From the NCBI GenBank assembly GCA_900317845.1, contig ONII01000002.1, positions 1-64,000 on the forward strand: a stretch of 64,000 nt of DNA, read 5' to 3'. Numbering within the stretch: the first letter of the stretch is position 1; each line of letters begins with the position of its first letter. Made by a program: the position numbers and the translations under genes. Under the pieces are notes generated by a model. The model was not told the DNA's origin and made no database searches. It saw nothing but the letters and a program-made list of their open reading frames with translations. Positions 1 through 64,000 of the stretch are shown here, piece by piece. The DNA is from an uncultured Bacteroidales bacterium (GTDB lineage Bacteria > Bacteroidota > Bacteroidia > Bacteroidales > UBA932).

Positions 1-183
1 GTTGTTCTTCATGTCCGTCGTCGTCGCTGGCTGGACGCCGAAGGGCACAATGTCGTTTTGAATGTATACAACCTGGCAACCCAAGGGACCCGCTACTCGG
101 AAGAGTTTGCGGCTTTTTTAAAAGAACGTCTTGGATACCTCCCCAGTGACGGCACGTTCGCTGGAGTATTATTACAAGATTAA
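1..183 (+). CDS. ISAon1-type transposase, first ORF (3' part only)
   Basis: An open frame enters from the left edge and ends at TAA 181-183, giving about 60 residues. The visible peptide has a basic patch (VRRRRW), then NLATQGTRYSEEFAAFLKE and a tail ending GYLPSDGTFAGVLLQD. This matches, from memory, the small N-terminal protein of two-ORF ISAon1-type elements (ISL3-related) common in Bacteroidales. It overlaps the DDE ORF by about 50 nt in another frame (+1 relative), so the second protein is made by re-initiation or by frameshifting. The 5' part lies outside the window, so completeness cannot be judged. Confidence 0.65.
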   Translation, partial: VVLHVRRRRWLDAEGHNVVLNVYNLATQGTRYSEEFAAFLKERLGYLPSDGTFAGVLLQD

Positions 184-1186
184 CGGAGACACACTGGAGC
201 GGGCCTACAAGGATCATTTGAGCGGCTATATGCAATGGGAGGATAAGTCCCATGCCGACAAGTACTTGGTCTTTCCGGAGAACTTTGGCCCACAGATGAG
301 CATCGACGAGACCTCGACCAAGGACGGTGAACTATTCACCATCCTATCAAACAAAGAGGGACATGGCCATAAAGGGAGTATTGCCGCCATCATCAGCGGC
401 ACCAAAGTAGAAGATGTCGTGGCGGCATTGAAACTTGTGCCGGAGATAGTACGGAAACAGGTTGGGGTCATCACGATGGACTTCTCAAGCAGCATGGCCG
501 CCATCGCAGAAGAGGTCTTCCCCTGGGCATACAGAGTACTCGACCGGTTTCATATGCAGAAGATGGCCGTCGACGCGGTCAACAACCTGAGGATACGGCA
601 TAAGCGAGAGGCAACGAAGGCCGAGAACGCAGCCAGAAAGGCGTTCAAACAAAAACAGAAGGCCCGAATGACAAAGATGAGAAAAGCGCCGTACTTCCGT
701 GATGGGAAACACAACCTCCCTCAAATGAAAGCCTTCGTCCCAGAGCGACTCGCCAACGGTGATACGCTTCCGGAACTCCTTGCCAGATCCAGATACTTCC
801 TCATGATGTCTCCAGAGAAATGGACTGACAAACAGAAGGCAAGGGCAAAACTTCTCTTCGAACTATATCCGGACATCAAGACAGCCTTTGGACTGTCTCA
901 TTCCCTCAGGGTCATCTTTAACAACAAGCAAGCGACGGTTGAATCAGCAAAAAAAAGCCTCTCCGAATGGTACCAGAAGGTGAAAAAGTTCAAGAACGAT
1001 GACCTTGATGTCCTTGCTGAAACACTACAGGTCAGAGAAGATGACCTGCTTAACTTCTTTCTCTTCCGGCGAACCAACGCTTCAGCAGAAGCCCTGAACA
1101 CTAAAATCAAAGCGTTCAGGGCTCAACTTAGAGGTATTATTGACTTGAAGTTCTTTCTCTTCAGACTAACACGAATCTATGCGTAA
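131..1186 (+). CDS. ISAon1-type DDE transposase
   Basis: The 351-residue protein has the layout of the DDE ORF of ISAon1-type (ISL3-related) elements. It contains a helical start (EYYYKINGDTLERAYKDHL), a first acidic residue in MSIDETS (D59), a second in GVITMDFSSSM (D117) followed by RVLDRFHMQK, a basic helical insert (about 150-185), and the late glutamate in NASAEALNTKIKAF (E320), so the catalytic triad is intact. The only early start in frame is TTG at 131 (or GTG at 146), inside the preceding ORF, which suggests translational coupling or frameshifting. No interruption is visible, so the element may still be active if its left end is intact. Confidence 0.85.
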   Translation: MDTSPVTARSLEYYYKINGDTLERAYKDHLSGYMQWEDKSHADKYLVFPENFGPQMSIDETSTKDGELFTILSNKEGHGHKGSIAAIISGTKVEDVVAALKLVPEIVRKQVGVITMDFSSSMAAIAEEVFPWAYRVLDRFHMQKMAVDAVNNLRIRHKREATKAENAARKAFKQKQKARMTKMRKAPYFRDGKHNLPQMKAFVPERLANGDTLPELLARSRYFLMMSPEKWTDKQKARAKLLFELYPDIKTAFGLSHSLRVIFNNKQATVESAKKSLSEWYQKVKKFKNDDLDVLAETLQVREDDLLNFFLFRRTNASAEALNTKIKAFRAQLRGIIDLKFFLFRLTRIYA

Positions 1187-1213
1187 ATCAACATCTTACT
1201 TTCAATCTGTAAA

Positions 1214-1236
1214 CACGGAAATTATCCGGTGAGCCC
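1214..1236 (+). repeat. candidate right terminal repeat of the ISAon1-type element
   Basis: About 27 nt after the transposase stop lies cacggaaattatccggtgag followed by ccc. This resembles the terminal repeat I associate with this IS family (a GGGCTCACCGGAT-type end read from outside). The left end is outside the window, so the inverted partner and any target duplication cannot be checked. The assignment is by recall and position only. Confidence 0.4.
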
Positions 1237-1328
1237 AAATTTCGAACGAGGATTATATTGTAATGTAGTGATTCTCAGTTGTTTGGCTGTCACGCGGGTG
1301 ACGGGGAAACAACAGGGCGGGCTGGCAA

Positions 1329-2123
1329 CTAGCGGTTCTCCGCGGCCTCTACGGCTTTGAAGTAGCGGTAGCTGCTCACCTTGACCTCGCTGATGGAGTT
1401 TTCGTCGCACACGATGGTGCCGGCGGGGTGGTTCTGCAGGCCGCTCAGGGTGCAGTAGTGGCTCATGGGACCCTCGATGGCATCCTTGAGGGCGCGGGCT
1501 TTCTTGGAGCCGAAGGCCAGGATGACCACTTCCTTGGAGCTGAGCACGGTGGCTACGCCCACGGTAAGGGCCTGTGCGGGCACGGCCTCCGGGTTGCCCC
1601 CGAAGAAACGGGCGTTGACCTCGCGGGTGTCCTGGGTGAGGGTGACCACGCGGGTGCGGCTGCTCAGGGAAGAGAAGGGCTCGTTGAAGGCAATGTGGCC
1701 GTCTTCGCCCACGCCGCCCAGGAACAGGTCAAAGCCGCCGGCCTTTACAATGGCTTCTTCGTAGGCGGCGCATTCGGCCTCGATGTCCTTGGCGTTGCCG
1801 TTGAGGATATGGATATTCTCGGGTTTTTCGTCAATGTGGTCGAACAGGTACTTATGCATGAAGCTGTGGTAGCTTTCCGGGTGCGATTCCGGCAGGCCTA
1901 CATACTCGTCCATGTTGAAGGAGATGACGTTTTTGAAGGAGAGTTCCCCGGCTTTGACCATGCGGATGAGTTCTGCATAGGTTTCAATGGGGGTGGAACC
2001 GGTGCAAAGACCAATGACGAAAGGCTCGCTGGTGCGGGCTGCTTTTTCTTTGATTTTGGCTGCGATGTAGTGGGCAGCCCACAGAGAACCCTCGGCGGAG
2101 TTCTGGCGGATAATAACTTTCAT
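1329..2123 (-). CDS. nagB: glucosamine-6-phosphate deaminase
   Basis: This 264-residue cytoplasmic enzyme converts glucosamine-6-phosphate to fructose-6-phosphate and ammonia in amino-sugar catabolism. The length and all family motifs fit: the phosphate-binding GLCTGSTP near residue 40, FNMDEYVGLP with the catalytic Asp, and GGVGEDGHIAFNEP carrying the catalytic Asp, His and Glu. It starts at ATG 2123, and 145 nt separate it from the NagB-like fusion gene upstream. A -7-like TACCTTTG at 2250-2243 suggests it has its own promoter as well as possible read-through. It is the canonical member of the pair, since its neighbour lacks two of the catalytic residues. Confidence 0.95.
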   Translation of the reverse strand: MKVIIRQNSAEGSLWAAHYIAAKIKEKAARTSEPFVIGLCTGSTPIETYAELIRMVKAGELSFKNVISFNMDEYVGLPESHPESYHSFMHKYLFDHIDEKPENIHILNGNAKDIEAECAAYEEAIVKAGGFDLFLGGVGEDGHIAFNEPFSSLSSRTRVVTLTQDTREVNARFFGGNPEAVPAQALTVGVATVLSSKEVVILAFGSKKARALKDAIEGPMSHYCTLSGLQNHPAGTIVCDENSISEVKVSSYRYFKAVEAAENR

Positions 2124-2164
2124 TTCATGAAAATTAAATGATTAACATTACCCCCTCCCGAAAC

Positions 2165-2183
2165 CCCTCCCCTTGGGGGAGGG
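2165..2183. repeat. short GC-rich palindrome between nagB paralogues
   Basis: CCCTCCCC (2165-2172), loop TTG, GGGGAGGG (2176-2183) form a perfect 8-bp stem in the 145-nt gap. No T-run follows on either strand, so it looks like a small dispersed palindrome or a processing/stability element rather than a classical terminator. Confidence 0.5.
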
Positions 2184-2242
2184 ACTTAAAAGAGGAAAAT
2201 TAAACCGGAATTCCATACAACGGCGGCAGGAATTCCGGGAAG

Positions 2243-2250
2243 CAAAGGTA
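2243..2250 (-). promoter_or_regulatory. -7 element (TACCTTTG) upstream of nagB
   Basis: On the minus strand TACCTTTG matches the Bacteroidetes -7 consensus TAnnTTTG. It lies about 120 nt upstream of the nagB ATG and 19 nt past the stop of the upstream gene. No convincing -33 TTTG is seen at 19-21 nt. Confidence 0.45.
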
Positions 2251-2268
2251 TGAATTTTTTACCAAAAT

Positions 2269-4194
2269 TTAATACAATTTCAGGAAAACTTCAATGGCCT
2301 GGTACTCTGCCATACCCAGTTGGTCGTACAGGCGGGCGGTGTTGGAGGTGCGTTCCTCCGCCCGCTGCCAGAATTCGCGCGGATCCTCTCCCGGGAACGG
2401 CACAATGTCCTTCTGGGAAAGGTGGCGGAAGATGGCATGGCGCTTTTTGACAACCTCGTCCGGGGACAGCGGAACGGCCATGTCCACGCGGCCCAGTTCC
2501 CATTCCATCCATGCGCCGCGGTACAGCCAGACATGCGTTTGGGCGGTCCAGGCGGCTCCTTCTTCCTTGAGCTGCTCCAGGGCGTCCAGGGCGGCCTCCG
2601 TGCACACGCGGTGCGTGCCGTGCGGGTCTGCCAGGTCACCGGCCATGAAGATCATGTCCGGTTTCAGTTCATTCATCAGTTTTTTGATGATGTCTACATC
2701 GGCCTGGGTGCGGGGGTTCTTCTTGATGCCGCCGCTCTCGTAGAACGGGAGGTTGAGGAAGTGGGCGTTGGTGTTGTCGTTGAGGCCGAAGGAACGCACG
2801 GCGCCGCGGGCTTCGCTGCGACGGATGGCGCCCTTCATTTCCAGCAGCGCACGGGGCTCCGGTTCACCGGGCACCTTGCTCTCCACCAGTTTTTTCACCT
2901 CTTCGAATTTATCGGCAAAACCCAGCTGGAAGGCGCAGTCCATGTGCTGGAGCACAACGTCGTCGTGGACGGCTACGTTGCCGGAGGTTTCGTAGGCTAC
3001 GTGCACGTTGTGGCCCTGGGACACCAGGCGGATGAAGGTGCCGCCCATGGAGATGACGTCGTCGTCCGGGTGGGGCGAGAAGATGAGCACCGTCTTGGGG
3101 AAGGGCGTGGCTTTGACGGGACGCGTGCTGTCGTCCGCGTTGGGCTTGCCGCCCGGCCAGCCGGTGATGGTGTGCTGGAGGTCGTTGAAGACGTCGATAT
3201 TGATTTTGTCAAAGGGACCGGCCTTTTCCAGGAGCTCGCTCAGGTTGTTGTTCAGGTAGTCTTTTTCCGTGAGCTTGAGGATGGGCTTGCCGGTGACCTC
3301 GCACAGCCACACCACGGCCTTGCGGATGAACTTGGGCGTCCAGTCGCAGGGACCTACTAGCCAGGGCGCGACGCTCCGGGTGAGCAGGCTGGCGGCGGTT
3401 TCGTCCACATAGAAAGAGATGTGGTCGTGCTGCTGAAGCAGGGAGGCGGGGCAGTCGGTGGTGACAGGGCCTTCCGCGATGGCTTTCACGGCGGCGGCTT
3501 TGTCTTCGCCCCAGGCCATGAGGATGATGCGCTTGGCGCTGAGCATGGTGCTGATGCCCATGGTGATGGCCTTGTCCGGCGTGGCGGCGATGTCGCCGTT
3601 GAAATTGCCGGCCTGGCGCTTGCGGGAGCCATAGGAGAGGCGTACCACGCGCGTGCGGGTCTTTTCATTGGAACCGGCCTCGTTGAAGCCCACCTGGCCT
3701 TGCTCGCCAACCCCGATTACCAGCAGGTCCAGGTTGCGGGCAAGTTCGTCAAAGCGGGCGCAGTATTCCCCCAGGTTTTCCTTGGAAACGGTGCCGTCCG
3801 GCAGATGGACATTCTCTTTGAAGATATCCACCTTGTCCAAAAGGGCCTCGTGGATGCGGTGGTTGCGGCTTTGCGCTTCCTCGGTGGACGAGGGATAGTA
3901 CTCGTCGATGGAGACCACCTCCACGTTCTTGAAAGAAACCTTTCCGGCGGCGCAGCGGCGCGCCAGCTCATTGTACAGCGACATGGGCGTGGAACCGGTG
4001 GTGAGACCCAGGCGGAACAGGCCGTTCTTGTTGCTGTTGATGGCGTCTACAATAAAATCGGCAATGGCATAGGACGCCGGGCGGGATTCCGGGTACACGT
4101 GCGTCCAGATTTTCTCGTACGAGTGCAAAATGCCGGCAGGCAGGTCTTTTTCAATGAGCCCGCCCTCATACGGAAGGGTAAAATGCTTGCTCAT
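2269..4194 (-). CDS. NagB-like domain fused to PIG-L (LmbE-type) deacetylase domain
   Basis: The 641-residue protein has two parts. Residues about 25-285 are a NagB/sugar-phosphate isomerase fold (GLTTGSTP at 63-70, SIDEYY at 95-100, GVGEQGQVGFNE at 161-172). Residues about 368-610 are a PIG-L/LmbE zinc deacetylase domain (IFSPHPDDDVISMGG at 371-385, ADPHGTHRVC near 556). In the NagB part the catalytic GEDGH motif reads GEQGQ, so Asp and His are both replaced and the deaminase reaction is unlikely to run normally. From memory, Bacteroides relatives of this long form also lack them. The deacetylase ligands are intact. A role in N-acetyl-amino-sugar handling beside nagB is inferred. The exact substrate is unknown. 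The upstream phosphodiesterase gene is only 12 nt away, so the two are probably co-transcribed. Confidence 0.85.
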   Translation of the reverse strand: MSKHFTLPYEGGLIEKDLPAGILHSYEKIWTHVYPESRPASYAIADFIVDAINSNKNGLFRLGLTTGSTPMSLYNELARRCAAGKVSFKNVEVVSIDEYYPSSTEEAQSRNHRIHEALLDKVDIFKENVHLPDGTVSKENLGEYCARFDELARNLDLLVIGVGEQGQVGFNEAGSNEKTRTRVVRLSYGSRKRQAGNFNGDIAATPDKAITMGISTMLSAKRIILMAWGEDKAAAVKAIAEGPVTTDCPASLLQQHDHISFYVDETAASLLTRSVAPWLVGPCDWTPKFIRKAVVWLCEVTGKPILKLTEKDYLNNNLSELLEKAGPFDKINIDVFNDLQHTITGWPGGKPNADDSTRPVKATPFPKTVLIFSPHPDDDVISMGGTFIRLVSQGHNVHVAYETSGNVAVHDDVVLQHMDCAFQLGFADKFEEVKKLVESKVPGEPEPRALLEMKGAIRRSEARGAVRSFGLNDNTNAHFLNLPFYESGGIKKNPRTQADVDIIKKLMNELKPDMIFMAGDLADPHGTHRVCTEAALDALEQLKEEGAAWTAQTHVWLYRGAWMEWELGRVDMAVPLSPDEVVKKRHAIFRHLSQKDIVPFPGEDPREFWQRAEERTSNTARLYDQLGMAEYQAIEVFLKLY

Positions 4195-4206
4195 GGTTAT
4201 AAAGAG

Positions 4207-5424
4207 TTATTTCATGATTTTCTCGATGCGCTCCAGCTTGCCGTCTACCGGCGCCGGTTTTATGCCCAGCAGTTTGCAGAGCAGGGGATACAGGTCGATG
4301 TTGCGGAAGGCAGACTTTTCGCCCTCCGTGAAGGGGGCTTCGTAGCCCACCTTGAAGTCCGGGCCAACGGCGCGGAAGGCCACCATCATGTCCGTTTCCT
4401 TGCAGTCGAAGCCGTGGGTGCCGTGGTTGCGGGACGGAGCAAAGTTGAACTGCCAGCCCAGGTCCGGGCTCACGATAAGGTCTCCCAGGCGGTTGGAGGT
4501 GCCATAGTGCAGATACTCAGGTACTTCGCCGTGCTTCCATACCGTGAGGTGCTCCACCTTGGACAGGCGGTTGTACAGGCTGTCCACATAGCCTTCCTTG
4601 GCCCAGATGCTGGTGGGAAGGCTGCCCACTACTTTCCGGGTCCATTCCTGCGGCATTACGTCGTACCAGCCAATGAAGCGTTTCTCGGAAATTTCCGTCA
4701 TGCCGTGGTCGCCGGCCAGGATAAAGTTGATGCGGTCTCCGTGCGGCAGGGCCTTCAGGCGCAGGTACAGGGCGTGCATGAGGCTGTCCATATGCTCCGC
4801 CATGGCTTTGGTTTCCGGGGAGAAGGGGCCGTGCACATGGCCCTGGTGGTCGGGTTCGTCGAAGTAGCCCATCACCAACTGGGGGCGTTCCTCTTCCGGG
4901 AGGCTCATCAGGCGCACAATTTCGTCTACGCGCTCATCGAAGTTCCAGTGGGGTTTCTCGTCCCAGTGGCGCCAGTAAGTAGGGTATTCATTCCCCTTTG
5001 GGCCGATGGCAATGTCCGAGCCCACCCAGTATACGACGCCGCATTTGACGCCCTGCTTCTGGGCGGTAATCCAGATGGGTTCTCCGCCATAATAATGGGG
5101 GTCGAAACGGGCGTCCTTGCTGCTGATGGCGTAATCGCCGTCCGTCTCCGGGTCCCAGAAGCTGTTGTTCACCAGCCCGTGATGGTCCGGCACCAGGCCG
5201 GTGGCCATGGTGTAGTGGTTGGGGAAGGTGGAGGAGGGGAACGACGGTTCCATCCGGGCCTTTACGCCCACTGTGGCCAGGGAGTCGAAGAAAGGCATGT
5301 CGTAATAATCGGCATAGTCCCAGCGGCTTCCGTCCAGAGAAATGATGACGGTGTAGTTGGTCGGTTTAGTGCTGCATGCCGTGAATCCGGCCAGCAAAGC
5401 AAAGAGCAAGAGTAACTTTTTCAT
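4207..5424 (-). CDS. exported alkaline-phosphatase-superfamily phosphodiesterase (ENPP-like lipoprotein)
   Basis: The 405-residue lipoprotein begins MKKLLLLFALLAGFTACS, a signal peptide with lipobox Cys. The longer upstream reading frame is not favoured because this start gives a textbook signal. Two-metal phosphodiesterase ligands of the nucleotide pyrophosphatase/phosphodiesterase type are in order: SLDGSRWDY (Asp), PSSTFPNHYTM (Thr nucleophile), GYFDEPDHQGHVHG (Asp/His), LAGDHGM (Asp-His) and NHGTHGF (His). It should hydrolyse a phosphodiester or pyrophosphate in the periplasm or at the surface. The substrate cannot be read from sequence. It leads the minus-strand unit containing the NagB-like fusion. 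A -7-like element (5451-5444) lies 20 nt upstream, back to back with the promoter of the gene to the right. Confidence 0.88.
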   Translation of the reverse strand: MKKLLLLFALLAGFTACSTKPTNYTVIISLDGSRWDYADYYDMPFFDSLATVGVKARMEPSFPSSTFPNHYTMATGLVPDHHGLVNNSFWDPETDGDYAISSKDARFDPHYYGGEPIWITAQKQGVKCGVVYWVGSDIAIGPKGNEYPTYWRHWDEKPHWNFDERVDEIVRLMSLPEEERPQLVMGYFDEPDHQGHVHGPFSPETKAMAEHMDSLMHALYLRLKALPHGDRINFILAGDHGMTEISEKRFIGWYDVMPQEWTRKVVGSLPTSIWAKEGYVDSLYNRLSKVEHLTVWKHGEVPEYLHYGTSNRLGDLIVSPDLGWQFNFAPSRNHGTHGFDCKETDMMVAFRAVGPDFKVGYEAPFTEGEKSAFRNIDLYPLLCKLLGIKPAPVDGKLERIEKIMK

Positions 5425-5443
5425 GCGTCTGTTATTTGAATAA

Positions 5444-5451
5444 CAAAAGTA
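5444..5451 (-). promoter_or_regulatory. -7 element (TACTTTTG) of the phosphodiesterase gene
   Basis: TACTTTTG on the minus strand fits TAnnTTTG, 20 nt upstream of the ATG at 5424. It is divergent from the plus-strand element at 5464. Confidence 0.55.
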
Positions 5452-5463
5452 CGAAAAAACTTG

Positions 5464-5471
5464 TATATTTG
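5464..5471 (+). promoter_or_regulatory. -7 element (TATATTTG) of the barrel gene at 5494
   Basis: TATATTTG is a perfect TAnnTTTG match 22 nt before the ATG at 5494. The two divergent -7 elements are only 12 nt apart, so their upstream regions overlap and simultaneous use may interfere. Confidence 0.6.
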
Positions 5472-5493
5472 TGTCGATGTAATACGTAGAATT

Positions 5494-6093
5494 ATGAAGA
5501 AAACCTTTTTCCTGCTTTCGTTTGTGGTGCTCCTGTTTGCGGCCATCCAAACAGCGGAGGCTCAAATCAGTTTAGGTATAGGCAGCGGAAGCCGCGTGTA
5601 TACCTTCCAGGAAGGGAATGCTCCCGCCATGCCCGGCGCCGCGCCCACCATCTCCATTGAGTTCGAGGCCAACTTCCGCCTGTCCAGGGTCTTTGGCGTG
5701 TCCGTAGGCGCAGACCTGGCCGGTGTCGCGGGTTACCACTTCATGAATGACAAAAGCAAAAACCTGGGCGATATTTACCTGGAAGCCCCGGTCCGGGCCA
5801 AGCTGTACATCCCGCTGGGAAGCAAAGTGGACCTGTATATTTTTGGCGGCCCCGTGGCCTCGGTGAACCTGATCTCCGGAGATTTCCATACCACGCAAAT
5901 CACGGATAACTATAAGGCCAATCCCAACCTCCGGCGCTTCGACGTCATGCTGGGTGGCGGCGTAGGCGTGGAGATTATCCGCCACATCCGGGCCACCGTG
6001 GGCTATGACCACGGCCTCATTAACCGCGACGGCACGCCGGGCCGCAATGTGCACACCGGCGCGCTCAAGGTGGCGGCGTATTACATGTTCTAG
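5494..6093 (+). CDS. outer-membrane beta-barrel protein
   Basis: The 199-residue protein has a signal peptide (MKKTFFLLSFVVLLFAAIQTAEAQ) and then alternating hydrophobic/polar strands ending in an aromatic C-terminus (KVAAYYMF), typical of small 8-stranded outer-membrane barrels. The last third (LGGGVGVEIIRHIRATVGYDHGLIN) closely resembles the ends of the two barrels at 60886 and 61528, so the three are paralogues. The ATG at 5494 is chosen because a signal peptide follows at once and the -7 element lies just upstream. The function is unknown. The gene is monocistronic and runs toward the minus-strand gene ending at 6096. Confidence 0.8.
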   Translation: MKKTFFLLSFVVLLFAAIQTAEAQISLGIGSGSRVYTFQEGNAPAMPGAAPTISIEFEANFRLSRVFGVSVGADLAGVAGYHFMNDKSKNLGDIYLEAPVRAKLYIPLGSKVDLYIFGGPVASVNLISGDFHTTQITDNYKANPNLRRFDVMLGGGVGVEIIRHIRATVGYDHGLINRDGTPGRNVHTGALKVAAYYMF

Positions 6094-6095
6094 CG

Positions 6096-7982
6096 CTATT
6101 TGAAGCGGACGCGGGAGCGGATGTCCATGGGGATTTGGCGGGCATCGACAAACTGCCACTCGTCTATCATGTAGCCGCCGTGCTGCTCAATGCTTTCCTC
6201 AATGGCCTCCATGATGCCCAGCTCATAAAAGAGGTCTTCCGTTGACATGAATCCGTACTTGGGGTCTTCCGGAAGCTTGACCTCAAGGGTGTCGGTGCAC
6301 AGGTTGCACGCGGCAATATCCCGCAGAAGCTGGTCCTGGAAAGAGGTATCCACGCTCACCATATCTTCCTCGATCTCCTCCTCGATTTCCTGATCCGGAT
6401 TCCGCTCATAACCGTCGAAGATGTCGGGGTCCTCCGCGCCGATGGACTCCAGCTCTTCCGATGACGGTAGCCTGACAAGCCCGCCGGTAGCGGCGTTAAG
6501 CAGCCGGGTAAACATATACACCCGCTGGAGGCCCTTCATGGGCAGGAGTGTATAGTTTTTGTCGTCTTCCAGCACAAAGACTACGGTGCCGCGAATCTCC
6601 TGCGCCTGGCCGTAAATAAGGGTGCCGGCCATGTTGTCCGGAAGGTCCTTCATGTAACCCTCCTTGTCCACGAGCATGGCCACATGGCAGCCTTCCAGGG
6701 AGAGGGCTTTGGTTATACGCGTGAGAAGGGACGAATAATGCACCACGTCAAAGCCGCGGGCCTCCACCTTCTGCGCCAGGTGTTCCAGGTCCAGTTCTCC
6801 GTCTTCCTCCACGTCCATGGCGTAATAAAAGCCCTGCGGATACACGGCAATGATGCCCAGGCTATCTTTCCCGTCCTCTTCCTCGGGATTCACTTTCAGA
6901 TACTCCTTGAGCCACAGCGTTTCTATCTCTTCCGTATACTGGGAGAGTTCTCCGGAGACATAGCCCCGGGCCACCTGTTCCAAGGTAAACTGCTCCCTGT
7001 CCCCCAAACGAGCCGCCTGCAGGCTGGCCTTGGCAACGCCTTTCCGGTCCAGCTCATGCAGGATGTTCGCTTTTAGCCAAAAACAGCTGCTGTGGCCCAT
7101 CTGACAGCCACGCTCCAGCGGCTCAAGCGCCTGGACCGCATCTTCCGGATACCCCAGGTTCCCAAAATACAGGCAGCACCCCTTCAGGAAACAGGCATAG
7201 CGGTCATGGTGTTCAATGGCGTAGTCCAGTCCCTCGGCAATCTCCCGGTGAAGCGCCTCCTGCTGCTCCTCAGGCAGTGCCAGAAAAGCGTCCTGCTCCA
7301 TCCCGGCCTTGAAGCGGCGGCAGTTTACAGCCCCCTTGCGGGCGCCTTCTTCGGCCACGGCGCAGGCGCGGTCCCAGTCTCCGGCCGTTTTGTACAGCGC
7401 GGCCAGGGAATAATAGCTTTCATTGTCTCCTCGGTCTATACTCGCCCGAAACGCTTTTTCTGCCGCCGCCGGGTCTGTGTCCTGGAGCGCCAGCCCCAGC
7501 AAATCATAATAGAGCGTATCACAGTCCGGGTGTTTTTCCATGTGCTTCTGGAGGATATCGGCCACCAGGGCGGGGTCCTCGGGGAATCCGTAGTCTCCGT
7601 AAATGGTGTTTTCCATGGTCATGACCTGGGCCAGTTCGCTGCCCAACTTGTAGGAGGAATCCATGAGGAAGGCATGCATCCCGGGATTGGCTTTGTCGGC
7701 CTCTGTGCGGCCGTCAAAGTACAGCTGGGCCAGGGCGGCGTTAGCGTCCTGAACACCGTTGCTGCCGGCCCAGGTGAGAAGAACTTCCGCCTCTTTGAGA
7801 CACGCTCCGCCCGGGTTCACCATGGACAGCCATCGGCCATAACCATAGGCGGCATAAGGGTCTGTCTCGCTGTTTGCCTTGAGTTTTTCCACCATTTCCG
7901 GGGAAAGGCTTTTGACGCGCCAGCCGGTAAGGAAATGCTGCAGGAAATTGCGGTCCGGGGTGATGTCGAAGGTCTGTGTCAT
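6096..7982 (-). CDS. Sel1/TPR-like repeat protein with a C-terminal module shared with its divergent neighbour
   Basis: The 628-residue protein has no signal peptide. Residues about 35-350 are helical repeats of Sel1/TPR character (for example AAYGYGRWLSMV, ANAALAQLYFDG, ESYYSLAALYKTAGDW, SSCFWLKANILHE). Residues about 410-505 form an alpha/beta module whose core (GQAQEIRGTVVFVLEDDKNY) aligns with GEAIWGPVLFVLENDDKTL in the protein at 8059. An acidic stretch (EIEEEIEED) and a short C-terminal domain follow. The ATG at 7982 is preferred to an upstream start because the latter would overlap the divergent promoter. I do not recognise a named family for the shared module. A cytoplasmic scaffold or sensor role is only a guess. 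Confidence 0.7.
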   Translation of the reverse strand: MTQTFDITPDRNFLQHFLTGWRVKSLSPEMVEKLKANSETDPYAAYGYGRWLSMVNPGGACLKEAEVLLTWAGSNGVQDANAALAQLYFDGRTEADKANPGMHAFLMDSSYKLGSELAQVMTMENTIYGDYGFPEDPALVADILQKHMEKHPDCDTLYYDLLGLALQDTDPAAAEKAFRASIDRGDNESYYSLAALYKTAGDWDRACAVAEEGARKGAVNCRRFKAGMEQDAFLALPEEQQEALHREIAEGLDYAIEHHDRYACFLKGCCLYFGNLGYPEDAVQALEPLERGCQMGHSSCFWLKANILHELDRKGVAKASLQAARLGDREQFTLEQVARGYVSGELSQYTEEIETLWLKEYLKVNPEEEDGKDSLGIIAVYPQGFYYAMDVEEDGELDLEHLAQKVEARGFDVVHYSSLLTRITKALSLEGCHVAMLVDKEGYMKDLPDNMAGTLIYGQAQEIRGTVVFVLEDDKNYTLLPMKGLQRVYMFTRLLNAATGGLVRLPSSEELESIGAEDPDIFDGYERNPDQEIEEEIEEDMVSVDTSFQDQLLRDIAACNLCTDTLEVKLPEDPKYGFMSTEDLFYELGIMEAIEESIEQHGGYMIDEWQFVDARQIPMDIRSRVRFK

Positions 7983-8007
7983 GGCGTTATAAATTTTATT
8001 CGGGTAG

Positions 8008-8041
8008 TTTTGCCGAAGATACAAAACTTTGACTATATTTG
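8008..8041 (+). promoter_or_regulatory. promoter of the TerB-like gene
   Basis: TTTG (8009-8012) lies 21 nt before TATATTTG (8034-8041), matching the Bacteroidetes -33/-7 arrangement. The ATG is at 8059. Confidence 0.65.
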
Positions 8042-8058
8042 CAAAAACACACATCATT

Positions 8059-8949
8059 ATGGCAACACTGAATCTATCTTATGAAGACCTTGCTTCCGTC
8101 ATCTGCCTGGCCGTGCATCTGGCCAATGCGGACGGAAACGTGACGGACGACGAAATGGAAGCTATCGTCAGGTCCATCACGGACCAGTACAATTTTGAAG
8201 GCAAACAGGATCTCCTCAAAGAGTACATCAATGACGGCATGAACATGCAGCCCCAGGAGGCCCTCAAGCGCATAGCAGCATTCGGCCCCACGGAAAAGCA
8301 GTGGACGTCCAATTTCTTTGTGAAGACCATCGTGGCAGACGGCAACCTGGAAGAGAACGAAAAAAGCCTCTACTGGGACATCATGGACAAGTGCGGCCTT
8401 CCGGACCATAACCTGGAAGGCAGCTCGAACAGCGCCCAAACCGAGGCTAATCTTGAGCGCCAGACTGCCGTCACTGTCAATTACAAACGCGTGAAAGCGG
8501 ACATCTGCGACGGCGCCGTCCAGTATGTCCAGTGGGACCGCGGGGTAAACGTGCGGGAAAAGGTGTTCGGCTGGTTCCAGGACGCAGAGTCCCTCCAGTT
8601 CTTCAGAAGGTCCCGGGCCCTGGATGCCATCAACAAGGAAATGGGCCTTGCCGCCGGCTGGAATCTGGTCATGATTTTCGCCCCCAAGGAGTATTGGGCC
8701 GATCCCAAGCCCAACCGGGTAGGAAGCCGGATTGCCGGAGAAGCCATCTGGGGCCCCGTGCTCTTTGTCCTTGAGAACGATGACAAAACCCTCATGGGCT
8801 TCAATTACAAGAGTTTCATCCAGCGCCTCCTCGAAATTCTCTATTCCCTGGACAACGGCATCCTGGTTGCCGGCGAAGAGAATCCCCAGCTTTCCCGCCG
8901 CTACTTTGAAACGGCGCTCACGGAACTGGGCACCCTGAAGGAAGCCTAG
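8059..8949 (+). CDS. TerB-like protein with shared C-terminal module
   Basis: The 296-residue cytoplasmic protein begins with a TerB/DjlA-N-like helical domain (residues about 8-115). It has two copies of an acidic turn, ANADGNVTDDEME and VADGNLEENEK, where the family carries possible metal-binding residues. A short low-complexity linker (120-135) leads to a module at about 186-272 that aligns with residues about 417-505 of the divergently transcribed repeat protein (RALDAINKEMGLAAGWNLVM against SLLTRITKALSLEGCHVAML, then the FVLEnDDK core). Shared modules and a shared 76-nt intergenic region suggest joint function. The TerB fold is linked in other bacteria to envelope stress and tellurite operons, but nothing here shows that role. 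Confidence 0.75.
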   Translation: MATLNLSYEDLASVICLAVHLANADGNVTDDEMEAIVRSITDQYNFEGKQDLLKEYINDGMNMQPQEALKRIAAFGPTEKQWTSNFFVKTIVADGNLEENEKSLYWDIMDKCGLPDHNLEGSSNSAQTEANLERQTAVTVNYKRVKADICDGAVQYVQWDRGVNVREKVFGWFQDAESLQFFRRSRALDAINKEMGLAAGWNLVMIFAPKEYWADPKPNRVGSRIAGEAIWGPVLFVLENDDKTLMGFNYKSFIQRLLEILYSLDNGILVAGEENPQLSRRYFETALTELGTLKEA

Positions 8950-8954
8950 GAAAG

Positions 8955-8990
8955 CCCTGTTCCACCGTACTACTCCTGGTGGAAATAGGG
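8955..8990 (+). terminator. hairpin after the TerB-like gene
   Basis: CCCT-gTTCCACC (8955-8966) pairs with GGTGGAA-ataGGG (8978-8990), just after the stop at 8949. It has no T-run, so it is probably a 3'-end stabilising hairpin acting with the terminator at 9009. Confidence 0.5.
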
Positions 8991-9008
8991 ATGCAGGTCT
9001 ATGTACAG

Positions 9009-9036
9009 GAGGCCGCCGGAGACGGTGGCCTCTTTT
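9009..9036 (+). terminator. rho-independent terminator
   Basis: GAGGCCGCC (9009-9017) pairs with GGTGGCCTC (9024-9032), a 9-bp stem with one G-U pair and a 6-nt loop, followed by TTTTC. It ends the 8059 transcript before the next promoter. Confidence 0.7.
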
Positions 9037-9106
9037 CGTAGGACCGATGGGGCCCTGCAAATCTATGATTTGGAGCAGGGAAGGGTAAAAATCCCTCGAA
9101 AATCAC

Positions 9107-9114
9107 TATCTTTG
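9107..9114 (+). promoter_or_regulatory. -7 element (TATCTTTG) 6 nt before an ATG
   Basis: A perfect TATCTTTG is followed after six bases by the ATG at 9121, so the transcript should have almost no leader. Confidence 0.6.
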
Positions 9115-9120
9115 CATTCT

Positions 9121-10938
9121 ATGAACAAGGTTCGGCATATCTGCGTGCTTGCGCTGCTGCTGGTTGCGGCCGGGACGGCCCGTGCCCAGCAGTGGTACGG
9201 AAACGTGGACGGCGCCGGCGGATTCGGCTGGATGAAAAGCCTCCGGGGAGAACTGCTGGAAGGCCAGAATCCCAACATTATCCACTGGCTTGGGGAAGGA
9301 AATGTGGGCTTTGGATACAAAAGTCCCAAATTCCAGTGGAGCTCCAAACTGAAGGTGAACTATGAGCCCAAAACCGCAGAGCGGTATCGCGTAGAGGCAA
9401 AGGGCAAGGACGAAAAAGACCTGAGCCTGCGGGCCCTCATCAAATCCACCGACACCCGGCCCCTGGATCTGGGTTTCCGGACAGACTTTACCTGGACGCC
9501 CGCCACCCAAAAGCGCTACGACGCCTGGTTCAACTTCCGCTATCAGGACGACGCCGACGACGCAGAGACCGTCAACGCCACCATCCAGTCGGCAGATTAC
9601 ACGGAGGAATGGGCCCTCCGCAAACGCCTCACCTTCACGAGCGGCTTCAAGACCTCCCATGCGCTAGGTCGCAGAACCTTGCAAAGCAGCATCACCACAG
9701 AATACAAATCGGACAGCCGCTTTAATCAGTGGAACACAATGGGGGCCAAGGGAAGCGAGATATGGGAATCCGATGATCCTGTGAAAACGAACTTATGGGC
9801 CAAGATTTACAAGCTTACGCCCTTCTCCGGACACATATCGGCAGATGCCGTCGTACACCTGCGGGACACCGTTCTTAAGACCCGCCACAAACTCATTCTG
9901 GACCCGGGACTCCGCCTCAACGCCAAATACACCTACGACGAAAACAGCGGAGCAACCCTGATTAATCCCCTGTCGGAGAAAGACAGCTATTGGAGAGACT
10001 CTACCAGCATCCGGGAAGGTTTCCTCTTCTTTACCTCGGAGGTAGAGCCCTATATAGCGGCAGACTACACTTGGGGGCCAATAAGGGTAAAGGCAGATTA
10101 TGGCCTGCAGGTATATCTTCGCCAACTGCAGACAGAAAAACACCAAGACACGCCTTTTACGGCTGTTCCGCACGTGGTGGGCAAGTCGTCTTTCATGTGG
10201 AAAATCCATCCTTCCCATGAGCTGGGCCTTTCCCATGAGCGCACGGTGAAGCATCCCACCTACCTGCAAACCTGCTCCTTCGAGCGTCCTGGTGCCTTCA
10301 TCAACCAAATCTGGCGGGGTAACCCGGAGCTCAAGTCCAACACCTCCTCCACCTTCAGCATAGACTACAAATTCCGCTACAAACGGTTCTCGGCCAGCTC
10401 TTCCACCTTCTATACCCGCAAGCTCAACGAGGTGGACCAAACCTTCCGCATGGAAAAAATTGACGAGCGCGAGTACAAGGTGTTCACCTGGATGAACTCC
10501 TCCAACAGCCACGTCATGGGCATGAACAACACGCTCTCCTGGTCGGGTAAATGGGTCGATGCCAACCTGAACGTCAAGTACACCCATACCTACCGTATTG
10601 CCCAGTTGGAGAACAAAAAGCAGAACACGGACGACTGGCGCATCAAGGCAGACTTCCTGGTAAAACTGGGTAGCGGCTGGAGCATCGGGGCCGACATGAA
10701 CTACAAGAACCCCACCATGACCCTGCACACCCTGGTCACGGCCTACTGGACCCTGAACGCCCGCGTGCAGAAAAAGTTCAAGAACTTCACCGTTTACTTC
10801 CAGGGCAAGGACCTGCTGGAGCACATGCAGAAGAATCAGTACACGTCTGTGTACGGGGACGAGATCTGGATAGAGCAAATCTACCAGAACCGCCGCCTCC
10901 TCATCCTGGGTTTCAACTGGAATTTCCGGCTCAATTAG
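9121..10938 (+). CDS. large outer-membrane beta-barrel protein
   Basis: The 605-residue protein has a signal peptide (MNKVRHICVLALLLVAAGTARAQ) and is strand-rich throughout. Alternating stretches such as FQWSSKLKVNYEP, LDLGFRTDFTWTP and RVKADYGLQVYL and the C-terminal NRRLLILGFNWNFRLN resemble the barrel of TonB-dependent receptors (OMP_b-brl_3-like). Unlike a SusC protein it lacks the N-terminal carboxypeptidase-like and plug regions, so it is a barrel without an evident plug. It is probably a surface pore or assembly factor. The substrate is unknown. It is monocistronic, with a strong -7 element six bases upstream and a convergent gene beginning 22 nt downstream. Confidence 0.72.
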   Translation: MNKVRHICVLALLLVAAGTARAQQWYGNVDGAGGFGWMKSLRGELLEGQNPNIIHWLGEGNVGFGYKSPKFQWSSKLKVNYEPKTAERYRVEAKGKDEKDLSLRALIKSTDTRPLDLGFRTDFTWTPATQKRYDAWFNFRYQDDADDAETVNATIQSADYTEEWALRKRLTFTSGFKTSHALGRRTLQSSITTEYKSDSRFNQWNTMGAKGSEIWESDDPVKTNLWAKIYKLTPFSGHISADAVVHLRDTVLKTRHKLILDPGLRLNAKYTYDENSGATLINPLSEKDSYWRDSTSIREGFLFFTSEVEPYIAADYTWGPIRVKADYGLQVYLRQLQTEKHQDTPFTAVPHVVGKSSFMWKIHPSHELGLSHERTVKHPTYLQTCSFERPGAFINQIWRGNPELKSNTSSTFSIDYKFRYKRFSASSSTFYTRKLNEVDQTFRMEKIDEREYKVFTWMNSSNSHVMGMNNTLSWSGKWVDANLNVKYTHTYRIAQLENKKQNTDDWRIKADFLVKLGSGWSIGADMNYKNPTMTLHTLVTAYWTLNARVQKKFKNFTVYFQGKDLLEHMQKNQYTSVYGDEIWIEQIYQNRRLLILGFNWNFRLN

Positions 10939-10960
10939 AAAGCCTTGCTGCTTGCCGGGG

Positions 10961-11623
10961 TTATTCCGCCCACAGAGCCAGCATCTCCAGCGTTTTTTCT
11001 ACCGTGCGGGGCAAGGAATTGCCGGCCTGGAACCAGGCGTCAATATCGGCCTTACGGGAGGCAAAAATCTTGCGTAAGGACTTCTTTGTCAGGGGAAAAA
11101 CTTCGCCGCCCTTATAGACGTGGATGGTTTCCGTGACTTCATACGGATATGCATCGTCGTCGTTGAGGTTGTAGGTGACACCGTCGGCATACAGGGTGTT
11201 GTACTGCTTGGTAGAACTGGTCTCCGACGTGCCGCCGTAGGCCGCCACTTTTTGGTCGCGGATAATGTGCACTTTGCGGCATAGGGCCACGCCGATATCG
11301 GCCTTTAAAGGATATTGCCTGTAAAAGACGTCCTGAGAGCGGAGAAAAGACACGTTGCCAATGACCACCTTCAGGATATTGTCCTCTCCCGAAGACAGTT
11401 CTGTTCCGTTGTCGTCCAGGAAACGGAGGGTATTGTCCACGGCGCAGATATTCATTTTGCCTTGCGCCGGCATTTGCCCGCGAAGGAAAACGTACCCCTG
11501 GCTAAAGCGGGGCATGAGGTAATATACGCTATCCGGCATCCATTTGGGGGCCGATGACTGTGCCTGCAGGGCCCAAGGCAGACCTGCAGCCAGCAGCAGA
11601 AGGAGAGCAATTCGTTTGAGCAT
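10961..11623 (-). CDS. exported protein of unknown function
   Basis: The 220-residue protein begins MLKRIALLLLLAAGLPWALQAQ, a signal peptide ending in AQA-like cleavage, and contains no recognised motif. An earlier ATG at 11650 overlaps the stop of the winged-helix gene (TAATG), which would couple translation. The shorter start is preferred for its compact signal peptide, but either is possible. It is the last gene of a three-gene minus-strand unit with a membrane protein and a DNA-binding protein, so it may be part of the regulated output. Visible blocks such as YLMPRFSQGYVFLRGQM and TKQYNTLYADGVTYNL do not match a family I know. Confidence 0.7.
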   Translation of the reverse strand: MLKRIALLLLLAAGLPWALQAQSSAPKWMPDSVYYLMPRFSQGYVFLRGQMPAQGKMNICAVDNTLRFLDDNGTELSSGEDNILKVVIGNVSFLRSQDVFYRQYPLKADIGVALCRKVHIIRDQKVAAYGGTSETSSTKQYNTLYADGVTYNLNDDDAYPYEVTETIHVYKGGEVFPLTKKSLRKIFASRKADIDAWFQAGNSLPRTVEKTLEMLALWAE

Positions 11624-11649
11624 AGTGCAAAAGTGGAGCGTTTTGGGCA

Positions 11650-11940
11650 TTACTTTTTTGAGAAGTAGGACATCAGGGCCTTCTGGTAGTCCTGAAGGGC
11701 GGCAGAGCCTTTGGGCGTTATGCGGCAGACGGTGTGGGAGCCGCGGCCGGCACCGCTGGTGGAAACCTTGATGTAGCCGGCGTCCTGGAGGTTGGTGAGC
11801 TGGACGGAAAGGTTACCGGACGTTGCACCCGTGAGCCCTTTCAGGTACACGAAGTCTGCATCGTCCAGCGAGTCCAAGGCGGCCATGATCTTGAGCCGTA
11901 ACTCGTTGTGAAGTAGGGGATCAAGATCTTTAAATTCCAT
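11650..11940 (-). CDS. winged-helix transcriptional regulator
   Basis: The 96-residue protein looks like a stand-alone winged helix-turn-helix: LRLKIMAALDSLDDADFVYLKGLTGATSGNLSVQLTNLQDAGYI gives helices 1-3 and a recognition helix (SGNLSVQLTNL), and GRGSHTVCRITPKGSAAL is the beta wing with the TPKG turn typical of MarR/PadR-like regulators. Its ATG overlaps the end of the upstream membrane-protein gene by 11 nt, so the two are translationally linked. Small winged-helix proteins paired with multi-span membrane proteins are frequent in Bacteroidetes. Autoregulation of this unit is inferred. Confidence 0.8.
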   Translation of the reverse strand: MEFKDLDPLLHNELRLKIMAALDSLDDADFVYLKGLTGATSGNLSVQLTNLQDAGYIKVSTSGAGRGSHTVCRITPKGSAALQDYQKALMSYFSKK

Positions 11941-12520
11941 CCTTTATGCTTTTCTTATAAAGAAAACCGGGTATTACCAGCGACACGACGGAAACAACGG
12001 AGAGCGCCAGCATTTGCCACGCCCAAAGCTCTTCCTGGAAAACAAAAGAGCCAATGCCGATGGCCGCTCCCGCGAGTCCGCCGATGATTTTAGGACGGAA
12101 GCGATTGACTTCTCCGGTGACAAAGGCCCCTATCCCTACGAGAAGGCTCATGAGCGGTACGGCAAAAAGCTCGAACAGATTGGCAAGCCCGAAGATGAAA
12201 CCGCCCACGGCACAGGCTGCGCCCACAAAAATCCAGAAATCCAGGATAATTTTTTCTTCGTGGGTTCTGTTGTGCGTACGGTTGTGGTCGCGGCGAAGGA
12301 GAACAATCATCCAGGGCCAGCCAATCACTACGGCGCCACTCCAGATCCACAGGCACCATGGCTGGCGAAGAACCATCCACAGTACAAACTGAATCAGGAA
12401 AAAAGTGGAGGTAAGAATTCCCCACAGCAGAAAGAGGTTCTCTCCGGTGGGGATCTTGTCCATTTCTACCTTGCCCCTTGTACGGGCAATGACTTCCAAT
12501 GCGTCAAAGTTTTCTTCCAT
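11930..12520 (-). CDS. multi-span membrane protein paired with the winged-helix regulator
   Basis: The 196-residue protein has about six hydrophobic segments (residues about 28-50, 57-75, 95-112, 116-133, 144-160, 170-187) and a charged loop containing DHNRTHNRTHEEK, a His/Asn repeat between spans 2 and 3. No enzymatic motif is visible. It is first in a unit with the winged-helix gene, and a perfect -7 element (12536-12529) lies 9 nt before its ATG. It could sense the membrane or anchor the regulator. That is inference. Confidence 0.75.
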   Translation of the reverse strand: MEENFDALEVIARTRGKVEMDKIPTGENLFLLWGILTSTFFLIQFVLWMVLRQPWCLWIWSGAVVIGWPWMIVLLRRDHNRTHNRTHEEKIILDFWIFVGAACAVGGFIFGLANLFELFAVPLMSLLVGIGAFVTGEVNRFRPKIIGGLAGAAIGIGSFVFQEELWAWQMLALSVVSVVSLVIPGFLYKKSIKDGI

Positions 12521-12528
12521 ACAAGGGG

Positions 12529-12536
12529 CAAAGATA
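12529..12536 (-). promoter_or_regulatory. -7 element (TATCTTTG) of the membrane protein/regulator unit
   Basis: CAAAGATA on the plus strand reads TATCTTTG on the minus strand, 9 nt upstream of the ATG at 12520. Confidence 0.6.
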
Positions 12537-12574
12537 GCGATTTTTTCAGATTTCCGGACAAGCCGGGAATGACG

Positions 12575-14509
12575 TTAGTTGTGGTCTACGTATATCTCGG
12601 ACCTTTTTCTGTTATTCCACTTGAGGCGGAATATCACCTGGGTGCCGTAGCTCGTATCGCCGCCAGGATTGCTCTTGGTGCGCTGAAGCTTCGGATGATC
12701 CTCCTTGCCGCCGTGGCCAGAGAAGGAGAATCCGTCGTAATCGTAGGCCAGTTCTACATCGGCCCAGTTCCAGTAGGCATCTTCAGGATCCGTAATCACG
12801 CCCACTTCCATACCCATGGGATAATTGCACACGCCGTTTTCTCCGCCGCTGGTCCAGGGTTCAAAAGCGCCGTTGCTGTGCTTATAGGTGATCTGGAAGG
12901 AGGTGGCCTTATGATGAACCACCTTTACGGGGATGGTGAACTTGACGTTGTGGTCGGTCACGCTGCGGAAGACAAGGTTAAACTCTCCTTCCGGGATGCC
13001 CTTCTTGAAGTCGACATATTTGCCGTAGGGATTGTAATACAACTTGTTATAGTTCTCCGTAGCCGGGTCAATCTCTATGCCGTAACCGGAGAAAGAAGAG
13101 CCCTCGGGTTTCCATTCATCTACCGTAAGCCAGATGGTGTCGCTGCCCCATCCGTAAGCGGGATCATTCTCGGCCAGGATATAATCGGCAGAACTGTTTT
13201 CCATCGAAAGAGAGAAGGAAGAGTACCCGGGACCGTTGTAGAGTGATATTTTATAGGTCATCTCCGTGCCGGAGTAGCCGAAGGTGAGGTCCACCTGCTG
13301 ATTCTCGGCCGACTGGGTGGCAGTGAGCTTCTGCGTAGAAGCATCCCAGCTGAACCATTCTCCGGATTGCCCGTTGCAGGTTTGGCTGTTCAGTTTCACC
13401 TTGCTCCAGTCAAAGCTGGCACCGGCAGTCCAGTAGGCGCTGAGGGTGGTGGATTTGCCGGGGGCAACCCAGTTGTCCTCGTAATTTAGGTAGAAATCGG
13501 ACAGCTCGGCCACCAGTTCAGTGAGCGTGGCGTTGCAGCACATGGTGTATTCTTCTCCTCCCGGGAGGAAGGTATCGGTCTCGGGATCGTATTCCTGATA
13601 CTCAAAGACAAAGACAAACAGCAGCTGGTATTCTCCGGAATAGGCTTTGGAGCTGCTCTTTTCCTTGAGCCAGAATTGGCTGCGGCCGTCCAGTTTCACG
13701 TTGCCGCCCTTTGCCATATGGCAGTCTATCATTTTTTTCTGGCCCAATCGCATGGTACCCAACTTGGCCGTCGACCAGCTATACGCGCCGAAAAACTCGT
13801 CGTTGACGGTGGTGAGCTTATTGGCAACCTCCGGCGGGAATTCTGCACTCATCCAGCCTTGGGTCATCTGCTCCTCATCCTCATCCATCAATTCCACATG
13901 AATGGCCTGCTGGGTGCCATCCATATAGCTGGTGCCCTTGTACCAGTTGGAATATTCCGGCGGGAAGGGGAACACCTGCGCTTCACCGCCTTTCTTCTGG
14001 ATGGAATACGTGTTGTCCTTGAGTCTTTCGGCCATGGAAATGGGCTCATCTCCCACCACCGGCGGGTCTTCCGCATCCAGGGGCAGCACAGTAGCAGTCG
14101 CCGTTGCCAGGTCGCCCTGCTGGAACAGGCCGTCCTGGGTGTCCTGTTTTACATTCTTGATGGTACCTTTGACTGTACCGCCGGTAAAGGACTTCGGGTC
14201 AGGTGTAGTGAACACGACGGTGACATTTCCGTTTTTGTCGGTTGTGGCCGATGTCGGGCTTACCGAACCGCCTGTCGCTTCAAATGCGATGGTAGCCGTG
14301 AAGTGACTAAGGTCCCTGGGAGTGCCTGAGCTGCTTTTGAGACTGAATGAAAAAGTGAAGGATGCGGTTCCGTCACTTGCAATCTTTTGTGAAGAAGGAC
14401 TTGCCGACAGGCCTGCAACGTGGCCGGCAAACTCAATGGTCGATGGATCGCAAGAAGCGCAGACCACTGCCGCCAGGGCAAGGAAAGAGAGTAAGTGTTT
14501 GCTTTTCAT
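12575..14509 (-). CDS. large lipoprotein with Ig-like N-terminal domain
   Basis: The 644-residue lipoprotein begins MKSKHLLSFLALAAVVCASCD. An Ig-like (Big-type) beta domain occupies about 30-140 (AGLSASPSSQKIASDGTASF ... GGSVSPTSATTDKNGNVTVVF). The rest is strand-rich with no recognised catalytic motif, containing an acidic patch (LMDEDEEQMTQ) and a Trp-rich region near 440-470. It probably sits on the cell surface and may act in adhesion or glycan contact. I do not recognise the family. It is transcribed alone from a good promoter at 14575-14546. Confidence 0.75.
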   Translation of the reverse strand: MKSKHLLSFLALAAVVCASCDPSTIEFAGHVAGLSASPSSQKIASDGTASFTFSFSLKSSSGTPRDLSHFTATIAFEATGGSVSPTSATTDKNGNVTVVFTTPDPKSFTGGTVKGTIKNVKQDTQDGLFQQGDLATATATVLPLDAEDPPVVGDEPISMAERLKDNTYSIQKKGGEAQVFPFPPEYSNWYKGTSYMDGTQQAIHVELMDEDEEQMTQGWMSAEFPPEVANKLTTVNDEFFGAYSWSTAKLGTMRLGQKKMIDCHMAKGGNVKLDGRSQFWLKEKSSSKAYSGEYQLLFVFVFEYQEYDPETDTFLPGGEEYTMCCNATLTELVAELSDFYLNYEDNWVAPGKSTTLSAYWTAGASFDWSKVKLNSQTCNGQSGEWFSWDASTQKLTATQSAENQQVDLTFGYSGTEMTYKISLYNGPGYSSFSLSMENSSADYILAENDPAYGWGSDTIWLTVDEWKPEGSSFSGYGIEIDPATENYNKLYYNPYGKYVDFKKGIPEGEFNLVFRSVTDHNVKFTIPVKVVHHKATSFQITYKHSNGAFEPWTSGGENGVCNYPMGMEVGVITDPEDAYWNWADVELAYDYDGFSFSGHGGKEDHPKLQRTKSNPGGDTSYGTQVIFRLKWNNRKRSEIYVDHN

Positions 14510-14545
14510 ATATGAATAGTTTTGGTTTATTCGGTAAACTTTTTA

Positions 14546-14575
14546 CAAAGGTACTAAAGTTTAGAAAATAAACAA
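14546..14575 (-). promoter_or_regulatory. promoter of the large lipoprotein gene
   Basis: On the minus strand TTG (14575-14573) is followed after 19 nt by TACCTTTG (14553-14546). Both elements and the spacing fit the Bacteroidetes consensus. The ATG lies 37 nt downstream. Confidence 0.65.
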
Positions 14576-14589
14576 TACTTACCCATGAG

Positions 14590-14629
14590 AAAAAACAAAC
14601 CGGCCTCTCATTCGTCTGAGAAGCCGGTT
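14590..14629 (-). terminator. minus-strand terminator at the left edge of the island
   Basis: AACCGGCCTCTCA (14598-14610) pairs with TGAGAAGCCGGTT (14617-14629), 13 bp with one mismatch. On the minus strand it is followed by TTTGTTTTTT. No intact minus-strand gene lies to its right, so it probably ended a gene lost when the island formed. Confidence 0.55.
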
Positions 14630-14777
14630 CTGGGTGCCCGTAACCGTGGTATTCTCGAACCTTTTGCTGGAGGGAATAGTGCGTTTGTGGGAAATGCTGT
14701 TTTTTTGCCGAATCCAAAGCACTTTCCTCTTGCGTCAAAAGAATCTGTTTTGCACCTTCGCAGAAAGCAATATTTGT

Positions 14778-15478
14778 ATGAGTCATAAGGAGGCGCTCCA
14801 ACTGTTTGGAGACAAAAAATAAGAACCGCGTGGAGCGAAGAGGAAGAGAAGTGGTACTTCTCTATTATTGATGTGGTTTCCGTACTTACAGAAAGTGTAG
14901 ACGCTTCTGCGTATTGGAGAAACTAAAAGAGCGGCTACTCAAAGAGGGGAACGAAACCGTGACAAATTGTCACACTTTCAAAATGAGAGCAGCTGACGGC
15001 AAAATGCGTCAAACAGATGTTGCCGATCAAGAACAATTATTCAGACTGATACAATCTGTACCTTCACCTAAAGCTGAACCATTCAAACAGTGGATGGCTA
15101 AGGTTGTCAGCGAGCGGATTGACGAGATGCAGGACCCAGAACTGGCCATAGACCGGGGATATGAGTATTATCGCAGGCTAGGGTATTCCGAAGCTTGGAT
15201 CAATGAGCGAATGAAGGGGAAGGATGCCAGAAAGGCTCTTACAGATGAATGGAAGCGCACCGGGGTCGCTGGTCAACAGTACGCGACGTTAACTGATATT
15301 ATCACCCAGGAATGGTCAGGTATGACCACGCGGCAGTATAAAAATTTCAAGGGACTGAAAAAGAAAATCTACGGGATCATATGACGCGGACAGAGAGCGC
15401 CTTGAATACTTTGGCCGAAGTTGCCGCTACTGCAAGAAAAGAGTTGGAGAAACAATTGGGACAGAGCGTGGTTACAAC
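14778..15478 (+). pseudogene. frameshifted Bro-N/DinD-like gene
   Basis: Pieced across frames, the product reads as a Bro-N domain protein of the phage antirepressor/DinD type: MSHKEALQLFGDKK, IRTAWSEEEEKWYFSIIDVV, LKERLLKEGNETVTNC, MRAADGKMRQTDVADQEQLF, WSGMTTRQYKNFKGLKKENL, ARKELEKQLGQSVV. Three single-base losses, all in A-runs (14814-14819, 14920-14922 and 15358-15362), break the frame. A 156-residue piece (14914-15384) remains open. The 3' end runs into an integrase fragment and the usual DinD tail is missing. This is decay of a phage- or island-derived gene, unless the A-run indels are sequencing errors. Restoring one A at each site would give one continuous frame to about 15478. Confidence 0.75.
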
Positions 15479-15787
15479 AACAAGATTAAGCAGCTGCTGG
15501 AAATAGCAGGAATCGGCCGTCTGGTGCCGATATACAACGAGAAGACCGGCGAGAACGAATACTTCCCTCTCTGGCAGCGCGCCAGTAGCAAGACCGCCCG
15601 CTCCACCTGCGTGGATATCATGGCCAAATACCAGATAGACATGTATGCTGCCGGCCTTCACCGCCGTGGCAGTAAGGCCGTTGAGCGCTACACCAACATG
15701 GAAATCCGCGATGACTTTGCCTTACGTAACATTGCCTTCCGTCAACCCGCCTACAAAGTTGACAAGGATTTGAATGTGCTGGAATAA
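15470..15787 (+). pseudogene. C-terminal remnant of a tyrosine recombinase (integrase)
   Basis: The open frame carries the second half of a Bacteroidetes-type tyrosine recombinase catalytic domain: NNKIKQLLEIAGIGRLVPIY, then SSKTARSTCVDIMAKYQIDM with the second catalytic Arg (the box reads KTAR where HTAR is usual), then LHRRGSKAVERYTNMEI with the Tyr nucleophile. The N-terminal DNA-binding part and the first catalytic Arg are absent, so it cannot be functional. The only start in frame is GTG 15524. It directly abuts the broken Bro-N/DinD-like gene, so the junction is a deletion or recombination scar. It marks the island as integrase-borne. Confidence 0.65.
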
Positions 15788-15816
15788 TTGCGTATATTCG
15801 CAGAAAAAGGACTGCT

Positions 15817-16176
15817 ATGCTTGATACACTTACTAAAGCTCAGAAAAAAACCGCAAGAACTTTAATTGATATCGCATTGGAGCGAGATTGTGCGGCACTC
15901 ATTGATGAGGTATCTTGTCTGGCGCAAAAGCCGCTTGATAAAGTAGAAAAGCCAAACCATGCACGTTACATTGAGTTATATAAGGTTATAGAAAGCTTTG
16001 ATAAACATTTGGCAGACAGATATGATGGGATTACAGGAAGCAAGTATCTCGACACTGTTTCCTTCTTGCTTGCCGAGGGCAGTCTGACAGATGAAGACCT
16101 TGCTGTGTGTGACGAGACGATGAAAAGCGAGTTGCTCCGGGTGAAAGAAATTCTATTAGATATCCGTAACAGATGA
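15817..16176 (+). CDS. small unknown protein, first gene of the island unit
   Basis: The 119-residue predicted helical, acidic protein (KKTARTLIDIALERDCAALI, KVIESFDKHLADRYDGITG) matches no family I recognise. Its stop overlaps the next ATG (ATGA, 16173-16176), so translation is coupled. A near-consensus -7 element, TATATTCG (15793-15800, C in place of T), precedes the ATG by 16 nt. Base use is more AT-rich than the flanking aro and nag regions, consistent with transfer. It is likely a partner or regulator of the two larger products. Confidence 0.7.
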   Translation: MLDTLTKAQKKTARTLIDIALERDCAALIDEVSCLAQKPLDKVEKPNHARYIELYKVIESFDKHLADRYDGITGSKYLDTVSFLLAEGSLTDEDLAVCDETMKSELLRVKEILLDIRNR

Positions 16177-17597
16177 AAGCGGAAGAGGACAAAACAAGAC
16201 TTGACCAGGTTTTCAACTTGAATGAGAGTGGCGATATATTCTCGTTCATGAAAGACTATGCCTATAAGAATCAGGCGTTGAGGACTGCTCTTATCAAGCG
16301 TTTTCTGCCAGATAGGATAGATATAGATTCCCTCAGAGAAGAAGTTCAAGATATCTTCTTTTCGGTCGACGAGAGCGGCTATAAATGGGGACCTTCATTG
16401 AATTGGCATCAAATTGATGAACAGTTGTATCGCATGATGGAAAAGGCCCGTTATTATGATTCCGAGGGCGAATTTGATGCGGCAGCTTCTATTGCATCTG
16501 AAATAGTCCTTTTTGTTGGGGAGCATTATTCGGAGGACTGTGTATATGAATGTGAACGCTTTGACGGATACGACTTCGAGACCAGGAATGCAATAGAAAT
16601 GTTGATTTCGCTGGTTGAGTCCAAGGTGCTGGATACCAATACTGTTAAGAGGATAAGAAGTGACATAAAAAAAGCGGCAGCCACGGATACCTTCCGGAAT
16701 GGCGGGTATTGCCTGGCCGATTTGGATGAAATCCAGAGTGTCCTGGATGGTGTTTTCGATGATTTTGATAAGCATATAGCTTCGTTAAACGAACGTATTG
16801 ATAATGCAGGACGTTGTGTTCATTCTCGGAATCGCTGGCTGCTTAGGAAGGTCTTATACCTAAATTATAAGGAGAAGTATGACACTGCCGAGAAGGTAAT
16901 AGATGACAACTTTAATGTTCCGGAATTGTCTAAATTACGGATTGATTCTCAGGTGTTTAATGGCCAAATTGAAGAGGCTGTTGCATCATTGGACAGAGCT
17001 ATCCTGTGTACGGAGGATTCTTCTTATGTAAACGATTGTCATGAAAGAAGAAAGGAACTGTTGGAATCTATAGGGGACGACGTACGATTGGCAGACGAAA
17101 TTGAATACTTGCTTTTGAACAGTTATACCTCAGTTTATGACAACTATCTTGAATTGAAACAGGTTTTGGAGCGATTGCCTGGCAACTCGCAAAGTCGGCT
17201 TAACGGCGCTGTCGTCGGGATGGTCAAAAAAAAACTTGTACACAATCAGACAGAGATTGCAAGAATCTGCGCTGAGCAGCGGATGATTCCGCAATTGGCA
17301 GAGTGTTTGTCATGGAATAACGACTACAACAATGAATGCTACAAAGCTTTGGCAGAGTATGGCCGGCTGCTGGATGCAGAAAGCAGGCAAAGAATTGTTA
17401 TGGGGCATATAGATGTTATCCGGACGAGCGCCATTCCTACGAATAGCCAAAGGTATGGCTATATTGTCAGCCATATGGAAGCGCTAAGAGATTCATGTGA
17501 GGAAGGGAGAATCGCAGTGATAGGCTTAATTGAAGAGTTTAAGGTCAAGTATAGCCGTCGGCCGTCAATGATGAAAGAGTTGAAAAAACTTTGCTAA
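16173..17597 (+). CDS. unknown helical-repeat protein, second gene of the island unit
   Basis: The 474-residue soluble protein has no signal or membrane segment. It appears almost wholly alpha-helical with TPR/HEAT-like pairs in the second half (LRKVLYLNYKEKYDTAEKVI, DSQVFNGQIEEAVASLDRAI, ARICAEQRMIPQLAECLSW). Similar helical tails follow SWIM zinc-finger domains in other bacteria, but no SWIM Cys/His motif is present here. It starts inside the stop of the 119-residue gene and ends 20 nt before the AlbA_2/ATPase gene, so the three form one unit. The function is unknown. A scaffold or sensor for the ATPase is an inference from context only. Confidence 0.7.
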   Translation: MKAEEDKTRLDQVFNLNESGDIFSFMKDYAYKNQALRTALIKRFLPDRIDIDSLREEVQDIFFSVDESGYKWGPSLNWHQIDEQLYRMMEKARYYDSEGEFDAAASIASEIVLFVGEHYSEDCVYECERFDGYDFETRNAIEMLISLVESKVLDTNTVKRIRSDIKKAAATDTFRNGGYCLADLDEIQSVLDGVFDDFDKHIASLNERIDNAGRCVHSRNRWLLRKVLYLNYKEKYDTAEKVIDDNFNVPELSKLRIDSQVFNGQIEEAVASLDRAILCTEDSSYVNDCHERRKELLESIGDDVRLADEIEYLLLNSYTSVYDNYLELKQVLERLPGNSQSRLNGAVVGMVKKKLVHNQTEIARICAEQRMIPQLAECLSWNNDYNNECYKALAEYGRLLDAESRQRIVMGHIDVIRTSAIPTNSQRYGYIVSHMEALRDSCEEGRIAVIGLIEEFKVKYSRRPSMMKELKKLC

Positions 17598-17617
17598 CTT
17601 CGCAAATAAATGTCGAT

Positions 17618-19417
17618 ATGGGACGAGTGAACATAAAAGAACTGCTGCTGTATGGTGAGCGCCTTACGCTGGAATGCAAGGCTGCAAAGAATGCTTTGCC
17701 AAATGCTGTATGGCCCACATACTCCTCTTTCTGCAATACGGTGGGAGGTGTTATGCTTCTTGGAATTGATGAGGATTTGGAGGAGCCCGACCGGAGCAAG
17801 CGTTTCACTATCAAAGGCGTTCGTAATCCCGCCAAGATTATCAAGGAGTTTTGGGATACGATCTATAGCGACAAGGTCAATGTCAATGTCCTGAAGGATG
17901 ACGACGTCTATGAAGATGATGTAGATGGCGCGAAAGTAGTCGTCATCATTATCCCTCAGTCCGGTTATCTCAACAAGCCGGTCTATATCAATGGGAATCC
18001 CTTCAAAGGTACGTTCAAGCGTAATTTTGAGGGAGACTATCATTGCACGGAATCTGAAATCAGGGCGATGATTCGTGACGCCAACGAAGATGGTAATGAT
18101 GGGGTAGTGCTGGAGCATTACACCATTGATGATATTGACATGGCGTCTGTTCACGGATACAGGAACCGTTTCCAGAGCAGGCATCCCGGCCACGTATGGA
18201 ATTCCGATGATGACATTACTTTCCTGAGAAACTTCGGATGTTTTGGCATAGACAGGAACACTGGGAAAGAGTGGCTCACCGTCGCTGGCCTCATGATGTT
18301 CGGTAAGGGCCTTCCGGTTCGGGAAAGAATGTCCCAGATCAGGTTGGATTATGTAGACCAAACAAATCTTCTACCCGGAAGCCGGTATAGCGACCGTCTC
18401 ACATACGATGGCCGGTGGGAAAACAACCTCTATAATTATTTCTCCATCGTTGTTCCCAAAATCACCTTCGACATCAAAACCCCCTTCGTGCTCAAGGGCG
18501 TTGAAAGAGAGGATGACACACCTGTGCATAAGGCTGTACGTGAGGCATTTACCAATATGATTATCCACTCTGACCTAATGATTACCGGAGTGTATAAGGT
18601 TGTGAAACAGGACCACTGCTTAACTTTCTCCAATCCGGGTACGCTCAAGCTTCCGTTGGAGAGAATTTATCACGGCGGAGCAACCAAAGCCAGAAATCCG
18701 CGCTTGCAAAACCTGTTCAGGATGATTGGACTTGGGGACAATTTGGGCTCCGGGTTCCCTACGATTCTTTCTGCTTGGAATGACGAGAAATGGAAGCGCC
18801 CTGACTTGCAGGAGGACTTTGACCTGAGGCAAGTGGACTTAAAGCTTTGGATGGTGTCGCTATTCCCTCCGGAAGCAATTGAGTATATGCGACACTTGCT
18901 TGGGGATAAATTCGATGGGTTGTCTTCAGACGAGCAAGCTGTTCTAGTGACTGCGTATCTTGAAGAAGAAATCAATAGCCCCAGGATCCAGACTTTGCTG
19001 GATAAGAATGTCCTTGAGGTAGGACGGATACTTTTCCATTTGACGAATCTTGGTTATTTGGTTTCTGCCGGACGAGGACGTGGAACCACTTATAGTGTTA
19101 CTTCTGCCCCTGTAAGTAACACTAACGGCGACTTAAGTATCATTAACGAGGTGCCAAGTAACACTAACGGCGACTTAAGTAACATTAACGGACCGGGAAA
19201 ATTAACATTTAGAGATATTGAACGGCGGCGTCAGATGGTGCTTGATTTTTGTGATAAAGAGGCACATTCTGCCAAAGAGATTCTTGATTATCTGGATGTT
19301 TCATACCAGTCCAAGAATATCCATCGATACATTCTTGTTTTGGTTGAACAAGACCGTCTCGTTCCGGAAGATCCTAACAAGAAACGTAATGTCAGATATA
19401 TGGTTCCTAAGAAATGA
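17618..19417 (+). CDS. AlbA_2 (Schlafen-type) domain protein with RecG-like ATPase domain
   Basis: The 599-residue protein opens with an AlbA_2/Schlafen domain (GERLTLECKAAKNALPNAVW ... NTVGGVMLLGIDED) that in this family binds nucleic acid. A GHKL-type ATPase region follows at about 290-400 (AVREAFTNMIIHSDLMI as N-box, LGDNLGSGFPTI as glycine box), the HATPase_c_4 layout often annotated as RecG-like. After a low-complexity linker with a 14-residue tandem repeat comes a C-terminal winged-helix-like domain. The ATG at 17618 is preferred to an upstream TTG that overlaps the previous gene. A variant -7 (TAACTTCG, 17595-17602) lies just upstream. Such proteins occur as regulators and in mobile and defence contexts. 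Anti-phage function here is a hypothesis. Confidence 0.82.
   Translation: MGRVNIKELLLYGERLTLECKAAKNALPNAVWPTYSSFCNTVGGVMLLGIDEDLEEPDRSKRFTIKGVRNPAKIIKEFWDTIYSDKVNVNVLKDDDVYEDDVDGAKVVVIIIPQSGYLNKPVYINGNPFKGTFKRNFEGDYHCTESEIRAMIRDANEDGNDGVVLEHYTIDDIDMASVHGYRNRFQSRHPGHVWNSDDDITFLRNFGCFGIDRNTGKEWLTVAGLMMFGKGLPVRERMSQIRLDYVDQTNLLPGSRYSDRLTYDGRWENNLYNYFSIVVPKITFDIKTPFVLKGVEREDDTPVHKAVREAFTNMIIHSDLMITGVYKVVKQDHCLTFSNPGTLKLPLERIYHGGATKARNPRLQNLFRMIGLGDNLGSGFPTILSAWNDEKWKRPDLQEDFDLRQVDLKLWMVSLFPPEAIEYMRHLLGDKFDGLSSDEQAVLVTAYLEEEINSPRIQTLLDKNVLEVGRILFHLTNLGYLVSAGRGRGTTYSVTSAPVSNTNGDLSIINEVPSNTNGDLSNINGPGKLTFRDIERRRQMVLDFCDKEAHSAKEILDYLDVSYQSKNIHRYILVLVEQDRLVPEDPNKKRNVRYMVPKK
19114..19181 (+). repeat. 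42-nt in-frame direct repeat in the ATPase gene linker
   Basis: A 26-nt identical stretch at 19114-19139 recurs at 19156-19181 with 42-nt period, encoding SNTNGDLSIINEVP and SNTNGDLSNINGPG. It joins the ATPase region to the C-terminal winged helix and is a likely site for length variation. Confidence 0.8.
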
Positions 19418-19475
19418 TCTGGCAGATGAAGGGGTAGACATTCTGTTGTGCAAATGTCGTGCAAAAAGAAAAGAG

Positions 19476-19514
19476 AAATCCGTAACGACCTCATTTTGAG
19501 ACTGTTACGGATTT
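19476..19514. terminator. bidirectional terminator hairpin between island and tRNA-Leu
   Basis: AAATCCGTAAC (19476-19486) and GTTACGGATTT (19504-19514) form a perfect 11-bp stem, with an inner CTCA/TGAG pair in the loop. It can end the plus-strand island unit (stop at 19417) and the minus-strand tRNA, whose 3' end is 7 nt away. A T-rich tract follows on the minus strand. Confidence 0.7.
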
Positions 19515-19520
19515 TGCTCG

Positions 19521-19604
19521 TGCCCAGAGCGGGAATCGAACCCGCACGATATTGCTATCACAGGATTTTGAGTCCAGCGCGTCTACCAATTCCGCCATCC
19601 GGGC
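19521..19604 (-). tRNA. tRNA-Leu (anticodon CAA)
   Basis: An 84-nt cloverleaf reads on the minus strand: acceptor GCCCGGA with TCTGGGC and discriminator A, D-arm with AATTGGTAGA, anticodon loop CTCAAAA (anticodon CAA at 19570-19568), a long variable arm (GATA-GCAA-TATC) as expected for Leu, and T-arm GCGGG-TTCGATT-CCCGC. CCA is not encoded. The anticodon stem CTGGA/TCCTG has one U-U mismatch. tRNA genes are common integration sites, and the integrase remnant 3.7 kb away fits this, although no attachment repeat was found. Confidence 0.92.
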
Positions 19605-19632
19605 GAGTGGGGTCTTTGGAAAGACAGGACTG

Positions 19633-19640
19633 CAAATTTA
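19633..19640 (-). promoter_or_regulatory. -7 element (TAAATTTG) of tRNA-Leu
   Basis: TAAATTTG on the minus strand lies 28 nt upstream of the mature tRNA 5' end, leaving a short 5' leader for RNase P. Confidence 0.55.
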
Positions 19641-19673
19641 GAGTAATTTCGGGGAACTGCCAAATTTTTCCGT

Positions 19674-19681
19674 TATCTTTG
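19674..19681 (+). promoter_or_regulatory. -7 element (TATCTTTG) of the esterase/aro unit
   Basis: A perfect TATCTTTG ends six bases before the ATG at 19688. It probably drives the esterase and the overlapping aro genes. Confidence 0.6.
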
Positions 19682-19687
19682 TAGTCT

Positions 19688-20920
19688 ATGAAAAGAATTC
19701 TCTCATGGGGGATTGCGGCAGTGCTGGTTGTGGCCTGCGCGCCCCGCACGGAAACGGCAAGCGGCCACTCGGAGCCGGATTTAGGTTGGCTTTTCCTGGA
19801 GAAAGGTCCGTACACGTTGAGCACCCACGTAGATGCAGCCCCCGGCGCGGCTTCCTTCGTCCTGGTGAAAGATGTGTCGCTCATGGCTGCTACTCCGGAC
19901 ACGGTGCTGTGCAAGGTGGCTACCGTATCGGCCGACAGCACCCTGAGCGTGGAGCTGGGGATGCTGGAGCCCGGTTTTTACCAGGTGCGCCTGCGGGACA
20001 GCCTCCGCTGGAACATTGGCGTGCGCCCGGACGCCGTGGTGAGCGCACCGGATGCCCCGGAGGATTTTGACGTCTTCTGGGAAACCACCTTCCAGGAACT
20101 GGCGCAGGTGCCGCTGGAGCCTGAGTATAAGGAGCTTCCGGAATATTCCAACGAGCTCCGTACCTGCTATGAGGTTCGCTATGCTTCCTGGGGCGGGGCC
20201 GTTTCCGGCGGTATCGTCTCCATTCCCAATGCGCCGGGCAAGTATCCCGTGCAAATCATGTACATGGGCTACGGCGCAGAGCCGTATTATATGGATCCGA
20301 ATGCTTATCCGGAGCAGATTCAATTCCTGGTGAGCGTGCGGGACCAGGGCATCTTCAAGGCCGGGCAGGACCGCTGGATAGACCGGGGTATCGGCGCAAA
20401 AGAGACCTTTTATTATAGAGGTGCGTTCTGCGATGTAAAACGGGCGGTGGATTTTGCCGCCTCGCTGGACAAGGCCGATGTCACCCGCATGGCCGCCTGG
20501 GGCGAGAGCCAGGGCGGAGCATTCACGTTCCTGTCGGCGGCGGTAGACAGCCGCATCAAGGCCATTGCGCCGTCGGTGCCGTTCCTGGGGGACTACGAGG
20601 ACTATGCCCGCATTGTCTGGTGGCCGGTGCACGAGGTCTTTGAGACGGCCGATACAGAGGGCATTTCCCGCGAGCAGCTCTTTGCTATGCTGCGCTACTT
20701 CGATATCAAGAACTTTGCCCCCAAGGTAAAGTGCCCGGTATACATGAGTTTTGGCCTGCAGGACCCCACTTGCCCGCCGCATACCAATTTTGCCATTTAT
20801 AACAACCTGGGAACCAGCGACAAACGCTTCCTTTGCGTGCCCACCTGCGGCCATGCCATGTGGCAGGAACCGGTGTGGGAGCGCGAGCGCGCCGCCTTCC
20901 TCTCGGAGATGCTGCAATGA
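19688..20920 (+). CDS. acetyl xylan esterase-family (AXE1-like) lipoprotein esterase
   Basis: The 410-residue lipoprotein (MKRILSWGIAAVLVVACAP) has an N-terminal beta domain (about 25-120) and an AXE1/cephalosporin-C deacetylase-type alpha/beta hydrolase domain. Visible are VFWETTFQEL, the nucleophile elbow WGESQGGAF, the acid in GLQDPTCPP and the His in PTCGHAMW, so the triad is complete. It should remove acetyl groups from oligosaccharides or other esters at the cell surface or in the periplasm. Its stop overlaps the aroB ATG (ATGA), placing a cell-surface esterase at the head of a shikimate operon. That pairing looks like transcriptional convenience rather than shared biochemistry. Confidence 0.85.
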   Translation: MKRILSWGIAAVLVVACAPRTETASGHSEPDLGWLFLEKGPYTLSTHVDAAPGAASFVLVKDVSLMAATPDTVLCKVATVSADSTLSVELGMLEPGFYQVRLRDSLRWNIGVRPDAVVSAPDAPEDFDVFWETTFQELAQVPLEPEYKELPEYSNELRTCYEVRYASWGGAVSGGIVSIPNAPGKYPVQIMYMGYGAEPYYMDPNAYPEQIQFLVSVRDQGIFKAGQDRWIDRGIGAKETFYYRGAFCDVKRAVDFAASLDKADVTRMAAWGESQGGAFTFLSAAVDSRIKAIAPSVPFLGDYEDYARIVWWPVHEVFETADTEGISREQLFAMLRYFDIKNFAPKVKCPVYMSFGLQDPTCPPHTNFAIYNNLGTSDKRFLCVPTCGHAMWQEPVWERERAAFLSEMLQ

Positions 20921-21927
20921 ACGCGCCTGTCCTGCTTCCCCTCACTGAAGCCCTGGCCCGCCTGCAAGCGGAGCCGGAGCTTTTTGTGGTGTATGACGCC
21001 AACGTGGCCTGGGTGGCCTCGCAGCTGACGGAAGCCCTTCCGGTGCGCGCGTCCATGGCCCTGGAAACCTCGGAAGAGGGAAAGACCCTGGAAACGGTGC
21101 AAGCGTTGGAGCGCTGGCTGTTACAGGAGGATGCCTCGCGTAGCGCCCTCCTTTTGGCCGTTGGCGGCGGCATTACCACGGACCTGGTGGGCTTTGCGGC
21201 CGCCATCTACAAGCGGGGCATCCGCTATGCCAACGTTCCCACAACGCTCCTCGCGCAGGTAGACGCGGCGATTGGTGGAAAAACAGGCGTAAACCTGGAC
21301 GGATACAAAAACATGCTGGGCGCCTTCCGGATGCCGGAATTCACGGTGTTGGAGGCGGCGTTCCTGCGCACGCTCCCTCCGCGGGAATTCCGCTGCGGCC
21401 TGGCGGAACTGCTCAAAACCTTCCTGATTGGTGACGGTGCCGCCTATGGCGCCCTTGTCTCGTCCTTACAATCGGCCCAAAACAAGGACGAGAGGGGCAT
21501 TGAGGACGACATCCGGAGGGCGGCGGCCATCAAGGCCCGGATTGTTGCCGAGGACCCTGAGGAGCACGGCGTCCGTGCCAAACTGAACCTCGGGCACACC
21601 TTCGGGCACGCCATTGAGCATGAGGCACGCTTGCGCGGGGCCGATATCACCCACGGGGAGGCCGTGGCCATGGGCATTGTCCTGGCGGCGGAGCTGTCGG
21701 AGCGGCTGGGCGTGGCGCAGAAGGGCTTGTCGGCACAACTAAAGGTCGATTTTTCCCGTCTGGGCTTGCCGGTAGCAAGTCCCTATCAGGTGGAAGACCT
21801 GGTGGAAGCGCTGCGCAAGGACAAGAAGGCTGTGGCCGGCGGCAAGGTGAAATTTGTGCTCCTGAGGGCCCCCGGAGACGTTGTTTTACAGGAATTACCC
21901 TATGATTGCTACCTCCATACAAAATAA
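20917..21927 (+). CDS. aroB: 3-dehydroquinate synthase
   Basis: The 336-residue enzyme converts DAHP to 3-dehydroquinate using NAD and a metal ion, the second step of the shikimate pathway. Family motifs are present: LAVGGGITTDLVGFAAAIYK, PTTLLAQVDAAIGGKTGVN, MLGAFRMPEF, GLAELLKTFLIGD, and the metal-binding LGHTFGHAIEHE with HGEAVAMG. The ATG at 20917 overlaps the esterase stop. The 3' end overlaps the next gene by 26 nt, so the cluster is tightly coupled. The length is near the low end for the family. Confidence 0.95.
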   Translation: MNAPVLLPLTEALARLQAEPELFVVYDANVAWVASQLTEALPVRASMALETSEEGKTLETVQALERWLLQEDASRSALLLAVGGGITTDLVGFAAAIYKRGIRYANVPTTLLAQVDAAIGGKTGVNLDGYKNMLGAFRMPEFTVLEAAFLRTLPPREFRCGLAELLKTFLIGDGAAYGALVSSLQSAQNKDERGIEDDIRRAAAIKARIVAEDPEEHGVRAKLNLGHTFGHAIEHEARLRGADITHGEAVAMGIVLAAELSERLGVAQKGLSAQLKVDFSRLGLPVASPYQVEDLVEALRKDKKAVAGGKVKFVLLRAPGDVVLQELPYDCYLHTK

Positions 21928-23872
21928 GGAACTGCACCAAATCCTGGACCTGTTGCCGGGGCTGGAAATGGCGGAAATCCGCCTGGACCGCTGTGCCCTG
22001 GAGGAAGAGGAGATAGACCGGCTGTTCTCCGAGTCGGACGTTCCGCTCATCGCTACGTGCCGATTGGCGGAAGAGTCCCAGGCTCCGGCGCTGCTGGAGC
22101 GGGCCATCCAGGCCGGTGCCAAGTACGCGGATCTGGAAATGGAAGCGCCCGCCGCCGTGGGCCGACGCATCCGCGAAGCCTGCCGCGAGTGGGGCACCGT
22201 GCTCATCCGCTCGTACCACAATTTTGAGGGGACGCCGCCGCTGCCGGTGCTGCAGTCCCTGGTGGAGCGGGCACGCCAGTTTGGCGGCGAGGTGGTGAAA
22301 ATCGTCACCACAGCTACGTCAGAGGCCGATAATGCCGTAATCGCGCAACTTTACGATGCCGCTGAGCCCGGTACCCTGGTAGCGTTTTGTATGGGCGAAA
22401 AAGGACGCGCCTCGCGCCTGGAAGCGCTAAAACGCGGCGCTCCGTTTACCTATGCCTGCCTGAGCGAAGAGGACGCTACGGCATCCGGCCAGTGGACCGT
22501 GGAGGCCATGCAGAAGGCCGTGTATGGGGATTTCCGTTTTGTGAAGGCGGAGATGCTTCCCATGCCCTCGTCCAAGAGTTTTGCCCAGCGGGCCATTGTT
22601 GCCGCAGCGCTGGCGGAAGGCACGTCCCACCTGAGCGGCTATTCGCCCTGCGGGGACAACGAGAGTGCGCTGCGCGTCGCGAAGGCGCTCGGGGCCAAGG
22701 TGCAAGTAAATGGTTCTCAACTCGTTATCGAAGGAATCGGCGCACGGGAAGGGGGGCTTAACCTGCAAGAGCTCCATACCGGCGAGTCCGGTTTCCTCAC
22801 GCGCCTGATGATTCCGCTGCTCTCCGCCCTGTCGGCGGAACCGGTCCGGGTCACGGGAGAAAAAACGCTGCTGTCGCGGCCGCTGACAGATGCGCACGAC
22901 ATCATGGCGGCGTATGGCGTACGGCTGTACCCGGAGAGCAATGCATCCCGCAAGACAGACTGTTACCTGCCGCTCAAGGTGGCGGGGCCGCTCCTCCCGG
23001 GGCGGGCCGATGTCTCCGGCAAAGGTGGCTCCCAGCTGGTGAGCGGCCTGCTGGCAGCCCTGCCACTCCTGCAGGAAAAATCGGTCCTCTATGTCCATGA
23101 GCCGCGCAGCATCCCGTACCTGTTTATAACCGTAGATGTCCTGAAGAAATTCGGCATCAACATTGGTTCGGAAATGGAAGGCGACGAAGCCTTCCTTGAA
23201 ACGCAGGACTGGAGCCTGTGCACGGGCGTGAATTTCCGCATCCGGGGCGGCCAGTGCTACCGGGCGGCGGATTTTGCCATCGAGGCGGACTGGTCCGGCG
23301 CCGCGCCCTTCCTGGTGGCCGGTGCCATCTTTGGCGATGTGGAGGTGACGGGCCTGGACACCCGTTCCCTGCAGGCCGATATTTCCATTATGGATATTCT
23401 CACGGAAGCGGGAGCCAGCATGTCGCAGCTGGACGGAGAAGACGGTCCCATCCATGTGAAGCGCGCTCCGCTGAGCCCCTTCCACGCAGACCTGAACAAC
23501 TGTCCGGATTTGTTCCCGATAGTGGCGGTGCTTGCTGCCTTCTGTCCTGGAGAAAGTCACTTGCTGGGTGTGGAACGGTTACGGCATAAAGAGACGGATC
23601 GCGCCTCTGCAATAGAGCAGACGCTTAAGCAGATGGGCGTAGAAGTGGTGGTAAACGAAGATGAAATGGTGGTTTTCGGCATTTCTTTGGTCCAACGCCT
23701 GGCTACAGGCCGTTTGCTGAAGGGCGGCAGCTACCCCTCCTTTGCAGACCACCGCATGGTGATGGCCCTCAAGGTGGCCGCCCTGGGTGCAGACGCCCCG
23801 GTAGTCATTGACGACACCGCCTGCGTGGCCAAATCCTTCCCTGATTTCAATGAATTGTTTGATAGACTATGA
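21902..23872 (+). CDS. aroD-aroA: bifunctional 3-dehydroquinate dehydratase (type I)-EPSP synthase
   Basis: The 656-residue protein joins two shikimate enzymes. Residues 1-210 are a type I dehydroquinate dehydratase: AEIRLDR, RSYHNFEGTP with catalytic His106, and VVKIVTTA with the Schiff-base Lys133. Residues about 212-656 are EPSP synthase: MPSSKSFAQRA, GESGFLTRLMIPL in place of the LGNAGTAMR loop, SGKGGSQLVSGLL, DLFPIVAVLAA, LRHKETDR and SFADHRMVMALKVA. Both active sites look complete. AroD-AroA fusion is unusual; AroD-AroE fusions are better known. It sits between aroB and aroC with overlaps, so stoichiometric production is likely. The GESG loop is typical of Bacteroidales EPSP synthases as I recall them. 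Confidence 0.93.
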   Translation: MIATSIQNKELHQILDLLPGLEMAEIRLDRCALEEEEIDRLFSESDVPLIATCRLAEESQAPALLERAIQAGAKYADLEMEAPAAVGRRIREACREWGTVLIRSYHNFEGTPPLPVLQSLVERARQFGGEVVKIVTTATSEADNAVIAQLYDAAEPGTLVAFCMGEKGRASRLEALKRGAPFTYACLSEEDATASGQWTVEAMQKAVYGDFRFVKAEMLPMPSSKSFAQRAIVAAALAEGTSHLSGYSPCGDNESALRVAKALGAKVQVNGSQLVIEGIGAREGGLNLQELHTGESGFLTRLMIPLLSALSAEPVRVTGEKTLLSRPLTDAHDIMAAYGVRLYPESNASRKTDCYLPLKVAGPLLPGRADVSGKGGSQLVSGLLAALPLLQEKSVLYVHEPRSIPYLFITVDVLKKFGINIGSEMEGDEAFLETQDWSLCTGVNFRIRGGQCYRAADFAIEADWSGAAPFLVAGAIFGDVEVTGLDTRSLQADISIMDILTEAGASMSQLDGEDGPIHVKRAPLSPFHADLNNCPDLFPIVAVLAAFCPGESHLLGVERLRHKETDRASAIEQTLKQMGVEVVVNEDEMVVFGISLVQRLATGRLLKGGSYPSFADHRMVMALKVAALGADAPVVIDDTACVAKSFPDFNELFDRL

Positions 23873-24945
23873 ACACTTTTGGAAATAGATTTCGTGTAAG
23901 TATTTTTGGGGAATCCCACGGGGAGCGCATCGGCGTAACGCTGGATGGCGTACTGCCCGGTATTCCGCTGAGCGTGGACGATTTCATGGAGGACCTTTCC
24001 CGTCGCAAGGCTGGTGCGCTTGGTACTACACCCCGCCTGGAATCCGACCTTCCGGAAATTGTCTCCGGCGTGTACGACGGCCACACCACCGGCGCACCGC
24101 TCACCATCCTTTTCCGTAACGAGAACACCCGCAGCGAGGACTACGAGCAGTTTCGCCAGCATCCCCGTCCGGGTCATGCGGATTTTACGGCCAACCTCAA
24201 GTTCGGGGGCTTCAACGACCCGCGTGGCGGCGGCCATTTCAGCGGCCGGCTCACGCTGGGCATCGTCGCGGCAGGTGTAGTAGCTAAGAAAATGCTCTAT
24301 TTTGCGCGCTTCCATGCTGCGCTCACGCGGGTGGGGGGCATCAAGGAGGCGAATCAGTGGCCGGAGGCGCTCAAAGCAGCTCAGGCCGACGGCGACTCCC
24401 TGGGCGGCATTGTGGAATGTGTGGTGGAAAACATCCCCATCGGCCTGGGAGAGCCCTTCTGGAACAGCGTGGAAAGCCAGATTTCCCATGCCATTTTTGC
24501 CATTCCCGGCGTGCGCGGCATTGAATTTGGCGATGGCTTTGCGGCTGCGGCCATGCGCGGCTCGGAGCACAATGACCCCTTCCCGGAGCATCACTGCCAT
24601 CATGAGGAAGGGGACGAGCACCATTGCTGCCACGGGGAGCACGAGGAAGGCCACGAGTGCCAGTGTCATGGAGACGGCGGTTGCCAGCACCATGAAGAAG
24701 AGGGCGGCGAGCACCACTGCTGCGGCCGGCACAAACGTCCCCAGCCGCCCGTGACCAACCATGCCGGCGGCGTGAACGGTGGCATCACCAATGGCAATGC
24801 GCTGGTGTTCCGCGTGGCCTTCAAACCCACCGCCAGCATCGCCAAAGCCGGTATCCCGGGCCGTCACGATGTGTGCTTCGCCCTCCGGACACCGGTTATT
24901 GTAGAGGCCATGGCCGCCATTGTCCTGGTGGACCTGGCGCTGTAG
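23869..24945 (+). CDS. aroC: chorismate synthase with a His/Cys-rich insertion
   Basis: The 358-residue enzyme makes chorismate from EPSP with reduced FMN. Core motifs are present: FGNRFRVSIFGESHGERIG, RRKAGALGTTPRLESD, RPGHADFTANLKFGGFND, RGGGHFSGRLT, GSEHNDPF, TNHAGGVNGGITNG and GRHDVCF. Between GSEHNDPFPE and TNHAGG lies an extra segment (residues about 241-288) with 15 His and 8 Cys, in a loop that is short in ordinary chorismate synthases. The usual hairpin between SIAKAG and GRHD, and the C-terminal tail, are shortened, so the core is only about 308 residues and total length stays normal. The ATG overlaps the end of aroD-aroA. The added segment suggests metal binding; whether it affects activity is unknown. 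Confidence 0.93.
   Translation: MNTFGNRFRVSIFGESHGERIGVTLDGVLPGIPLSVDDFMEDLSRRKAGALGTTPRLESDLPEIVSGVYDGHTTGAPLTILFRNENTRSEDYEQFRQHPRPGHADFTANLKFGGFNDPRGGGHFSGRLTLGIVAAGVVAKKMLYFARFHAALTRVGGIKEANQWPEALKAAQADGDSLGGIVECVVENIPIGLGEPFWNSVESQISHAIFAIPGVRGIEFGDGFAAAAMRGSEHNDPFPEHHCHHEEGDEHHCCHGEHEEGHECQCHGDGGCQHHEEEGGEHHCCGRHKRPQPPVTNHAGGVNGGITNGNALVFRVAFKPTASIAKAGIPGRHDVCFALRTPVIVEAMAAIVLVDLAL
24589..24732 (+). other. His/Cys/Glu-rich insertion encoded inside aroC
   Basis: Codons 241-288 encode clusters such as HHCHHEEGDEHHCCHGEH and EEGGEHHCCGRH: 15 His, 8 Cys and many Glu, with no hydrophobic residue. The pattern is that of a flexible metal-binding loop (Zn, Ni, Cu or Fe are all possible). It has imperfect internal repetition (HHCH, HHCC, HHEE, HHCC), suggesting growth by slippage. 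GC content matches the gene, and intein or IS features are absent. Confidence 0.9.
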
Positions 24946-24965
24946 GTTAAATCGGCCAAAAGTAG

Positions 24966-24973
24966 TATCTTTG
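24966..24973 (+). promoter_or_regulatory. -7 element (TATCTTTG) of the suf operon
   Basis: A perfect TATCTTTG ends seven bases before the sufB ATG at 24981, giving a nearly leaderless mRNA separate from the aro unit. Confidence 0.6.
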
Positions 24974-24980
24974 CAGTCCT

Positions 24981-26417
24981 ATGGCAGAAGATATCATACA
25001 GCAGTTTACCTCCGGGGAGTACAAGGAGGGCTTTGTGACGGATGTGGAGCAGGAGTTTATCCCCAAAGGGCTCAACGAGGACATTATCCGGCTCATCTCC
25101 AAACGGAAGGAGGAACCGGAGTGGCTGTTGCAATTCCGCCTGGACGCCTTTCGCAAGTGGCAGGCCATGCCGCAGCCGGACTGGGCGCATCTGGATATGC
25201 CGGAAATTGATTTCCAGGACATTATCTATTATGCTGCACCCAAAAAGGATAAAGACCGGCCCAAGGAGATAGACCCCAAGCTGGCAGAGACCTTTGACAA
25301 ACTGGGCATCCCCCTCAAGGAACGGGATGTGCTGGCGGGCGTTGTGGCGGTGGATGCCGTTTTTGATTCCGTGTCCGTCACCACCACCTTCCGCAAAACC
25401 CTGGCAGAAAAAGGCATTATCTTTTGCTCGTTCTCGGAGGCCGTAAAAGAGCATCCGGAGCTGGTACAGAAGTACTTGGCCAGCGTTGTTCCCGCCAGCG
25501 ACAACTTCTTTGCCGCCCTGAACAGCGCCGTTTTCTCCGACGGTTCCTTCTGCTACATCCCCAAAGGCGTCCGCTGCCCCATGGAGCTCAGCAGCTATTT
25601 CCGCATCAACGCCCGCGGCACCGGCCAGTTCGAACGCACGCTCATCGTGGCCGATGAAGGCTCCTACGTGAGTTACATGGAAGGCTGCACCGCCCCCATG
25701 CGCGACGAGCAGCAGCTCCACGCCGCCGTGGTGGAGATTGTCGTGGAAAAAGATGCCGATGTCAAATACTCCACCGTCCAGAACTGGTACCCCGGCGACG
25801 CCGACGGAAAGGGCGGCATCCTGAACCTGGTGACCAAACGCGGCATCTGCAAAGGCAGCGGGGCGCACCTGAGTTGGACGCAGGTGGAAACCGGCAGCGC
25901 CATCACCTGGAAATACCCTTCTACTATATTAAAAGGCGATTTTTCCTCGTCGGAATTCTACTCGGTGGCCGTTACCAACAATCATCAGCAGGCCGACACC
26001 GGCACCAAGATGATTCATCTGGGGCAGGGTACCAAAAGCCGGATTGTGTCCAAAGGCATATCGGCCGGGGTGAGCCAGAACAGTTACCGCGGCCTGGTGC
26101 GCATGGGCAAAAATGCCCGGAATGCACGCAATTACTCGCAGTGCGACAGCCTGCTCATTGGCTCGCGCTGCGGCGCCCATACCTTCCCGCTCATCCAGTC
26201 ACAGAACCCCACGGCCACGGTTGAGCACGAGGCTACTACTTCCAAAATCTCTGAGGATCAGCTGTTTTACTGCAATCAGCGGGGAATCGGCCCGGAAGAG
26301 GCCGTGGGCCTCATTGTGAACGGCTACGCGCGCGAGGTACTGAGTCGCCTGCCCATGGAATTTGCCGTAGAGGCGCAAAAATTATTACAAGTTTCCCTGG
26401 AAGGCAGTGTAGGTTAA
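24981..26417 (+). CDS. sufB: Fe-S cluster assembly scaffold SufB
   Basis: The 478-residue SufB is the scaffold on which SUF Fe-S clusters form, acting with SufC and SufD. Motifs include [55 protein letters not shown] and the C-terminal [20 protein letters not shown] with the conserved Cys. The length is normal. It is the first gene of the operon, driven by the -7 element just upstream. The stop overlaps the ATG of the next gene, which is a pnuC-like transporter gene rather than sufC. Confidence 0.95.
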
Positions 26418-27034
26418 TGTTAGACACCGTCATATTTGAACTGGCCGGCCGCCCCGTGCTTCTCCTGGACCTCATCTGTTCGGTCCTGGGGCTCACCTGC
26501 GTGTTTCTGGCCGGGCGCAATTCCAAGTACAATTTCTGGGTGGGCTACCTGTACACGGCGGCGCTGTTCCTGCTGTTTATGCACCGGAACCTGTACGCCA
26601 GCCTGCTTCTGCAGCCCGTATCGCTGGTGATTAACATGCTGGGCCACTATCGCTGGACACACCCCAAACCGGAAGAAACCAGCGACGGCAAAACCCTGAA
26701 CGTGAGTTCTTTAAATTGGATGTGGCGCATTTACTGCGTGGTGGGTGTGCTCGTTGTGGCCGGCCTGTGGGGCTGGTCGCTGGACCGCCTGTTCCCCGCA
26801 GACCCGCATCCGTACCTGGATTCCTGCGTCACGGTGCTCATCCTGCTGGCCCAGCTGCTGAGCGCCCTCAAAAAGTGGGACTGCTGGATTGCGTGGCTGC
26901 TGGTGAACATTACGCAAATCGCCCTGCACCTGAGCGTGGGCAACGTCCTCATGTCCATTGTGAGCGCCCTGTACCTGATCAACGGCCTGTGGTCGCTCTA
27001 CACCTGGGTAAAACTGTATCGAAAACAAAAGTAG
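26417..27034 (+). CDS. pnuC: PnuC-type vitamin/nucleoside transporter inside the suf operon
   Basis: The 205-residue integral membrane protein has about seven hydrophobic segments and the PnuC pattern: YNFWVGYLYTAALFLLF early, NMLGHYRW in the middle, then VLILLAQLLSALKKWDCWIA and a terminal LWSLYTWVKLY. The family imports nicotinamide riboside (PnuC) or thiamine (PnuT) by facilitated diffusion. The ligand here cannot be fixed. It shares one base with the sufB stop (TAATG) and ends 1 nt before sufC, so it is co-translated with the SUF machinery. This gene order separates sufB from its ATPase partner. Confidence 0.82.
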   Translation: MLDTVIFELAGRPVLLLDLICSVLGLTCVFLAGRNSKYNFWVGYLYTAALFLLFMHRNLYASLLLQPVSLVINMLGHYRWTHPKPEETSDGKTLNVSSLNWMWRIYCVVGVLVVAGLWGWSLDRLFPADPHPYLDSCVTVLILLAQLLSALKKWDCWIAWLLVNITQIALHLSVGNVLMSIVSALYLINGLWSLYTWVKLYRKQK

Positions 27035-27035
27035 T

Positions 27036-27770
27036 ATGCTGGACATTATAAACCTCCATGCCAAGATTGGCGACAAAGAAATCCTGAAGGGGATAAACCT
27101 TCATATCGGCCCCGGCGAAGTACATGCCGTGATGGGGCCCAACGGGGCGGGGAAGAGCACCTTGAGCGCTGTTCTGACCGGCCGTCCGGACTACGAAGTC
27201 ATGGAAGGCAGCATCCTGTACAAAGGCGAGGACCTCCTGGCCAAAACGCCCGAGGAGCGTGCCTGGGCGGGCCTTTTCCTGAGTTTCCAGTATCCGATAG
27301 AGATTCCCGGCGTCACCATTACGGCCTTCATGAAGGCGGCGGTGAACGCCAAGCGCAAGGCCCAGGGACTGCCGGAGCTCAAAACCGCCGATTTCCTCAA
27401 GCTCATGAAGCAAAAGATGGCCCTGGTGCAGATGAAACCGGAGTTTGCCAAGCGTGAAGTGAACGTAGGCTTCTCCGGCGGCGAGAAAAAACGCAACGAG
27501 ATTTTCCAGATGGCCCTGCTGGAGCCGGACCTGTCCATTTTGGACGAAACCGACAGCGGCCTGGACGTCGATGCCCTCAAGATTGTGGCCGATGGGGTGA
27601 ACACGCTCCGGAGCCCTCAGAAGAGCGCCATCATCATTACCCACTACCATAAGCTGCTGGAATACGTCCAGCCGGACGTGGTGCATGTGCTCAAGGCCGG
27701 CCGCATTGTGAAAACCGGTGGCCGGGAACTTATCGACGCCATTGAGTCGCAGGGATTTGACCAGTTTTAG
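27036..27770 (+). CDS. sufC: Fe-S assembly ATPase SufC
   Basis: This 244-residue ABC-type ATPase powers the SufBCD scaffold in the cytoplasm. The motifs are Walker A GPNGAGKST, Q-loop SFQYPIEIPGV, signature FSGGEKKRNEI, Walker B LSILDETDSGLD and H-loop IIITHYHKLL. The length is standard. It lies between pnuC (1 nt) and sufD (2 nt). Confidence 0.96.
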   Translation: MLDIINLHAKIGDKEILKGINLHIGPGEVHAVMGPNGAGKSTLSAVLTGRPDYEVMEGSILYKGEDLLAKTPEERAWAGLFLSFQYPIEIPGVTITAFMKAAVNAKRKAQGLPELKTADFLKLMKQKMALVQMKPEFAKREVNVGFSGGEKKRNEIFQMALLEPDLSILDETDSGLDVDALKIVADGVNTLRSPQKSAIIITHYHKLLEYVQPDVVHVLKAGRIVKTGGRELIDAIESQGFDQF

Positions 27771-27772
27771 CC

Positions 27773-28426
27773 ATGGGACACGGTAAGTACATCGATCCGT
27801 TCAAGGCAGGAGATTCTCTCGGCCTTCGGCCTCGGAATGACAATGTCACACCGAGCGAAGCGAGCGTGTCCCATCATCGGGTGAAAGCCGGTGAGGTCTT
27901 GAACCTGGAGTACGTGGTACTGCCCGGGGAGAGCAAGGATATCGACATCACGATCGACCTTGTGGGCCCCGGAGCGGAAGCCCATATCAAGGCGCTGTAC
28001 CTTTGCAAGGCCGACGAAAAGGTGAATTTCCACATCCTGATGCACCACCGTGCGCCCGGCTGCCGCAGCATCCAGCTCATTAACGGCATTGCCGGCGGGC
28101 AGGCGCAGGTGAGTTTCCGCGGTACCATCGTTGTGGCGCCGGACGCCCAGCAAACGGAGGCCTACCAGGAAAACCACAATATTGTACTCACGGATACCGC
28201 CAAGGTGGACACCCGCCCGCAGCTGGAAATTTATGCCGATGACGTCAAGTGTTCCCACGGCGCAACCGTAGGGCAATTGAACGCCGACGAACTCTTTTAC
28301 ATGCGCTCCCGCGGCGTCCCGGAGGCGGAAGCCCGGACGCTGCAGATGCTCTCTTTCCTGTCTCCGGTAGTCCCGGCCGGAAGGGAGGAAGAAATTGAGC
28401 GGGTGCTCAGAAGCTATGCGGAGTAA
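27773..28426 (+). CDS. sufD: short SufD (SufBD core) with repeat-derived N-terminus
   Basis: The 217-residue protein covers only the SufBD beta-helix core and C-terminus (GEVLNLEYVVLPGESKDIDI ... YADDVKCSHGATVGQLNADE LFYMRSRG). Typical SufD proteins have over 400 residues, so the N-terminal helical domain is missing. Residues about 13-33 (SLGLRPRNDNVTPSEASVS) are encoded by a palindromic repeat (27811-27870) of a type otherwise found between genes. The conserved KCSHGATVG segment, with the His involved in scaffold function, is intact. It overlaps the next gene by 11 nt. No sufS or sufU follows, so the desulfurase genes are elsewhere. Confidence 0.88.
   Translation: MGHGKYIDPFKAGDSLGLRPRNDNVTPSEASVSHHRVKAGEVLNLEYVVLPGESKDIDITIDLVGPGAEAHIKALYLCKADEKVNFHILMHHRAPGCRSIQLINGIAGGQAQVSFRGTIVVAPDAQQTEAYQENHNIVLTDTAKVDTRPQLEIYADDVKCSHGATVGQLNADELFYMRSRGVPEAEARTLQMLSFLSPVVPAGREEEIERVLRSYAE
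27811..27870. repeat. REP-like palindrome within sufD coding sequence
   Basis: The centre is TGACA-a-TGTCA (27838-27848), with outer arms CTCGG (27831-27835) and CCGAG (27851-27855) and further partly matching GC-rich arms (GGCCTTCGGC against GCGAAGCGAGC). The format AGATTCT...AATGACA/TGTCA...GAGCGAAGCGA matches the intergenic element before mdh (56045-56080). Confidence 0.7.
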
Positions 28427-30035
28427 GTGGCCGCTCATACTGCTTGCTGCCGGCGTGGCGTTTTCCTGCGTCCGGATGGGGCCGGACCGGCAGACGGAAT
28501 CCCTGTTGCAGGGGCTGGATAGCTATCTGGAAACCAGGGATTTGTATGTTTCCCAAAAGCAGAACCAACTTGCGGCCCTTTCCAAACTGGCGCGGGATAT
28601 TTCCGACCCTTCCCTCCGCTATAACCTGGAATTCACTATTGCCCAGGAGTATTTTGCCTTTAACTTTGATTCCACGCAGGCTTACCTCAAACATTGCCAG
28701 CAACTGGCCGGGACCAACAAGGAGCGCTATGAGGAAGCGTCCATCGCCCTGGGGCACCTGTATGAGAAGGCGGGCAGCTATATGGAGGCATACACGCTAT
28801 TATATGGTCAGTTGGACAGTGCGCGTCTTTCCAAGGCCCTCCTGCCGGAGTACCTTTGGGTCTTGTACGATTTTAGCCATGACCTGGCGGGGAATTCCGG
28901 TATGGTGGAACGCCTGTCCATTCCTTCTGCCGCCTCGTACCGCAAGCAGCTGATGCCACTTTTGCCCGAGAACAGCGAGCGCTGGCGGGTGCTCCTGCGG
29001 GATCAACTCATCGACGAGCAAAACTGGCCCGCAGCAGACAGCGTGGCCCATATCCTGCTTTCCGGTACGCGCCCGGACGAGCACAATTATGCCATCCACG
29101 CCTTTTTCTGCTCGGAGATTGCCGGGTTCAGCGGCCGCCCCGCCGACCGCATGAAGTGGCTGGTGGAAAGCGCCAAGAGCGATATTCTCTGTGCCGTGAA
29201 GGACTACGCCTCCCTGACGATGGTGGCGCAGAGTCTCCTTCCGGTCGATGTGAACCGTTCCTTCCGCTATTTGCGTATCGCGCAGGAAGACGCCCTGTTT
29301 TATAACGCCAAGCTTCGTCCCTGGCAAATTTCCCGTTTCCTGATAGACGTGGAGGATGCCTATTCCCAGCGGCAGGCGGAAAGTCGCAAACTTACGATTA
29401 TTGCGCTGGGCATCATGGCTGTTCTGGCAGTTGCCATGTCCCTTCTCTTCCGTTTTGCCATTGGCCGTTCCCGGAAGCTGGCCCGTACGCGGCAGGAGCT
29501 GGAGCAGGCCAACATTCAGCTGGCCAGCGCCAACGTGAGCCTCAACGACTTAAACCGCCAAATCTCCCGGGCCGACAAAGTGAAGGAGCGCCAGATTGTC
29601 ACCTTCCTGGAAGGGCTCGCCGGCCAGATTTCCCTCATCCGGGCCGAGGATAACCGCTACCGCAACCTGCTCAAGCAGGGGAAGGCGGATGCCCTGCTCA
29701 AGGAACTCTCTATTACCGGTCGCGCGGAGAAGGCCCGCGAAGAGTTCTACGAGAGCTTCGACCGCACTTTCCTGGCCATGTATCCGGACTTTGTGGAGCA
29801 GTTCAATGCGCTGCTTAAAGAAGAGGCCCGCGTAACGCCGCCGGAGGGCCGCCTCACCACGGAACTCCGGGTATTCGCCCTCATCCGGCTGGGCGTGGAC
29901 GACAGCAAGAAGATAGCCTCTATGCTGGACTACTCCGCCAGTACCATTTACAATTACAAGGTTAGCGTGAAAAATGCCTCGCTGGGTCCCCGTGAAACCT
30001 TTGAAGAAAGGGTAAAAATGATTGGAAAACAGTAA
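28416..30035 (+). CDS. DUF6377-type membrane regulator of the glycan utilisation locus
   Basis: The 539-residue protein starts MRSKWPLILLAAGVAFSC (signal or lipobox-like). A TPR-like helical region spans about 25-320, one transmembrane segment about 326-347, a coiled coil about 350-395, and a C-terminal helix-turn-helix resides at about 484-522 (ELRVFALIRLGVDDSKKIAS, then STIYNYKVSVKN). This is the layout of DUF6377 regulators, which often sit beside susC/susD pairs and are thought to sense a periplasmic signal and bind DNA in the cytoplasm. It overlaps sufD by 11 nt, so the start could be re-assigned, but the signal segment supports 28416. It lies 200 nt upstream of susC in the same direction. 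Confidence 0.82.
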   Translation: MRSKWPLILLAAGVAFSCVRMGPDRQTESLLQGLDSYLETRDLYVSQKQNQLAALSKLARDISDPSLRYNLEFTIAQEYFAFNFDSTQAYLKHCQQLAGTNKERYEEASIALGHLYEKAGSYMEAYTLLYGQLDSARLSKALLPEYLWVLYDFSHDLAGNSGMVERLSIPSAASYRKQLMPLLPENSERWRVLLRDQLIDEQNWPAADSVAHILLSGTRPDEHNYAIHAFFCSEIAGFSGRPADRMKWLVESAKSDILCAVKDYASLTMVAQSLLPVDVNRSFRYLRIAQEDALFYNAKLRPWQISRFLIDVEDAYSQRQAESRKLTIIALGIMAVLAVAMSLLFRFAIGRSRKLARTRQELEQANIQLASANVSLNDLNRQISRADKVKERQIVTFLEGLAGQISLIRAEDNRYRNLLKQGKADALLKELSITGRAEKAREEFYESFDRTFLAMYPDFVEQFNALLKEEARVTPPEGRLTTELRVFALIRLGVDDSKKIASMLDYSASTIYNYKVSVKNASLGPRETFEERVKMIGKQ

Positions 30036-30074
30036 AAGGATACTCCCTATTTACTACTTTTTTCACTTTGTATT

Positions 30075-30118
30075 AAAATTGCAATAATCTGTTAATCAGG
30101 TTGTTGCAATTTTTATTA
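30075..30118 (+). terminator. hairpin with T-run between regulator and susC
   Basis: AAAATTGCAA (30075-30084) pairs perfectly with TTGCAATTTT (30104-30113) and is followed by TATTATA. It ends the suf/regulator transcript, or could act as an operator in the 203-nt gap before susC. Confidence 0.6.
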
Positions 30119-30163
30119 TACTACTTTAATTTTCTTATTGGCGCGCTGTTCGTTTTTCCCCTC

Positions 30164-30171
30164 TAATTTTG
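30164..30171 (+). promoter_or_regulatory. -7 element (TAATTTTG) of the susC operon
   Basis: TAATTTTG fits TAnnTTTG and leaves a leader of about 60 nt before the susC ATG at 30239, longer than at most genes here, which leaves room for post-transcriptional control. No clear -33 TTTG is seen. Confidence 0.55.
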
Positions 30172-30238
30172 CATCAGACCAAGTGTCGCAAAAACCATTT
30201 TTAACCAATAACCAAACGCAAACCAATTAACCAAGCGT

Positions 30239-33200
30239 ATGAAAAAAATCGCAACTCTGATCCTCTTTGCAGGATTGGCTTTGTCGGCAATGGCGCAGAA
30301 CCTTACTTTAAAAGGTACTGTGAAAGATTCCGCCGGCGAACCCATTATCGGAGCGTTTGTAGTCCAGCAGGGAACCAGCAATGGCGCCATGACGGACGTG
30401 GACGGTGCATTCGCGCTCACCACTCCGCAAGGTGCTTCCATTGAAATTTCCTGCATCGGATATGCAACGCAGGTGATTTCCAACAACGGCCAGCAGGACC
30501 TCTCGATCGTCCTTGTAGACGACGCCCAGATGCTGGAAGAGACCGTGGTCATCGGCTACGGTGTACAGAAAAAATCGGTCGTTACCGCGGCTATCGCCAA
30601 GGTGGACGCCGAGGCGCTGGGTGTAACGGCTCCCACGCGTGTGGATAACGCCCTCAAGGGCCTTACCGCCGGTGTTACCGTTACTTCCGCTTCCGGTCAG
30701 CCGGGCGCCAGCTCCCGCATCCGCATCCGTGGTGTGGGTTCCATCAACTCCTCCGACCCTATTTACATTGTGGACGGCATGCCCATCTCCGGCGGTATCG
30801 ACTACCTGAATCCCAGCGATATCGAATCCATCGAGGTGCTCAAGGACGCCGCCTCCGGTGCTGTTTACGGTACCCGCGCCGCCAACGGCGTTGTGCTGGT
30901 AACCACCAAGAAGGGCGCCAAGGGCCGTACCCATGTGGACTATAACTTCACCTTCGGTATTTCCAACCCTTGGAAGCAGCGTGAAGTGCTCAACGCTTCC
31001 GAGTATGCCCTCATGATCAATGAAGGACTCATCAACGCGGGTATGGCTCCCAAGTACGCCGATCCGTTCAGCTATGGCGTGGGCACCAACTGGCAAAAAG
31101 AAGTATTCAACCGCAACGCTCCCCAGCAGACCCACGAGGTTTCCGTGAGCGGCGCCTCCGACCGGGTGAACTACTACCTGGCCCTGGGTTATACCGACCA
31201 GCAGGGTATTGTGGGCGGCAACTGGGGCCGTTCCAATTACAACCGTCTCACCCTCCGTTCCAACACCAGCTTTACTCTGGTGGACAAGAAGAGCGAGCGT
31301 AACTACCTGAACAGCATTGTCCTGCAGAACCAGCTGTCTTACGCAAAGATTAGCTCCAAGGGCATTTCCGAGAACTCGCAGTGGGGTTCCCCGCTGGGTT
31401 CCGCCCTTGCCATGTCTCCTATCCTGGGCGTATATGCCAGCGATGAAGATGTGGCCAACTACCGCACCATCTATCCCGGTGAAACCCTGCTGCAGGCAGC
31501 CGACGGCCGTTACTACATGATCCCCGGCGGCGCGTACAATGAGATGAACAACCCTATCGCAGACCTTTCCCGTCCGGCGAATGACAACTGGAGCCACAAG
31601 TTTGTGGGCGGCCTGTCCGGCGACATCCAGATTTGGGACAACATCCATTTCCACACCTCTTTCTCCGTGGATATGAGCTTCTGGGGCAACTATGGTTACA
31701 CCCCCACTTACTACCTGTCCGGTAACAACCATGCCACCACCACTGAGGTCAATGCCCAGTACGAGAAAGGCCTGGTATGGCAGGTGGAAAACTACCTCAC
31801 CTATAATAAGGAAATCGGCAAGCACGCCTTCTCCGTGATGATTGGCCAGAGTGCCTTCGAGAACACCAGCGACGGCCTTTGGGGCAATCGCCGCGACCTG
31901 GCTCCGGAGTGGTACGACAAGCCGTATATCGGCAATGCCCCCGACAACAACGACGACCCTGACAAGCAGCACGCCAACGGCTGGTTCAACAGCCCGTACC
32001 GCCTGGCCTCTTACTTTGGCCGTGCCGACTACAACTACGGCGAGCGCTACATGGTCCAGTTCACCATCCGTCAGGACGGTTCCTCCAAGTTCGGTTCCAA
32101 CAACAAGTGGGGTTATTTCCCGTCCTTCTCCCTGGGCTGGAACATCCACAATGAACCGTACATCAACGTTCCCAGCTGGTTGTCCCGTGCCAAGGTCCGT
32201 TTCTCCTGGGGTGTGAATGGTTCCGATGCCTTCGAGGCCTTCCGTTACACCACCCTCACCTCCAATAACAACAACTACATCTTCGACCGCAACGAGGCCA
32301 CCGTCATCGGTGTGAAGTCCTCCGGCCTGGCCAACCCGTCCCTCCGCTGGGAGCGTTCCGTCCAGACCAATGTGGGTGTCGACCTGGGCTTCCTGTCCAA
32401 CGCCATCAACTTCACCATCGACTACTACAACAAGACCACGGACGGCATGCTCATCCAGGTTCCGGTGCCCGCCTATGTAGGTGAGGCCAGCCCTTGGGGC
32501 AACGCCGGTCTCATGCGCAACCAGGGTGTGGAAATGGAGGCTTCCTACAAGTTCTCCCCGGTCAAGGACCTGAACTTCCATATCGGCGGTAACGCCACTT
32601 ACCTGCACAACCGCCTGGTGAACCTGGGTAACGACAGTGGCTTCATGAACCTGGATTCCTTCCAGGGCGCCGGCACCATGACCCGTGCCGAGAATGGCAA
32701 GCCGTTCCCGTACTTCTACGGTTACAAGACCAACGGTATCTTCCAGAACCAGGCCGAGATTGACTCCTATGTCAATGCCGACGGCGAAAAGATTCTCCCC
32801 AATGCCGTTCCCGGTGATGTACGCTTTGTGGATGTGAACGGTGACGGCAAGTTCACCGAGGACGACCGCACCGATATTGGCAACGGTATGCCCAAGTGGA
32901 CCGTGGGCCTGAACTTCAGCGCTTCTTACAAGGGCCTGGACTTCTACATGCTGTGGCAGGGAACCTTCGGAAACAGCGTGCTGGATGTTACCCGCCGTAT
33001 CGACATTTCCGAGAGCAACCTTCCCGCCTATATGCTCAACCGCTGGACCGGTGAAGGTACCTCCAACACCATTCCCCGTTTCGTGCGCGGCGACGCCGTC
33101 AACTGGCAGATGTCCGACCTGTATGTACAGGATGGCAGCTACATGCGCCTGAAGAACATCCAGCTGGGTTACACCCTGCCGCAGAAGTGGACCAAGAAAA

Positions 33201-33370
33201 TCTTCATTTCCTCCCTCCGCTTCTTCGTGGGCGCCGAGAACCTGCTCACCCTCACTTCTTACCGCGGTTTCGACCCCGAAATCTCCTCCGGTGGTACTTC
33301 CCTGGGTGTAGACTACGGTGTGTACCCGCAGTCCCGCACCTTCCTTTGCGGTGTTAACCTTAAATTCTAA
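30239..33370 (+). CDS. susC: SusC/RagA-type TonB-linked outer-membrane receptor
   Basis: The 1043-residue TonB-dependent transporter has a signal peptide (MKKIATLILFAGLALSAMAQ) and a carboxypeptidase-like regulatory domain (about 22-105: LKGTVKDSAGEPIIGAFVVQ). A plug domain follows (VIGYGVQKKSVVTAAIAKVD, RIRGVGSINSSDPIYIVDGM, DIESIEVLKDAASGAVYGTR, AANGVVLVTTKKG). The rest is a 22-strand barrel ending TFLCGVNLKF. It imports oligosaccharides released at the surface, with the adjacent SusD as lid. The length is typical. Position with SusD, a binding lipoprotein, GH16 and GH3 points to a beta-1,3-glucan ligand. Confidence 0.97.
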   Translation: MKKIATLILFAGLALSAMAQNLTLKGTVKDSAGEPIIGAFVVQQGTSNGAMTDVDGAFALTTPQGASIEISCIGYATQVISNNGQQDLSIVLVDDAQMLEETVVIGYGVQKKSVVTAAIAKVDAEALGVTAPTRVDNALKGLTAGVTVTSASGQPGASSRIRIRGVGSINSSDPIYIVDGMPISGGIDYLNPSDIESIEVLKDAASGAVYGTRAANGVVLVTTKKGAKGRTHVDYNFTFGISNPWKQREVLNASEYALMINEGLINAGMAPKYADPFSYGVGTNWQKEVFNRNAPQQTHEVSVSGASDRVNYYLALGYTDQQGIVGGNWGRSNYNRLTLRSNTSFTLVDKKSERNYLNSIVLQNQLSYAKISSKGISENSQWGSPLGSALAMSPILGVYASDEDVANYRTIYPGETLLQAADGRYYMIPGGAYNEMNNPIADLSRPANDNWSHKFVGGLSGDIQIWDNIHFHTSFSVDMSFWGNYGYTPTYYLSGNNHATTTEVNAQYEKGLVWQVENYLTYNKEIGKHAFSVMIGQSAFENTSDGLWGNRRDLAPEWYDKPYIGNAPDNNDDPDKQHANGWFNSPYRLASYFGRADYNYGERYMVQFTIRQDGSSKFGSNNKWGYFPSFSLGWNIHNEPYINVPSWLSRAKVRFSWGVNGSDAFEAFRYTTLTSNNNNYIFDRNEATVIGVKSSGLANPSLRWERSVQTNVGVDLGFLSNAINFTIDYYNKTTDGMLIQVPVPAYVGEASPWGNAGLMRNQGVEMEASYKFSPVKDLNFHIGGNATYLHNRLVNLGNDSGFMNLDSFQGAGTMTRAENGKPFPYFYGYKTNGIFQNQAEIDSYVNADGEKILPNAVPGDVRFVDVNGDGKFTEDDRTDIGNGMPKWTVGLNFSASYKGLDFYMLWQGTFGNSVLDVTRRIDISESNLPAYMLNRWTGEGTSNTIPRFVRGDAVNWQMSDLYVQDGSYMRLKNIQLGYTLPQKWTKKIFISSLRFFVGAENLLTLTSYRGFDPEISSGGTSLGVDYGVYPQSRTFLCGVNLKF

Positions 33371-33379
33371 AAAACAGGC

Positions 33380-34903
33380 ATGACTATGAAACAGAATCTT
33401 ATTCTTGCTGCGGCAGCCCTGGTTGCCCTCACCACTGCCTGCACCGAAAAATTCCTGACCGTGGAACACAACAGCGCCCGTCCGCTGGAGACCTACTTCA
33501 CTACTCCGGAGCACCTGGAGGAAGCCGTTGTGGCCGCATACGACCCGCTCCAGTGGTTTGACTGGTGCGAAGGGCAGTACAATCCGCTCAACATTATGTC
33601 CGACATCATGGCCGACCAGATTTGGGTGGGCGGTTCCGACCGTTCCGACAACGACTACTGGCACATGATGATGAACTTCGAGGCCACCCCCACCAAGACC
33701 ATGTCGGGTATCTGGTCCGATGCTTACTCCGGCGTCAAGCGTTGCAACGACGTCCTCACCTATATCGGCTGGACCAAAGACCTCTCCGACGACGCCAAAA
33801 AGCTTGCCGAGGCCCAGGTTCGCGTACTCCGCGCTTTCTACTACAACATCCTCTGGAAATTCTGGGGCAACATCCCCTACTATGAGGTGAACCTCACCGG
33901 TGACTTCACCTGCGAGCAGTTCAAGGCCGACGAAGTCTACGAAAAGTTCATCACCGACCTTGAGGGTGCCATTGCCCTGAATGCCCTCCCGATGCACTGG
34001 GACGATGCCAATATCGGCCGCGTTAACAAAGCGATGGCCTACATGCTCTTCACCGAGGCCGTCATGTACCAGAACGACGAGTCCCGCTATGGCAAGGCCC
34101 TTGGCTATATGAAAGAAATCATTGCCGATCCCAACTACGAGCTGCTGCCGGACTATGGCCAGATTTTCCTGGAGACCGGCGAATGGAGCAGCGAATCCAT
34201 CTTCGAAATCAGCTACAAGGACAGCGGCGCCCAGCGCTCCTGGAACTGGGTTCGTGGCGTAGGTGGTACGGTTCTTCCCCGTATGATCTCCCCGAACGAA
34301 TGGTCCGGTGACGGCGAGCACGACAACGGCTGGGGCTTCGCTCCGGTACGTGTCGAAACCTACGAGATGTTCGACCCTGCCGACGCCCGTCGCGCCGCTA
34401 CCTGCTGGGATGCCCGCAACACCGGCTCCGGCAAGTACAATCCGCGCTACCAGGATACCGGCTACTTCCTGGAGAAGTACGTGGCCTACAAAGCCAACAA
34501 TGCGGAAGCCGAATACGACGGCGACCTCAACTTCAACAACAACCTCCGCATCTACCGTTACTCCGAGTGCCTGCTGAATGCAGCGGAACTCGCTCTGCGC
34601 AGCAACGACACCGCCGGTGCCGAAGGCTGGCTCAACGCCGTGCACGGCCGTTCCCTGGGTGGCGCCACCGTGGCCCTCTCGCTGGAGAACATCAAGCAGG
34701 AACGCCGGCTCGAGTTTGTAGGTGAAGGCAAGCGTTACTGGGACCTCATCCGCTGGGGTGACGCTCCTACGGTGCTGGTTCCGGACGTATACGGTTATCG
34801 TACCAATACCTGGAGCGAGAGCAAGAAATACCTGCCCTTCCCGCAGCACGAGATGGACGCTACCGCAGGTCTTACGCACCAGCTGGTTCAGAACAATTAT
34901 TAA
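33380..34903 (+). CDS. susD: SusD/RagB-type glycan-binding lipoprotein
   Basis: The 507-residue surface lipoprotein (lipobox ALVALTTAC) pairs with SusC to capture glycan. Typical features are the early KFLTVEHNSARPLETYFTTP, TPR-like helices (AEAQVRVLRAFYYNILWKFW; GNIPYYEV), YSECLLNAAELALRSNDTAG and the C-terminal IKQERRLEFVGEGKRYWDLI followed by RWGDA. ATG at 33380 or the second Met at 33386 could start it, and the latter gives the cleaner signal peptide. Aromatic residues in WFDWCEGQ and WNWVRGVGG may contribute to the sugar platform. Confidence 0.96.
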   Translation: MTMKQNLILAAAALVALTTACTEKFLTVEHNSARPLETYFTTPEHLEEAVVAAYDPLQWFDWCEGQYNPLNIMSDIMADQIWVGGSDRSDNDYWHMMMNFEATPTKTMSGIWSDAYSGVKRCNDVLTYIGWTKDLSDDAKKLAEAQVRVLRAFYYNILWKFWGNIPYYEVNLTGDFTCEQFKADEVYEKFITDLEGAIALNALPMHWDDANIGRVNKAMAYMLFTEAVMYQNDESRYGKALGYMKEIIADPNYELLPDYGQIFLETGEWSSESIFEISYKDSGAQRSWNWVRGVGGTVLPRMISPNEWSGDGEHDNGWGFAPVRVETYEMFDPADARRAATCWDARNTGSGKYNPRYQDTGYFLEKYVAYKANNAEAEYDGDLNFNNNLRIYRYSECLLNAAELALRSNDTAGAEGWLNAVHGRSLGGATVALSLENIKQERRLEFVGEGKRYWDLIRWGDAPTVLVPDVYGYRTNTWSESKKYLPFPQHEMDATAGLTHQLVQNNY

Positions 34904-34915
34904 TCGACGCTGAAT

Positions 34916-37765
34916 ATGAAAAAGTTAGCATATATCCTTGCGGCTACGTTCGCGCTGTTTGCCTGCGCCAAGGAGGAGAATCGTCACCCTTCAGAGGCCC
35001 AGGCCCCCAAGACCGCATCCGCATTCGAGCCCATTATTTCGGTGGACCAGGAGATTAACCAGGTTACCTTCTCCGTGGACTCCAAAGCGGTCATCCCTGT
35101 CTGGCTGTTCCAGGACAAGGACGGCGAATTCACTGAGCGCAGGGCCCAGAACGGCCTCAAGCGCATCTTCGCCACGGCTGGTGATTACAAGGTGCGCATG
35201 AAGATCATGAACGCCTCCGGTATCACCCCCGACTACGTGGAAAAGACCTTCCACATTGACAACACCATCGCCAGCTTTGACAAGTTCATCACTTTCCTGG
35301 CCGGTGGCACCGCAGTTGAGAACACCAAGCTCTGGCACATCGACGGCGATACCGAAGGTCACATGGGCTGCGGCCCCGCCGGAACCGACGGTCTCGAGTG
35401 GTGGTCGGCAGGCGCCAAGGATAAGGAAGCCTTCGGCGTGTATGAGAGTATGGTGGGCTTCTCCGGTGACGGCGCCTATGCTTTCCTCCCCGGTGAGAAT
35501 GGCGGCGTCTATGTGAACAAGGATGTCACGGTGTCTCCGTTCGTGGAGCAGAAGGGTGACGCTACCGAGGACTATGTGGCCCAGGTGGATCCCCAGATGT
35601 CCTCGTACGCCTTTGCCTACCACGGCGACGAACTCTACCTGGTGCTCCCGGAAAAGACCCTGTTCCCGTACATCGACAACGATGCCTTCTGGGCCAATCC
35701 TGAATTCAAGGTGCTCAGCATCACCCGCGAGACGCTGGAACTGGTGCACGACAACGGCGACATCGCCTGGCACTTCCTCCTTACCTCCAAGCCGGCTGCC
35801 TACGTATTCAAAGGCTTCAAGTACAATGCCGATTCCAACCTTTGGAAACCGGCCGACGGTGCCCACACCTTCAGTTTCTATTACGCTCCCGGCTGGGCCC
35901 AGATTGCCGATCCGGAAGTGGAGCTGGAAGGTGCCGAATACACCATTGACCTGCCGTCCGCTACCGCTGACCAGTGGCAGGCCCAGTTCCACATCATCCC
36001 CGAAGAGCCCGTCGTGCTCACCGAGGACAAGAACTACGACTTCTCTGTCATCATCAATACCAACAAGGCCCTTCCGGGCATGACCTTCAAGCTCACCTCC
36101 GTGGATTCCGACGATGTGTTCCTCTTCGCCAACCGCGAGCCCATCGAAGCCGGCGAGACCATTTACTACCTCACCGACCTGAAAGGCATCAACGCTCCCA
36201 ATGGCGTGAAGATGGTCTTTGACTTTGGCGGCAACGCTGAGGGGACCGTGGTTTCCATCGCCAACATTGTGGTGAAAGACCATGCCATTGACGACGGTAC
36301 CATCCTGCCTTCCGACGGACCGGAGGATCCCGAAGACGGCGACAACATTGTGGTTATCTACGGCAAGGAACTCTGGGCCGATGCTACCGTTGAACTGGAG
36401 ACCTGGTTCAGCCCGGCCGACTGGAGCGGCGGCCTGGATCCGCAGGCCACCTATGCGGAGGGCAAACTCACGCTGACGGTTCCCGAAGGAACGGGCGGCG
36501 CCGAGTGGCAGGGTCAGGTAAAACTGCACACCAACATCGCCATCGACCCGGCCAAGAAGTATGCCTTCAACGCTAAGTTCAATGCCAGCTCCGACGGTTT
36601 TGCGACCGCCAAGATGACTTCCAACACCGACCCGGGCGGCATCGAGTTCTTCTATGACAACAGCCTGGAACTGACCGCTTTCGAGGACTATGGTTACAAG
36701 CAGGAAGGCGTGAGCATGGCTGTAGAAGGGGAGACCGTCATGGTGGTCTTCGACTTTGGCCGCCTGCCTGCCGGAACGGAAGTGACGGTAAGCGACATCA
36801 CCCTCCACGAGGTCCAGGTGGGCGAGGTTACCTACGGTGACAACATCTGGGACAACAATGCCGAACTGGAGACCTGGTTCAGCCCGGCCGACTGGAGCGG
36901 CGGTCTGGATCCGCAGGCCACCTATACGGATGGCAAACTCACGCTGACGGTTCCCGAAGGAACGGGCGGTGCCGAGTGGCAGGGTCAGGTGAAACTGCAC
37001 ACCAACATTGCCATCGACCCCAATAAACTGTACGGTTTCTCCGCAAAAGTGAACGCCGGTGCCGACGGCCTGATCACGGCCAAGATGACCTCCAACACCG
37101 ATCCCGGTGGCATTGAGTTCTTCTACGACAATGGCATTGCCCTCACCGCTTTCGAAGATGTCCTCATCAAGAAAGACAAGATACAGATGGCCACAACCGA
37201 AGGCGAAACCATCATGGTGGTGTTCGACTTTGGCCGCCTGCCCGCCGGAACGGAAGTGACCGTAACGGAGATTACCGTCCGGGAACTCAATGTGGTGTCC
37301 TACAACGAGACCAACATCTGGGACAACAATGCAGAGCTGGAGACCTGGTTCAGCCCGGCCGACTGGAGCGGCGGCCTGGATCCGCAGGCAACCTATACGG
37401 ATGGCAAACTCACGCTGACGGTTCCCGAAGGAACGGGCGGTGCCGAGTGGCAGGGTCAGGTGAAACTGCACACCAGCGTCCCCATCGAGTCCGGCGCGCT
37501 GTATGCGGTGAGCTTCACCATCAACGCCTCTTCCGACGGCGTGGCTACGGCCAAGATGACCTCCAACACGGACCCCGGCGGCATTGAGTTCTTCTATGAC
37601 AACGGTGTCGAACTGACGGCTTTCGAAAACCTGACCTATCTGCAAAAAGGTGTTTCCATGGCCATCGGTGAAGGTGAAACAGTGATGCTCGTCCTGGACT
37701 TCGGCCGCTTCCCGGCCGGGACCGAGATTACCGTGTCCGATATCGTCCTTCTGAAAGCGGAATAA
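34916..37765 (+). CDS. surface glycan-binding lipoprotein with tandem carbohydrate-binding-like repeats
   Basis: The 949-residue lipoprotein (ATFALFACA) occupies the SusE/F (SGBP-B) position. Domains: a PKD-like sandwich (about 40-115), a SusE/F-like region (about 125-340, with KLWHIDGDTEGHMGCGPAGT), one divergent carbohydrate-binding-like domain (about 345-455), then three near-identical copies of a 157-residue CBM4/9-like module (484-640, 641-797, 798-949). Each copy contains ELETWFSPADWSGGLDPQAT, EGTGGAEWQGQVKLHT and MTSNTDPGGIEFFYDN, with aromatic residues suited to glycan stacking. Tandem modules should raise avidity for long glucans at the surface. The copies are highly alike at the nucleotide level, so copy number may vary among strains. 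Confidence 0.88.
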   Translation: MKKLAYILAATFALFACAKEENRHPSEAQAPKTASAFEPIISVDQEINQVTFSVDSKAVIPVWLFQDKDGEFTERRAQNGLKRIFATAGDYKVRMKIMNASGITPDYVEKTFHIDNTIASFDKFITFLAGGTAVENTKLWHIDGDTEGHMGCGPAGTDGLEWWSAGAKDKEAFGVYESMVGFSGDGAYAFLPGENGGVYVNKDVTVSPFVEQKGDATEDYVAQVDPQMSSYAFAYHGDELYLVLPEKTLFPYIDNDAFWANPEFKVLSITRETLELVHDNGDIAWHFLLTSKPAAYVFKGFKYNADSNLWKPADGAHTFSFYYAPGWAQIADPEVELEGAEYTIDLPSATADQWQAQFHIIPEEPVVLTEDKNYDFSVIINTNKALPGMTFKLTSVDSDDVFLFANREPIEAGETIYYLTDLKGINAPNGVKMVFDFGGNAEGTVVSIANIVVKDHAIDDGTILPSDGPEDPEDGDNIVVIYGKELWADATVELETWFSPADWSGGLDPQATYAEGKLTLTVPEGTGGAEWQGQVKLHTNIAIDPAKKYAFNAKFNASSDGFATAKMTSNTDPGGIEFFYDNSLELTAFEDYGYKQEGVSMAVEGETVMVVFDFGRLPAGTEVTVSDITLHEVQVGEVTYGDNIWDNNAELETWFSPADWSGGLDPQATYTDGKLTLTVPEGTGGAEWQGQVKLHTNIAIDPNKLYGFSAKVNAGADGLITAKMTSNTDPGGIEFFYDNGIALTAFEDVLIKKDKIQMATTEGETIMVVFDFGRLPAGTEVTVTEITVRELNVVSYNETNIWDNNAELETWFSPADWSGGLDPQATYTDGKLTLTVPEGTGGAEWQGQVKLHTSVPIESGALYAVSFTINASSDGVATAKMTSNTDPGGIEFFYDNGVELTAFENLTYLQKGVSMAIGEGETVMLVLDFGRFPAGTEITVSDIVLLKAE
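36365..37765 (+). repeat. three tandem 471-nt repeat units in the glycan-binding gene
   Basis: Units start at about 36365, 36836 and 37307. The landmark encoding ELETWFSPADWSGG recurs at 36392, 36863 and 37334, exactly 471 nt (157 codons) apart. About 140 nt after each landmark are almost identical, and the rest of each unit is more diverged. This is consistent with recent duplication or gene conversion. Confidence 0.92.
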
Positions 37766-37766
37766 C

Positions 37767-38855
37767 ATGAGATCCATCCATCTATTGCCCCTTCTTTTCC
37801 TTACCCTCGCCTGCGCCTGCGGCGGGGGTGGGGACAAAGAGGTCCCTTCCAAGACGGAAAGTGTTACCGTAACGCCTACCAGCCTGTCCTGCGACCAGAA
37901 CGAGCAAACGCTCACGCTGGACGTGACCGCTTCCGGCGCCTTCCAGGTGTTTCCTGCCGATGGCGTGTCCTGGGTAACGGTGGAGCCGGCCTACAGCGCA
38001 GCCTCATCGGCCAAAGTAAGCGTGAAGGTGGCCAAGAATGACACCTATCTCGACCGCGAGACCACCATCACGGTCAAGTGCGGAACCACGCGCGAGAAAG
38101 TGACGCTCTCCCAGAGCGGCGGTGAGGTGGATATCGACATGCCCGAAGGCTATCACCTGGTGTGGCGTGACGAATTCAGTGAAGGCAGCGTACCGTCCAG
38201 CCAGTGGTGGTACGAGACCGGCGCCGGCGGCTGGGGCAACAACGAGATTCAGGAGTACGTGGCCCAGAACAAGGACGGAAAAGACATTGCCTATGTGAGT
38301 AACGGGACGCTGAAAATTGCGGCCCAGAAGATTGACAACAAGGTCTATTCTGTCCGTATGAACACCACCCAGGGCTGGACCTACGGTTGGTTCGAGGCCC
38401 GTATCAAGGTCACCGACGCCCGCGGCAGCTGGCCGGCCTTCTGGATGATGCCCAAGAACTTCAAAACTTGGCCCGGTGACGGCGAAATTGACATCATGGA
38501 GTATGCCATTGGCACCCAGGGGAAGAATAAGTCTTCTTCCAGCATCCACTGTGCTGCATTCAACTGGCCTGCAGGTACCCAGAAAACCCATGTCCAGAGT
38601 GTGAACAATGCCGCTTCGGAGTTCCATGTATATGCCCTGGAGTGGATGGCGGACAAGATGATTTTCTACGTGGACGGGAAAGCCCACCTCACCTTTGACA
38701 ACGACGGTCAGGGGTATGAACACTGGCCGTTCAACGCCCCGTTCTATCTCAAGCTGAACCTGGCTTGGGGCGGAAACATGGGCGGTACGGCCGTGGATGC
38801 CGACCTTCCCGCCGTGTACGAGATTGACTACGTCCGCGTATTCCAGAAAGACTGA
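37767..38855 (+). CDS. GH16 endo-beta-1,3-glucanase (laminarinase-like) lipoprotein
   Basis: The 362-residue lipoprotein (FLTLACACGGGG) has a BACON-type beta domain (about 32-117, TPTSLSCDQNEQTLTLDVTA, ending VTLSQSGG) and a GH16 jelly roll (about 126-362). The catalytic signature GDGEIDIMEYAIG places the nucleophile at Glu240 and the acid/base at Glu245; HLVWRDEFSEG and WGNNEIQEYV are typical of laminarinase-type GH16 (subfamily 3). It should cut internal beta-1,3 (or mixed 1,3/1,4) glucan bonds at the surface, feeding the SusCD pair. The BACON domain probably keeps it near the membrane. It begins 1 nt after the upstream stop. Confidence 0.92.
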   Translation: MRSIHLLPLLFLTLACACGGGGDKEVPSKTESVTVTPTSLSCDQNEQTLTLDVTASGAFQVFPADGVSWVTVEPAYSAASSAKVSVKVAKNDTYLDRETTITVKCGTTREKVTLSQSGGEVDIDMPEGYHLVWRDEFSEGSVPSSQWWYETGAGGWGNNEIQEYVAQNKDGKDIAYVSNGTLKIAAQKIDNKVYSVRMNTTQGWTYGWFEARIKVTDARGSWPAFWMMPKNFKTWPGDGEIDIMEYAIGTQGKNKSSSSIHCAAFNWPAGTQKTHVQSVNNAASEFHVYALEWMADKMIFYVDGKAHLTFDNDGQGYEHWPFNAPFYLKLNLAWGGNMGGTAVDADLPAVYEIDYVRVFQKD

Positions 38856-38860
38856 ACACT

Positions 38861-41092
38861 ATGAAACGAACTAAAATCCTTTTCCTGAGTCTGATGGCAG
38901 TGCTTGCCTGCTCCCGGCAGGCGGGCACTACCACGGGCTCTACTCCCGAGGTGGAGGCTCGCGTAGATAAACTGCTGAGCCAGATGACCTTGCAGGAGAA
39001 AATCGGCCAGATGAACCAGATTTCGGCCGGTGGCGACGTGGCCCAGTATGCGGAGGCCCTTCGTGCCGGACAGATTGGTTCCATCCTCAACGAGGTGGAT
39101 CCGGAAAAGATTAACGAATACCAGCGGCTGGCCGTGGAGGAATCCCGCCTGGGCATTCCGCTGCTGGTGAGCCGGGACGTGATTCATGGTTTCCACACCC
39201 TGTTCCCCATTCCGCTGGGTTTGGCAGCCACCTTTGACCCGGAACTGGTGGAGAAAGGCGCCCGCATTGCGGCCATCGAGGCCACGGCGCAGGGCATCCG
39301 CTGGACCTTCTCGCCCATGCTGGACATTGCCCGCGACCCCCGTTGGGGCCGGATAGCGGAAGGCAGCGGCGAAGACACCTACCTGGACGCCCGCATGGGC
39401 GAAGCCATGGTGCGCGGCTACCAGGGCAACCTGGCGGACTCCACGTCCATGGCGGCCTGCATCAAGCACTTTGTGGGTTACGGTGCAGCCGAAGGCGGCC
39501 GTGACTACAACAGCACCTACCTTACCGAGCGCCAGCTCCGGAACGTGTACCTGCCGCCGTTCGAGGCCGCGGTAAAAGCCGGTGCGCTCACCCTCATGAC
39601 CTCCTTCAACGACAACGACGGCGTGCCGTCCACCGGCAACACGTTTGTGGTGAAGGACATCCTCCGCGGCGAGTGGGGCTTCGACGGCCTGGTGGTCACC
39701 GACTGGAACTCCATGGGCGAGATGATCGCCCACGGTTTTGGCGAGGACCGCAAAGACGTGGCCGAGAAAGCCGTCAAAGCCGGCGTAGACATGGACATGA
39801 TGACTTATGGTTTCCTGTCCCACCTGGAGGAACTGGTGAAGGAAGGCGCCGTGAAGGAGAAGGCCATCGACCAGGCTGTCCGGAACATCCTCCGCGTAAA
39901 AGTGATGCTGGGCCTGTTCGAGCATCCGTACGTGGATGTGGCGGCGGGACGCGCCGTGCAATATGCGCCGGAGCACCTGGCTGCCGCGCAGAAGACGGCC
40001 GAAGAAAGCGCCATCCTCCTCAAAAATACAGGCGTGCTGCCCTTGAAGGCCGGCGTCCGCATGCTGGTGACCGGTCCCCTGGCCGATGCCCCGCACGACC
40101 AGCTGGGCACCTGGTCCTTCGACGGCGAAAAGGAACATACGGTTACCCCGCTGAAGGCCCTGCAGGCACGGTTCCCGGGTCAGGTGACCTATGTCCCCGG
40201 CCTGCAGTTCAGCCGGGAGAAGCGTGAACGCTTTGACGATGTCCTTGCCGCCGCCCGCCACGCCGATGTTGTGCTGGCCTTCGTGGGTGAAGAAGCCATC
40301 CTCTCCGGCGAAGCCCATTCCCTGGCCGACCTGAACCTCAAGGGCTCCCAAAGCGAATTGCTGAAGGCGCTGCGAAGCACCGGCAAGCCGGTGGTGGCCG
40401 TGGTGATGGCCGGCCGTCCGCTTACCATCGAGCGCGACCTTCCCCACTGCGACGCCCTGCTGTACAGTTTCCATCCCGGAACCATGGGCGGCCCTGCGCT
40501 GGCCAATCTCCTGTTTGGCGACGTGGTGCCGTCGGGAAAAACCCCCGTTACGTTCCTGCGTACGGCGGGCCAGGCCCCCATGTACTACAACCACAACATG
40601 ACCGGCCGGCCGTTCATCGGCGGTTTGCTGCTGGACGACATTCCGCTGGAAGCCGGACAAACCTCCCTGGGCAACACGTCCTATTACCTGGACTATGGCG
40701 CCTATCCGCTCTTCCCCTTCGGCTATGGCCTTAGCTACACCACCTTTGCCTATTCCGACATCCGTCTGGACAAAGGTGTGTATGGCAAGGACGATGTGAT
40801 GGGGATCAGCTTTACGCTCACTAATACCGGCAACTGCGAGGGCACAGAAATTGCTCAGGTGTATGTCCGTGACCTGGTGGGTTCCGTAACCCGCCCGGTG
40901 AAAGAGCTGAAGGCGTTTGAGCGCATTACACTTGCCCCCGGCGAAAGCCGCACCGTGACCCTTTCCCTTCCCGTGTCGGAACTGGCCTTCTATGGCCTGG
41001 ACATGGTGAAGAAAGTAGAGCCCGGTGACTTCCAGTTGTGGGTAGCCGGCGACAGCGCCTCCGGTGAGGCCTTATCCTTTAAAGTGAAGTAA
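38861..41092 (+). CDS. bglX: GH3 beta-glucosidase
   Basis: The 743-residue GH3 enzyme has a lipoprotein-like signal (SLMAVLACSRQ). N-terminal TIM barrel motifs are QMTLQEKIGQMNQI, SRDVIHGFHTLFPIPLGLAA, DIARDPRWGR, CIKHFVGYGAAEGGRDYNST and GLVVTDWNSMGEM with nucleophile Asp281. The second alpha/beta domain has EEAILSGEAHSLADLNL, and a C-terminal fibronectin-like domain has GYGLSYTTFAYS. It trims released oligoglucosides to glucose, probably in the periplasm. It lies in the same operon as GH16, 5 nt downstream. Confidence 0.95.
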   Translation: MKRTKILFLSLMAVLACSRQAGTTTGSTPEVEARVDKLLSQMTLQEKIGQMNQISAGGDVAQYAEALRAGQIGSILNEVDPEKINEYQRLAVEESRLGIPLLVSRDVIHGFHTLFPIPLGLAATFDPELVEKGARIAAIEATAQGIRWTFSPMLDIARDPRWGRIAEGSGEDTYLDARMGEAMVRGYQGNLADSTSMAACIKHFVGYGAAEGGRDYNSTYLTERQLRNVYLPPFEAAVKAGALTLMTSFNDNDGVPSTGNTFVVKDILRGEWGFDGLVVTDWNSMGEMIAHGFGEDRKDVAEKAVKAGVDMDMMTYGFLSHLEELVKEGAVKEKAIDQAVRNILRVKVMLGLFEHPYVDVAAGRAVQYAPEHLAAAQKTAEESAILLKNTGVLPLKAGVRMLVTGPLADAPHDQLGTWSFDGEKEHTVTPLKALQARFPGQVTYVPGLQFSREKRERFDDVLAAARHADVVLAFVGEEAILSGEAHSLADLNLKGSQSELLKALRSTGKPVVAVVMAGRPLTIERDLPHCDALLYSFHPGTMGGPALANLLFGDVVPSGKTPVTFLRTAGQAPMYYNHNMTGRPFIGGLLLDDIPLEAGQTSLGNTSYYLDYGAYPLFPFGYGLSYTTFAYSDIRLDKGVYGKDDVMGISFTLTNTGNCEGTEIAQVYVRDLVGSVTRPVKELKAFERITLAPGESRTVTLSLPVSELAFYGLDMVKKVEPGDFQLWVAGDSASGEALSFKVK

Positions 41093-41096
41093 CTAC

Positions 41097-42731
41097 ATGC
41101 AGCGGACTTTCCGTTTTCTGGTATTGTTTACCTGTTTCCTTGGACTTGCCGCCTGCTCCAAGCAGGAGATTGTACCGGAGTCCAAACCGGCCGAAGTCCG
41201 CCTGCGTTCCATTACCGTATCCCAAAGCAGTCTGGTCCTTCCGGCCGGAGGCAGTGCAGAACTGTCCTTCAGCGTGAAGGACCCTGCTTTTGAGATTCCA
41301 TCCCTGCTTGTGGAAAACGGTAACGGAAAGGCGCCGGCCGCCTTCTCGCTGGAAAGCTTCCGCCGCGGAGGAAAGGAAGGAGAGTATGTGGCGGTCCTAA
41401 AGGACAACAAGGTGGAAGAGGTGTACAGCACCCAGGTTTGCCTGGTGGTTCCGCTCAAGAATACCCAGACCGGCCAAATCTCCTATGTGTCGTCCCTCTT
41501 TTTTGTGGTCCGCTCCGAGCAGCAGCATGTCCGCGTGTCGGTGAACACGGGGCTGCCGGTGGTGTATGTAGACACGGAAGGCGGGAAAGGCGTGTACTCC
41601 AAAACCGAGTATGTTCCGGCCAGCCTGTATATCAATGGGGCCGGGAAGTATGAAACCCTGCAGCCCGTCAGCTGCTCCATCCGGGGCAGGGGCAACACCA
41701 CCTGGACCTGGCCCAAAAAGCCCTACCTGATTAAACTGGAGGAGAAAGCCTCCGTTCTGGGCATGAACAAGCATAAACGCTGGGTGCTGCTGGCCAATTT
41801 CATGGACCGTTCGCTCATGCGTAATCTGGTGTCCATGAAGGTGGCCTCCCTGACCTCCCTGGACTGGACGCCCGGCTGCGTCCCGGTGGAGGTGGTGCTC
41901 AACGGAAAGCACCAGGGCAGTTATCTGCTCATCGAGCAGGTGCGGGTGGACAAGCACCGGGTGAACATTACGGAAATGAAGCCGGAAGACAACGCCGGCG
42001 ATGCACTCACGGGCGGTTATCTGCTGGAGCTGGACTTCCATTACGATAACGAGTTCCAGTGGACAGACCCGCGGGGCCATTGCGACGGGATGTCGCGCGG
42101 CATTCCCTTTGCGGTGAAATCGCCTGACCCTGAGGAAATTACCCTTTCGCAGAAAAACTACATCAAAAACTATATCGCAGAAGTGGCGTCCACCATCTAT
42201 GGGGAAAACTTTGCAGATCCGGAGAACGGCTATGCCAAGTACCTGGACGTGGACTCCTTTGTGGACTACTGGATTGTTTATGAGGTCATGTGCAACCACG
42301 AGCTCCGGAATCCGGGCAGCGTCTTTTTCCACAAAGACCGTGGAGGGAAACTCACGGCCGGCCCCTGCTGGGACTTTGACTGGGGCATCCTGTCCTTCTA
42401 CACATCGGCCGGCGAAACCCGGCTGGTGAACGGCAAGGCCATCTGGTACGAGCGCCTGTTCCAGGATCCGGTGTTTGCAGAAAAGGTGAAAACCCGTTTC
42501 TACGAGCTTCTGCCGCAGCTGGAAACCATTCCGGACTATATGGACGAGTGCGAAGCGCTGCTCACGGAGAGCGCCAAGCTGAATTTCAAGCTGTGGAATC
42601 CGGCCGACGACCGCTCGCAGAATGGCGGCAATATCATCAACGGCGACGAAAATTTAACCTTCCACGAAGCCGTAGAGCGCTTGAAATACAATTACAAAAA
42701 GCACCTGCAGGTAATCCAGGCGCAGCTTTAG
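41097..42731 (+). CDS. CotH-family lipoprotein
   Basis: The 544-residue lipoprotein (FTCFLGLAACS) has a beta-domain N-terminus (about 30-140) and a CotH domain (about 150-544): SCSIRGRGNTTWTWPKKPYL, MNKHKRWVLLANFMDRSLMR, LNGKHQGSYLLIEQVRV, DGMSRGIPFAVKSPDPEEIT, and PGSVFFHKDRGG with GPCWDFDWG supplying metal-binding Asp residues. CotH enzymes are atypical kinases of spore coat or secreted proteins. In Bacteroidetes they are frequent in surface glycan loci with unknown substrates. It is last in the operon and overlaps the convergent tsaE by 4 nt (TTAG). Confidence 0.87.
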   Translation: MQRTFRFLVLFTCFLGLAACSKQEIVPESKPAEVRLRSITVSQSSLVLPAGGSAELSFSVKDPAFEIPSLLVENGNGKAPAAFSLESFRRGGKEGEYVAVLKDNKVEEVYSTQVCLVVPLKNTQTGQISYVSSLFFVVRSEQQHVRVSVNTGLPVVYVDTEGGKGVYSKTEYVPASLYINGAGKYETLQPVSCSIRGRGNTTWTWPKKPYLIKLEEKASVLGMNKHKRWVLLANFMDRSLMRNLVSMKVASLTSLDWTPGCVPVEVVLNGKHQGSYLLIEQVRVDKHRVNITEMKPEDNAGDALTGGYLLELDFHYDNEFQWTDPRGHCDGMSRGIPFAVKSPDPEEITLSQKNYIKNYIAEVASTIYGENFADPENGYAKYLDVDSFVDYWIVYEVMCNHELRNPGSVFFHKDRGGKLTAGPCWDFDWGILSFYTSAGETRLVNGKAIWYERLFQDPVFAEKVKTRFYELLPQLETIPDYMDECEALLTESAKLNFKLWNPADDRSQNGGNIINGDENLTFHEAVERLKYNYKKHLQVIQAQL

Positions 42732-43153
42732 TCCTCCCACTCCAGCAGGCGTGAGCCGTCCGGCTGTACGGAAATTTGAACGCGTAAGGTCTCTTCCGGC
42801 AGGAGGCCTTCTACGTTTTCCGGCCATTCCATCAGGCACAGTTCTCCGGAATCCAGGTAATCATACAGGCCGATGTCCAGCGCCTCCGAAGGGCTCTCTA
42901 TCCGGTAAAAATCGAAGTGGAAAACGGGCCGGCCGCCCTTGCCTCTATACTCGTTCACAATGGCGAAGGTGGGGGAAGAGATGGCGTCTTCCTCCACCCC
43001 CAGCACTTTGCACAGCGCGGTGGTAAAAGTGGTTTTCCCGGCACCCATCGGCGCATAAAACGCCACCAGCGTACGGCCCCCCAGCAGCTGGAGGAACTCC
43101 CTCGCCGCCCGCTCCAGGTCCTGGAGCCCTGCTATCTGAATCTGATGTTTCAT
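42728..43153 (-). CDS. tsaE: tRNA threonylcarbamoyladenosine biosynthesis ATPase TsaE
   Basis: The 141-residue ATPase assists the TsaBD complex in making t6A37 on ANN-decoding tRNAs. Motifs are Walker A FYAPMGAGKTTFTTAL, SSPTFAIVNEY and VFHFDFYRI, followed by LGLYDYLDSGELCLMEWPEN-like sequence (here DIGLYDYLDS). It overlaps the CotH gene end by 4 nt and lies 4 nt past the hicB start, so a comM-hicA-hicB-tsaE minus-strand unit is likely. Confidence 0.94.
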   Translation of the reverse strand: MKHQIQIAGLQDLERAAREFLQLLGGRTLVAFYAPMGAGKTTFTTALCKVLGVEEDAISSPTFAIVNEYRGKGGRPVFHFDFYRIESPSEALDIGLYDYLDSGELCLMEWPENVEGLLPEETLRVQISVQPDGSRLLEWED

Positions 43154-43482
43154 AGTACTGCCGCAGAAATTGCCCGTTTGATAAAATCGTTCAGACTGAT
43201 TCCTAAATTTTGTGCCTTAAGTGCAGCCGCTTGATGCAATTGCGAACCTATTCGGATAACAGTTTTTCCACTAAAGGGTTTTTCCGGTTCTTTCCCGTTT
43301 TCTTTGCAGTGAGCCAGATAGTCATCAATCCCATCCTGAAAATCTTTTTTTAACTCATCTACGGATTCTCCTTCAAAGCTTATTCCGTCCCGTTTAAGAC
43401 CAAGTACGCTCCCATAGAAATAGTTCCCATCTTCATCATAGTCGATGCATCCGGTATATCCTTTATAATGCAAGTATCCCAT
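43150..43482 (-). CDS. hicB: HicB antitoxin
   Basis: The 110-residue protein pairs a HicB N-terminal fold (YKGYTGCIDYDEDGNYFYGS, VLGLKRDGISFEGESVDELK) with a C-terminal ribbon-helix-helix-like DNA-binding region (GKTVIRIGSQLHQAAALKAQ, LGISLNDFIKRAI). It neutralises HicA and represses the operon in known systems. Here the toxin gene comes first on the transcript (hicA-hicB), the common order. The 3' end overlaps the tsaE start by 4 nt, so an essential gene sits immediately downstream of the toxin-antitoxin pair. Confidence 0.9.
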   Translation of the reverse strand: MGYLHYKGYTGCIDYDEDGNYFYGSVLGLKRDGISFEGESVDELKKDFQDGIDDYLAHCKENGKEPEKPFSGKTVIRIGSQLHQAAALKAQNLGISLNDFIKRAISAAVL

Positions 43483-43483
43483 A

Positions 43484-43735
43484 TTAAATAAGTTTTAAAC
43501 GTTTTAAGTAAGCATACGCCGCTTTTAGTGCGCCGGGCTTTATTAGCGGAGTCGGGTGCGGTCGGTGCAGATTATAGTAATCGGATCCCCTTTCTAGTCT
43601 TACCCGCGAACCGGAAGTCGCTCCTTTGTTGTTAACCGTGAATCCGTACATTTTAAACAAGGCAAGTAATTCACTAAATGTAAAGTCTTTCGGCAGTGTT
43701 TTGAACCGCTCGATGAGTTTGTCCTTGGTAGACAT
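43484..43735 (-). CDS. hicA: HicA-type mRNA interferase toxin
   Basis: The 83-residue protein has a double-stranded-RNA-binding-like fold of the HicA family. It starts MSTKDKLIERFKTLPKDFTF and has the catalytic His region YYNLHRPHPTPLIKPGALK. Its length and position 1 nt before hicB fit. It would cleave mRNA when free of HicB. A -7 element (43745-43738) lies right at its start, so its transcript is nearly leaderless. Confidence 0.88.
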   Translation of the reverse strand: MSTKDKLIERFKTLPKDFTFSELLALFKMYGFTVNNKGATSGSRVRLERGSDYYNLHRPHPTPLIKPGALKAAYAYLKRLKLI

Positions 43736-43737
43736 GG

Positions 43738-43745
43738 CAAAGATA
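43738..43745 (-). promoter_or_regulatory. -7 element (TATCTTTG) of hicAB
   Basis: TATCTTTG on the minus strand ends 2 nt before the hicA ATG, making a leaderless or near-leaderless start, separate from comM upstream. Confidence 0.5.
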
Positions 43746-43762
43746 CTAAAAATGATACTATT

Positions 43763-45322
43763 TTACAAATCCAGCAAATTGCGGCGGTCCAGGAAGCGGT
43801 AGCTGGCGGCTTCGGCCAGGTGGGCGGGTTCGATGTCCCGGGCGCCGGCCATATCGGCAATGGTGCGGGCAATCTTGACGATACGCGTATAGGCGCGGGC
43901 GCTCAGGCCCAGTTTGTCGATAATTTGCTCGAGCAGCGTCTTACAAGGGTCTGAAAGGGGGCAGAAGCGCTCCATCTGCTTGGAGTCCATCTCTGAATTG
44001 GTGAAGATGCCGCTTCCGGCAAAGCGCTCCCGCTGCACCTCGCGGGCCCGGAGCACCCTGGCGGCAATGGCCGCCGAAGGTTCCGCTTTCTGTCCCCGGA
44101 TGAGCGCATTGGTCTGCACGGGTCTGCAAAGTAATTGAATATCAATTCTATCCATAATTGGACCGGAAAGCTTGGACAAATACGCCAGGCGCTGTCCGGG
44201 CGTGCAGGTGCAGCGGTCGCCTTCCCCGTAATAACCGCAAGGGCAGGGGTTGGAGGCCGCCACCAGCATGAACGAAGCCGGATATTCAATCTTGGCCTTG
44301 AGCCGGGAAATGCACACTTTGCGGTCTTCCAGCGGCGCCCGAAGAGCCTCCAGGGTACTTTTGGGCGCTTCACAAAATTCGTCAAGAAAAAGCACGCCTC
44401 CGGTGGCCAGTGACACCTCTCCCGGCAGAATATTCTCCCCGCTGCCGCCGCCCAGCATGGCCGCTTTGGAGGCCGAGATGTGCGGCGCGCGGAACGGCCG
44501 TGTGCGCAGGAGGCCCGGCCGCCCCGTGGTTCGCCCCGCCACTGAATACACCTTGGACGTGAGGACGCTCTCCTCCAGCGTCATAGGCGGAAGAATGCCC
44601 GCCATGGCCTTGGCGATGGAGCTTTTTCCGCTCCCGGGTGCACCCAGAAGCAGGACGTTGTGTCCGCCGGCACTCGCAATCTCCACGCCCCGCTTGGCGC
44701 CTTCCTGCCCGATGATATCGGCAAAATCCATAAAGGAGCCAAAGGGGAGGGTGGGCTCTTCCAGTGCCCGGCGGTAGCTTTCCGTGTTCCAGATCAGGAG
44801 GTGCGACGGGTCCTCGCGCTCCTCCAGGATAAGCAGCACGTCTTCCAGCGTCTGCACGCCAAACACCTGCGCCTGCGTGAAATCGGCCGCCTCCAGGGCA
44901 CTCTCTTCCGGGAGGATGCACCCCTTGAATCCCTGCTCCAGGGCCAGTTCCACCATGGGCAGGGCGCCGCTTACGGGCCGAAGGCTTCCGTCCAGGCCCA
45001 ATTCTCCCATAATCAGGTATTTTCCCAGTCCGGGCAGCGGCCGCTGGTCAGAGGCGGCAATCACGCCAAGGGCGATGGGAAGGTCGTACCCGCTGCCCTG
45101 TTTGTGCATATCGGCCGGCGCCAGGTTAATGACGATTTTCTTGCCCGGCACGTGGAATCCCCGCGCCTGCAGGGCCGTCACCGTTCGCAGGAGGCTCTCC
45201 TTTACGGCGGCATCGGCCAGGCCCACCAGGTGAATCCCGATGCCCAGGGTGATATTGACTTCTACGGTAACCGGAACCGCCCGGATACCCATGCATTTTG
45301 CGCTGTGAATATAGACAATCAT
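43763..45322 (-). CDS. comM: ComM/YifB Mg-chelatase-like AAA+ helicase
   Basis: This 519-residue protein belongs to the ComM/YifB family, a branch-migration helicase linked to natural transformation. A Lon-protease-like N-terminal domain (about 20-165: SAKCMGIRAVPVTVEVNITL, HKQGSGYDLPIALGVIAASD) is followed by an AAA+ core with Walker A LLGAPGSGKSSIAKAMAGIL and Walker B GVLFLDEFCEAP. A zinc-finger-like CPCGYYGEGDRCTCTPGQ and the C-terminal LSARAYTRIVKIARTIADM complete it. The length is normal. It begins 3 nt beyond the stop of the lipoprotein gene transcribed ahead of it and is 17 nt from the hicA promoter. Confidence 0.94.
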   Translation of the reverse strand: MIVYIHSAKCMGIRAVPVTVEVNITLGIGIHLVGLADAAVKESLLRTVTALQARGFHVPGKKIVINLAPADMHKQGSGYDLPIALGVIAASDQRPLPGLGKYLIMGELGLDGSLRPVSGALPMVELALEQGFKGCILPEESALEAADFTQAQVFGVQTLEDVLLILEEREDPSHLLIWNTESYRRALEEPTLPFGSFMDFADIIGQEGAKRGVEIASAGGHNVLLLGAPGSGKSSIAKAMAGILPPMTLEESVLTSKVYSVAGRTTGRPGLLRTRPFRAPHISASKAAMLGGGSGENILPGEVSLATGGVLFLDEFCEAPKSTLEALRAPLEDRKVCISRLKAKIEYPASFMLVAASNPCPCGYYGEGDRCTCTPGQRLAYLSKLSGPIMDRIDIQLLCRPVQTNALIRGQKAEPSAAIAARVLRAREVQRERFAGSGIFTNSEMDSKQMERFCPLSDPCKTLLEQIIDKLGLSARAYTRIVKIARTIADMAGARDIEPAHLAEAASYRFLDRRNLLDL

Positions 45323-45325
45323 ACT

Positions 45326-46543
45326 TTAGTCGATTTGAATGGAGGTGAAGTACCCGTTGAAACGGAGGGCGGTGGTGTCGCGGTCGCGGATAAGCAGGTG
45401 CCTTTTCCCTTCTGCAGCCGTAAGCGCCACCCCGAAGGTTTGTTTCCGGAATTGCACGCAGCGGGACGACGTGAGGGTGAAACGGCCGTTGGCGAGGAGG
45501 ACCACCTCGGTGCCGAAAAAAACGCCCAGCACGCGACCATCTTCATATTCAGACACATAGCCGTACTGGTCTCCGTCCATGACCAGGTCGCGCAGGACAT
45601 ACGTGCTGCCAATGGAGACCACCGTGCCGCTTTGGTCCCGCAGCCAGTAGGTAAAGGCGGGCGTGTAACTGTAGCCTTTCATCAGGATACGGTTGCCCCC
45701 GGGAACCAGTTTGCAGTAATGGGGAACCTCGCCCGGAGGAAAGGGAAGGGTGATATAGGTTTCACCCTTTACCAGGCACGGCTCCTTGCCGCGTCTTTCG
45801 AAACGGTAGATGGTGCCGTTCCACACGCGGATATCGTACACCTGGCAATCGGCACTGGCCGGCACTACTTTTTCTACCTGGTCCTCCTTCATAATGCGGT
45901 ATTCCCAGTTTACCTCCTCCTGTTTGCGGACGGGCACCCGGTAGGTATAGTAAATGCCGGACGAATCTATGCAGAAGGCACCGCCGTCCCATTCGACCTC
46001 GTCAGGTCCGTTCAGCAGCACGCCACTCTCCGAGGAAAAGCGCTCCTGCCCGTTCACGCGAAAACAGAGGCCGCCCCCACCCGGACGCTGCCCAAGGGTG
46101 TATAATTGGCCGTCTACCACCCAAAATCCGTTAAACACCTCCTCTCCCGGGAAGCGAAAGCGCTCCTCCCCGTTGCAGGAAACCACCATTTGTCCCTGCT
46201 CATAATGGTCGGTCCAGAGCTCGCCCCGGATAATCCGGTGCCTGTAGGACTCCGGACGTCCGCTCATGGGCACGCGTACTACCTCGTCCCCGTCTTTGAG
46301 CAGGAACAGCATGGCTTCCGAGTTCCCTCCGGCGCGCCAGTCCACGGTGTCCGGGAAGCAAACAGCCGTTGCATAGAGGCTTACCTGCGGGCCGGCGGGT
46401 TCGGGCTCCTCCGGTTTGCCGGCGGCGGACCTGCCGGCGTCGGAGTGGTACGGGTTGCCCGAGCGGGGCTGCGAATCAAAAAGCGGGGGCTGGCACGAGA
46501 GAACGGCCAAAGTAAAAAGAACCCATCGAATCAACTTGCACAT
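45326..46543 (-). CDS. lipoprotein of unknown function with beta-propeller-like repeats
   Basis: The 405-residue lipoprotein begins MCKLIRWVLFTLAVLSCQ. The Pro-rich region (EEPEPAGP) is followed by recurring short blocks such as RIIRGELWTDHYEQGQMVVS, FWVVDGQLYTLG, YDIRVWNGTIYRFERRG and DGDQYGYVSEYEDG, compatible with a beta-propeller. A longer upstream start is possible but would place extra residues before the signal. No family is recognised. It precedes comM by 3 nt and may be co-transcribed with it. Confidence 0.7.
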   Translation of the reverse strand: MCKLIRWVLFTLAVLSCQPPLFDSQPRSGNPYHSDAGRSAAGKPEEPEPAGPQVSLYATAVCFPDTVDWRAGGNSEAMLFLLKDGDEVVRVPMSGRPESYRHRIIRGELWTDHYEQGQMVVSCNGEERFRFPGEEVFNGFWVVDGQLYTLGQRPGGGGLCFRVNGQERFSSESGVLLNGPDEVEWDGGAFCIDSSGIYYTYRVPVRKQEEVNWEYRIMKEDQVEKVVPASADCQVYDIRVWNGTIYRFERRGKEPCLVKGETYITLPFPPGEVPHYCKLVPGGNRILMKGYSYTPAFTYWLRDQSGTVVSIGSTYVLRDLVMDGDQYGYVSEYEDGRVLGVFFGTEVVLLANGRFTLTSSRCVQFRKQTFGVALTAAEGKRHLLIRDRDTTALRFNGYFTSIQID

Positions 46544-46597
46544 AGCTTTCTCGTTTTTGTGAGCGGCAAGTTCGGAAACGCACGGCAAAAAACCTAC

Positions 46598-46652
46598 AAT
46601 CGGTAGAAAAAAAGTGTTGTTTCACATGTTTTTTGTGCTGTTTCTACCGATT
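46598..46652. promoter_or_regulatory. 12-bp inverted repeat operator-like site before ispE
   Basis: AATCGGTAGAAA (46598-46609) and TTTCTACCGATT (46641-46652) are perfect inverted arms separated by 31 nt, the right arm ending 6 nt before the -7 element of ispE. A closely related pair stands before the RAYT-like gene at 63017-63059 (spacer 21 nt). TGTTGTTTCACA also occurs near both. The position suggests a repressor or activator site. Confidence 0.65.
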
Positions 46653-46658
46653 TGAACG

Positions 46659-46666
46659 TATATTTG
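46659..46666 (+). promoter_or_regulatory. -7 element (TATATTTG) of ispE
   Basis: TATATTTG ends 4 nt before the ATG at 46671, so the ispE transcript has a minimal leader. Confidence 0.6.
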
Positions 46667-46670
46667 CAGT

Positions 46671-47507
46671 ATGATCTGCTATCCCAACGTCAAAATCAAC
46701 CTGGGGCTCCATGTGCTCCGCCGCCGCCCGGACGGCTTCCATGACCTGGAAACGCTCTTTGTTCCCTACCCGGAAATCAGCGATTGTCTGGAAGTTATCC
46801 CGGCCGACGATTACAGTCGTACGCTGGCCCTCCTGAAGGAGCGCTACGGCACCCTCTCGCAGGCCATTTCGCCGGACGGAAAGCTCATGATTACCATCGC
46901 CCGGAAGGAAGGCGTGGATTGGGATCCGCTCAAAGACCTTACCGCCAAGGCGTACGCCCTGCTGGCTGCCGACTTTGACCTGCCGCCCATGAAACTTTTC
47001 CTGGAAAAACGCTCGCCGGTGGGGGCCGGCCTGGGGGGAGGCAGTGCAGACGCCGCCTTCGCCCTCCGTGCCATGGCACAGCTCGCCGGGTTGGACCTGT
47101 CGGATGCCACCTTGGCCGCCTATGCAGCCCGTCTGGGCAGCGACTGCGCTTTCTTCGTGTACAACCGGCCCATGTTCGGCAGCGGCAGGGGAGAGGTGCT
47201 GGAGCCTTTTGCCATCGACCTTAGTCAATATCGGCTGGAAGTGGTAGTCCCGGAGGGCATTGCCGTGTCCACGGCGGAGGCCTACCGCGGCATTACGCCC
47301 CGCATTCCGGAAAAAGCCCTGCGGGAAGTGCTGCGGCAGGATATCGTCACGTGGAAGACAGACCTTGGGAACGACTTTGAAAAGACGGTATTCGCCGTTC
47401 ATCCCGCCTTGGCGCAGGTGAAGGCGGCACTCTACCAAAGAGGCGCCCTCTACGCCGCCATGAGCGGCAGCGGGAGCGCCTGTTTTGGTATTTTCCCTAA
47501 AGATTAA
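46671..47507 (+). CDS. ispE: 4-diphosphocytidyl-2-C-methyl-D-erythritol kinase
   Basis: This 278-residue GHMP kinase phosphorylates CDP-ME in the non-mevalonate isoprenoid pathway. It shows PNVKINLGLHVLRRRPDGFH, the glycine-rich SPVGAGLGGGSADAAFALRA, LGSDCAFFVYNRPMFGSGRG and the C-terminal AAMSGSGSACFGIF. The length is typical. It is transcribed alone from the -7 element next to the start, beneath a striking inverted repeat. It converges on the EnvC-like gene with no gap. Confidence 0.95.
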   Translation: MICYPNVKINLGLHVLRRRPDGFHDLETLFVPYPEISDCLEVIPADDYSRTLALLKERYGTLSQAISPDGKLMITIARKEGVDWDPLKDLTAKAYALLAADFDLPPMKLFLEKRSPVGAGLGGGSADAAFALRAMAQLAGLDLSDATLAAYAARLGSDCAFFVYNRPMFGSGRGEVLEPFAIDLSQYRLEVVVPEGIAVSTAEAYRGITPRIPEKALREVLRQDIVTWKTDLGNDFEKTVFAVHPALAQVKAALYQRGALYAAMSGSGSACFGIFPKD

Positions 47508-48716
47508 TTACTCGCGCAGCCAGTTTTCCGGATTCTGCGGCGTGGAGCCGTTCCACAGTTCAAAGTGGAACTGGTCTTCTCCGCCAATGGTGTCTACCGT
47601 GCCCACCACCTGGCCGGTGGTTACTTTTTGACCCACTTTTACGGCTACGCTCTTGAGCTTACTGTATAAGGTATAGTAGGCGCCGTGGCTCACCAGCACG
47701 CACTGGTTATAGCCGGGCAGCACCACAATTTGCGTTACGGTTCCGTTAAAGACGGCTTTGGCCTGCGTGCCGCGTTTGACGGCCAGGGTTACGCCGTTGT
47801 TCTGCGGCAGGTCCACGTTCTGGTATACAGGATGCTTGTGCTTGCCAAAGCGCTCCACAATGGCGCCCTCCACCGGCCAGGGCAGCCGGCCCTTGTTGGA
47901 CGCAAACTCATTGGACAGTTTAGTGTCAATCGCTGTAGAAGTGGTCTTGGAGCCGGTTTTGCCGCTGCCCTTGCCTTTCCCGGCCTGTTGCTGCTGCCGG
48001 ATGAGCTCTGCAATCTTGCGGTTCAGCGCTTCTTTTTGCCGATTCTTTTCCTGTAGCTGCTGCTGGTATTTCTTGCGGTCTTTGTTCAGCTGTTCCACCA
48101 GCCGGTTGTGCTCCGCTTCCTCGCTTTGCAGGCTGGCGCGCTCCTGAACCACCTTCCGGCGCATTTCTTCCGCCTGTTCCTTCAGGATGGAAAGCCGCTC
48201 CCGCTCCACTTCCAGCTGGGCTTGCGTTTCCCGGATTTTCACGGCCTGGTCACTCATCTGGGACGACAAATTCCGCAGGTAGCCAAAACGGCGCAGTCCC
48301 TGTCCCAGCGACTCGCTGGAAAGCAGGTACATGTACCACAGCCGGCTGTCGCGGTTTTTGTACGAGCCCCGGATGAGGCGTCCGTAGTACAGCGAAAGGG
48401 TGTCGTAGCGGGCCTGCAGGCGGTTAATCTCTCCCTGGCAGGTGCGAATGGAGTCGTTGAGCATGCGCAGCGTTTGGTCGCAGCCGGCAATGAGTTTTTC
48501 CCGGGCCGATATTTTGCTGCGCACCAGCGTGAGGCTCGTCATGGCCTCCGAGCTGTTCTTGGAGTTTTGGGCCAGTTGCCGGTTCAGGGTGGCAATCTCC
48601 TTCTCCAGCTGCGCCCGCTGGCTCTCCAGCGTTTTCATGGACGTCTTTTGCTTCTGCCCCAGAGCGGGGAGGCAGACGCACAGGGCCAGCAGTAGGCTAT
48701 ACAGGAATTTTCTCAT
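47508..48716 (-). CDS. EnvC-like coiled-coil protein with degenerate LytM (M23) domain
   Basis: The 402-residue exported protein (MRKFLYSLLLALCVCLPALG) has long coiled coils (about 25-250: LESQRAQLEKEIATLNRQLA, SEEAEHNRLVEQLNKDRKKY) and a C-terminal LytM domain (about 275-400). The zinc ligands are replaced: the usual HxGxD segment reads NVDLPQNNG, the GHL His is lost (YTLYSKL), and HLHFE reads QFHFE. It should therefore be a non-catalytic amidase activator like EnvC rather than an endopeptidase. It acts at the division septum in known cases. Its start overlaps the end of the TPR gene by 4 nt, so both are translated together. Confidence 0.88.
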   Translation of the reverse strand: MRKFLYSLLLALCVCLPALGQKQKTSMKTLESQRAQLEKEIATLNRQLAQNSKNSSEAMTSLTLVRSKISAREKLIAGCDQTLRMLNDSIRTCQGEINRLQARYDTLSLYYGRLIRGSYKNRDSRLWYMYLLSSESLGQGLRRFGYLRNLSSQMSDQAVKIRETQAQLEVERERLSILKEQAEEMRRKVVQERASLQSEEAEHNRLVEQLNKDRKKYQQQLQEKNRQKEALNRKIAELIRQQQQAGKGKGSGKTGSKTTSTAIDTKLSNEFASNKGRLPWPVEGAIVERFGKHKHPVYQNVDLPQNNGVTLAVKRGTQAKAVFNGTVTQIVVLPGYNQCVLVSHGAYYTLYSKLKSVAVKVGQKVTTGQVVGTVDTIGGEDQFHFELWNGSTPQNPENWLRE

Positions 48717-50350
48717 GGCTTTTCTGTGGGTTCCAGGCGGGCGGCCTGCTTACGGTATACCTTGGCTGTATCCTCCTCTCCCAGTGCTTCCAGGACAGTG
48801 GCATAGTGCCGCAGGATAACGGCGCTGTCCTTGCCGCCATACAGCATGGCATGCTTGAAGAACGGCTTGGCTTCCAGGTCTTTGCCCATCAGATGCAGGA
48901 TCCAGGCAAAGGTGTCCAGATAGGTGGCATTGTCCGGTTCCGCCTCTACCGTTTTCTTGGACATGGTGTACGCTTTTTTGAGCTTTTTCCCTTCCAGGCT
49001 CAGGTAGTAGGCATAGTTATTCAGTACCGGCGCATAGGTCGGGTTCAGTTTAAGGGCTTTTTCATAGGCCTTGAAGGCCTGTTTGCTGTCTCCCATGGCA
49101 TGGTAGGCATCGCCCATCATGGAATAAGCGCCCAGCGCAACGGTTTTGTTCTTGCCATGCCGTTCCAGCACTTCTTTGCTATTCTTGACGATATCCTGAT
49201 AGGCCCCGAGCTCATAATTGGCCATGTTGGCATAGTCCAGGAACGCCAGTTCGTCAAAACGCCGGTACGCATCCATGGCGCGCGACTGGAGCTGCGCCCA
49301 GTCTTTCTGCAGCGACAGGTACTGGACATAGGTGGCGGTCTGGCCCAGGCTGGCAGGGAAACGGTCCGCTGCCTCGCGGAACCATTTGCCGGCCTCCGCC
49401 TCCCGTCCGGTGCCATAGTAATAACTGCCTACAGCGGCCAGCACGGTGCTGTCTCCGGGATGCACCTCTGCCGTCCTTTGCACCAGCCCGTCAAAGCCTT
49501 CCCGGTGCAGCTGCAGGATTTTGGGGTCGATGGCGCGGGTAAGATTGTTCAGGTACAGGGTTTTGCTGGCAGCGGGAATGTCCTCCGAGCCAAAGAATTT
49601 GTCCAGCGTCCGGAAGTACTCCGGATAGCGGCGGGTGTGTCGATACACCTCCGACATGCCCAGAATGGCGGGCATATAGCTGCTGTCCAGCGCCAGGGCC
49701 TCCTCATAGCGCACCTGCGCCAGGGAATCGGCAAAGTCCTGCACGTAATAGTCTCCCAGCATGGACAGGATGGTGGGGGAGGAGTACTGCTGGTTGAATG
49801 CCTCCAGCTGGGCGATGCCCTCCTCCTGCTTGCCCATGGCCGTGTAAATGTCGTACCGGGTGCGGGTGACTTCTTCCGAGGGGCCGCGCTGGGTCTCAAT
49901 ATCGGCAAGGGCAGTGAGCGCTTTCTCATACTCCTTCCGGGCCAGGTAAATGTCCAGCAGTTCGTATACGGCCGAATTTTTTTCCGGGAAGGCTTTGACC
50001 AGGGCTTCATATTCCGTCATGGCCTCTTCCGTGCGGTTTTGCATCAGGTACATGCGGCCTAGCAGGCGGCGGTACCAGAAATTGGTGCTGTCCAGCGCAA
50101 CTGCTTTTTTGAGCGATTTTTCCGCCGCATCCTTTTCCTGTGCCTGCCACTGCGTCTGTGCCAGGTAGTACCATACGGCATCGTTGTCGGGGGCGGCTAC
50201 AGAAAGGGCTTGCAGAATGTCCCGGGCACGCTGATACTGGCCGTTCCCGTACAAGGTAACGGCGTCAATTAAATTGCTTTCCAGGGATTGGGCCGGGGCC
50301 ACTACCGGAATCAGAAAAAACAGCGCAAGCGCCAGGACAGATCTTTTCAT
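48713..50350 (-). CDS. exported TPR-repeat protein
   Basis: The 545-residue periplasmic or outer-membrane-associated protein begins MKRSVLALALFFLIPVVAPA. It consists mainly of tetratricopeptide repeats (YGNGQYQRARDILQALSVAA, WYYLAQTQWQAQEKDAAEKS, AYEKALKLNPTYAPVLNNYA, YSLMGDAYHAMGDSKQAF-like blocks). The ATG at 50350 follows a matching promoter (50387-50356). Its stop overlaps the EnvC-like start (ATGA), suggesting it works with that factor in cell-wall or envelope assembly. From memory, Bacteroidetes often pair such TPR genes with envC. No enzymatic motif is present. Confidence 0.85.
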   Translation of the reverse strand: MKRSVLALALFFLIPVVAPAQSLESNLIDAVTLYGNGQYQRARDILQALSVAAPDNDAVWYYLAQTQWQAQEKDAAEKSLKKAVALDSTNFWYRRLLGRMYLMQNRTEEAMTEYEALVKAFPEKNSAVYELLDIYLARKEYEKALTALADIETQRGPSEEVTRTRYDIYTAMGKQEEGIAQLEAFNQQYSSPTILSMLGDYYVQDFADSLAQVRYEEALALDSSYMPAILGMSEVYRHTRRYPEYFRTLDKFFGSEDIPAASKTLYLNNLTRAIDPKILQLHREGFDGLVQRTAEVHPGDSTVLAAVGSYYYGTGREAEAGKWFREAADRFPASLGQTATYVQYLSLQKDWAQLQSRAMDAYRRFDELAFLDYANMANYELGAYQDIVKNSKEVLERHGKNKTVALGAYSMMGDAYHAMGDSKQAFKAYEKALKLNPTYAPVLNNYAYYLSLEGKKLKKAYTMSKKTVEAEPDNATYLDTFAWILHLMGKDLEAKPFFKHAMLYGGKDSAVILRHYATVLEALGEEDTAKVYRKQAARLEPTEKP

Positions 50351-50355
50351 CAGTA

Positions 50356-50387
50356 CAAAAATACGGGTTTTGTAAAAAACATACAAA
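50356..50387 (-). promoter_or_regulatory. promoter of the TPR/EnvC-like unit
   Basis: On the minus strand TTTG (50387-50384) lies 20 nt before TATTTTTG (50363-50356), giving a complete -33/-7 match 6 nt before the ATG. Confidence 0.6.
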
Positions 50388-50390
50388 TAA

Positions 50391-50422
50391 TTTGTTTTCT
50401 CCTCCCGTAACGCATAAATTTG
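50391..50422 (+). promoter_or_regulatory. promoter of the ECF sigma factor gene
   Basis: TTTG (50391-50394) is 20 nt before TAAATTTG (50415-50422). It is back to back with the minus-strand promoter. The transcript start near 50429 excludes a TTG at 50420 as translation start. Confidence 0.6.
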
Positions 50423-50449
50423 TGTAAGAAAAAACAAATTCCGGACCCG

Positions 50450-51043
50450 GTGAAACGTTTTTGGGAAAAACTGCATCTTATTACATGGACAAGGGACGAT
50501 GGGTCCCCTGCCGTGTCGTCTTCCCTGGAGCAGCTGGCTGCTGCCTGCCAGGAGGGTAACACGCAGGCCCAGAAGCAGTTGTTCGATGCCCTTTCTCCCA
50601 AAATGATGGCCCTGTGCCTGCGGTACATGGGCAGTCGGGAAGAGGCAGAGGATATTTTGCAGGAAGGGTTCATCACCCTGTTCACCAAAATAGACAGCTA
50701 CCAGGGAGCAGGCTCCTTTGAAGGCTGGGCAAGACGGATCTTTGTCAATACTGCACTCATGCATCTCAGACGCACGGATGCCCTGGGGCTCAGTGAGAAC
50801 CTGGAGGAGGCCCGCAGCCTGTTCACGCAGGAGGCCACGCCCGTGCAAAAGATGGGATACAGCGAGTTAATGCGGATGATTTCCACCCTTCCCCCCGACG
50901 CCAGGACCGTGTTTAACATGTATGTAGTGGAGGGTTACTCCCACAAGGAAATTGCCAAGGAATTGGGCTGTACAGAAGCCACGTCCCGTTCCAAGTTGCA
51001 AAGGGCCCGGCTCCGCTTGCAGGAAATGATGAAAGAATTGTAA
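50450..51043 (+). CDS. ECF-type RNA polymerase sigma factor
   Basis: This 197-residue sigma-70 family protein (ECF type) starts at GTG 50450, the first codon downstream of its own promoter, or possibly GTG 50513. Region 2 is EQLAAACQEGNTQAQKQLFD, ALCLRYMGSREEAEDILQEG and FEGWARRIFVNTALMHLRR. Region 4 is LMRMISTLPPDARTVFNMYV, EGYSHKEIAKELGCTEATSR and SKLQRARLRLQEMMKEL. The stop overlaps the ATG of a membrane gene (TAATG), whose product carries an anti-sigma-like N-terminus, a standard sigma/regulator pairing. The promoters it recognises cannot be read here. Confidence 0.92.
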   Translation: MKRFWEKLHLITWTRDDGSPAVSSSLEQLAAACQEGNTQAQKQLFDALSPKMMALCLRYMGSREEAEDILQEGFITLFTKIDSYQGAGSFEGWARRIFVNTALMHLRRTDALGLSENLEEARSLFTQEATPVQKMGYSELMRMISTLPPDARTVFNMYVVEGYSHKEIAKELGCTEATSRSKLQRARLRLQEMMKEL

Positions 51044-52218
51044 TGAAAGAGACCGAATTCGACATACAGGTAAGAAACCTCTTACAGAATGCGCAGGAAA
51101 GTGTGCCCCCTTCCGTGTGGGAGGGCGTGCAGGCGGGTCTGGCCCGCAAGCGCCGTGCTGCCGCATTCTGGCGTTGGGGGGGAGCCATAGCCGCTGCCGC
51201 CGCCATCCTTTCCGGCGTGGTACTCCTGTGGCCGCGTGCAGAGCAAGAACATTCTAACCCTATTATATTGGCGGAAACTCCGTCGGAAGCCCTTCCGGAG
51301 GCCCCCGTGGCACGGGAGGAACTCCTTCCGGCGGAGGAAAGCGCCGCCCCTGCCGCCCGGCCGGTCCATCGTCCCTTGCGCCTGGCACAGGTGACTCAGA
51401 AGGCCGCCCCCGTGGCGGAAGAAAGCAGCCCTGTGGCGGAGAAGCCTGCCCCGGCCGTGGCAGAAAGCGTTCCTGTGGCGGAAGAAAGCACGCCCGTAAC
51501 CGCGTCCCAGGAAGCGGAAGATCCCACCGTGTTCAACCGGCTGGCCTATGAAGAAAGCAGGCAGCAGTTTGCCCAAGTGTGGTCCATGGATGTTTCCGGC
51601 AACCTGGAAGACAAACGCCGCAGCACGATCTCCTCGCTTGCGCCCCGCCACTACAGCGCGCCGCCGATGGGGGCCGCGGAAGGCATCTACAATGAGAATC
51701 CGGAGGTAAGCTTCAGCCTGCCGTTCTCCGTGGGGGTGGGCCTCAACTGGCAGTTTGCCCGGAATTGGGCGGTGGGCGCGGGCCTTCGCTACACCAACCT
51801 CAGCCGTACGTTCGTTGGGGATTATAAAGGCGATGGCTTTGTGCTGCCGCAAACGGATATCGACAACCACCAGCACTGGCTGGGCATTCCCGTGAATGTG
51901 TATTATGCGTTTGTGAACACCCATCGCTGGCGCGTGCATGTGTTCACCGGCGGCAGCATGGAGTTTTTGGTCGACAACGACTACCTGGTGCATGGCGTCC
52001 AGAAAGACATCCATTACCATCAGCGGGGCACCCGTCCGCAATTCTCCGCCGGCCTGGGTGTGGGGGTAGAATTCAAAATCACGCCCTGGCTGGGCCTGTA
52101 CCTGGATCCTTCCTTCCGCTATTACTTCCGCCCGGACCTCCAGCCCCGCTCGCTGCGCACCATCCAGCCCCTCCGCTTCGACCTGGAAGCCGGCCTCCGC
52201 TTCAGCTTAGGAAAATAA
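51043..52218 (+). CDS. anti-sigma-like membrane protein fused to an outer-membrane barrel
   Basis: The 391-residue protein has three parts. A cytoplasmic N-terminus of about 42 residues (ETEFDIQVRNLLQNAQESVP) resembles short anti-sigma segments. One transmembrane helix lies at about 45-63 (GGAIAAAAAILSGVVLLWP). Next comes a long Pro/Ala/Glu-rich spacer (about 68-165) with repeats of the VAEES/VAEKPA type. Residues about 200-391 are strand-rich, ending LRFDLEAGLRFSLGK, as in small outer-membrane barrels. An inner-membrane anchor, a periplasm-spanning linker and a barrel in one chain suggest a link across the envelope that could sense barrel assembly and release the sigma factor. The function is inferred from layout and from the overlap with the sigma gene. 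Confidence 0.75.
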   Translation: MKETEFDIQVRNLLQNAQESVPPSVWEGVQAGLARKRRAAAFWRWGGAIAAAAAILSGVVLLWPRAEQEHSNPIILAETPSEALPEAPVAREELLPAEESAAPAARPVHRPLRLAQVTQKAAPVAEESSPVAEKPAPAVAESVPVAEESTPVTASQEAEDPTVFNRLAYEESRQQFAQVWSMDVSGNLEDKRRSTISSLAPRHYSAPPMGAAEGIYNENPEVSFSLPFSVGVGLNWQFARNWAVGAGLRYTNLSRTFVGDYKGDGFVLPQTDIDNHQHWLGIPVNVYYAFVNTHRWRVHVFTGGSMEFLVDNDYLVHGVQKDIHYHQRGTRPQFSAGLGVGVEFKITPWLGLYLDPSFRYYFRPDLQPRSLRTIQPLRFDLEAGLRFSLGK

Positions 52219-52220
52219 CT

Positions 52221-52727
52221 TTATCGTAGCGGTTTCAGTGCTACCGTGCCGGGGATATCGTCCTTGGGCGGTTCGCCGTGGAGGTAGATGATACGCTGGT
52301 TGGGGCTGCCGCGGAACAGCAGGTCCGTGTCCCGCTGCTCCAGGATGAAGGGGCCGTCTACCAGGACGTCCAGGTAGGGGAGCAGCATGGAGAGTTTCTC
52401 CGAGGCTTGAATCTCTTCCAACGTAAAGCCGGTCCAGCACCAGATGGTTTTGGAGGTCTCCTCCTTGATGCGCCGGGCCAGTTCCGTGAAGGCCTCCACC
52501 TGGTAGAACGGATCTCCGCCGGAAAAGGAGACGTCCGAGAGGTCGTCGGCCTTTACAATCTCCAGCAGCTCTTCTACGTCCATCTCTTTGCCGCCCTTGA
52601 AATCCCAGCTTTGGGGGTTGTGGCAGCCCTTGCAGGCGTGCTTGCATCCCGCACAATAGATGGACGTGCGGAATCCGGGCCCGTCGGCCATCGTCTGGTG
52701 TAGAATATCTAGAACACGAATTTTCAT
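52221..52727 (-). CDS. nrdG: anaerobic ribonucleotide reductase activating protein (radical SAM)
   Basis: The 168-residue radical SAM enzyme installs the glycyl radical in NrdD. It has the cluster motif CAGCKHACKGC containing CxxxCxxC, GCHNPQSWDF, then DVSFSGGDPFYQ and WCWTGFTLEEI. The ATG at 52727 sits 1 nt after the nrdD stop. The product works only without oxygen, consistent with strict anaerobiosis. Confidence 0.94.
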   Translation of the reverse strand: MKIRVLDILHQTMADGPGFRTSIYCAGCKHACKGCHNPQSWDFKGGKEMDVEELLEIVKADDLSDVSFSGGDPFYQVEAFTELARRIKEETSKTIWCWTGFTLEEIQASEKLSMLLPYLDVLVDGPFILEQRDTDLLFRGSPNQRIIYLHGEPPKDDIPGTVALKPLR

Positions 52728-52728
52728 G

Positions 52729-54936
52729 CTATTTGTGTACCACACGGTCGTGGAGCTCTGCCAGCTTGCCGCCGTTCCAGCGGTCCGTGGTGCCCACCAG
52801 GTAGCCGGTGATGCGCTGCAGGGTGTCAATGTGGTGGCCATGGCAGTGCGGGCACTCGGTGAGGCCTTCCTGAGAGTTTTCGTAGCCGCAGTCCAGGCAG
52901 CGGTTGCGGTTGTGGTTCACGGAGCCGTAGCCAATGTTGTACTTGTCCATGAGGTCCACGATGCGCATGATGGCCTCCGGGTTGTGGGTGGCGTCGCCGT
53001 CAATTTCCACGTAGAAGATGTGGCCGGCGCCCTCGTACTGGTGGTACGGGCCTTCAATCTTGGCCTTGTGCTCCGGCGTGCAGTGGTAGTACACCGGCAC
53101 GTGGCTGGAGTTGGTGTAGTAGTCCTTGTCCGTGATGCCGGGCAGGATACCGAAGGTCTTTTTGTCGCGCTTGGTGAACTTGCCGGCCAGGCCTTCTGCG
53201 GGCGTGGCGAAGCAGGAATAGTTGTGCTGATACTTCTCGCTGAAGCCGTTGATCTTGTCCTTCATGAAGGAGACAATCCGCAGACCCAGCTCCTGGGCTT
53301 CTTCGCTTTCACCGTGGTGCTTGCCCACAAGGGCGATCAGGCATTCGGCCAGGCCGATAAAGCCGATGGCCAGCGTACCCTGGTTGATGACGCTCTCGAT
53401 GGTGTCGTTGGGCTCCAGCTTGCCGCTGCCCAGCCACAGGCCGTTCATCAGCAGCGGGAACTGCTTCTTGAGGGCGGTCTTCTGGAACTGGAAGCGTTCG
53501 TCCAGCTGGCGGGCGCTAATCTCCAGGGCCCAGTCCAGGCGCTCGAAGAACTTGCCGATGCGCTGCTCCTTGTCCTTGATGCCCATGCACTCGATGGCCA
53601 GCTTCACGATGTTGATGGTGGTGAAGCTCAGGTTGCCACGGCCGATAGAGGTCTTGGGGCCGAAGCGGTTGTCGTACACGCGGGTGCGGCAGCCCATGGT
53701 GGCAACCTCGTGGATGTAGCGCTTGGGGTCGTCTGCCTTCCACTCCGGATCCTGGTTGTAGGTGGCATCCAGATTGAGGAAGTTGGGGAAGAAGCGGCGG
53801 GCGCTCACCTTGCAGGCGAACTTGTACAGGTCATAGTTGGGGTCCTCCGGGAGGTAGCTCACGCCCTTCTTCTTTTTCCAGATTTGGATGGGGAAGATGG
53901 CGGTGGAACCGTTGCCCACACCTTCATAGGTGGTGTTCAGGATTTCACGGATGATGCAGCGGCCCTCTGCAGATGTGTCCGTACCATAGTTGATGGATGA
54001 GAAAACCACCTGGTTGCCGCCGCGGCTGTGGATGGTGTTCATGTTGTGCACGAACGCTTCCATGGCCTGGTGCACACGGCCTACGGTCTGGTTGATGGCG
54101 TGCTGGAAAGCACGGTCCTTACCCTGCAGACCGGTGAGGTCACGCTTAAGATAGTCGTCGATGTGGGCGGTTTTGAGATCGCTGTAGTCTGCGTTCTCCA
54201 TGTCGCTCACTTTGTCCACTTCTTCCTCGAAGGTCTTGTGCACGTAGGGGGCCAGATAGAAGTCGAAGGCGGGGATGGCCTGACCGCCGTGCATCTCGTT
54301 CTGCACGGTTTCCATGGAGATGCAGGCCAGCACGCTGGCGGTCTCGATGCGCTTGGCGGGACGGGACTCCCCGTGGCCGGCGCGCAAACCATGCTCCAGG
54401 ATAAGATCCAGCGGGTGCTGGATGCAGGTGAGGCTCTTGGTGGGATAATAGTCTTTGTCGTGGACGTGGATGTAGTTGCCGGCCACGGCCTCGCGGACAG
54501 GGTCGCTCAGGAGGCACTCGTCCACATAGCTCTTGGTGGCCTCCGAGGCGAACTTCATCATCATGCCCGCAGGGGTGTCTGCGTTCATGTTGGCGTTCTC
54601 GCGGGTGATATCGTTGGCCTGGGCCTGGATGATGGTCTCGAAGATTTCGTTGCTCTTGGCCTTGCGGGCGATATTCCGCTTGTTGCGGTAGCGGATATAC
54701 TCCTTGGCCACCTCCTGACGGGGGCTGTTCATGAGGTGGTTCTCCACCACGTCCTGAATTTCTTCCACGGTCATCTCCTCTTTGTCCAGTTCGGAGATGG
54801 CTTTGGCGATTTGAGCGGCCAGTACAATGTCTTCACCGCTTTCCGTTACGTCCATCGCTTTGAGGATGGCTGCTACAATTTTCTGGTTATTAAAGTCGAC
54901 ACGACGCCCGTCGCGTTTGAGTACACGTTTTACCAT
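52729..54936 (-). CDS. nrdD: anaerobic (class III) ribonucleoside-triphosphate reductase
   Basis: The 735-residue catalytic subunit reduces NTPs to dNTPs. An ATP-cone spans about 1-95 (MVKRVLKRDGRRVDFNNQKI). The core has GNYIHVHDKDYY, SRGGNQVVFSSINYGTDTS and CFATPAEGLAGKF. The C-terminal zinc site is CLDCGYENSQEGLTECPHCH, and RITGYLVGTTDRWNGGK holds the glycyl-radical Gly. The length is normal. nrdG follows directly. The 230-nt upstream region holds a -7-like TAACTTTG and a bipartite palindrome. Confidence 0.96.
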   Translation of the reverse strand: MVKRVLKRDGRRVDFNNQKIVAAILKAMDVTESGEDIVLAAQIAKAISELDKEEMTVEEIQDVVENHLMNSPRQEVAKEYIRYRNKRNIARKAKSNEIFETIIQAQANDITRENANMNADTPAGMMMKFASEATKSYVDECLLSDPVREAVAGNYIHVHDKDYYPTKSLTCIQHPLDLILEHGLRAGHGESRPAKRIETASVLACISMETVQNEMHGGQAIPAFDFYLAPYVHKTFEEEVDKVSDMENADYSDLKTAHIDDYLKRDLTGLQGKDRAFQHAINQTVGRVHQAMEAFVHNMNTIHSRGGNQVVFSSINYGTDTSAEGRCIIREILNTTYEGVGNGSTAIFPIQIWKKKKGVSYLPEDPNYDLYKFACKVSARRFFPNFLNLDATYNQDPEWKADDPKRYIHEVATMGCRTRVYDNRFGPKTSIGRGNLSFTTINIVKLAIECMGIKDKEQRIGKFFERLDWALEISARQLDERFQFQKTALKKQFPLLMNGLWLGSGKLEPNDTIESVINQGTLAIGFIGLAECLIALVGKHHGESEEAQELGLRIVSFMKDKINGFSEKYQHNYSCFATPAEGLAGKFTKRDKKTFGILPGITDKDYYTNSSHVPVYYHCTPEHKAKIEGPYHQYEGAGHIFYVEIDGDATHNPEAIMRIVDLMDKYNIGYGSVNHNRNRCLDCGYENSQEGLTECPHCHGHHIDTLQRITGYLVGTTDRWNGGKLAELHDRVVHK

Positions 54937-54986
54937 AAGGCTAGTATTTTTCGGTTTAAGGTGCGGCCGGATTGCGGCTGCAAGGA

Positions 54987-54994
54987 CAAAGTTA
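54987..54994 (-). promoter_or_regulatory. -7 element (TAACTTTG) of nrdDG
   Basis: TAACTTTG on the minus strand, 51 nt upstream of the nrdD ATG, implies a leader of about 45 nt. Confidence 0.5.
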
Positions 54995-55048
54995 AATAAT
55001 TAGTTTTGACTTATGAAAACTTTTGTCCAAAAAAGTTATTAACAATAG

Positions 55049-55090
55049 ACGCATCCGCGTGTTAATATGCTGATTAACAAGCAGATGCGT
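55049..55090. promoter_or_regulatory. bipartite palindrome upstream of nrdDG
   Basis: ACGCATC (55049) and GATGCGT (55084-55090) flank TGTTAAT (55060) and ATTAACA (55073-55079). The result is a 42-nt symmetrical structure with 7+7 paired bases, a 4x4 internal loop and a 6-nt centre. It lies between the end of the phosphopantetheinyl transferase gene and the nrdDG -7 element. It could be an operator for oxygen- or nucleotide-responsive control, or a terminator of the upstream gene; no long T-run adjoins it. Confidence 0.5.
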
Positions 55091-55166
55091 TATTATCTAA
55101 TTTATAAAAGTTCTAAAGTAGAACTATTTTGTTTCTTTCCGGGGAAAGTTTTCAACAGCGGACAAA

Positions 55167-55805
55167 CTAGTCCCCTACAACCCACACCAGCACGTGCCGG
55201 TCGAAGGTCATGTACTCCAGGTCGAACTCTTCTTCGTCGCCGTCCTTGTCCACAAAGGTGGCCTCTAGTTCACCCTCTCCGCGGGGGCGGAAACGCTCAA
55301 TCTCGATCTGCTCCGCGAAGTCCACGTTGTAGCGGCTCAGGAGTTTGAAGATGGCCTCTTTGGCGCACCAGTAGATGGCCAGCTGCTCGTTGCGTTTATC
55401 GTCCTCCAGATCGTCAATCTCTTCCTCGCTCAGGGCCTTCTTTTCCACGGCGGAAAAGTCCCGGTCCAGCGACTCTACGTCTATGCCGCAGTCTTCTTCA
55501 TCGTGCAGGATAACCGCCACGTATTTGTCTGTATGGGTGATGGAAATGTTTACCGGGTTGTTCTCCAGGTAGGGTTTGCCGTTGTCGTGGTGGCTCAGGT
55601 ACACTTTCTCGTCAAAGAGGGTGTTCAGGAGGGCGCGCACGGCCAGCCGCTGTTTGCGCAGGGATTCGCTGCGGATGAACGAGATTTCTTCCATCTCGTC
55701 CGTGGGGGTGGCGGCCAGCTTGACCAGCGCCTCCTCCGATTCGGTGATTTGCCACACGCCGATGGTGGCTTCGTTCTCGAGTTTCTTCTTTAAATACAGG
55801 CCCAT
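55167..55805 (-). CDS. 4'-phosphopantetheinyl transferase superfamily protein
   Basis: The 212-residue cytoplasmic enzyme transfers phosphopantetheine from CoA to a carrier-protein Ser. Family motifs are NISITHTDKYVAVIL, CGIDVESLDRDF (GID metal ligand) and YWCAKEAIFKLL (WxxKEA). The length is typical of Sfp/AcpT-like enzymes. The C-terminus is acidic (EATFVDKDGDEEEFDLEYM). The ATG at 55805 lies 20 nt beyond a strong hairpin terminator that ends the upstream small RNA or leader. Confidence 0.88.
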   Translation of the reverse strand: MGLYLKKKLENEATIGVWQITESEEALVKLAATPTDEMEEISFIRSESLRKQRLAVRALLNTLFDEKVYLSHHDNGKPYLENNPVNISITHTDKYVAVILHDEEDCGIDVESLDRDFSAVEKKALSEEEIDDLEDDKRNEQLAIYWCAKEAIFKLLSRYNVDFAEQIEIERFRPRGEGELEATFVDKDGDEEEFDLEYMTFDRHVLVWVVGD

Positions 55806-55825
55806 ATAAGGTGGTTTCGAACGAC

Positions 55826-55971
55826 AACACAAAAGCCGCCGGATGCCCGCGGGCACCGGTTCCCTTTTATTATCAAATGTATAATCGCAACAGAGGGTCG
55901 TCTGAACCGACGACCGTTACCTGGTTAGATTTTACCTGACTGGGAGGCTCCATGTTAATCGTTACAATATA
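55826..55971 (-). ncRNA. candidate small RNA or structured leader with its own promoter and terminator
   Basis: A well-formed promoter (TTTG, 21 nt, TATCTTTG at 56010-55978) predicts a start near 55971. The following roughly 145 nt contain no sensible ORF. They include a perfect 7-bp hairpin GGTCGTC/GACGACC (55896-55915) and end with a GC-rich hairpin (55839-55859, CCGG...TGCCCGCGGGCA...CCGG) followed by TTTTGTGTT, i.e. a rho-independent terminator. It may be an independent sRNA or an attenuated leader of the phosphopantetheinyl transferase gene 20 nt downstream. I do not recognise a named RNA family with confidence. Confidence 0.55.
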
Positions 55972-55977
55972 TCGGCA

Positions 55978-56010
55978 CAAAGATAACGCATTTTTTGCAA
56001 TTCCAACAAA
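55978..56010 (-). promoter_or_regulatory. promoter of the candidate small RNA
   Basis: On the minus strand TTTG (56010-56007) is 21 nt from TATCTTTG (55985-55978), one of the best consensus matches in the window. Confidence 0.65.
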
Positions 56011-56028
56011 TCTTTCCGGGGAATTTCG

Positions 56029-56036
56029 TATCTTTG
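56029..56036 (+). promoter_or_regulatory. -7 element (TATCTTTG) of mdh
   Basis: TATCTTTG lies 61 nt before the mdh ATG at 56098, so the leader contains the palindromic repeat at 56045-56080. Confidence 0.6.
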
Positions 56037-56044
56037 CACTCCTG

Positions 56045-56080
56045 AATGACACTTGTCATTCTGAGAGAAACGAAGAATCT
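56045..56080. repeat. REP-like palindromic element in the mdh leader
   Basis: AATGACA (56045-56051) and TGTCATT (56054-56060) form the centre, followed by CTGAGAGAAACGAAGAATCT. The arrangement matches the element found inside sufD at 27811-27870, so both are copies of one repeat family. Confidence 0.65.
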
Positions 56081-56097
56081 ACTAATTATACAATATC

Positions 56098-57084
56098 ATG
56101 AAGTTTCTTACTGACGAAAAGCTCCTCATTGTCGGCGCAGCCGGCATGATTGGCTCCAACATGGCCCAGACGGCCGCTATGCTCGGTCTTACCCCCAACA
56201 TCTGCCTGTACGATATCTTCGAACCCGGTCTTAAGGGTGTTCTGGCAGAGATGGATCACTGCGCCTTCGAGGGCATCAACCTCACGGCCACCATCGACCC
56301 CGCAGAGGCATTCACGGGTGCCAAGTACATCGTTTCCGCCGGCGGCGCTCCCCGTAAGGAGGGCATGACCCGCGAAGACCTTCTCAAAGGCAACTGCCAG
56401 ATTGCTGCCGAATTCGGCGACAACATCAAGAAGTACTGCCCGGATGCCAAGTTCGTGGTGGTTATCTTCAACCCGGCGGATGTAACCGCCCTCACCGCCC
56501 TCATCCACTCCGGCCTCAAGCCGTCCCAGCTCACTTCGCTGGCCGCTCTGGACAGCACCCGTCTGCAGGAAGCCCTGGCCCAGGAGTTCGGCGTACAGCA
56601 GTGCAAAGTTACCGGTGCCCACACCTACGGTGGTCACGGTGAGGCCATGGCCGTATTCGCCTCCCAGGTGAAGATTGACGGCAAGCCCCTCGCAGAGATG
56701 GGCCTGAGCGAAGAACGCTTCGCCGAAATCAAGCACAACACCATTCAAGGCGGTTCCAACATCATCAAGCTCCGTGGCCGCAGCTCCTTCCAGAGCCCCG
56801 CTTACCAGGCCGTGAAGATGATCGAAGCCTCCATGGGCGGCGACAAATTCACCTGGCCTGCCGGCACTTACGTGAACGAGGGCAAGTACAAGAACGTGAT
56901 GATGGCCATGCCCACCACCATCGACGCCACCGGTTGCCACTTCACCGCTCCTAAGGGTACGGCAGAGGAAATGGCCGCACTGGACGCCTCCTACGAGCAC
57001 CTGGTAAAGATGCGCGACGAGATTATCTCCCTGGGTATCGTTCCCGCTACCAAGGACTGGAACACCATGAACGCCAACCTGTAA
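56098..57084 (+). CDS. mdh: malate dehydrogenase
   Basis: This 328-residue NAD-dependent enzyme of the lactate/malate dehydrogenase family interconverts malate and oxaloacetate. In a fermenting Bacteroidales it feeds the fumarate/succinate branch. The Rossmann glycine motif LLIVGAAGMIGSNM, the mobile loop APRKEGMTREDLLKGN with substrate-binding Arg residues, NPADVTALTAL and the catalytic His region KVTGAHTYGGHGEAM are present. The length is normal. The downstream serine dehydratase gene begins 4 nt after the stop. Confidence 0.94.
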   Translation: MKFLTDEKLLIVGAAGMIGSNMAQTAAMLGLTPNICLYDIFEPGLKGVLAEMDHCAFEGINLTATIDPAEAFTGAKYIVSAGGAPRKEGMTREDLLKGNCQIAAEFGDNIKKYCPDAKFVVVIFNPADVTALTALIHSGLKPSQLTSLAALDSTRLQEALAQEFGVQQCKVTGAHTYGGHGEAMAVFASQVKIDGKPLAEMGLSEERFAEIKHNTIQGGSNIIKLRGRSSFQSPAYQAVKMIEASMGGDKFTWPAGTYVNEGKYKNVMMAMPTTIDATGCHFTAPKGTAEEMAALDASYEHLVKMRDEIISLGIVPATKDWNTMNANL

Positions 57085-57088
57085 GGCT

Positions 57089-58333
57089 TTGTACTCACTC
57101 AGAGAACTTTACAAAATCGGTAGGGGCCCGTCGTCATCACATACGATGGGCCCTTACACTGCTGCTACGCTCTTCGCCTCCCGGCATGCGGACGCCGCCC
57201 GCTTTGACGTAACGCTGTACGGCTCGCTGGCCGCTACCGGCAAGGGCCACATGACGGATGTCGCCATCCTGGATGCCTTGGAGCACATCGCCCCGGTCAA
57301 GGTACACTGGCGCCCCAAGACCTTCCTGGAATACCATTCCAACGCCATGCAGTTCAAGGCTTTCGGGGCCGATGGCACCCTGCAGGAAGACTGGACCGTT
57401 TATTCCATTGGCGGCGGTGCGCTGTCGGAAGGCCCCGGCAAGGAAATGACCCGCTCCGGGGAGGTGTACGACATGAATACCCTCACGGAGATTATCGCCT
57501 GGTGCGACGAGCACGGCCGGAGCATGTGGGAATATGTAGACCTTATGGAAGGGCCGGAAATCTGGACCTACCTGCAGGAGGTTTGGGAGGCCATGAAAGC
57601 CTGCGTGGAGAACGGTCTCAACGCGGAAGGGCGCCTGCCCGGCCCGCTGAACCTGCCCCGCAAGGCGGCCTTGTACCATGTGAAAGCCATGGGCTATCAG
57701 CCCAGCCTGCGTTCCCGCGGCCTGGTGTTCGCCTATGCGCTGGCCGCCAGCGAGGAAAACGCGTCCGGCGGCCGCATTGTCACGGCACCCACCTGCGGTT
57801 CCTGCGGCGTGCTGCCCGGGGTCCTGTACCACGTGGCGCGCGGGCACAACTTCAGCGACGAGCGTGTCCTGCACGCCCTGGCTACGGCGGGCCTTATCGG
57901 CAATGTGGTCAAGCACAATGCGTCCATTTCCGGTGCGGAGGTGGGGTGCCAGGGAGAGGTAGGCGTGGCCTGTGCCATGGCGTCGGGCGCTGCGTGCCAG
58001 CTCTTTGGCGGCAGTCCGTTCCAGATTGAATATGCGGCGGAGATGGGCCTGGAGCACCACCTGGGCATGACTTGCGACCCGGTGTGCGGCCTGGTGCAAA
58101 TTCCCTGCATCGAGCGCAACGCCTTTGCAGCCACCCGCGCCCTGGATGCCAACATCTACTCCACCTTCTCCGACGGCCGCCACCGCATCTCCTTCGACCA
58201 TGTGGTGGAAGTGATGAAGCAAACCGGCAAGGACCTGCCTTCCCTTTACAAAGAAACCTCCGCCGGCGGCCTGGCTATGCAGTACCGCAACAACAACGTC
58301 ATCCCCACCGGCCTGGAGTTTCAGGAGGACTAA
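57089..58333 (+). CDS. sdaA: L-serine ammonia-lyase (Fe-S dependent)
   Basis: The 414-residue single-chain enzyme deaminates L-serine to pyruvate using a 4Fe-4S cluster. The N-terminal GRGPSSSHTMGPYTAA is the conserved signature. The alpha part has TAPTCGSCGVLPG, GLIGNVVKHNASISGAEVGC (followed by QGEVG) and HHLGMTCDPVCGLVQIPCIE with the cluster Cys residues. The only start that keeps the SSSHT signature is TTG 57089, since a stop lies in frame at 57068. It is 4 nt past mdh, hence probably coupled. The end overlaps the convergent feoAB by 4 nt (CTAA). Confidence 0.93.
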   Translation: MYSLRELYKIGRGPSSSHTMGPYTAATLFASRHADAARFDVTLYGSLAATGKGHMTDVAILDALEHIAPVKVHWRPKTFLEYHSNAMQFKAFGADGTLQEDWTVYSIGGGALSEGPGKEMTRSGEVYDMNTLTEIIAWCDEHGRSMWEYVDLMEGPEIWTYLQEVWEAMKACVENGLNAEGRLPGPLNLPRKAALYHVKAMGYQPSLRSRGLVFAYALAASEENASGGRIVTAPTCGSCGVLPGVLYHVARGHNFSDERVLHALATAGLIGNVVKHNASISGAEVGCQGEVGVACAMASGAACQLFGGSPFQIEYAAEMGLEHHLGMTCDPVCGLVQIPCIERNAFAATRALDANIYSTFSDGRHRISFDHVVEVMKQTGKDLPSLYKETSAGGLAMQYRNNNVIPTGLEFQED

Positions 58334-60726
58334 ACCGGCCAGATGAGCAGGCCGATCCGGTAGGCCGCGAAGGCGCAAAGCCAGGCGACAAGAATGGTAT
58401 AACAAGCTAGGAGAATGGCCCAGCGCCATTTTCCTAGTTCGTTTTTGGTGGCCACAAAGGTGGCGATGCAGGGGAAGTACAGCAGCACAAACACCATGAA
58501 CGCCAGGGCCGCCGCGGTGGGCACGGATGCCTTCAGGGCGGCCTGCAAGGCAGTATCGTCTTCCTCGCCCACGCCTTCATAGGCCTCGCCGTTCTGGGCA
58601 TACATTACGCCCATGGTGCTGATTACCAGTTCTTTTGCGCCAACGCCGGCAAGCAGGCCCACGTCCATTTTCCAGTTAAAGCCCAGCGGCTCGTTAATGG
58701 GCTCGATGGTTTTGCCCAGCATGCCAATGTAGGAGTGCTCCTGCTGGTAGGCCGTGGTGGCATCCGCGTGCCGCGGGAAATACCCCAGGAACCAGATTGC
58801 CACGGAGAAAATGAGGATGGTGGTGGCCATTTTTTCCAGATACTGCTTGCCCTTTTCCCAGGTATGGCGCCAGATGGCTTTGCCGGTGGGGATGCGGTAG
58901 GGCGGGAGCTCCATCACGAACGGGAGGTCATCGTCCTTGACGAATTTGCTCAGGACGAGGGCACTCAGGATGGCCAGCACAATGCCCAGCAGGTAGATAC
59001 CCAGCAGGGCCGTGGCGGGGCTTCCGGGGAAGAACGCGCCGGCAAAGAGCACAAAGATGGGCAGCCGTCCGGCGCAGGACATGAAGGGGATGATGGCGAT
59101 GGTGACCAGGCGGCTCTTGCGGCTTTCGATGCTGCGCGTAGCCATGATGGCCGGCACATTGCAGCCAAAGCCCATCACCATGGGGATAAAGCTTTTTCCG
59201 TGCAGGCCAATCTTATGCATCAGTTTATCCACGATGAACGCCGCGCGGGCCATGTACCCGCTGTCCTCCATGATGGATATAAAGAAGTACAGGATCATGA
59301 TGTTGGGCAGGAACACCAGCACGCTGCCCACGCCGGCAATGACGCCGTCCACCAGGAGGTCCCGGAACCAGCCGTCGGGCAGCAGGCCGCCGACCCATTC
59401 GCCCAGCCACGCCACGCCGGCGTCGATCCAGTCCATAGGGTACTGCCCCACGGTGAAGGTGGCCCAGAAAACAAACCACAGCAGCACCAGGAAAATGGGG
59501 AAAGCCGCCCATTGGTTGGTGACAATGGCGTCGATACGGTCTGTAATGGTGCGCCGCGGGCGTTCTTCCTGGTAGCGCTCGTAAGTCTCCGCCAGGGCAC
59601 CCTGGATGAAGGCGTATTTGGCGTCTACAATGGCGCTTTCCGCATTGGTGTCCAGGAGTTCCTTGATGCGGGCCTCTTCTTCCTCGCGTACCTGTTGCAG
59701 GGCCTTGAGCTCCGGAATATCGGCCAGAATCTGTTCTACATCCTTGTCCGCTTCCAGGAATTTGATGGCCAGATAGCGGGTGGAGTACTGCGAGCGCAGG
59801 ACTTTGTTCCCGTACAGAATCATTTGCAGGCGCTTGATGCTCTTTTCCAGCTCTGCGCCGTGGTTAATGTGGATGTGGCGGGCCAGTTTGGGGTCTGACT
59901 GCTCGTAAATCTTGATAACCGTGTCCAGCAGTTCCGGGATGCCTTGCCCGTCGCGGCTCACGGTGGGGCACACGGGAAGGCCCAGGAGCCAACCTAACTG
60001 CTTGATATCCAGTTTGTCGCCTTTGTGCTTGAGTTCATCGTACATGTTCAGGGCCATAACGGTGCGCAGGTTCATGTCGATGAGCTGGGTGGTCAGGTAC
60101 AGGTTGCGCTCGATGTTGGACGCATCTACCACGTTCACCACTACGTCCGGCATGGCCTCCAGGAGGTTTTTGCGCACGTAGAGTTCCTCCGGGGAATAGG
60201 CGCTCAGCGAATAGGTGCCGGGAAGGTCCACCAGGGTGATATCGTACCCTTTATACTGGAAATGGCCTTCCTTGGCGTCTACTGTGACGCCGGAGTAGTT
60301 GCCCACGTGCTCGTGGCTGCCGGAGGCAATGTTGAACAGGGAGGTTTTGCCGCAGTTGGGATTGCCCACCAGCGCTACGCGTATATTATGGTGTCGTTCC
60401 TCCGCCACATGGGCCAGGGCACGGTCCAGGCGCTCTTTGTCTTCCAGATCCCCGGGGAGCGCCTGCAGGTGTTCGTCGGTTTTGAGGGCCTCGCGGGCCT
60501 CCGCTTCCGTCACTACCTCTATTTGTTTGGCCTCCTCTCGCCGGAGAGAGACTTTATAGCCGATAATCTCGTATTCGATGGGGTCCTTGAGGGGAGCGTT
60601 GAGAACCACCCGGACTCCTTTCCCCTGAATGAAGCCCATCTCTATCAGGCGTTTACGGAAACTCCCGTGACCGTTCACCCGAACAATCACGGCGTGTTCG
60701 CCTGTCTGCAAATCCGAAAGTCTCAT
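58330..60726 (-). CDS. feoAB: FeoA-FeoB fusion ferrous iron transporter
   Basis: The 798-residue inner-membrane ferrous iron importer carries an N-terminal FeoA SH3-like domain (about 1-72), typical for Bacteroidales. The FeoB G-domain has VALVGNPNCGKTSLFN, VTVDAKEG, LVDLPGTYSLSAYSPEEL and NMYDELKHKGD. The membrane core has IPMVMGFGCNVPAIMATRSI and MSCAGRLPIFVLFA gates, and a second Gate near GVGAKELVISTMGVMY. The length fits FeoA plus FeoB. A -7 element (60762-60755) lies 28 nt upstream. Iron uptake supports the Fe-S enzymes in this window. Confidence 0.96.
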   Translation of the reverse strand: MRLSDLQTGEHAVIVRVNGHGSFRKRLIEMGFIQGKGVRVVLNAPLKDPIEYEIIGYKVSLRREEAKQIEVVTEAEAREALKTDEHLQALPGDLEDKERLDRALAHVAEERHHNIRVALVGNPNCGKTSLFNIASGSHEHVGNYSGVTVDAKEGHFQYKGYDITLVDLPGTYSLSAYSPEELYVRKNLLEAMPDVVVNVVDASNIERNLYLTTQLIDMNLRTVMALNMYDELKHKGDKLDIKQLGWLLGLPVCPTVSRDGQGIPELLDTVIKIYEQSDPKLARHIHINHGAELEKSIKRLQMILYGNKVLRSQYSTRYLAIKFLEADKDVEQILADIPELKALQQVREEEEARIKELLDTNAESAIVDAKYAFIQGALAETYERYQEERPRRTITDRIDAIVTNQWAAFPIFLVLLWFVFWATFTVGQYPMDWIDAGVAWLGEWVGGLLPDGWFRDLLVDGVIAGVGSVLVFLPNIMILYFFISIMEDSGYMARAAFIVDKLMHKIGLHGKSFIPMVMGFGCNVPAIMATRSIESRKSRLVTIAIIPFMSCAGRLPIFVLFAGAFFPGSPATALLGIYLLGIVLAILSALVLSKFVKDDDLPFVMELPPYRIPTGKAIWRHTWEKGKQYLEKMATTILIFSVAIWFLGYFPRHADATTAYQQEHSYIGMLGKTIEPINEPLGFNWKMDVGLLAGVGAKELVISTMGVMYAQNGEAYEGVGEEDDTALQAALKASVPTAAALAFMVFVLLYFPCIATFVATKNELGKWRWAILLACYTILVAWLCAFAAYRIGLLIWPV

Positions 60727-60754
60727 AGTCTGTGTCTTGTGTTTGCGCCGGGCG

Positions 60755-60762
60755 CAAAGTTA
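60755..60762 (-). promoter_or_regulatory. -7 element (TAACTTTG) of feoAB
   Basis: TAACTTTG on the minus strand is located 28 nt upstream of the feoAB ATG. No Fur-like palindrome is evident nearby. Confidence 0.5.
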
Positions 60763-60850
60763 CGGCGAATTGCGCTTGCGGTCAATCCCTATTAATGGGG
60801 ATTTTACCGAATTTGTGGGTGATAAAACGCAAAATGTGAAGAAAAAGCGC

Positions 60851-60858
60851 TACATTTG
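60851..60858 (+). promoter_or_regulatory. -7 element (TACATTTG) of the barrel pair
   Basis: TACATTTG precedes the ATG at 60886 by 27 nt and should drive both barrel genes. Confidence 0.55.
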
Positions 60859-60885
60859 TAAACTAATTAGAAAATAGACTTAAAA

Positions 60886-61509
60886 ATGAAAAAGGTATTA
60901 ATTCTTGTCGTCGCCCTGTTTGTGGGCCTTCAGGCCCAGGCACAATTGCAGGTAGAGGGCGGTTATCAGCATTTCTTTGAGCAAAGTCAGGTTCAAGTGG
61001 GAAACACCAACAACATCAGCAACGGTGGCTGGGACGGCTTTTATGTGGGCGCCCGTTACAATATTCACCTTCCCTGGGTGTCGGGACTTTCCGTTTTGCC
61101 GGGCGTTAACTTCTCCTTCATGTTCAGCAAGCCCGAGAATGTGAACAATGGCAGCTTCCGCGAAATCGCGCTCAACATCCCCGTGGATGTCGCTTACACC
61201 TACCAGGTGAGTTCTTCTATCCAACTCAGGGGCTTTACCGGTCCGGCTTTCCAGATTGGCCTTCTCAATCATGCCGTAGTACATGGCGGAAACAGCACGC
61301 TCAGCTATAATTTGTATGCCAGCAGCGACTACATGGCTGCCGCCCGCACCCGCCTCAATGTCGGCTGGGGTTTCGGCGCAGGTGTTATTGTGTTGGACAA
61401 GTTTACCGCCCATGTGCGCTATGAGCTGGGTATGGTGAACCTCACCACCGCCCAGTATTCCAAATTGTTCCGCAACACCCTGCAAGTAGGGGTCGGCTAT
61501 ATCTTCTAA
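60886..61509 (+). CDS. outer-membrane beta-barrel protein (first of a tandem pair)
   Basis: The 207-residue exported barrel has a signal peptide (MKKVLILVVALFVGLQAQAQ). Strands such as GGWDGFYVGARYNIHLPW, SIQLRGFTGPAFQIGLL and the terminal RNTLQVGVGYIF fit an 8-stranded outer-membrane protein with an aromatic end. It is related to the next gene and to the one at 5494. It is separated from its partner by 18 nt and shares its promoter. The function is unknown. Confidence 0.8.
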   Translation: MKKVLILVVALFVGLQAQAQLQVEGGYQHFFEQSQVQVGNTNNISNGGWDGFYVGARYNIHLPWVSGLSVLPGVNFSFMFSKPENVNNGSFREIALNIPVDVAYTYQVSSSIQLRGFTGPAFQIGLLNHAVVHGGNSTLSYNLYASSDYMAAARTRLNVGWGFGAGVIVLDKFTAHVRYELGMVNLTTAQYSKLFRNTLQVGVGYIF

Positions 61510-61527
61510 TATAAAAGGACTTAACCC

Positions 61528-62253
61528 ATGAAAAAAATTTATGCACTTGTTCTTGCCGCAGCCCTTCTGCTGCTGGGAACGCAGGCCAAGGCGCAGTTCC
61601 ATATTGGCGTAGGCTACCTTAACTCTACGGAAATCACCCACTACAACAACGGTGACAAGCCCTTCAGCGAGATGATGCATGGTTTCTACCTGGGTGGCAC
61701 GTTCAATATCAAGGTGGCCGGCGATTTCGGTATCGCCCCCGGTTTCTATATCGATGCCCTGTTCCAGGAGGAACTCTATCGTGAGCAGCCCAAGTACTAT
61801 CAGAGCCGCTTTGGCGGGTTTAACTTCGAGAGCGGTATTTATCGTGAACTGGCCCTGAACATTCCGGTGAATCTCACCTATGACTTTGAGATCAACGACA
61901 ACGTCCGCATCTTTGTCTATGGTGGCGTGAATCTTCAGTTTACTCCGCTGGCCCGCACCACGTATCGGGAAGGCACGGCCGCTCCGGGTGGCGTTGTCAT
62001 TACCCCCAGAGGTCCGCGCACCATCTTCGTCGTCAACGGAAACACCTACAAGTACGATCACCTGTGGGGTGAAGAACCGGATATGCGTCCGTTCAACGTG
62101 TACGCCGGCGGCGGCGTCGGTGTCATGCTGGGAGACATCCGCATCATGGCCGGATACGACCACAGCCTGCTCAACATTTCCCGCATCGACGGAGAGCGCA
62201 CCGGCCGTTCCCAGTTCAAGATTGGTGTCAACTTTGTCTTTGGCAACGACTAA
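61528..62253 (+). CDS. outer-membrane beta-barrel protein (second of a tandem pair)
   Basis: The 241-residue exported barrel has a signal peptide (MKKIYALVLAAALLLLGTQA). Its final part (NVYAGGGVGVMLGDIRIMAG, YDHSLLNISRIDG, FKIGVNFVF) parallels the 5494 protein (LGGGVGVEIIRHIRATVG, YDHGLINRDGTPG). It contains a longer loop (about 150-175) rich in Pro/Gly. Tandem duplication followed by divergence is likely. The stop overlaps queH by 4 nt. Confidence 0.8.
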   Translation: MKKIYALVLAAALLLLGTQAKAQFHIGVGYLNSTEITHYNNGDKPFSEMMHGFYLGGTFNIKVAGDFGIAPGFYIDALFQEELYREQPKYYQSRFGGFNFESGIYRELALNIPVNLTYDFEINDNVRIFVYGGVNLQFTPLARTTYREGTAAPGGVVITPRGPRTIFVVNGNTYKYDHLWGEEPDMRPFNVYAGGGVGVMLGDIRIMAGYDHSLLNISRIDGERTGRSQFKIGVNFVFGND

Positions 62254-62822
62254 TGCCTGGAGAACTCGCAACCGCAGAATAGCTGGTTGTAGAAGTTTTC
62301 TTCTTTAATAATTTGATTCCGGCGTTCCTGGAGCCCGCCCTTACGCCAGTTTTGGGCCCACCAGGTAACGCCGGAAACTTGTTCACAGGCCCATCGGCCG
62401 GCTTCGTCCACCTGCTGGAGGTCTTTCCAGCGGGAACTGGCCAGGGTGGTGGTGAGTACCGTGAATCCGTTCTGGGCAGCATATTGTGCCGCCCGTAGCA
62501 AACGCTGCTTGAAGCATTCCAGGCAGCGTTTTCCGCGTTCCGGCTCCGCCTCCAGGCCTGTGGCGCACTGCCGCCAGGCGCTGTGGTCGTAGACATCGTC
62601 CACAATCTCGATGCCCCATTTTTTTGCGTAGCGGAGGCACTCGTTGAGCCGATGGTCGTATTCCTCGCGGGGGAAGATATTGGAATTGGCGTAAAAGATA
62701 ACCGGCCTGATGCCCCGCTCAATGAGGCATTCTACAATGGCACTGGAGCACGGCGCGCAGCACGCATGCAGCAGCACCTTCTGCGCCCCTCCCGGCACCT
62801 CTATTTGCACCTGAGTCTTCAT
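62250..62822 (-). CDS. queH: epoxyqueuosine reductase QueH
   Basis: The 190-residue enzyme performs the last step of queuosine tRNA modification and replaces cobalamin-dependent QueG in many anaerobes. Signature segments are LLHACCAPCSSAIVECL, IFYANSNIFPREEYDHRLNE, KRCLECFKQRLLRAAQYA, TTLASSRWKDLQQVDEAG and GGLQERRNQIIKEENFYNQL with terminal FCGCEFS, giving the Cys ligands of its Fe-S site. The ATG at 62822 is preferred: sequence upstream in frame is derived from the repeat array and the -7 element lies just before it. Confidence 0.95.
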   Translation of the reverse strand: MKTQVQIEVPGGAQKVLLHACCAPCSSAIVECLIERGIRPVIFYANSNIFPREEYDHRLNECLRYAKKWGIEIVDDVYDHSAWRQCATGLEAEPERGKRCLECFKQRLLRAAQYAAQNGFTVLTTTLASSRWKDLQQVDEAGRWACEQVSGVTWWAQNWRKGGLQERRNQIIKEENFYNQLFCGCEFSRH

Positions 62823-62829
62823 TCCTCCG

Positions 62830-62837
62830 CAAAGATA
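62830..62837 (-). promoter_or_regulatory. -7 element (TATCTTTG) of queH
   Basis: TATCTTTG on the minus strand lies 7 nt upstream of the queH ATG. Confidence 0.6.
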
Positions 62838-62863
62838 CACCTTTTCCCCGGTTCTTCCTCCTT

Positions 62864-63000
62864 CTCGTCCTCGTTTTCCGCCCTTTTCAAGGACGACAGC
62901 CCGGTTCACGCCCCCCTCGTCCTCGTTTTCCGCCCTTTTCAAGGACGACAGCCCGTTTTGCACCCCCTCGTCCTCAAAATCGGCCCAAAACAAGGACGAG
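62864..63000. repeat. tandem array of three REP-like palindromes
   Basis: Units at 62864-62903 and 62916-62955 are 40 nt and identical (CTCGTCCTCG ... AAGGACGACAGCCCG). A third at 62967-63000 has the same ends with a different centre (CTCGTCCT ... AGGACGAG, perfect 8-bp arms). The spacing is 52/51 nt. Each folds into a hairpin with TCGTCCT pairing AGGACGA. The array lies directly before the Y1 transposase-like gene, as expected of REP sequences near RAYT genes. Confidence 0.8.
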
Positions 63001-63016
63001 GGTGTTGTTTCACACG

Positions 63017-63059
63017 AATCGGTAGAAAAATTTCTGAAAAAATTCATGTTTCTATCGAT
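63017..63059. promoter_or_regulatory. inverted repeat shared with the ispE promoter
   Basis: AATCGGTAGAAA (63017-63028) and TTTCTATCGAT (63049-63059) repeat, with one change, the arms found before ispE (46598-46652). The spacer is 21 nt instead of 31. TGTTGTTTCACA (63003-63014) is adjacent. A -7-like TATCTTGC follows at 63079. The site may regulate, or be recognised by, the downstream gene product. Confidence 0.55.
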
Positions 63060-63116
63060 GGGTTTTGAGAATTCGACGTATCTTGCGCCGGGGCAAAAAA
63101 TCGCCCGCAATTGAGT

Positions 63117-64000
63117 ATGAGTACTTGTGAACAATTGTTTTTTGAAGGAGGGGAGTATTATCACTTGTGCACCAAGCCCATCGAGGACGAACTGCTCTTC
63201 CGGACAGAGGATGAGCTGAATGAAATGCTCAACTTCATTGCGCTGGCCACCTATGGAGGCCGCTGCACACTTCTCGCTTTTTCCATCATGGAGAATCATC
63301 TGCACTTTGTTCTGGAGGGGAAACGGGAAGACTGCGCCGCGTTTTATGACGATTTACAGCGGCGCCTGCTCAAATTGCACCGGACAGACGGGCGCGCAAA
63401 AATTATCCTGGCGGCCACGCCACAGTTGATTCCCATCTCCAGCTTGAAACAGCTCCGGGACGAGATTGTTTATGTCATCCGAAATCCCTTCGTGGACCGT
63501 AGAAATGTAAACTTATTCAGTTACAAATGGTGTAGTGGCTATCTGTATTTCAATGGATTACTGGATTTCATGCAGGAGGGGGAATCGGCAGCTGCAATGC
63601 CTTTGACCAAACGCCGTGCATTCAAGCATGAGCGTGACGGGGAGATAGATCCCAGAATCAAGGTCCTCAACGGCGTGGCCCTTCCGTCCAGTTTCACGGA
63701 TTATCGACGGGTAGAATCCTTTTTTGAAGACGCCCGGGAGTTTGTTCATTGGACCCTGAAGAACGTTGAGTCACAAGTGGAAATTGCCAAACGCTTCGGG
63801 GAGAAGATATTGCTGGACGATAAAGAACTGTGGAGTGTAATTTTCAAATCGTGCAAAGAGGTGTATCATGTAGATGGCCCCAAACTGCTCTCGAATGACA
63901 ACAAACTGCGTTTGGCAAAAACCTTAAAGTGGGATTATAATGCCGGCAACGCCCAAATTGCCCGCTGCATGAGTTTGCCCATATCCGTGGTGAATGACCT
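63117..64000 (+). CDS. Y1 (HUH) transposase-like protein, RAYT type, incomplete at window end
   Basis: At least 294 residues run off the right edge. The N-terminal Y1 fold has EGGEYYHLCTKPIEDELLF, the HUH motif FSIMENHLHFVLEG (HxH) and the putative catalytic Tyr in DEIVYVIRNPFVDRR. A C-terminal extension ends with a helix-turn-helix-like segment (GNAQIARCMSLPISVVNDL). This is the organisation of REP-associated tyrosine transposases, domesticated IS200-type proteins that act on short palindromes. The palindrome array 120 nt upstream supports that. The start is ATG 63117, and no stop is seen. Whether it is still active is unknown. Confidence 0.78.
   Translation, partial: MSTCEQLFFEGGEYYHLCTKPIEDELLFRTEDELNEMLNFIALATYGGRCTLLAFSIMENHLHFVLEGKREDCAAFYDDLQRRLLKLHRTDGRAKIILAATPQLIPISSLKQLRDEIVYVIRNPFVDRRNVNLFSYKWCSGYLYFNGLLDFMQEGESAAAMPLTKRRAFKHERDGEIDPRIKVLNGVALPSSFTDYRRVESFFEDAREFVHWTLKNVESQVEIAKRFGEKILLDDKELWSVIFKSCKEVYHVDGPKLLSNDNKLRLAKTLKWDYNAGNAQIARCMSLPISVVND

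What the first reader, a model, noticed from the sequence alone, without database searches (positions are those of the whole stretch)
36365..37765. Glycan-binding lipoprotein enlarged by three near-identical 471-nt modules
Seen: exact 471-nt spacing and about 140 nt of near identity per unit. Known: extra carbohydrate-binding domains on SusE/F-position proteins raise affinity for long glucans. Inference: ongoing expansion under selection for capture of a polymer such as laminarin, likely to differ between strains.
Basis: partly seen in the sequence, partly recalled or inferred. Interest (0 to 1): 0.48.

Follow-up and report, generated by a model that had tools for sequence, protein, structure and literature searches.

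The report
Sugar-binding tandem modules converted in part
A Bacteroidales-type surface protein, probably for catching beta-glucan, carries four sugar-binding-type modules; in the last three only one third of each module, the part with the conserved tryptophans, is copied between neighbours, and the same happens in some separate arrays of relatives, which would keep putative binding sites matched while the rest drifts apart.

Summary
The repeat is real. The gene (34916-37765, 949 aa) encodes a probable lipoprotein with a PKD-like domain, a second domain like part of 7kv5, and four CBM4-fold modules; the last three lie 471 nt apart. It sits in a beta-1,3-glucan-type PUL (SusC, SusD, SGBP-B, GH16, GH3, CotH). 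Its closest solved relative is BtSGBP-B. Only a 47-codon block per module is near-identical (96-98% nt); whole modules are 71-76% identical in protein. Ongoing expansion is not supported here: two related species have the same four modules, and outside the block each module is closest to its positional orthologue. The block groups by genome instead (window m1-m3 clade 100/98; positional clades rejected by AU test), i.e. partial gene conversion. The same block behaves so in separate arrays: 17 of 87 testable module pairs (7 of them from the window's own group), against 0-3 of 75-89 for equal-sized stretches that do not overlap it. The block holds the two invariant tryptophans, though other invariant residues lie outside. 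Module number varies from 0 to 5 among the relatives fetched. Ligand, strain-level variation and selection are untested. Most likely: a multivalent glucan catcher whose ligand-side parts evolve in concert.

The parts
34916..37765 (+). SGBP-B gene, 949 aa, SusE-position glycan-binding-type lipoprotein
   Evidence: ORF; BtSGBP-B 7kwb E 4.2e-77; gene order in relatives
34916..34966 (+). Signal peptide with lipobox-like LFAC; Cys17 would carry the lipid (read by eye, lipobox rule recalled, no predictor run)
   Evidence: translation; C17 invariant in the 6 sequences of A2
35006..35272 (+). PKD-like N-terminal domain (about aa 31-119)
   Evidence: PKD_4 below cut-off; aa 9-119 align to 7kwb 16-123
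35276..35800 (+). Second domain (aa 121-295); 1, 2 or 4 copies in relatives
   Evidence: aa 82-242 match 7kv5, E 1.2e-7; counts
35834..36286 (+). Module m0, CBM4-like, different type from m1-m3
   Evidence: matches 7kwb
36287..36364 (+). Acidic, proline-containing linker between m0 and the tandem modules
   Evidence: sequence
36365..36817 (+). Module m1, CBM4-like
36839..37291 (+). Module m2, CBM4-like; AlphaFold model pLDDT 90.9, TM 0.83 to BtSGBP-B
37310..37762 (+). Module m3, CBM4-like
36392..36532 (+). Homogenised block of m1 (47 codons)
36863..37003 (+). Homogenised block of m2 (47 codons)
37334..37474 (+). Homogenised block of m3 (47 codons)
28395..30035 (+). DUF6377 protein, possible regulator of the PUL (inference; HTH match only below cut-off)
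   Evidence: PF19904 E 4.2e-65; a relative lies beside the PUL in many loci
30239..33370 (+). SusC-like TonB-dependent transporter
33380..34903 (+). SusD-like SGBP-A; tryptophans 62, 288 and 318 align with W62, W288 and W319 of 7kv2
   Evidence: 7kv2 E 9.6e-192, alignment; residues checked; their role from PMC11351036 passages
37767..38855 (+). GH16 with N-terminal BACON domain
38861..41092 (+). GH3, BglX-type beta-glucosidase model above cut-off
41097..42731 (+). CotH-domain protein next to the PUL
   Evidence: PF08757 E 8.4e-38

Best explanation
It is the SGBP-B of a beta-1,3-glucan-type utilization locus. The protein would hold a long glucan at the cell surface by several CBM4-like modules at once, near GH16 and the SusD/SusC importer (inferred from characterised relatives). 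The three C-terminal modules are a triplication that predates the split from two related species (shown). Within each, a 47-codon block near the start, which holds the invariant W19, W47 and Q50, has been copied between modules by intragenic gene conversion, while the rest keeps its positional identity and diverges (shown by sequence). Selection probably keeps these conversions because they match the ligand sites of all copies, and does not keep them elsewhere because neighbouring modules need different backs or contacts (inferred).
For: Fold: m2 model pLDDT 90.9; best PDB hits 7kwc/7kwb, TM 0.82-0.83, then CBM4 chains; profile A1 hits both C-terminal domains of 7kwb, E 1.9e-85. Locus: SusC, SusD, SGBP-B, GH16 consecutive in 37 of 54 loci examined, several others being cut by contig or stretch ends; SusD triad. 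Conversion, window with L102 and L103: block paralogues 89-98% nt, orthologues 84-93%; rest paralogues 63-75%, orthologues 74-89%. Paralogue minus orthologue distance -0.056 in the block (bootstrap 95% -0.088 to -0.027), +0.116 in the rest (0.079 to 0.157). Opposed trees: window clade 100/98 in the block, positional m2 99/97 and m3 100/99 in the rest, with AU rejections. Silent sites of the block differ between four genomes as in the rest (0.35-0.55 against 0.37-0.52). Recurrence: 17 of 87 testable module pairs, against 0-3 of 75-89 for non-overlapping stretches of equal size; bootstrap support in L112/L115, L124/L125 and L047/L051. W19 and W47 in 174 of 174, Q50 in 175 of 175 modules with a residue there, of 177 distinct ones.
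Against: 70 of 87 testable pairs do not show it; L104/L105 and L041/L042 do not by bootstrap. L113/L114 m2-m3 are homogenised over the whole module. In L102 the block of m1 goes with the window, so L102's copies are rejected as a clade (AU p 8e-4), and L103's clade is weak (42/70). L112's own pair is inside the 0.02 margin; only L115 passes. L129, counted among the 17, also appears in stretches outside the block. No ligand contact was seen: the block as binding face rests on its tryptophans and on CBM4 likeness, and K82, D130 and G132, outside it, are just as invariant. Binding by m1-m3 is untested; Pfam CBM_4_9 stays below cut-off.
Confidence: 0.6

Rival explanations
1. Neutral homology-island conversion: gene conversion is real but limited to the block only because the block stays similar enough in DNA to recombine; selection for matched ligand sites plays no part.
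For: In the window trio the block of m1-m3 is the better conserved part between species (91-94% aa against 78-82%), and somewhat so in L031/L032/L037 m1-m3 (75-77% against 65-73%) and the L128 group (80-84% against 76-78%). Recombination needs long similar stretches (recalled).
Against: In other arrays with conversion the block is not better conserved between species: L047/L051 69-75% against 80-81%, L112/L115 m0-m1 92% against 95-97%, L124/L125 90-92% against 91-92%; in the trio's m0 it is the faster part, 76% against 89%.
Confidence: 0.28
2. Recent or ongoing expansion by tandem duplication.
For: Module number varies 0-5 among the relatives fetched; L112 has five where L115 has four.
Against: Same four modules in window, L102 and L103 with positional orthologues outside the block; silent differences outside the block in 40-53% of comparable codons between the window's own modules.
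Confidence: 0.05
3. Assembly artefact: short-read metagenome assembly merged the three blocks.
For: The relative G005 breaks here: one contig ends at window position 36399, another begins at 37453, both inside a block. All seven titled relatives are MAGs.
Against: The window's blocks keep 3-4 silent differences per pair; the longest exact shared run is 85 nt; the pattern occurs in other assemblies, among them contigs of 227 kb (L115), 360 kb (L037) and 518 kb (L051).
Confidence: 0.05
4. No conversion: the block is alike only because protein and silent sites are constrained.
For: The block is well conserved in protein among the trio's m1-m3.
Against: Silent sites in the block differ in 0.35-0.55 of comparable codons between four genomes, as in the rest; trees of block and rest contradict each other.
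Confidence: 0.02

Closest known systems
BtSGBP-B of the Bacteroides thetaiotaomicron 1,3GUL (7kwb, 7kwc; PMC7157763: outline, section 8 and passages seen)
   Same: SusE-type position, PKD-like N-terminal match, two C-terminal domains of the same family and fold. The paper reports that it binds two laminarins and yeast beta-glucan.
   Different: The window protein has four such modules of two types and a further domain between the PKD-like part and the modules; three modules share a converted block.
7kv5 'PKD domain protein' (an SGBP-B of a related locus, as recalled)
   Same: aa 82-242 of the window protein match it, E 1.2e-7.
   Different: No match to the CBM4-like modules was reported.
Cow-rumen 41O1_PUL (PMC11351036: start of abstract and passages seen)
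   Same: SusC, SusD with the tryptophan triad, a lipoprotein called likely SGBP-B, GH16, GH3.
   Different: That lipoprotein is not analysed in the passages seen.
CBM family 4 structures (1gu3, 1ulo, 1gui)
   Same: Fold, E 1.6e-7 to 6e-6.
   Different: 17-22% identity; Pfam CBM_4_9 below cut-off.
Periscope proteins (PMC8201768: start of abstract in a listing)
   Same: Bacterial surface proteins with tandem domains whose number varies.
   Different: There length sets how far a separate ligand-binding domain projects; here the repeats are themselves the putative binding domains, and only part of each is homogenised.

Membership tests
1,3GUL-type SGBP-B | Encoded just after SusC and SusD, with GH16 and GH3 in the locus | tested here: met
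1,3GUL-type SGBP-B | Sequence relation to a characterised SGBP-B | tested here: met
   7kwb E 4.2e-77, three stretches
1,3GUL-type SGBP-B | Outer-membrane lipoprotein | tested here: inconclusive
   LFAC at 14-17, C17 invariant in 6 of 6 aligned sequences; no predictor run
1,3GUL-type SGBP-B | Binds beta-1,3-glucan | not testable with these tools
   none
CBM4 (Pfam CBM_4_9) | Score above the family cut-off | tested here: not met
   m2: 17.5 bits against 25.9; 2 of 25 modules match at E up to 0.1
CBM4 (Pfam CBM_4_9) | CBM4-type beta-sandwich | tested here: met
   TM 0.56-0.66 to the CBM4 chains listed
Starch SusE/SusF | SusE/SusF domain models | tested here: not met
   no such hit at E up to 1 in Pfam or NCBIfam
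Periscope proteins | Domain number differs between strains of one species | not testable with these tools
   one genome per species held

The most novel reading that the evidence does not exclude
Tandem sugar-binding modules in Bacteroidales surface proteins undergo recurrent gene conversion confined to their ligand-side third: a change of ligand site in one module is spread to its neighbours, so a multivalent binder changes specificity as a unit between species while the backs of the modules stay individual.
Probability: 0.45. Interest if true: 0.65.

Novelty: new variant of a known kind. Interest (0 to 1): 0.47.

Why it matters
In gut Bacteroides, SGBP specificity together with enzyme content predicts which beta-glucans a species can use, and SGBPs are particularly dissimilar between species (PMC7157763, section 8). 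A way by which several binding modules change together would explain how a multivalent binder can shift specificity without mismatched copies. It would also give a sequence-only pointer to the ligand-binding part of such modules.

Tried and rejected
Recent duplication was tested with positional orthologues and rejected for this array. Silent-site constraint was tested between genomes and rejected. Forward scan (block homogenised, rest positional): 23 of 287 comparisons, 16 module pairs; reverse scan: 0 of 224 above the 0.02 margin, one below it (L052/L136). Equal-sized pseudo-blocks served as control. The full-length AlphaFold model (pLDDT 67.6, pTM 0.34) was too weak for domain arrangement and was not searched. 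W19 and W47 could not be placed on the model surface: no coordinates were among the files. A protein tree of 48 modules grouped the window's m1-m3 by genome; it mixes block and rest and was replaced by the split trees (9 modules of 3 genomes, L104 m1 and m2 as outgroup).

Rows dropped or limited: L107 and L058, the same genomes as L031 and L033; L105 m0, cut off; L036 m2, cut off, from A1 (25 of 26 modules). The codons before the block were left out of block/rest comparisons except and in the remainder, which count them. keep only module pairs whose remainder is positionally orthologous; comparisons share genomes and are not independent. L041 holds N in its last module; the script stopped there, after its other rows. 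One search read minus-strand loci on the wrong strand and was replaced. The genomes were picked from the hit list, not at random.

Literature: no paper in the held library has 'gene conversion', 'polysaccharide utilization' and 'carbohydrate-binding' together. The listings (12 of 156 papers shown; 2 of 2; 12 of 21) showed no such case in title or start of abstract. The JBC 2021 paper on these SGBP structures is not held.

Full report
OBSERVATION. The reported repeat is there: copies at 36392, 36863 and 37334, spacing 471 and 471. Per unit 47 codons (141 nt) are 96-98% identical in DNA, with 3-4 silent differences per 42-44 comparable codons; the rest of the module after them is 63-70% identical, with silent differences in 40-53% of comparable codons. 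The repeats are the C-terminal part of a 949-aa gene at 34916-37765. One more module of the same family, m0, lies upstream and is 24% identical to the others.

WHAT IT IS. The gene lies between SusC/SusD and GH16, GH3 and CotH genes. The protein matches BtSGBP-B (7kwb) in its N-terminal part and in its modules, E 4.2e-77, and 7kv5 over aa 82-242. No Pfam model reaches its cut-off. A profile of 25 modules (A1) matches both C-terminal domains of 7kwb, E 1.9e-85. The m2 model (pLDDT 90.9) is all-beta and closest to 7kwc and 7kwb (TM 0.82-0.83, 31-32% identity), then to CBM4 chains, among them 1gu3 and 1gui.

SUBSTRATE. The SusD neighbour matches 7kv2 with E 9.6e-192. The alignment shows tryptophans at positions 62, 288 and 319 of 7kv2, the numbers that PMC11351036 gives for the triad of BtSGBP-A that it compares with its own laminarin-binding SusD (passages); all three align with Trp in the window protein. 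GH16 is closest in sequence to 8va4, then to entries named beta-1,3(4)-glucanase, GH16 family protein, ULam111 and laminarinase. So a beta-1,3-glucan, perhaps branched or mixed-linkage, is the likely ligand; this is inference. Of seven titled relatives one names yak rumen; the RUG and RUI isolate names suggest ruminant gut (recalled). There, yeast or cereal glucans are as likely as laminarin.

RELATIVES. With the full protein as query 39 of 150 genomes matched at E 1e-5, with module m2 102 of 400 genomes of the genus; the window's own genome is among the rows of both. Loci were fetched for a part of these only. SusC, SusD, SGBP-B and GH16 are consecutive in 37 of 54 loci examined; 27 of the 37 also hold a GH3 and 29 a CotH relative; many of the other 17 are cut by contig or stretch ends. 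Among 59 uncut ORFs with the second domain, the window's included, CBM4-like modules number 0 (5 ORFs), 1 (5), 2 (21), 3 (4), 4 (22) or 5 (2); four ORFs have four copies of the second domain and no CBM4-like module. Three further uncut module ORFs lack the second domain (L050, L052, L060). Between close species L112 has five modules and L115 four; L042 and L116 agree at 97-99% aa in m0, m1 and m3 but their middle modules only at 49%. So number and kind of modules do change in this group.

AGE OF THE TRIPLE. L102 (G185) and L103 (G374) carry the same four modules; outside the block each of m1-m3 is closest to the module at the same position (74-81% aa) and less like its own neighbours (55-68% aa). 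The triplication therefore predates these species. Ongoing expansion is not supported for this array.

CONVERSION OF THE BLOCK. In the block the relation is reversed: the window's own copies are 96-98% identical in DNA, its orthologues 84-91%. Paralogue minus orthologue distance over the three genomes is -0.056 in the block (95% -0.088 to -0.027) and +0.116 in the rest (0.079 to 0.157). Trees agree for the window: in the block its three copies form a clade (100/98) and the three positional clades are rejected (AU p at most 1.1e-4); in the rest m2 and m3 form positional clades (99/97 and 100/99), m1 is not resolved but not rejected (p 0.32), and the genome clades are rejected (p at most 6e-4). 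Less clean: L103's copies form a clade in the block with weak support (42/70), and L102's are rejected as a clade (p 8e-4), since its m1 block goes with the window. Silent sites in the block are free to change between four genomes (0.35-0.55, against 0.37-0.52 in the rest). Gene conversion, or an equivalent double exchange, is the plain reading.

RECURRENCE. The block was defined in the window and then tested elsewhere. Paralogue minus orthologue distance, block then rest: L112/L115 (m0-m1) -0.045 (-0.087 to -0.003), +0.133 (0.085 to 0.185); L124/L125 -0.094 (-0.156 to -0.042), +0.063 (0.017 to 0.115); L047/L051 -0.080 (-0.153 to -0.007), +0.081 (0.033 to 0.132). L104/L105 (+0.018, -0.014 to 0.060) and L041/L042 (+0.003, -0.028 to 0.038) do not show it. 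Over the fetched arrays 17 of 87 testable module pairs show a homogenised block, 7 from the window, L102 and L103 and 10 from L035, L037, L042, L045, L047, L051, L115, L124, L125 and L129; equal-sized stretches that do not overlap the block give 0 to 3 of 75-89, and some of these background pairs (L129) are also among the 17. L113/L114 m2-m3 are homogenised over their whole length.

WHY THIS BLOCK. It holds the two invariant tryptophans: W19 and W47 in 174 of 174 and Q50 in 175 of 175 modules with a residue there, of 177 distinct modules. In carbohydrate-binding modules such tryptophans often stack on sugar (recalled). But K82, D130 and G132 outside the block are equally invariant, and position 65 is always aromatic, so conservation alone does not single out the block. 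Two causes of the pattern remain. Selection may favour matched ligand sites; or conversion may simply persist where copies stay alike. The second is weakened because in L047/L051 and L112/L115 m0-m1 the block is less conserved between species than the rest, and in the window trio's m0, which has no close copy, it is the faster part (76% against 89% aa); it is helped by the trio's m1-m3, where the block is the better conserved part (91-94% against 78-82%). It is not excluded.

VERDICT. An SGBP-B with an enlarged array of BtSGBP-B-type modules: a new variant of a known kind. The new point is block-limited concerted evolution, shown here by sequence and not seen in the paper searches made. Binding, surface location, strain variation and selection are untested.

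Noticed in passing
L042 against L116 (SGBP-B genes): Two close species agree at 97-99% aa in three modules, but their middle modules agree at 49% only: a whole module seems to have been exchanged inside the array.
   Followed up: partly
L063, L064, L065, L068 (SGBP-B genes): In four relatives the second domain is present four times and no CBM4-like module is found: the same gene position amplifies a different domain.
   Followed up: partly
window 41097-42731: A CotH-domain gene follows the beta-glucan genes; a relative is present in 29 of the 37 loci with consecutive SusC, SusD, SGBP-B and GH16. Its role there is unclear.
   Followed up: no
window 30308-34879 and 34991-37915, - strand: Very long open frames (1523 and 974 codons) antisense to SusC/SusD and SGBP-B, probably a by-product of G+C-rich codon use.
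   Followed up: no
window 62864-62975: Tandem repeat of about 52 nt, 2.2 copies, 91% matches, inside a minus-strand ORF at 62250-63305.
   Followed up: no
L033 end and L059 start (G005): The assembly of a close relative (92% aa in the covered part of SGBP-B) breaks inside the first and the last block, as a collapsed repeat would.
   Followed up: partly
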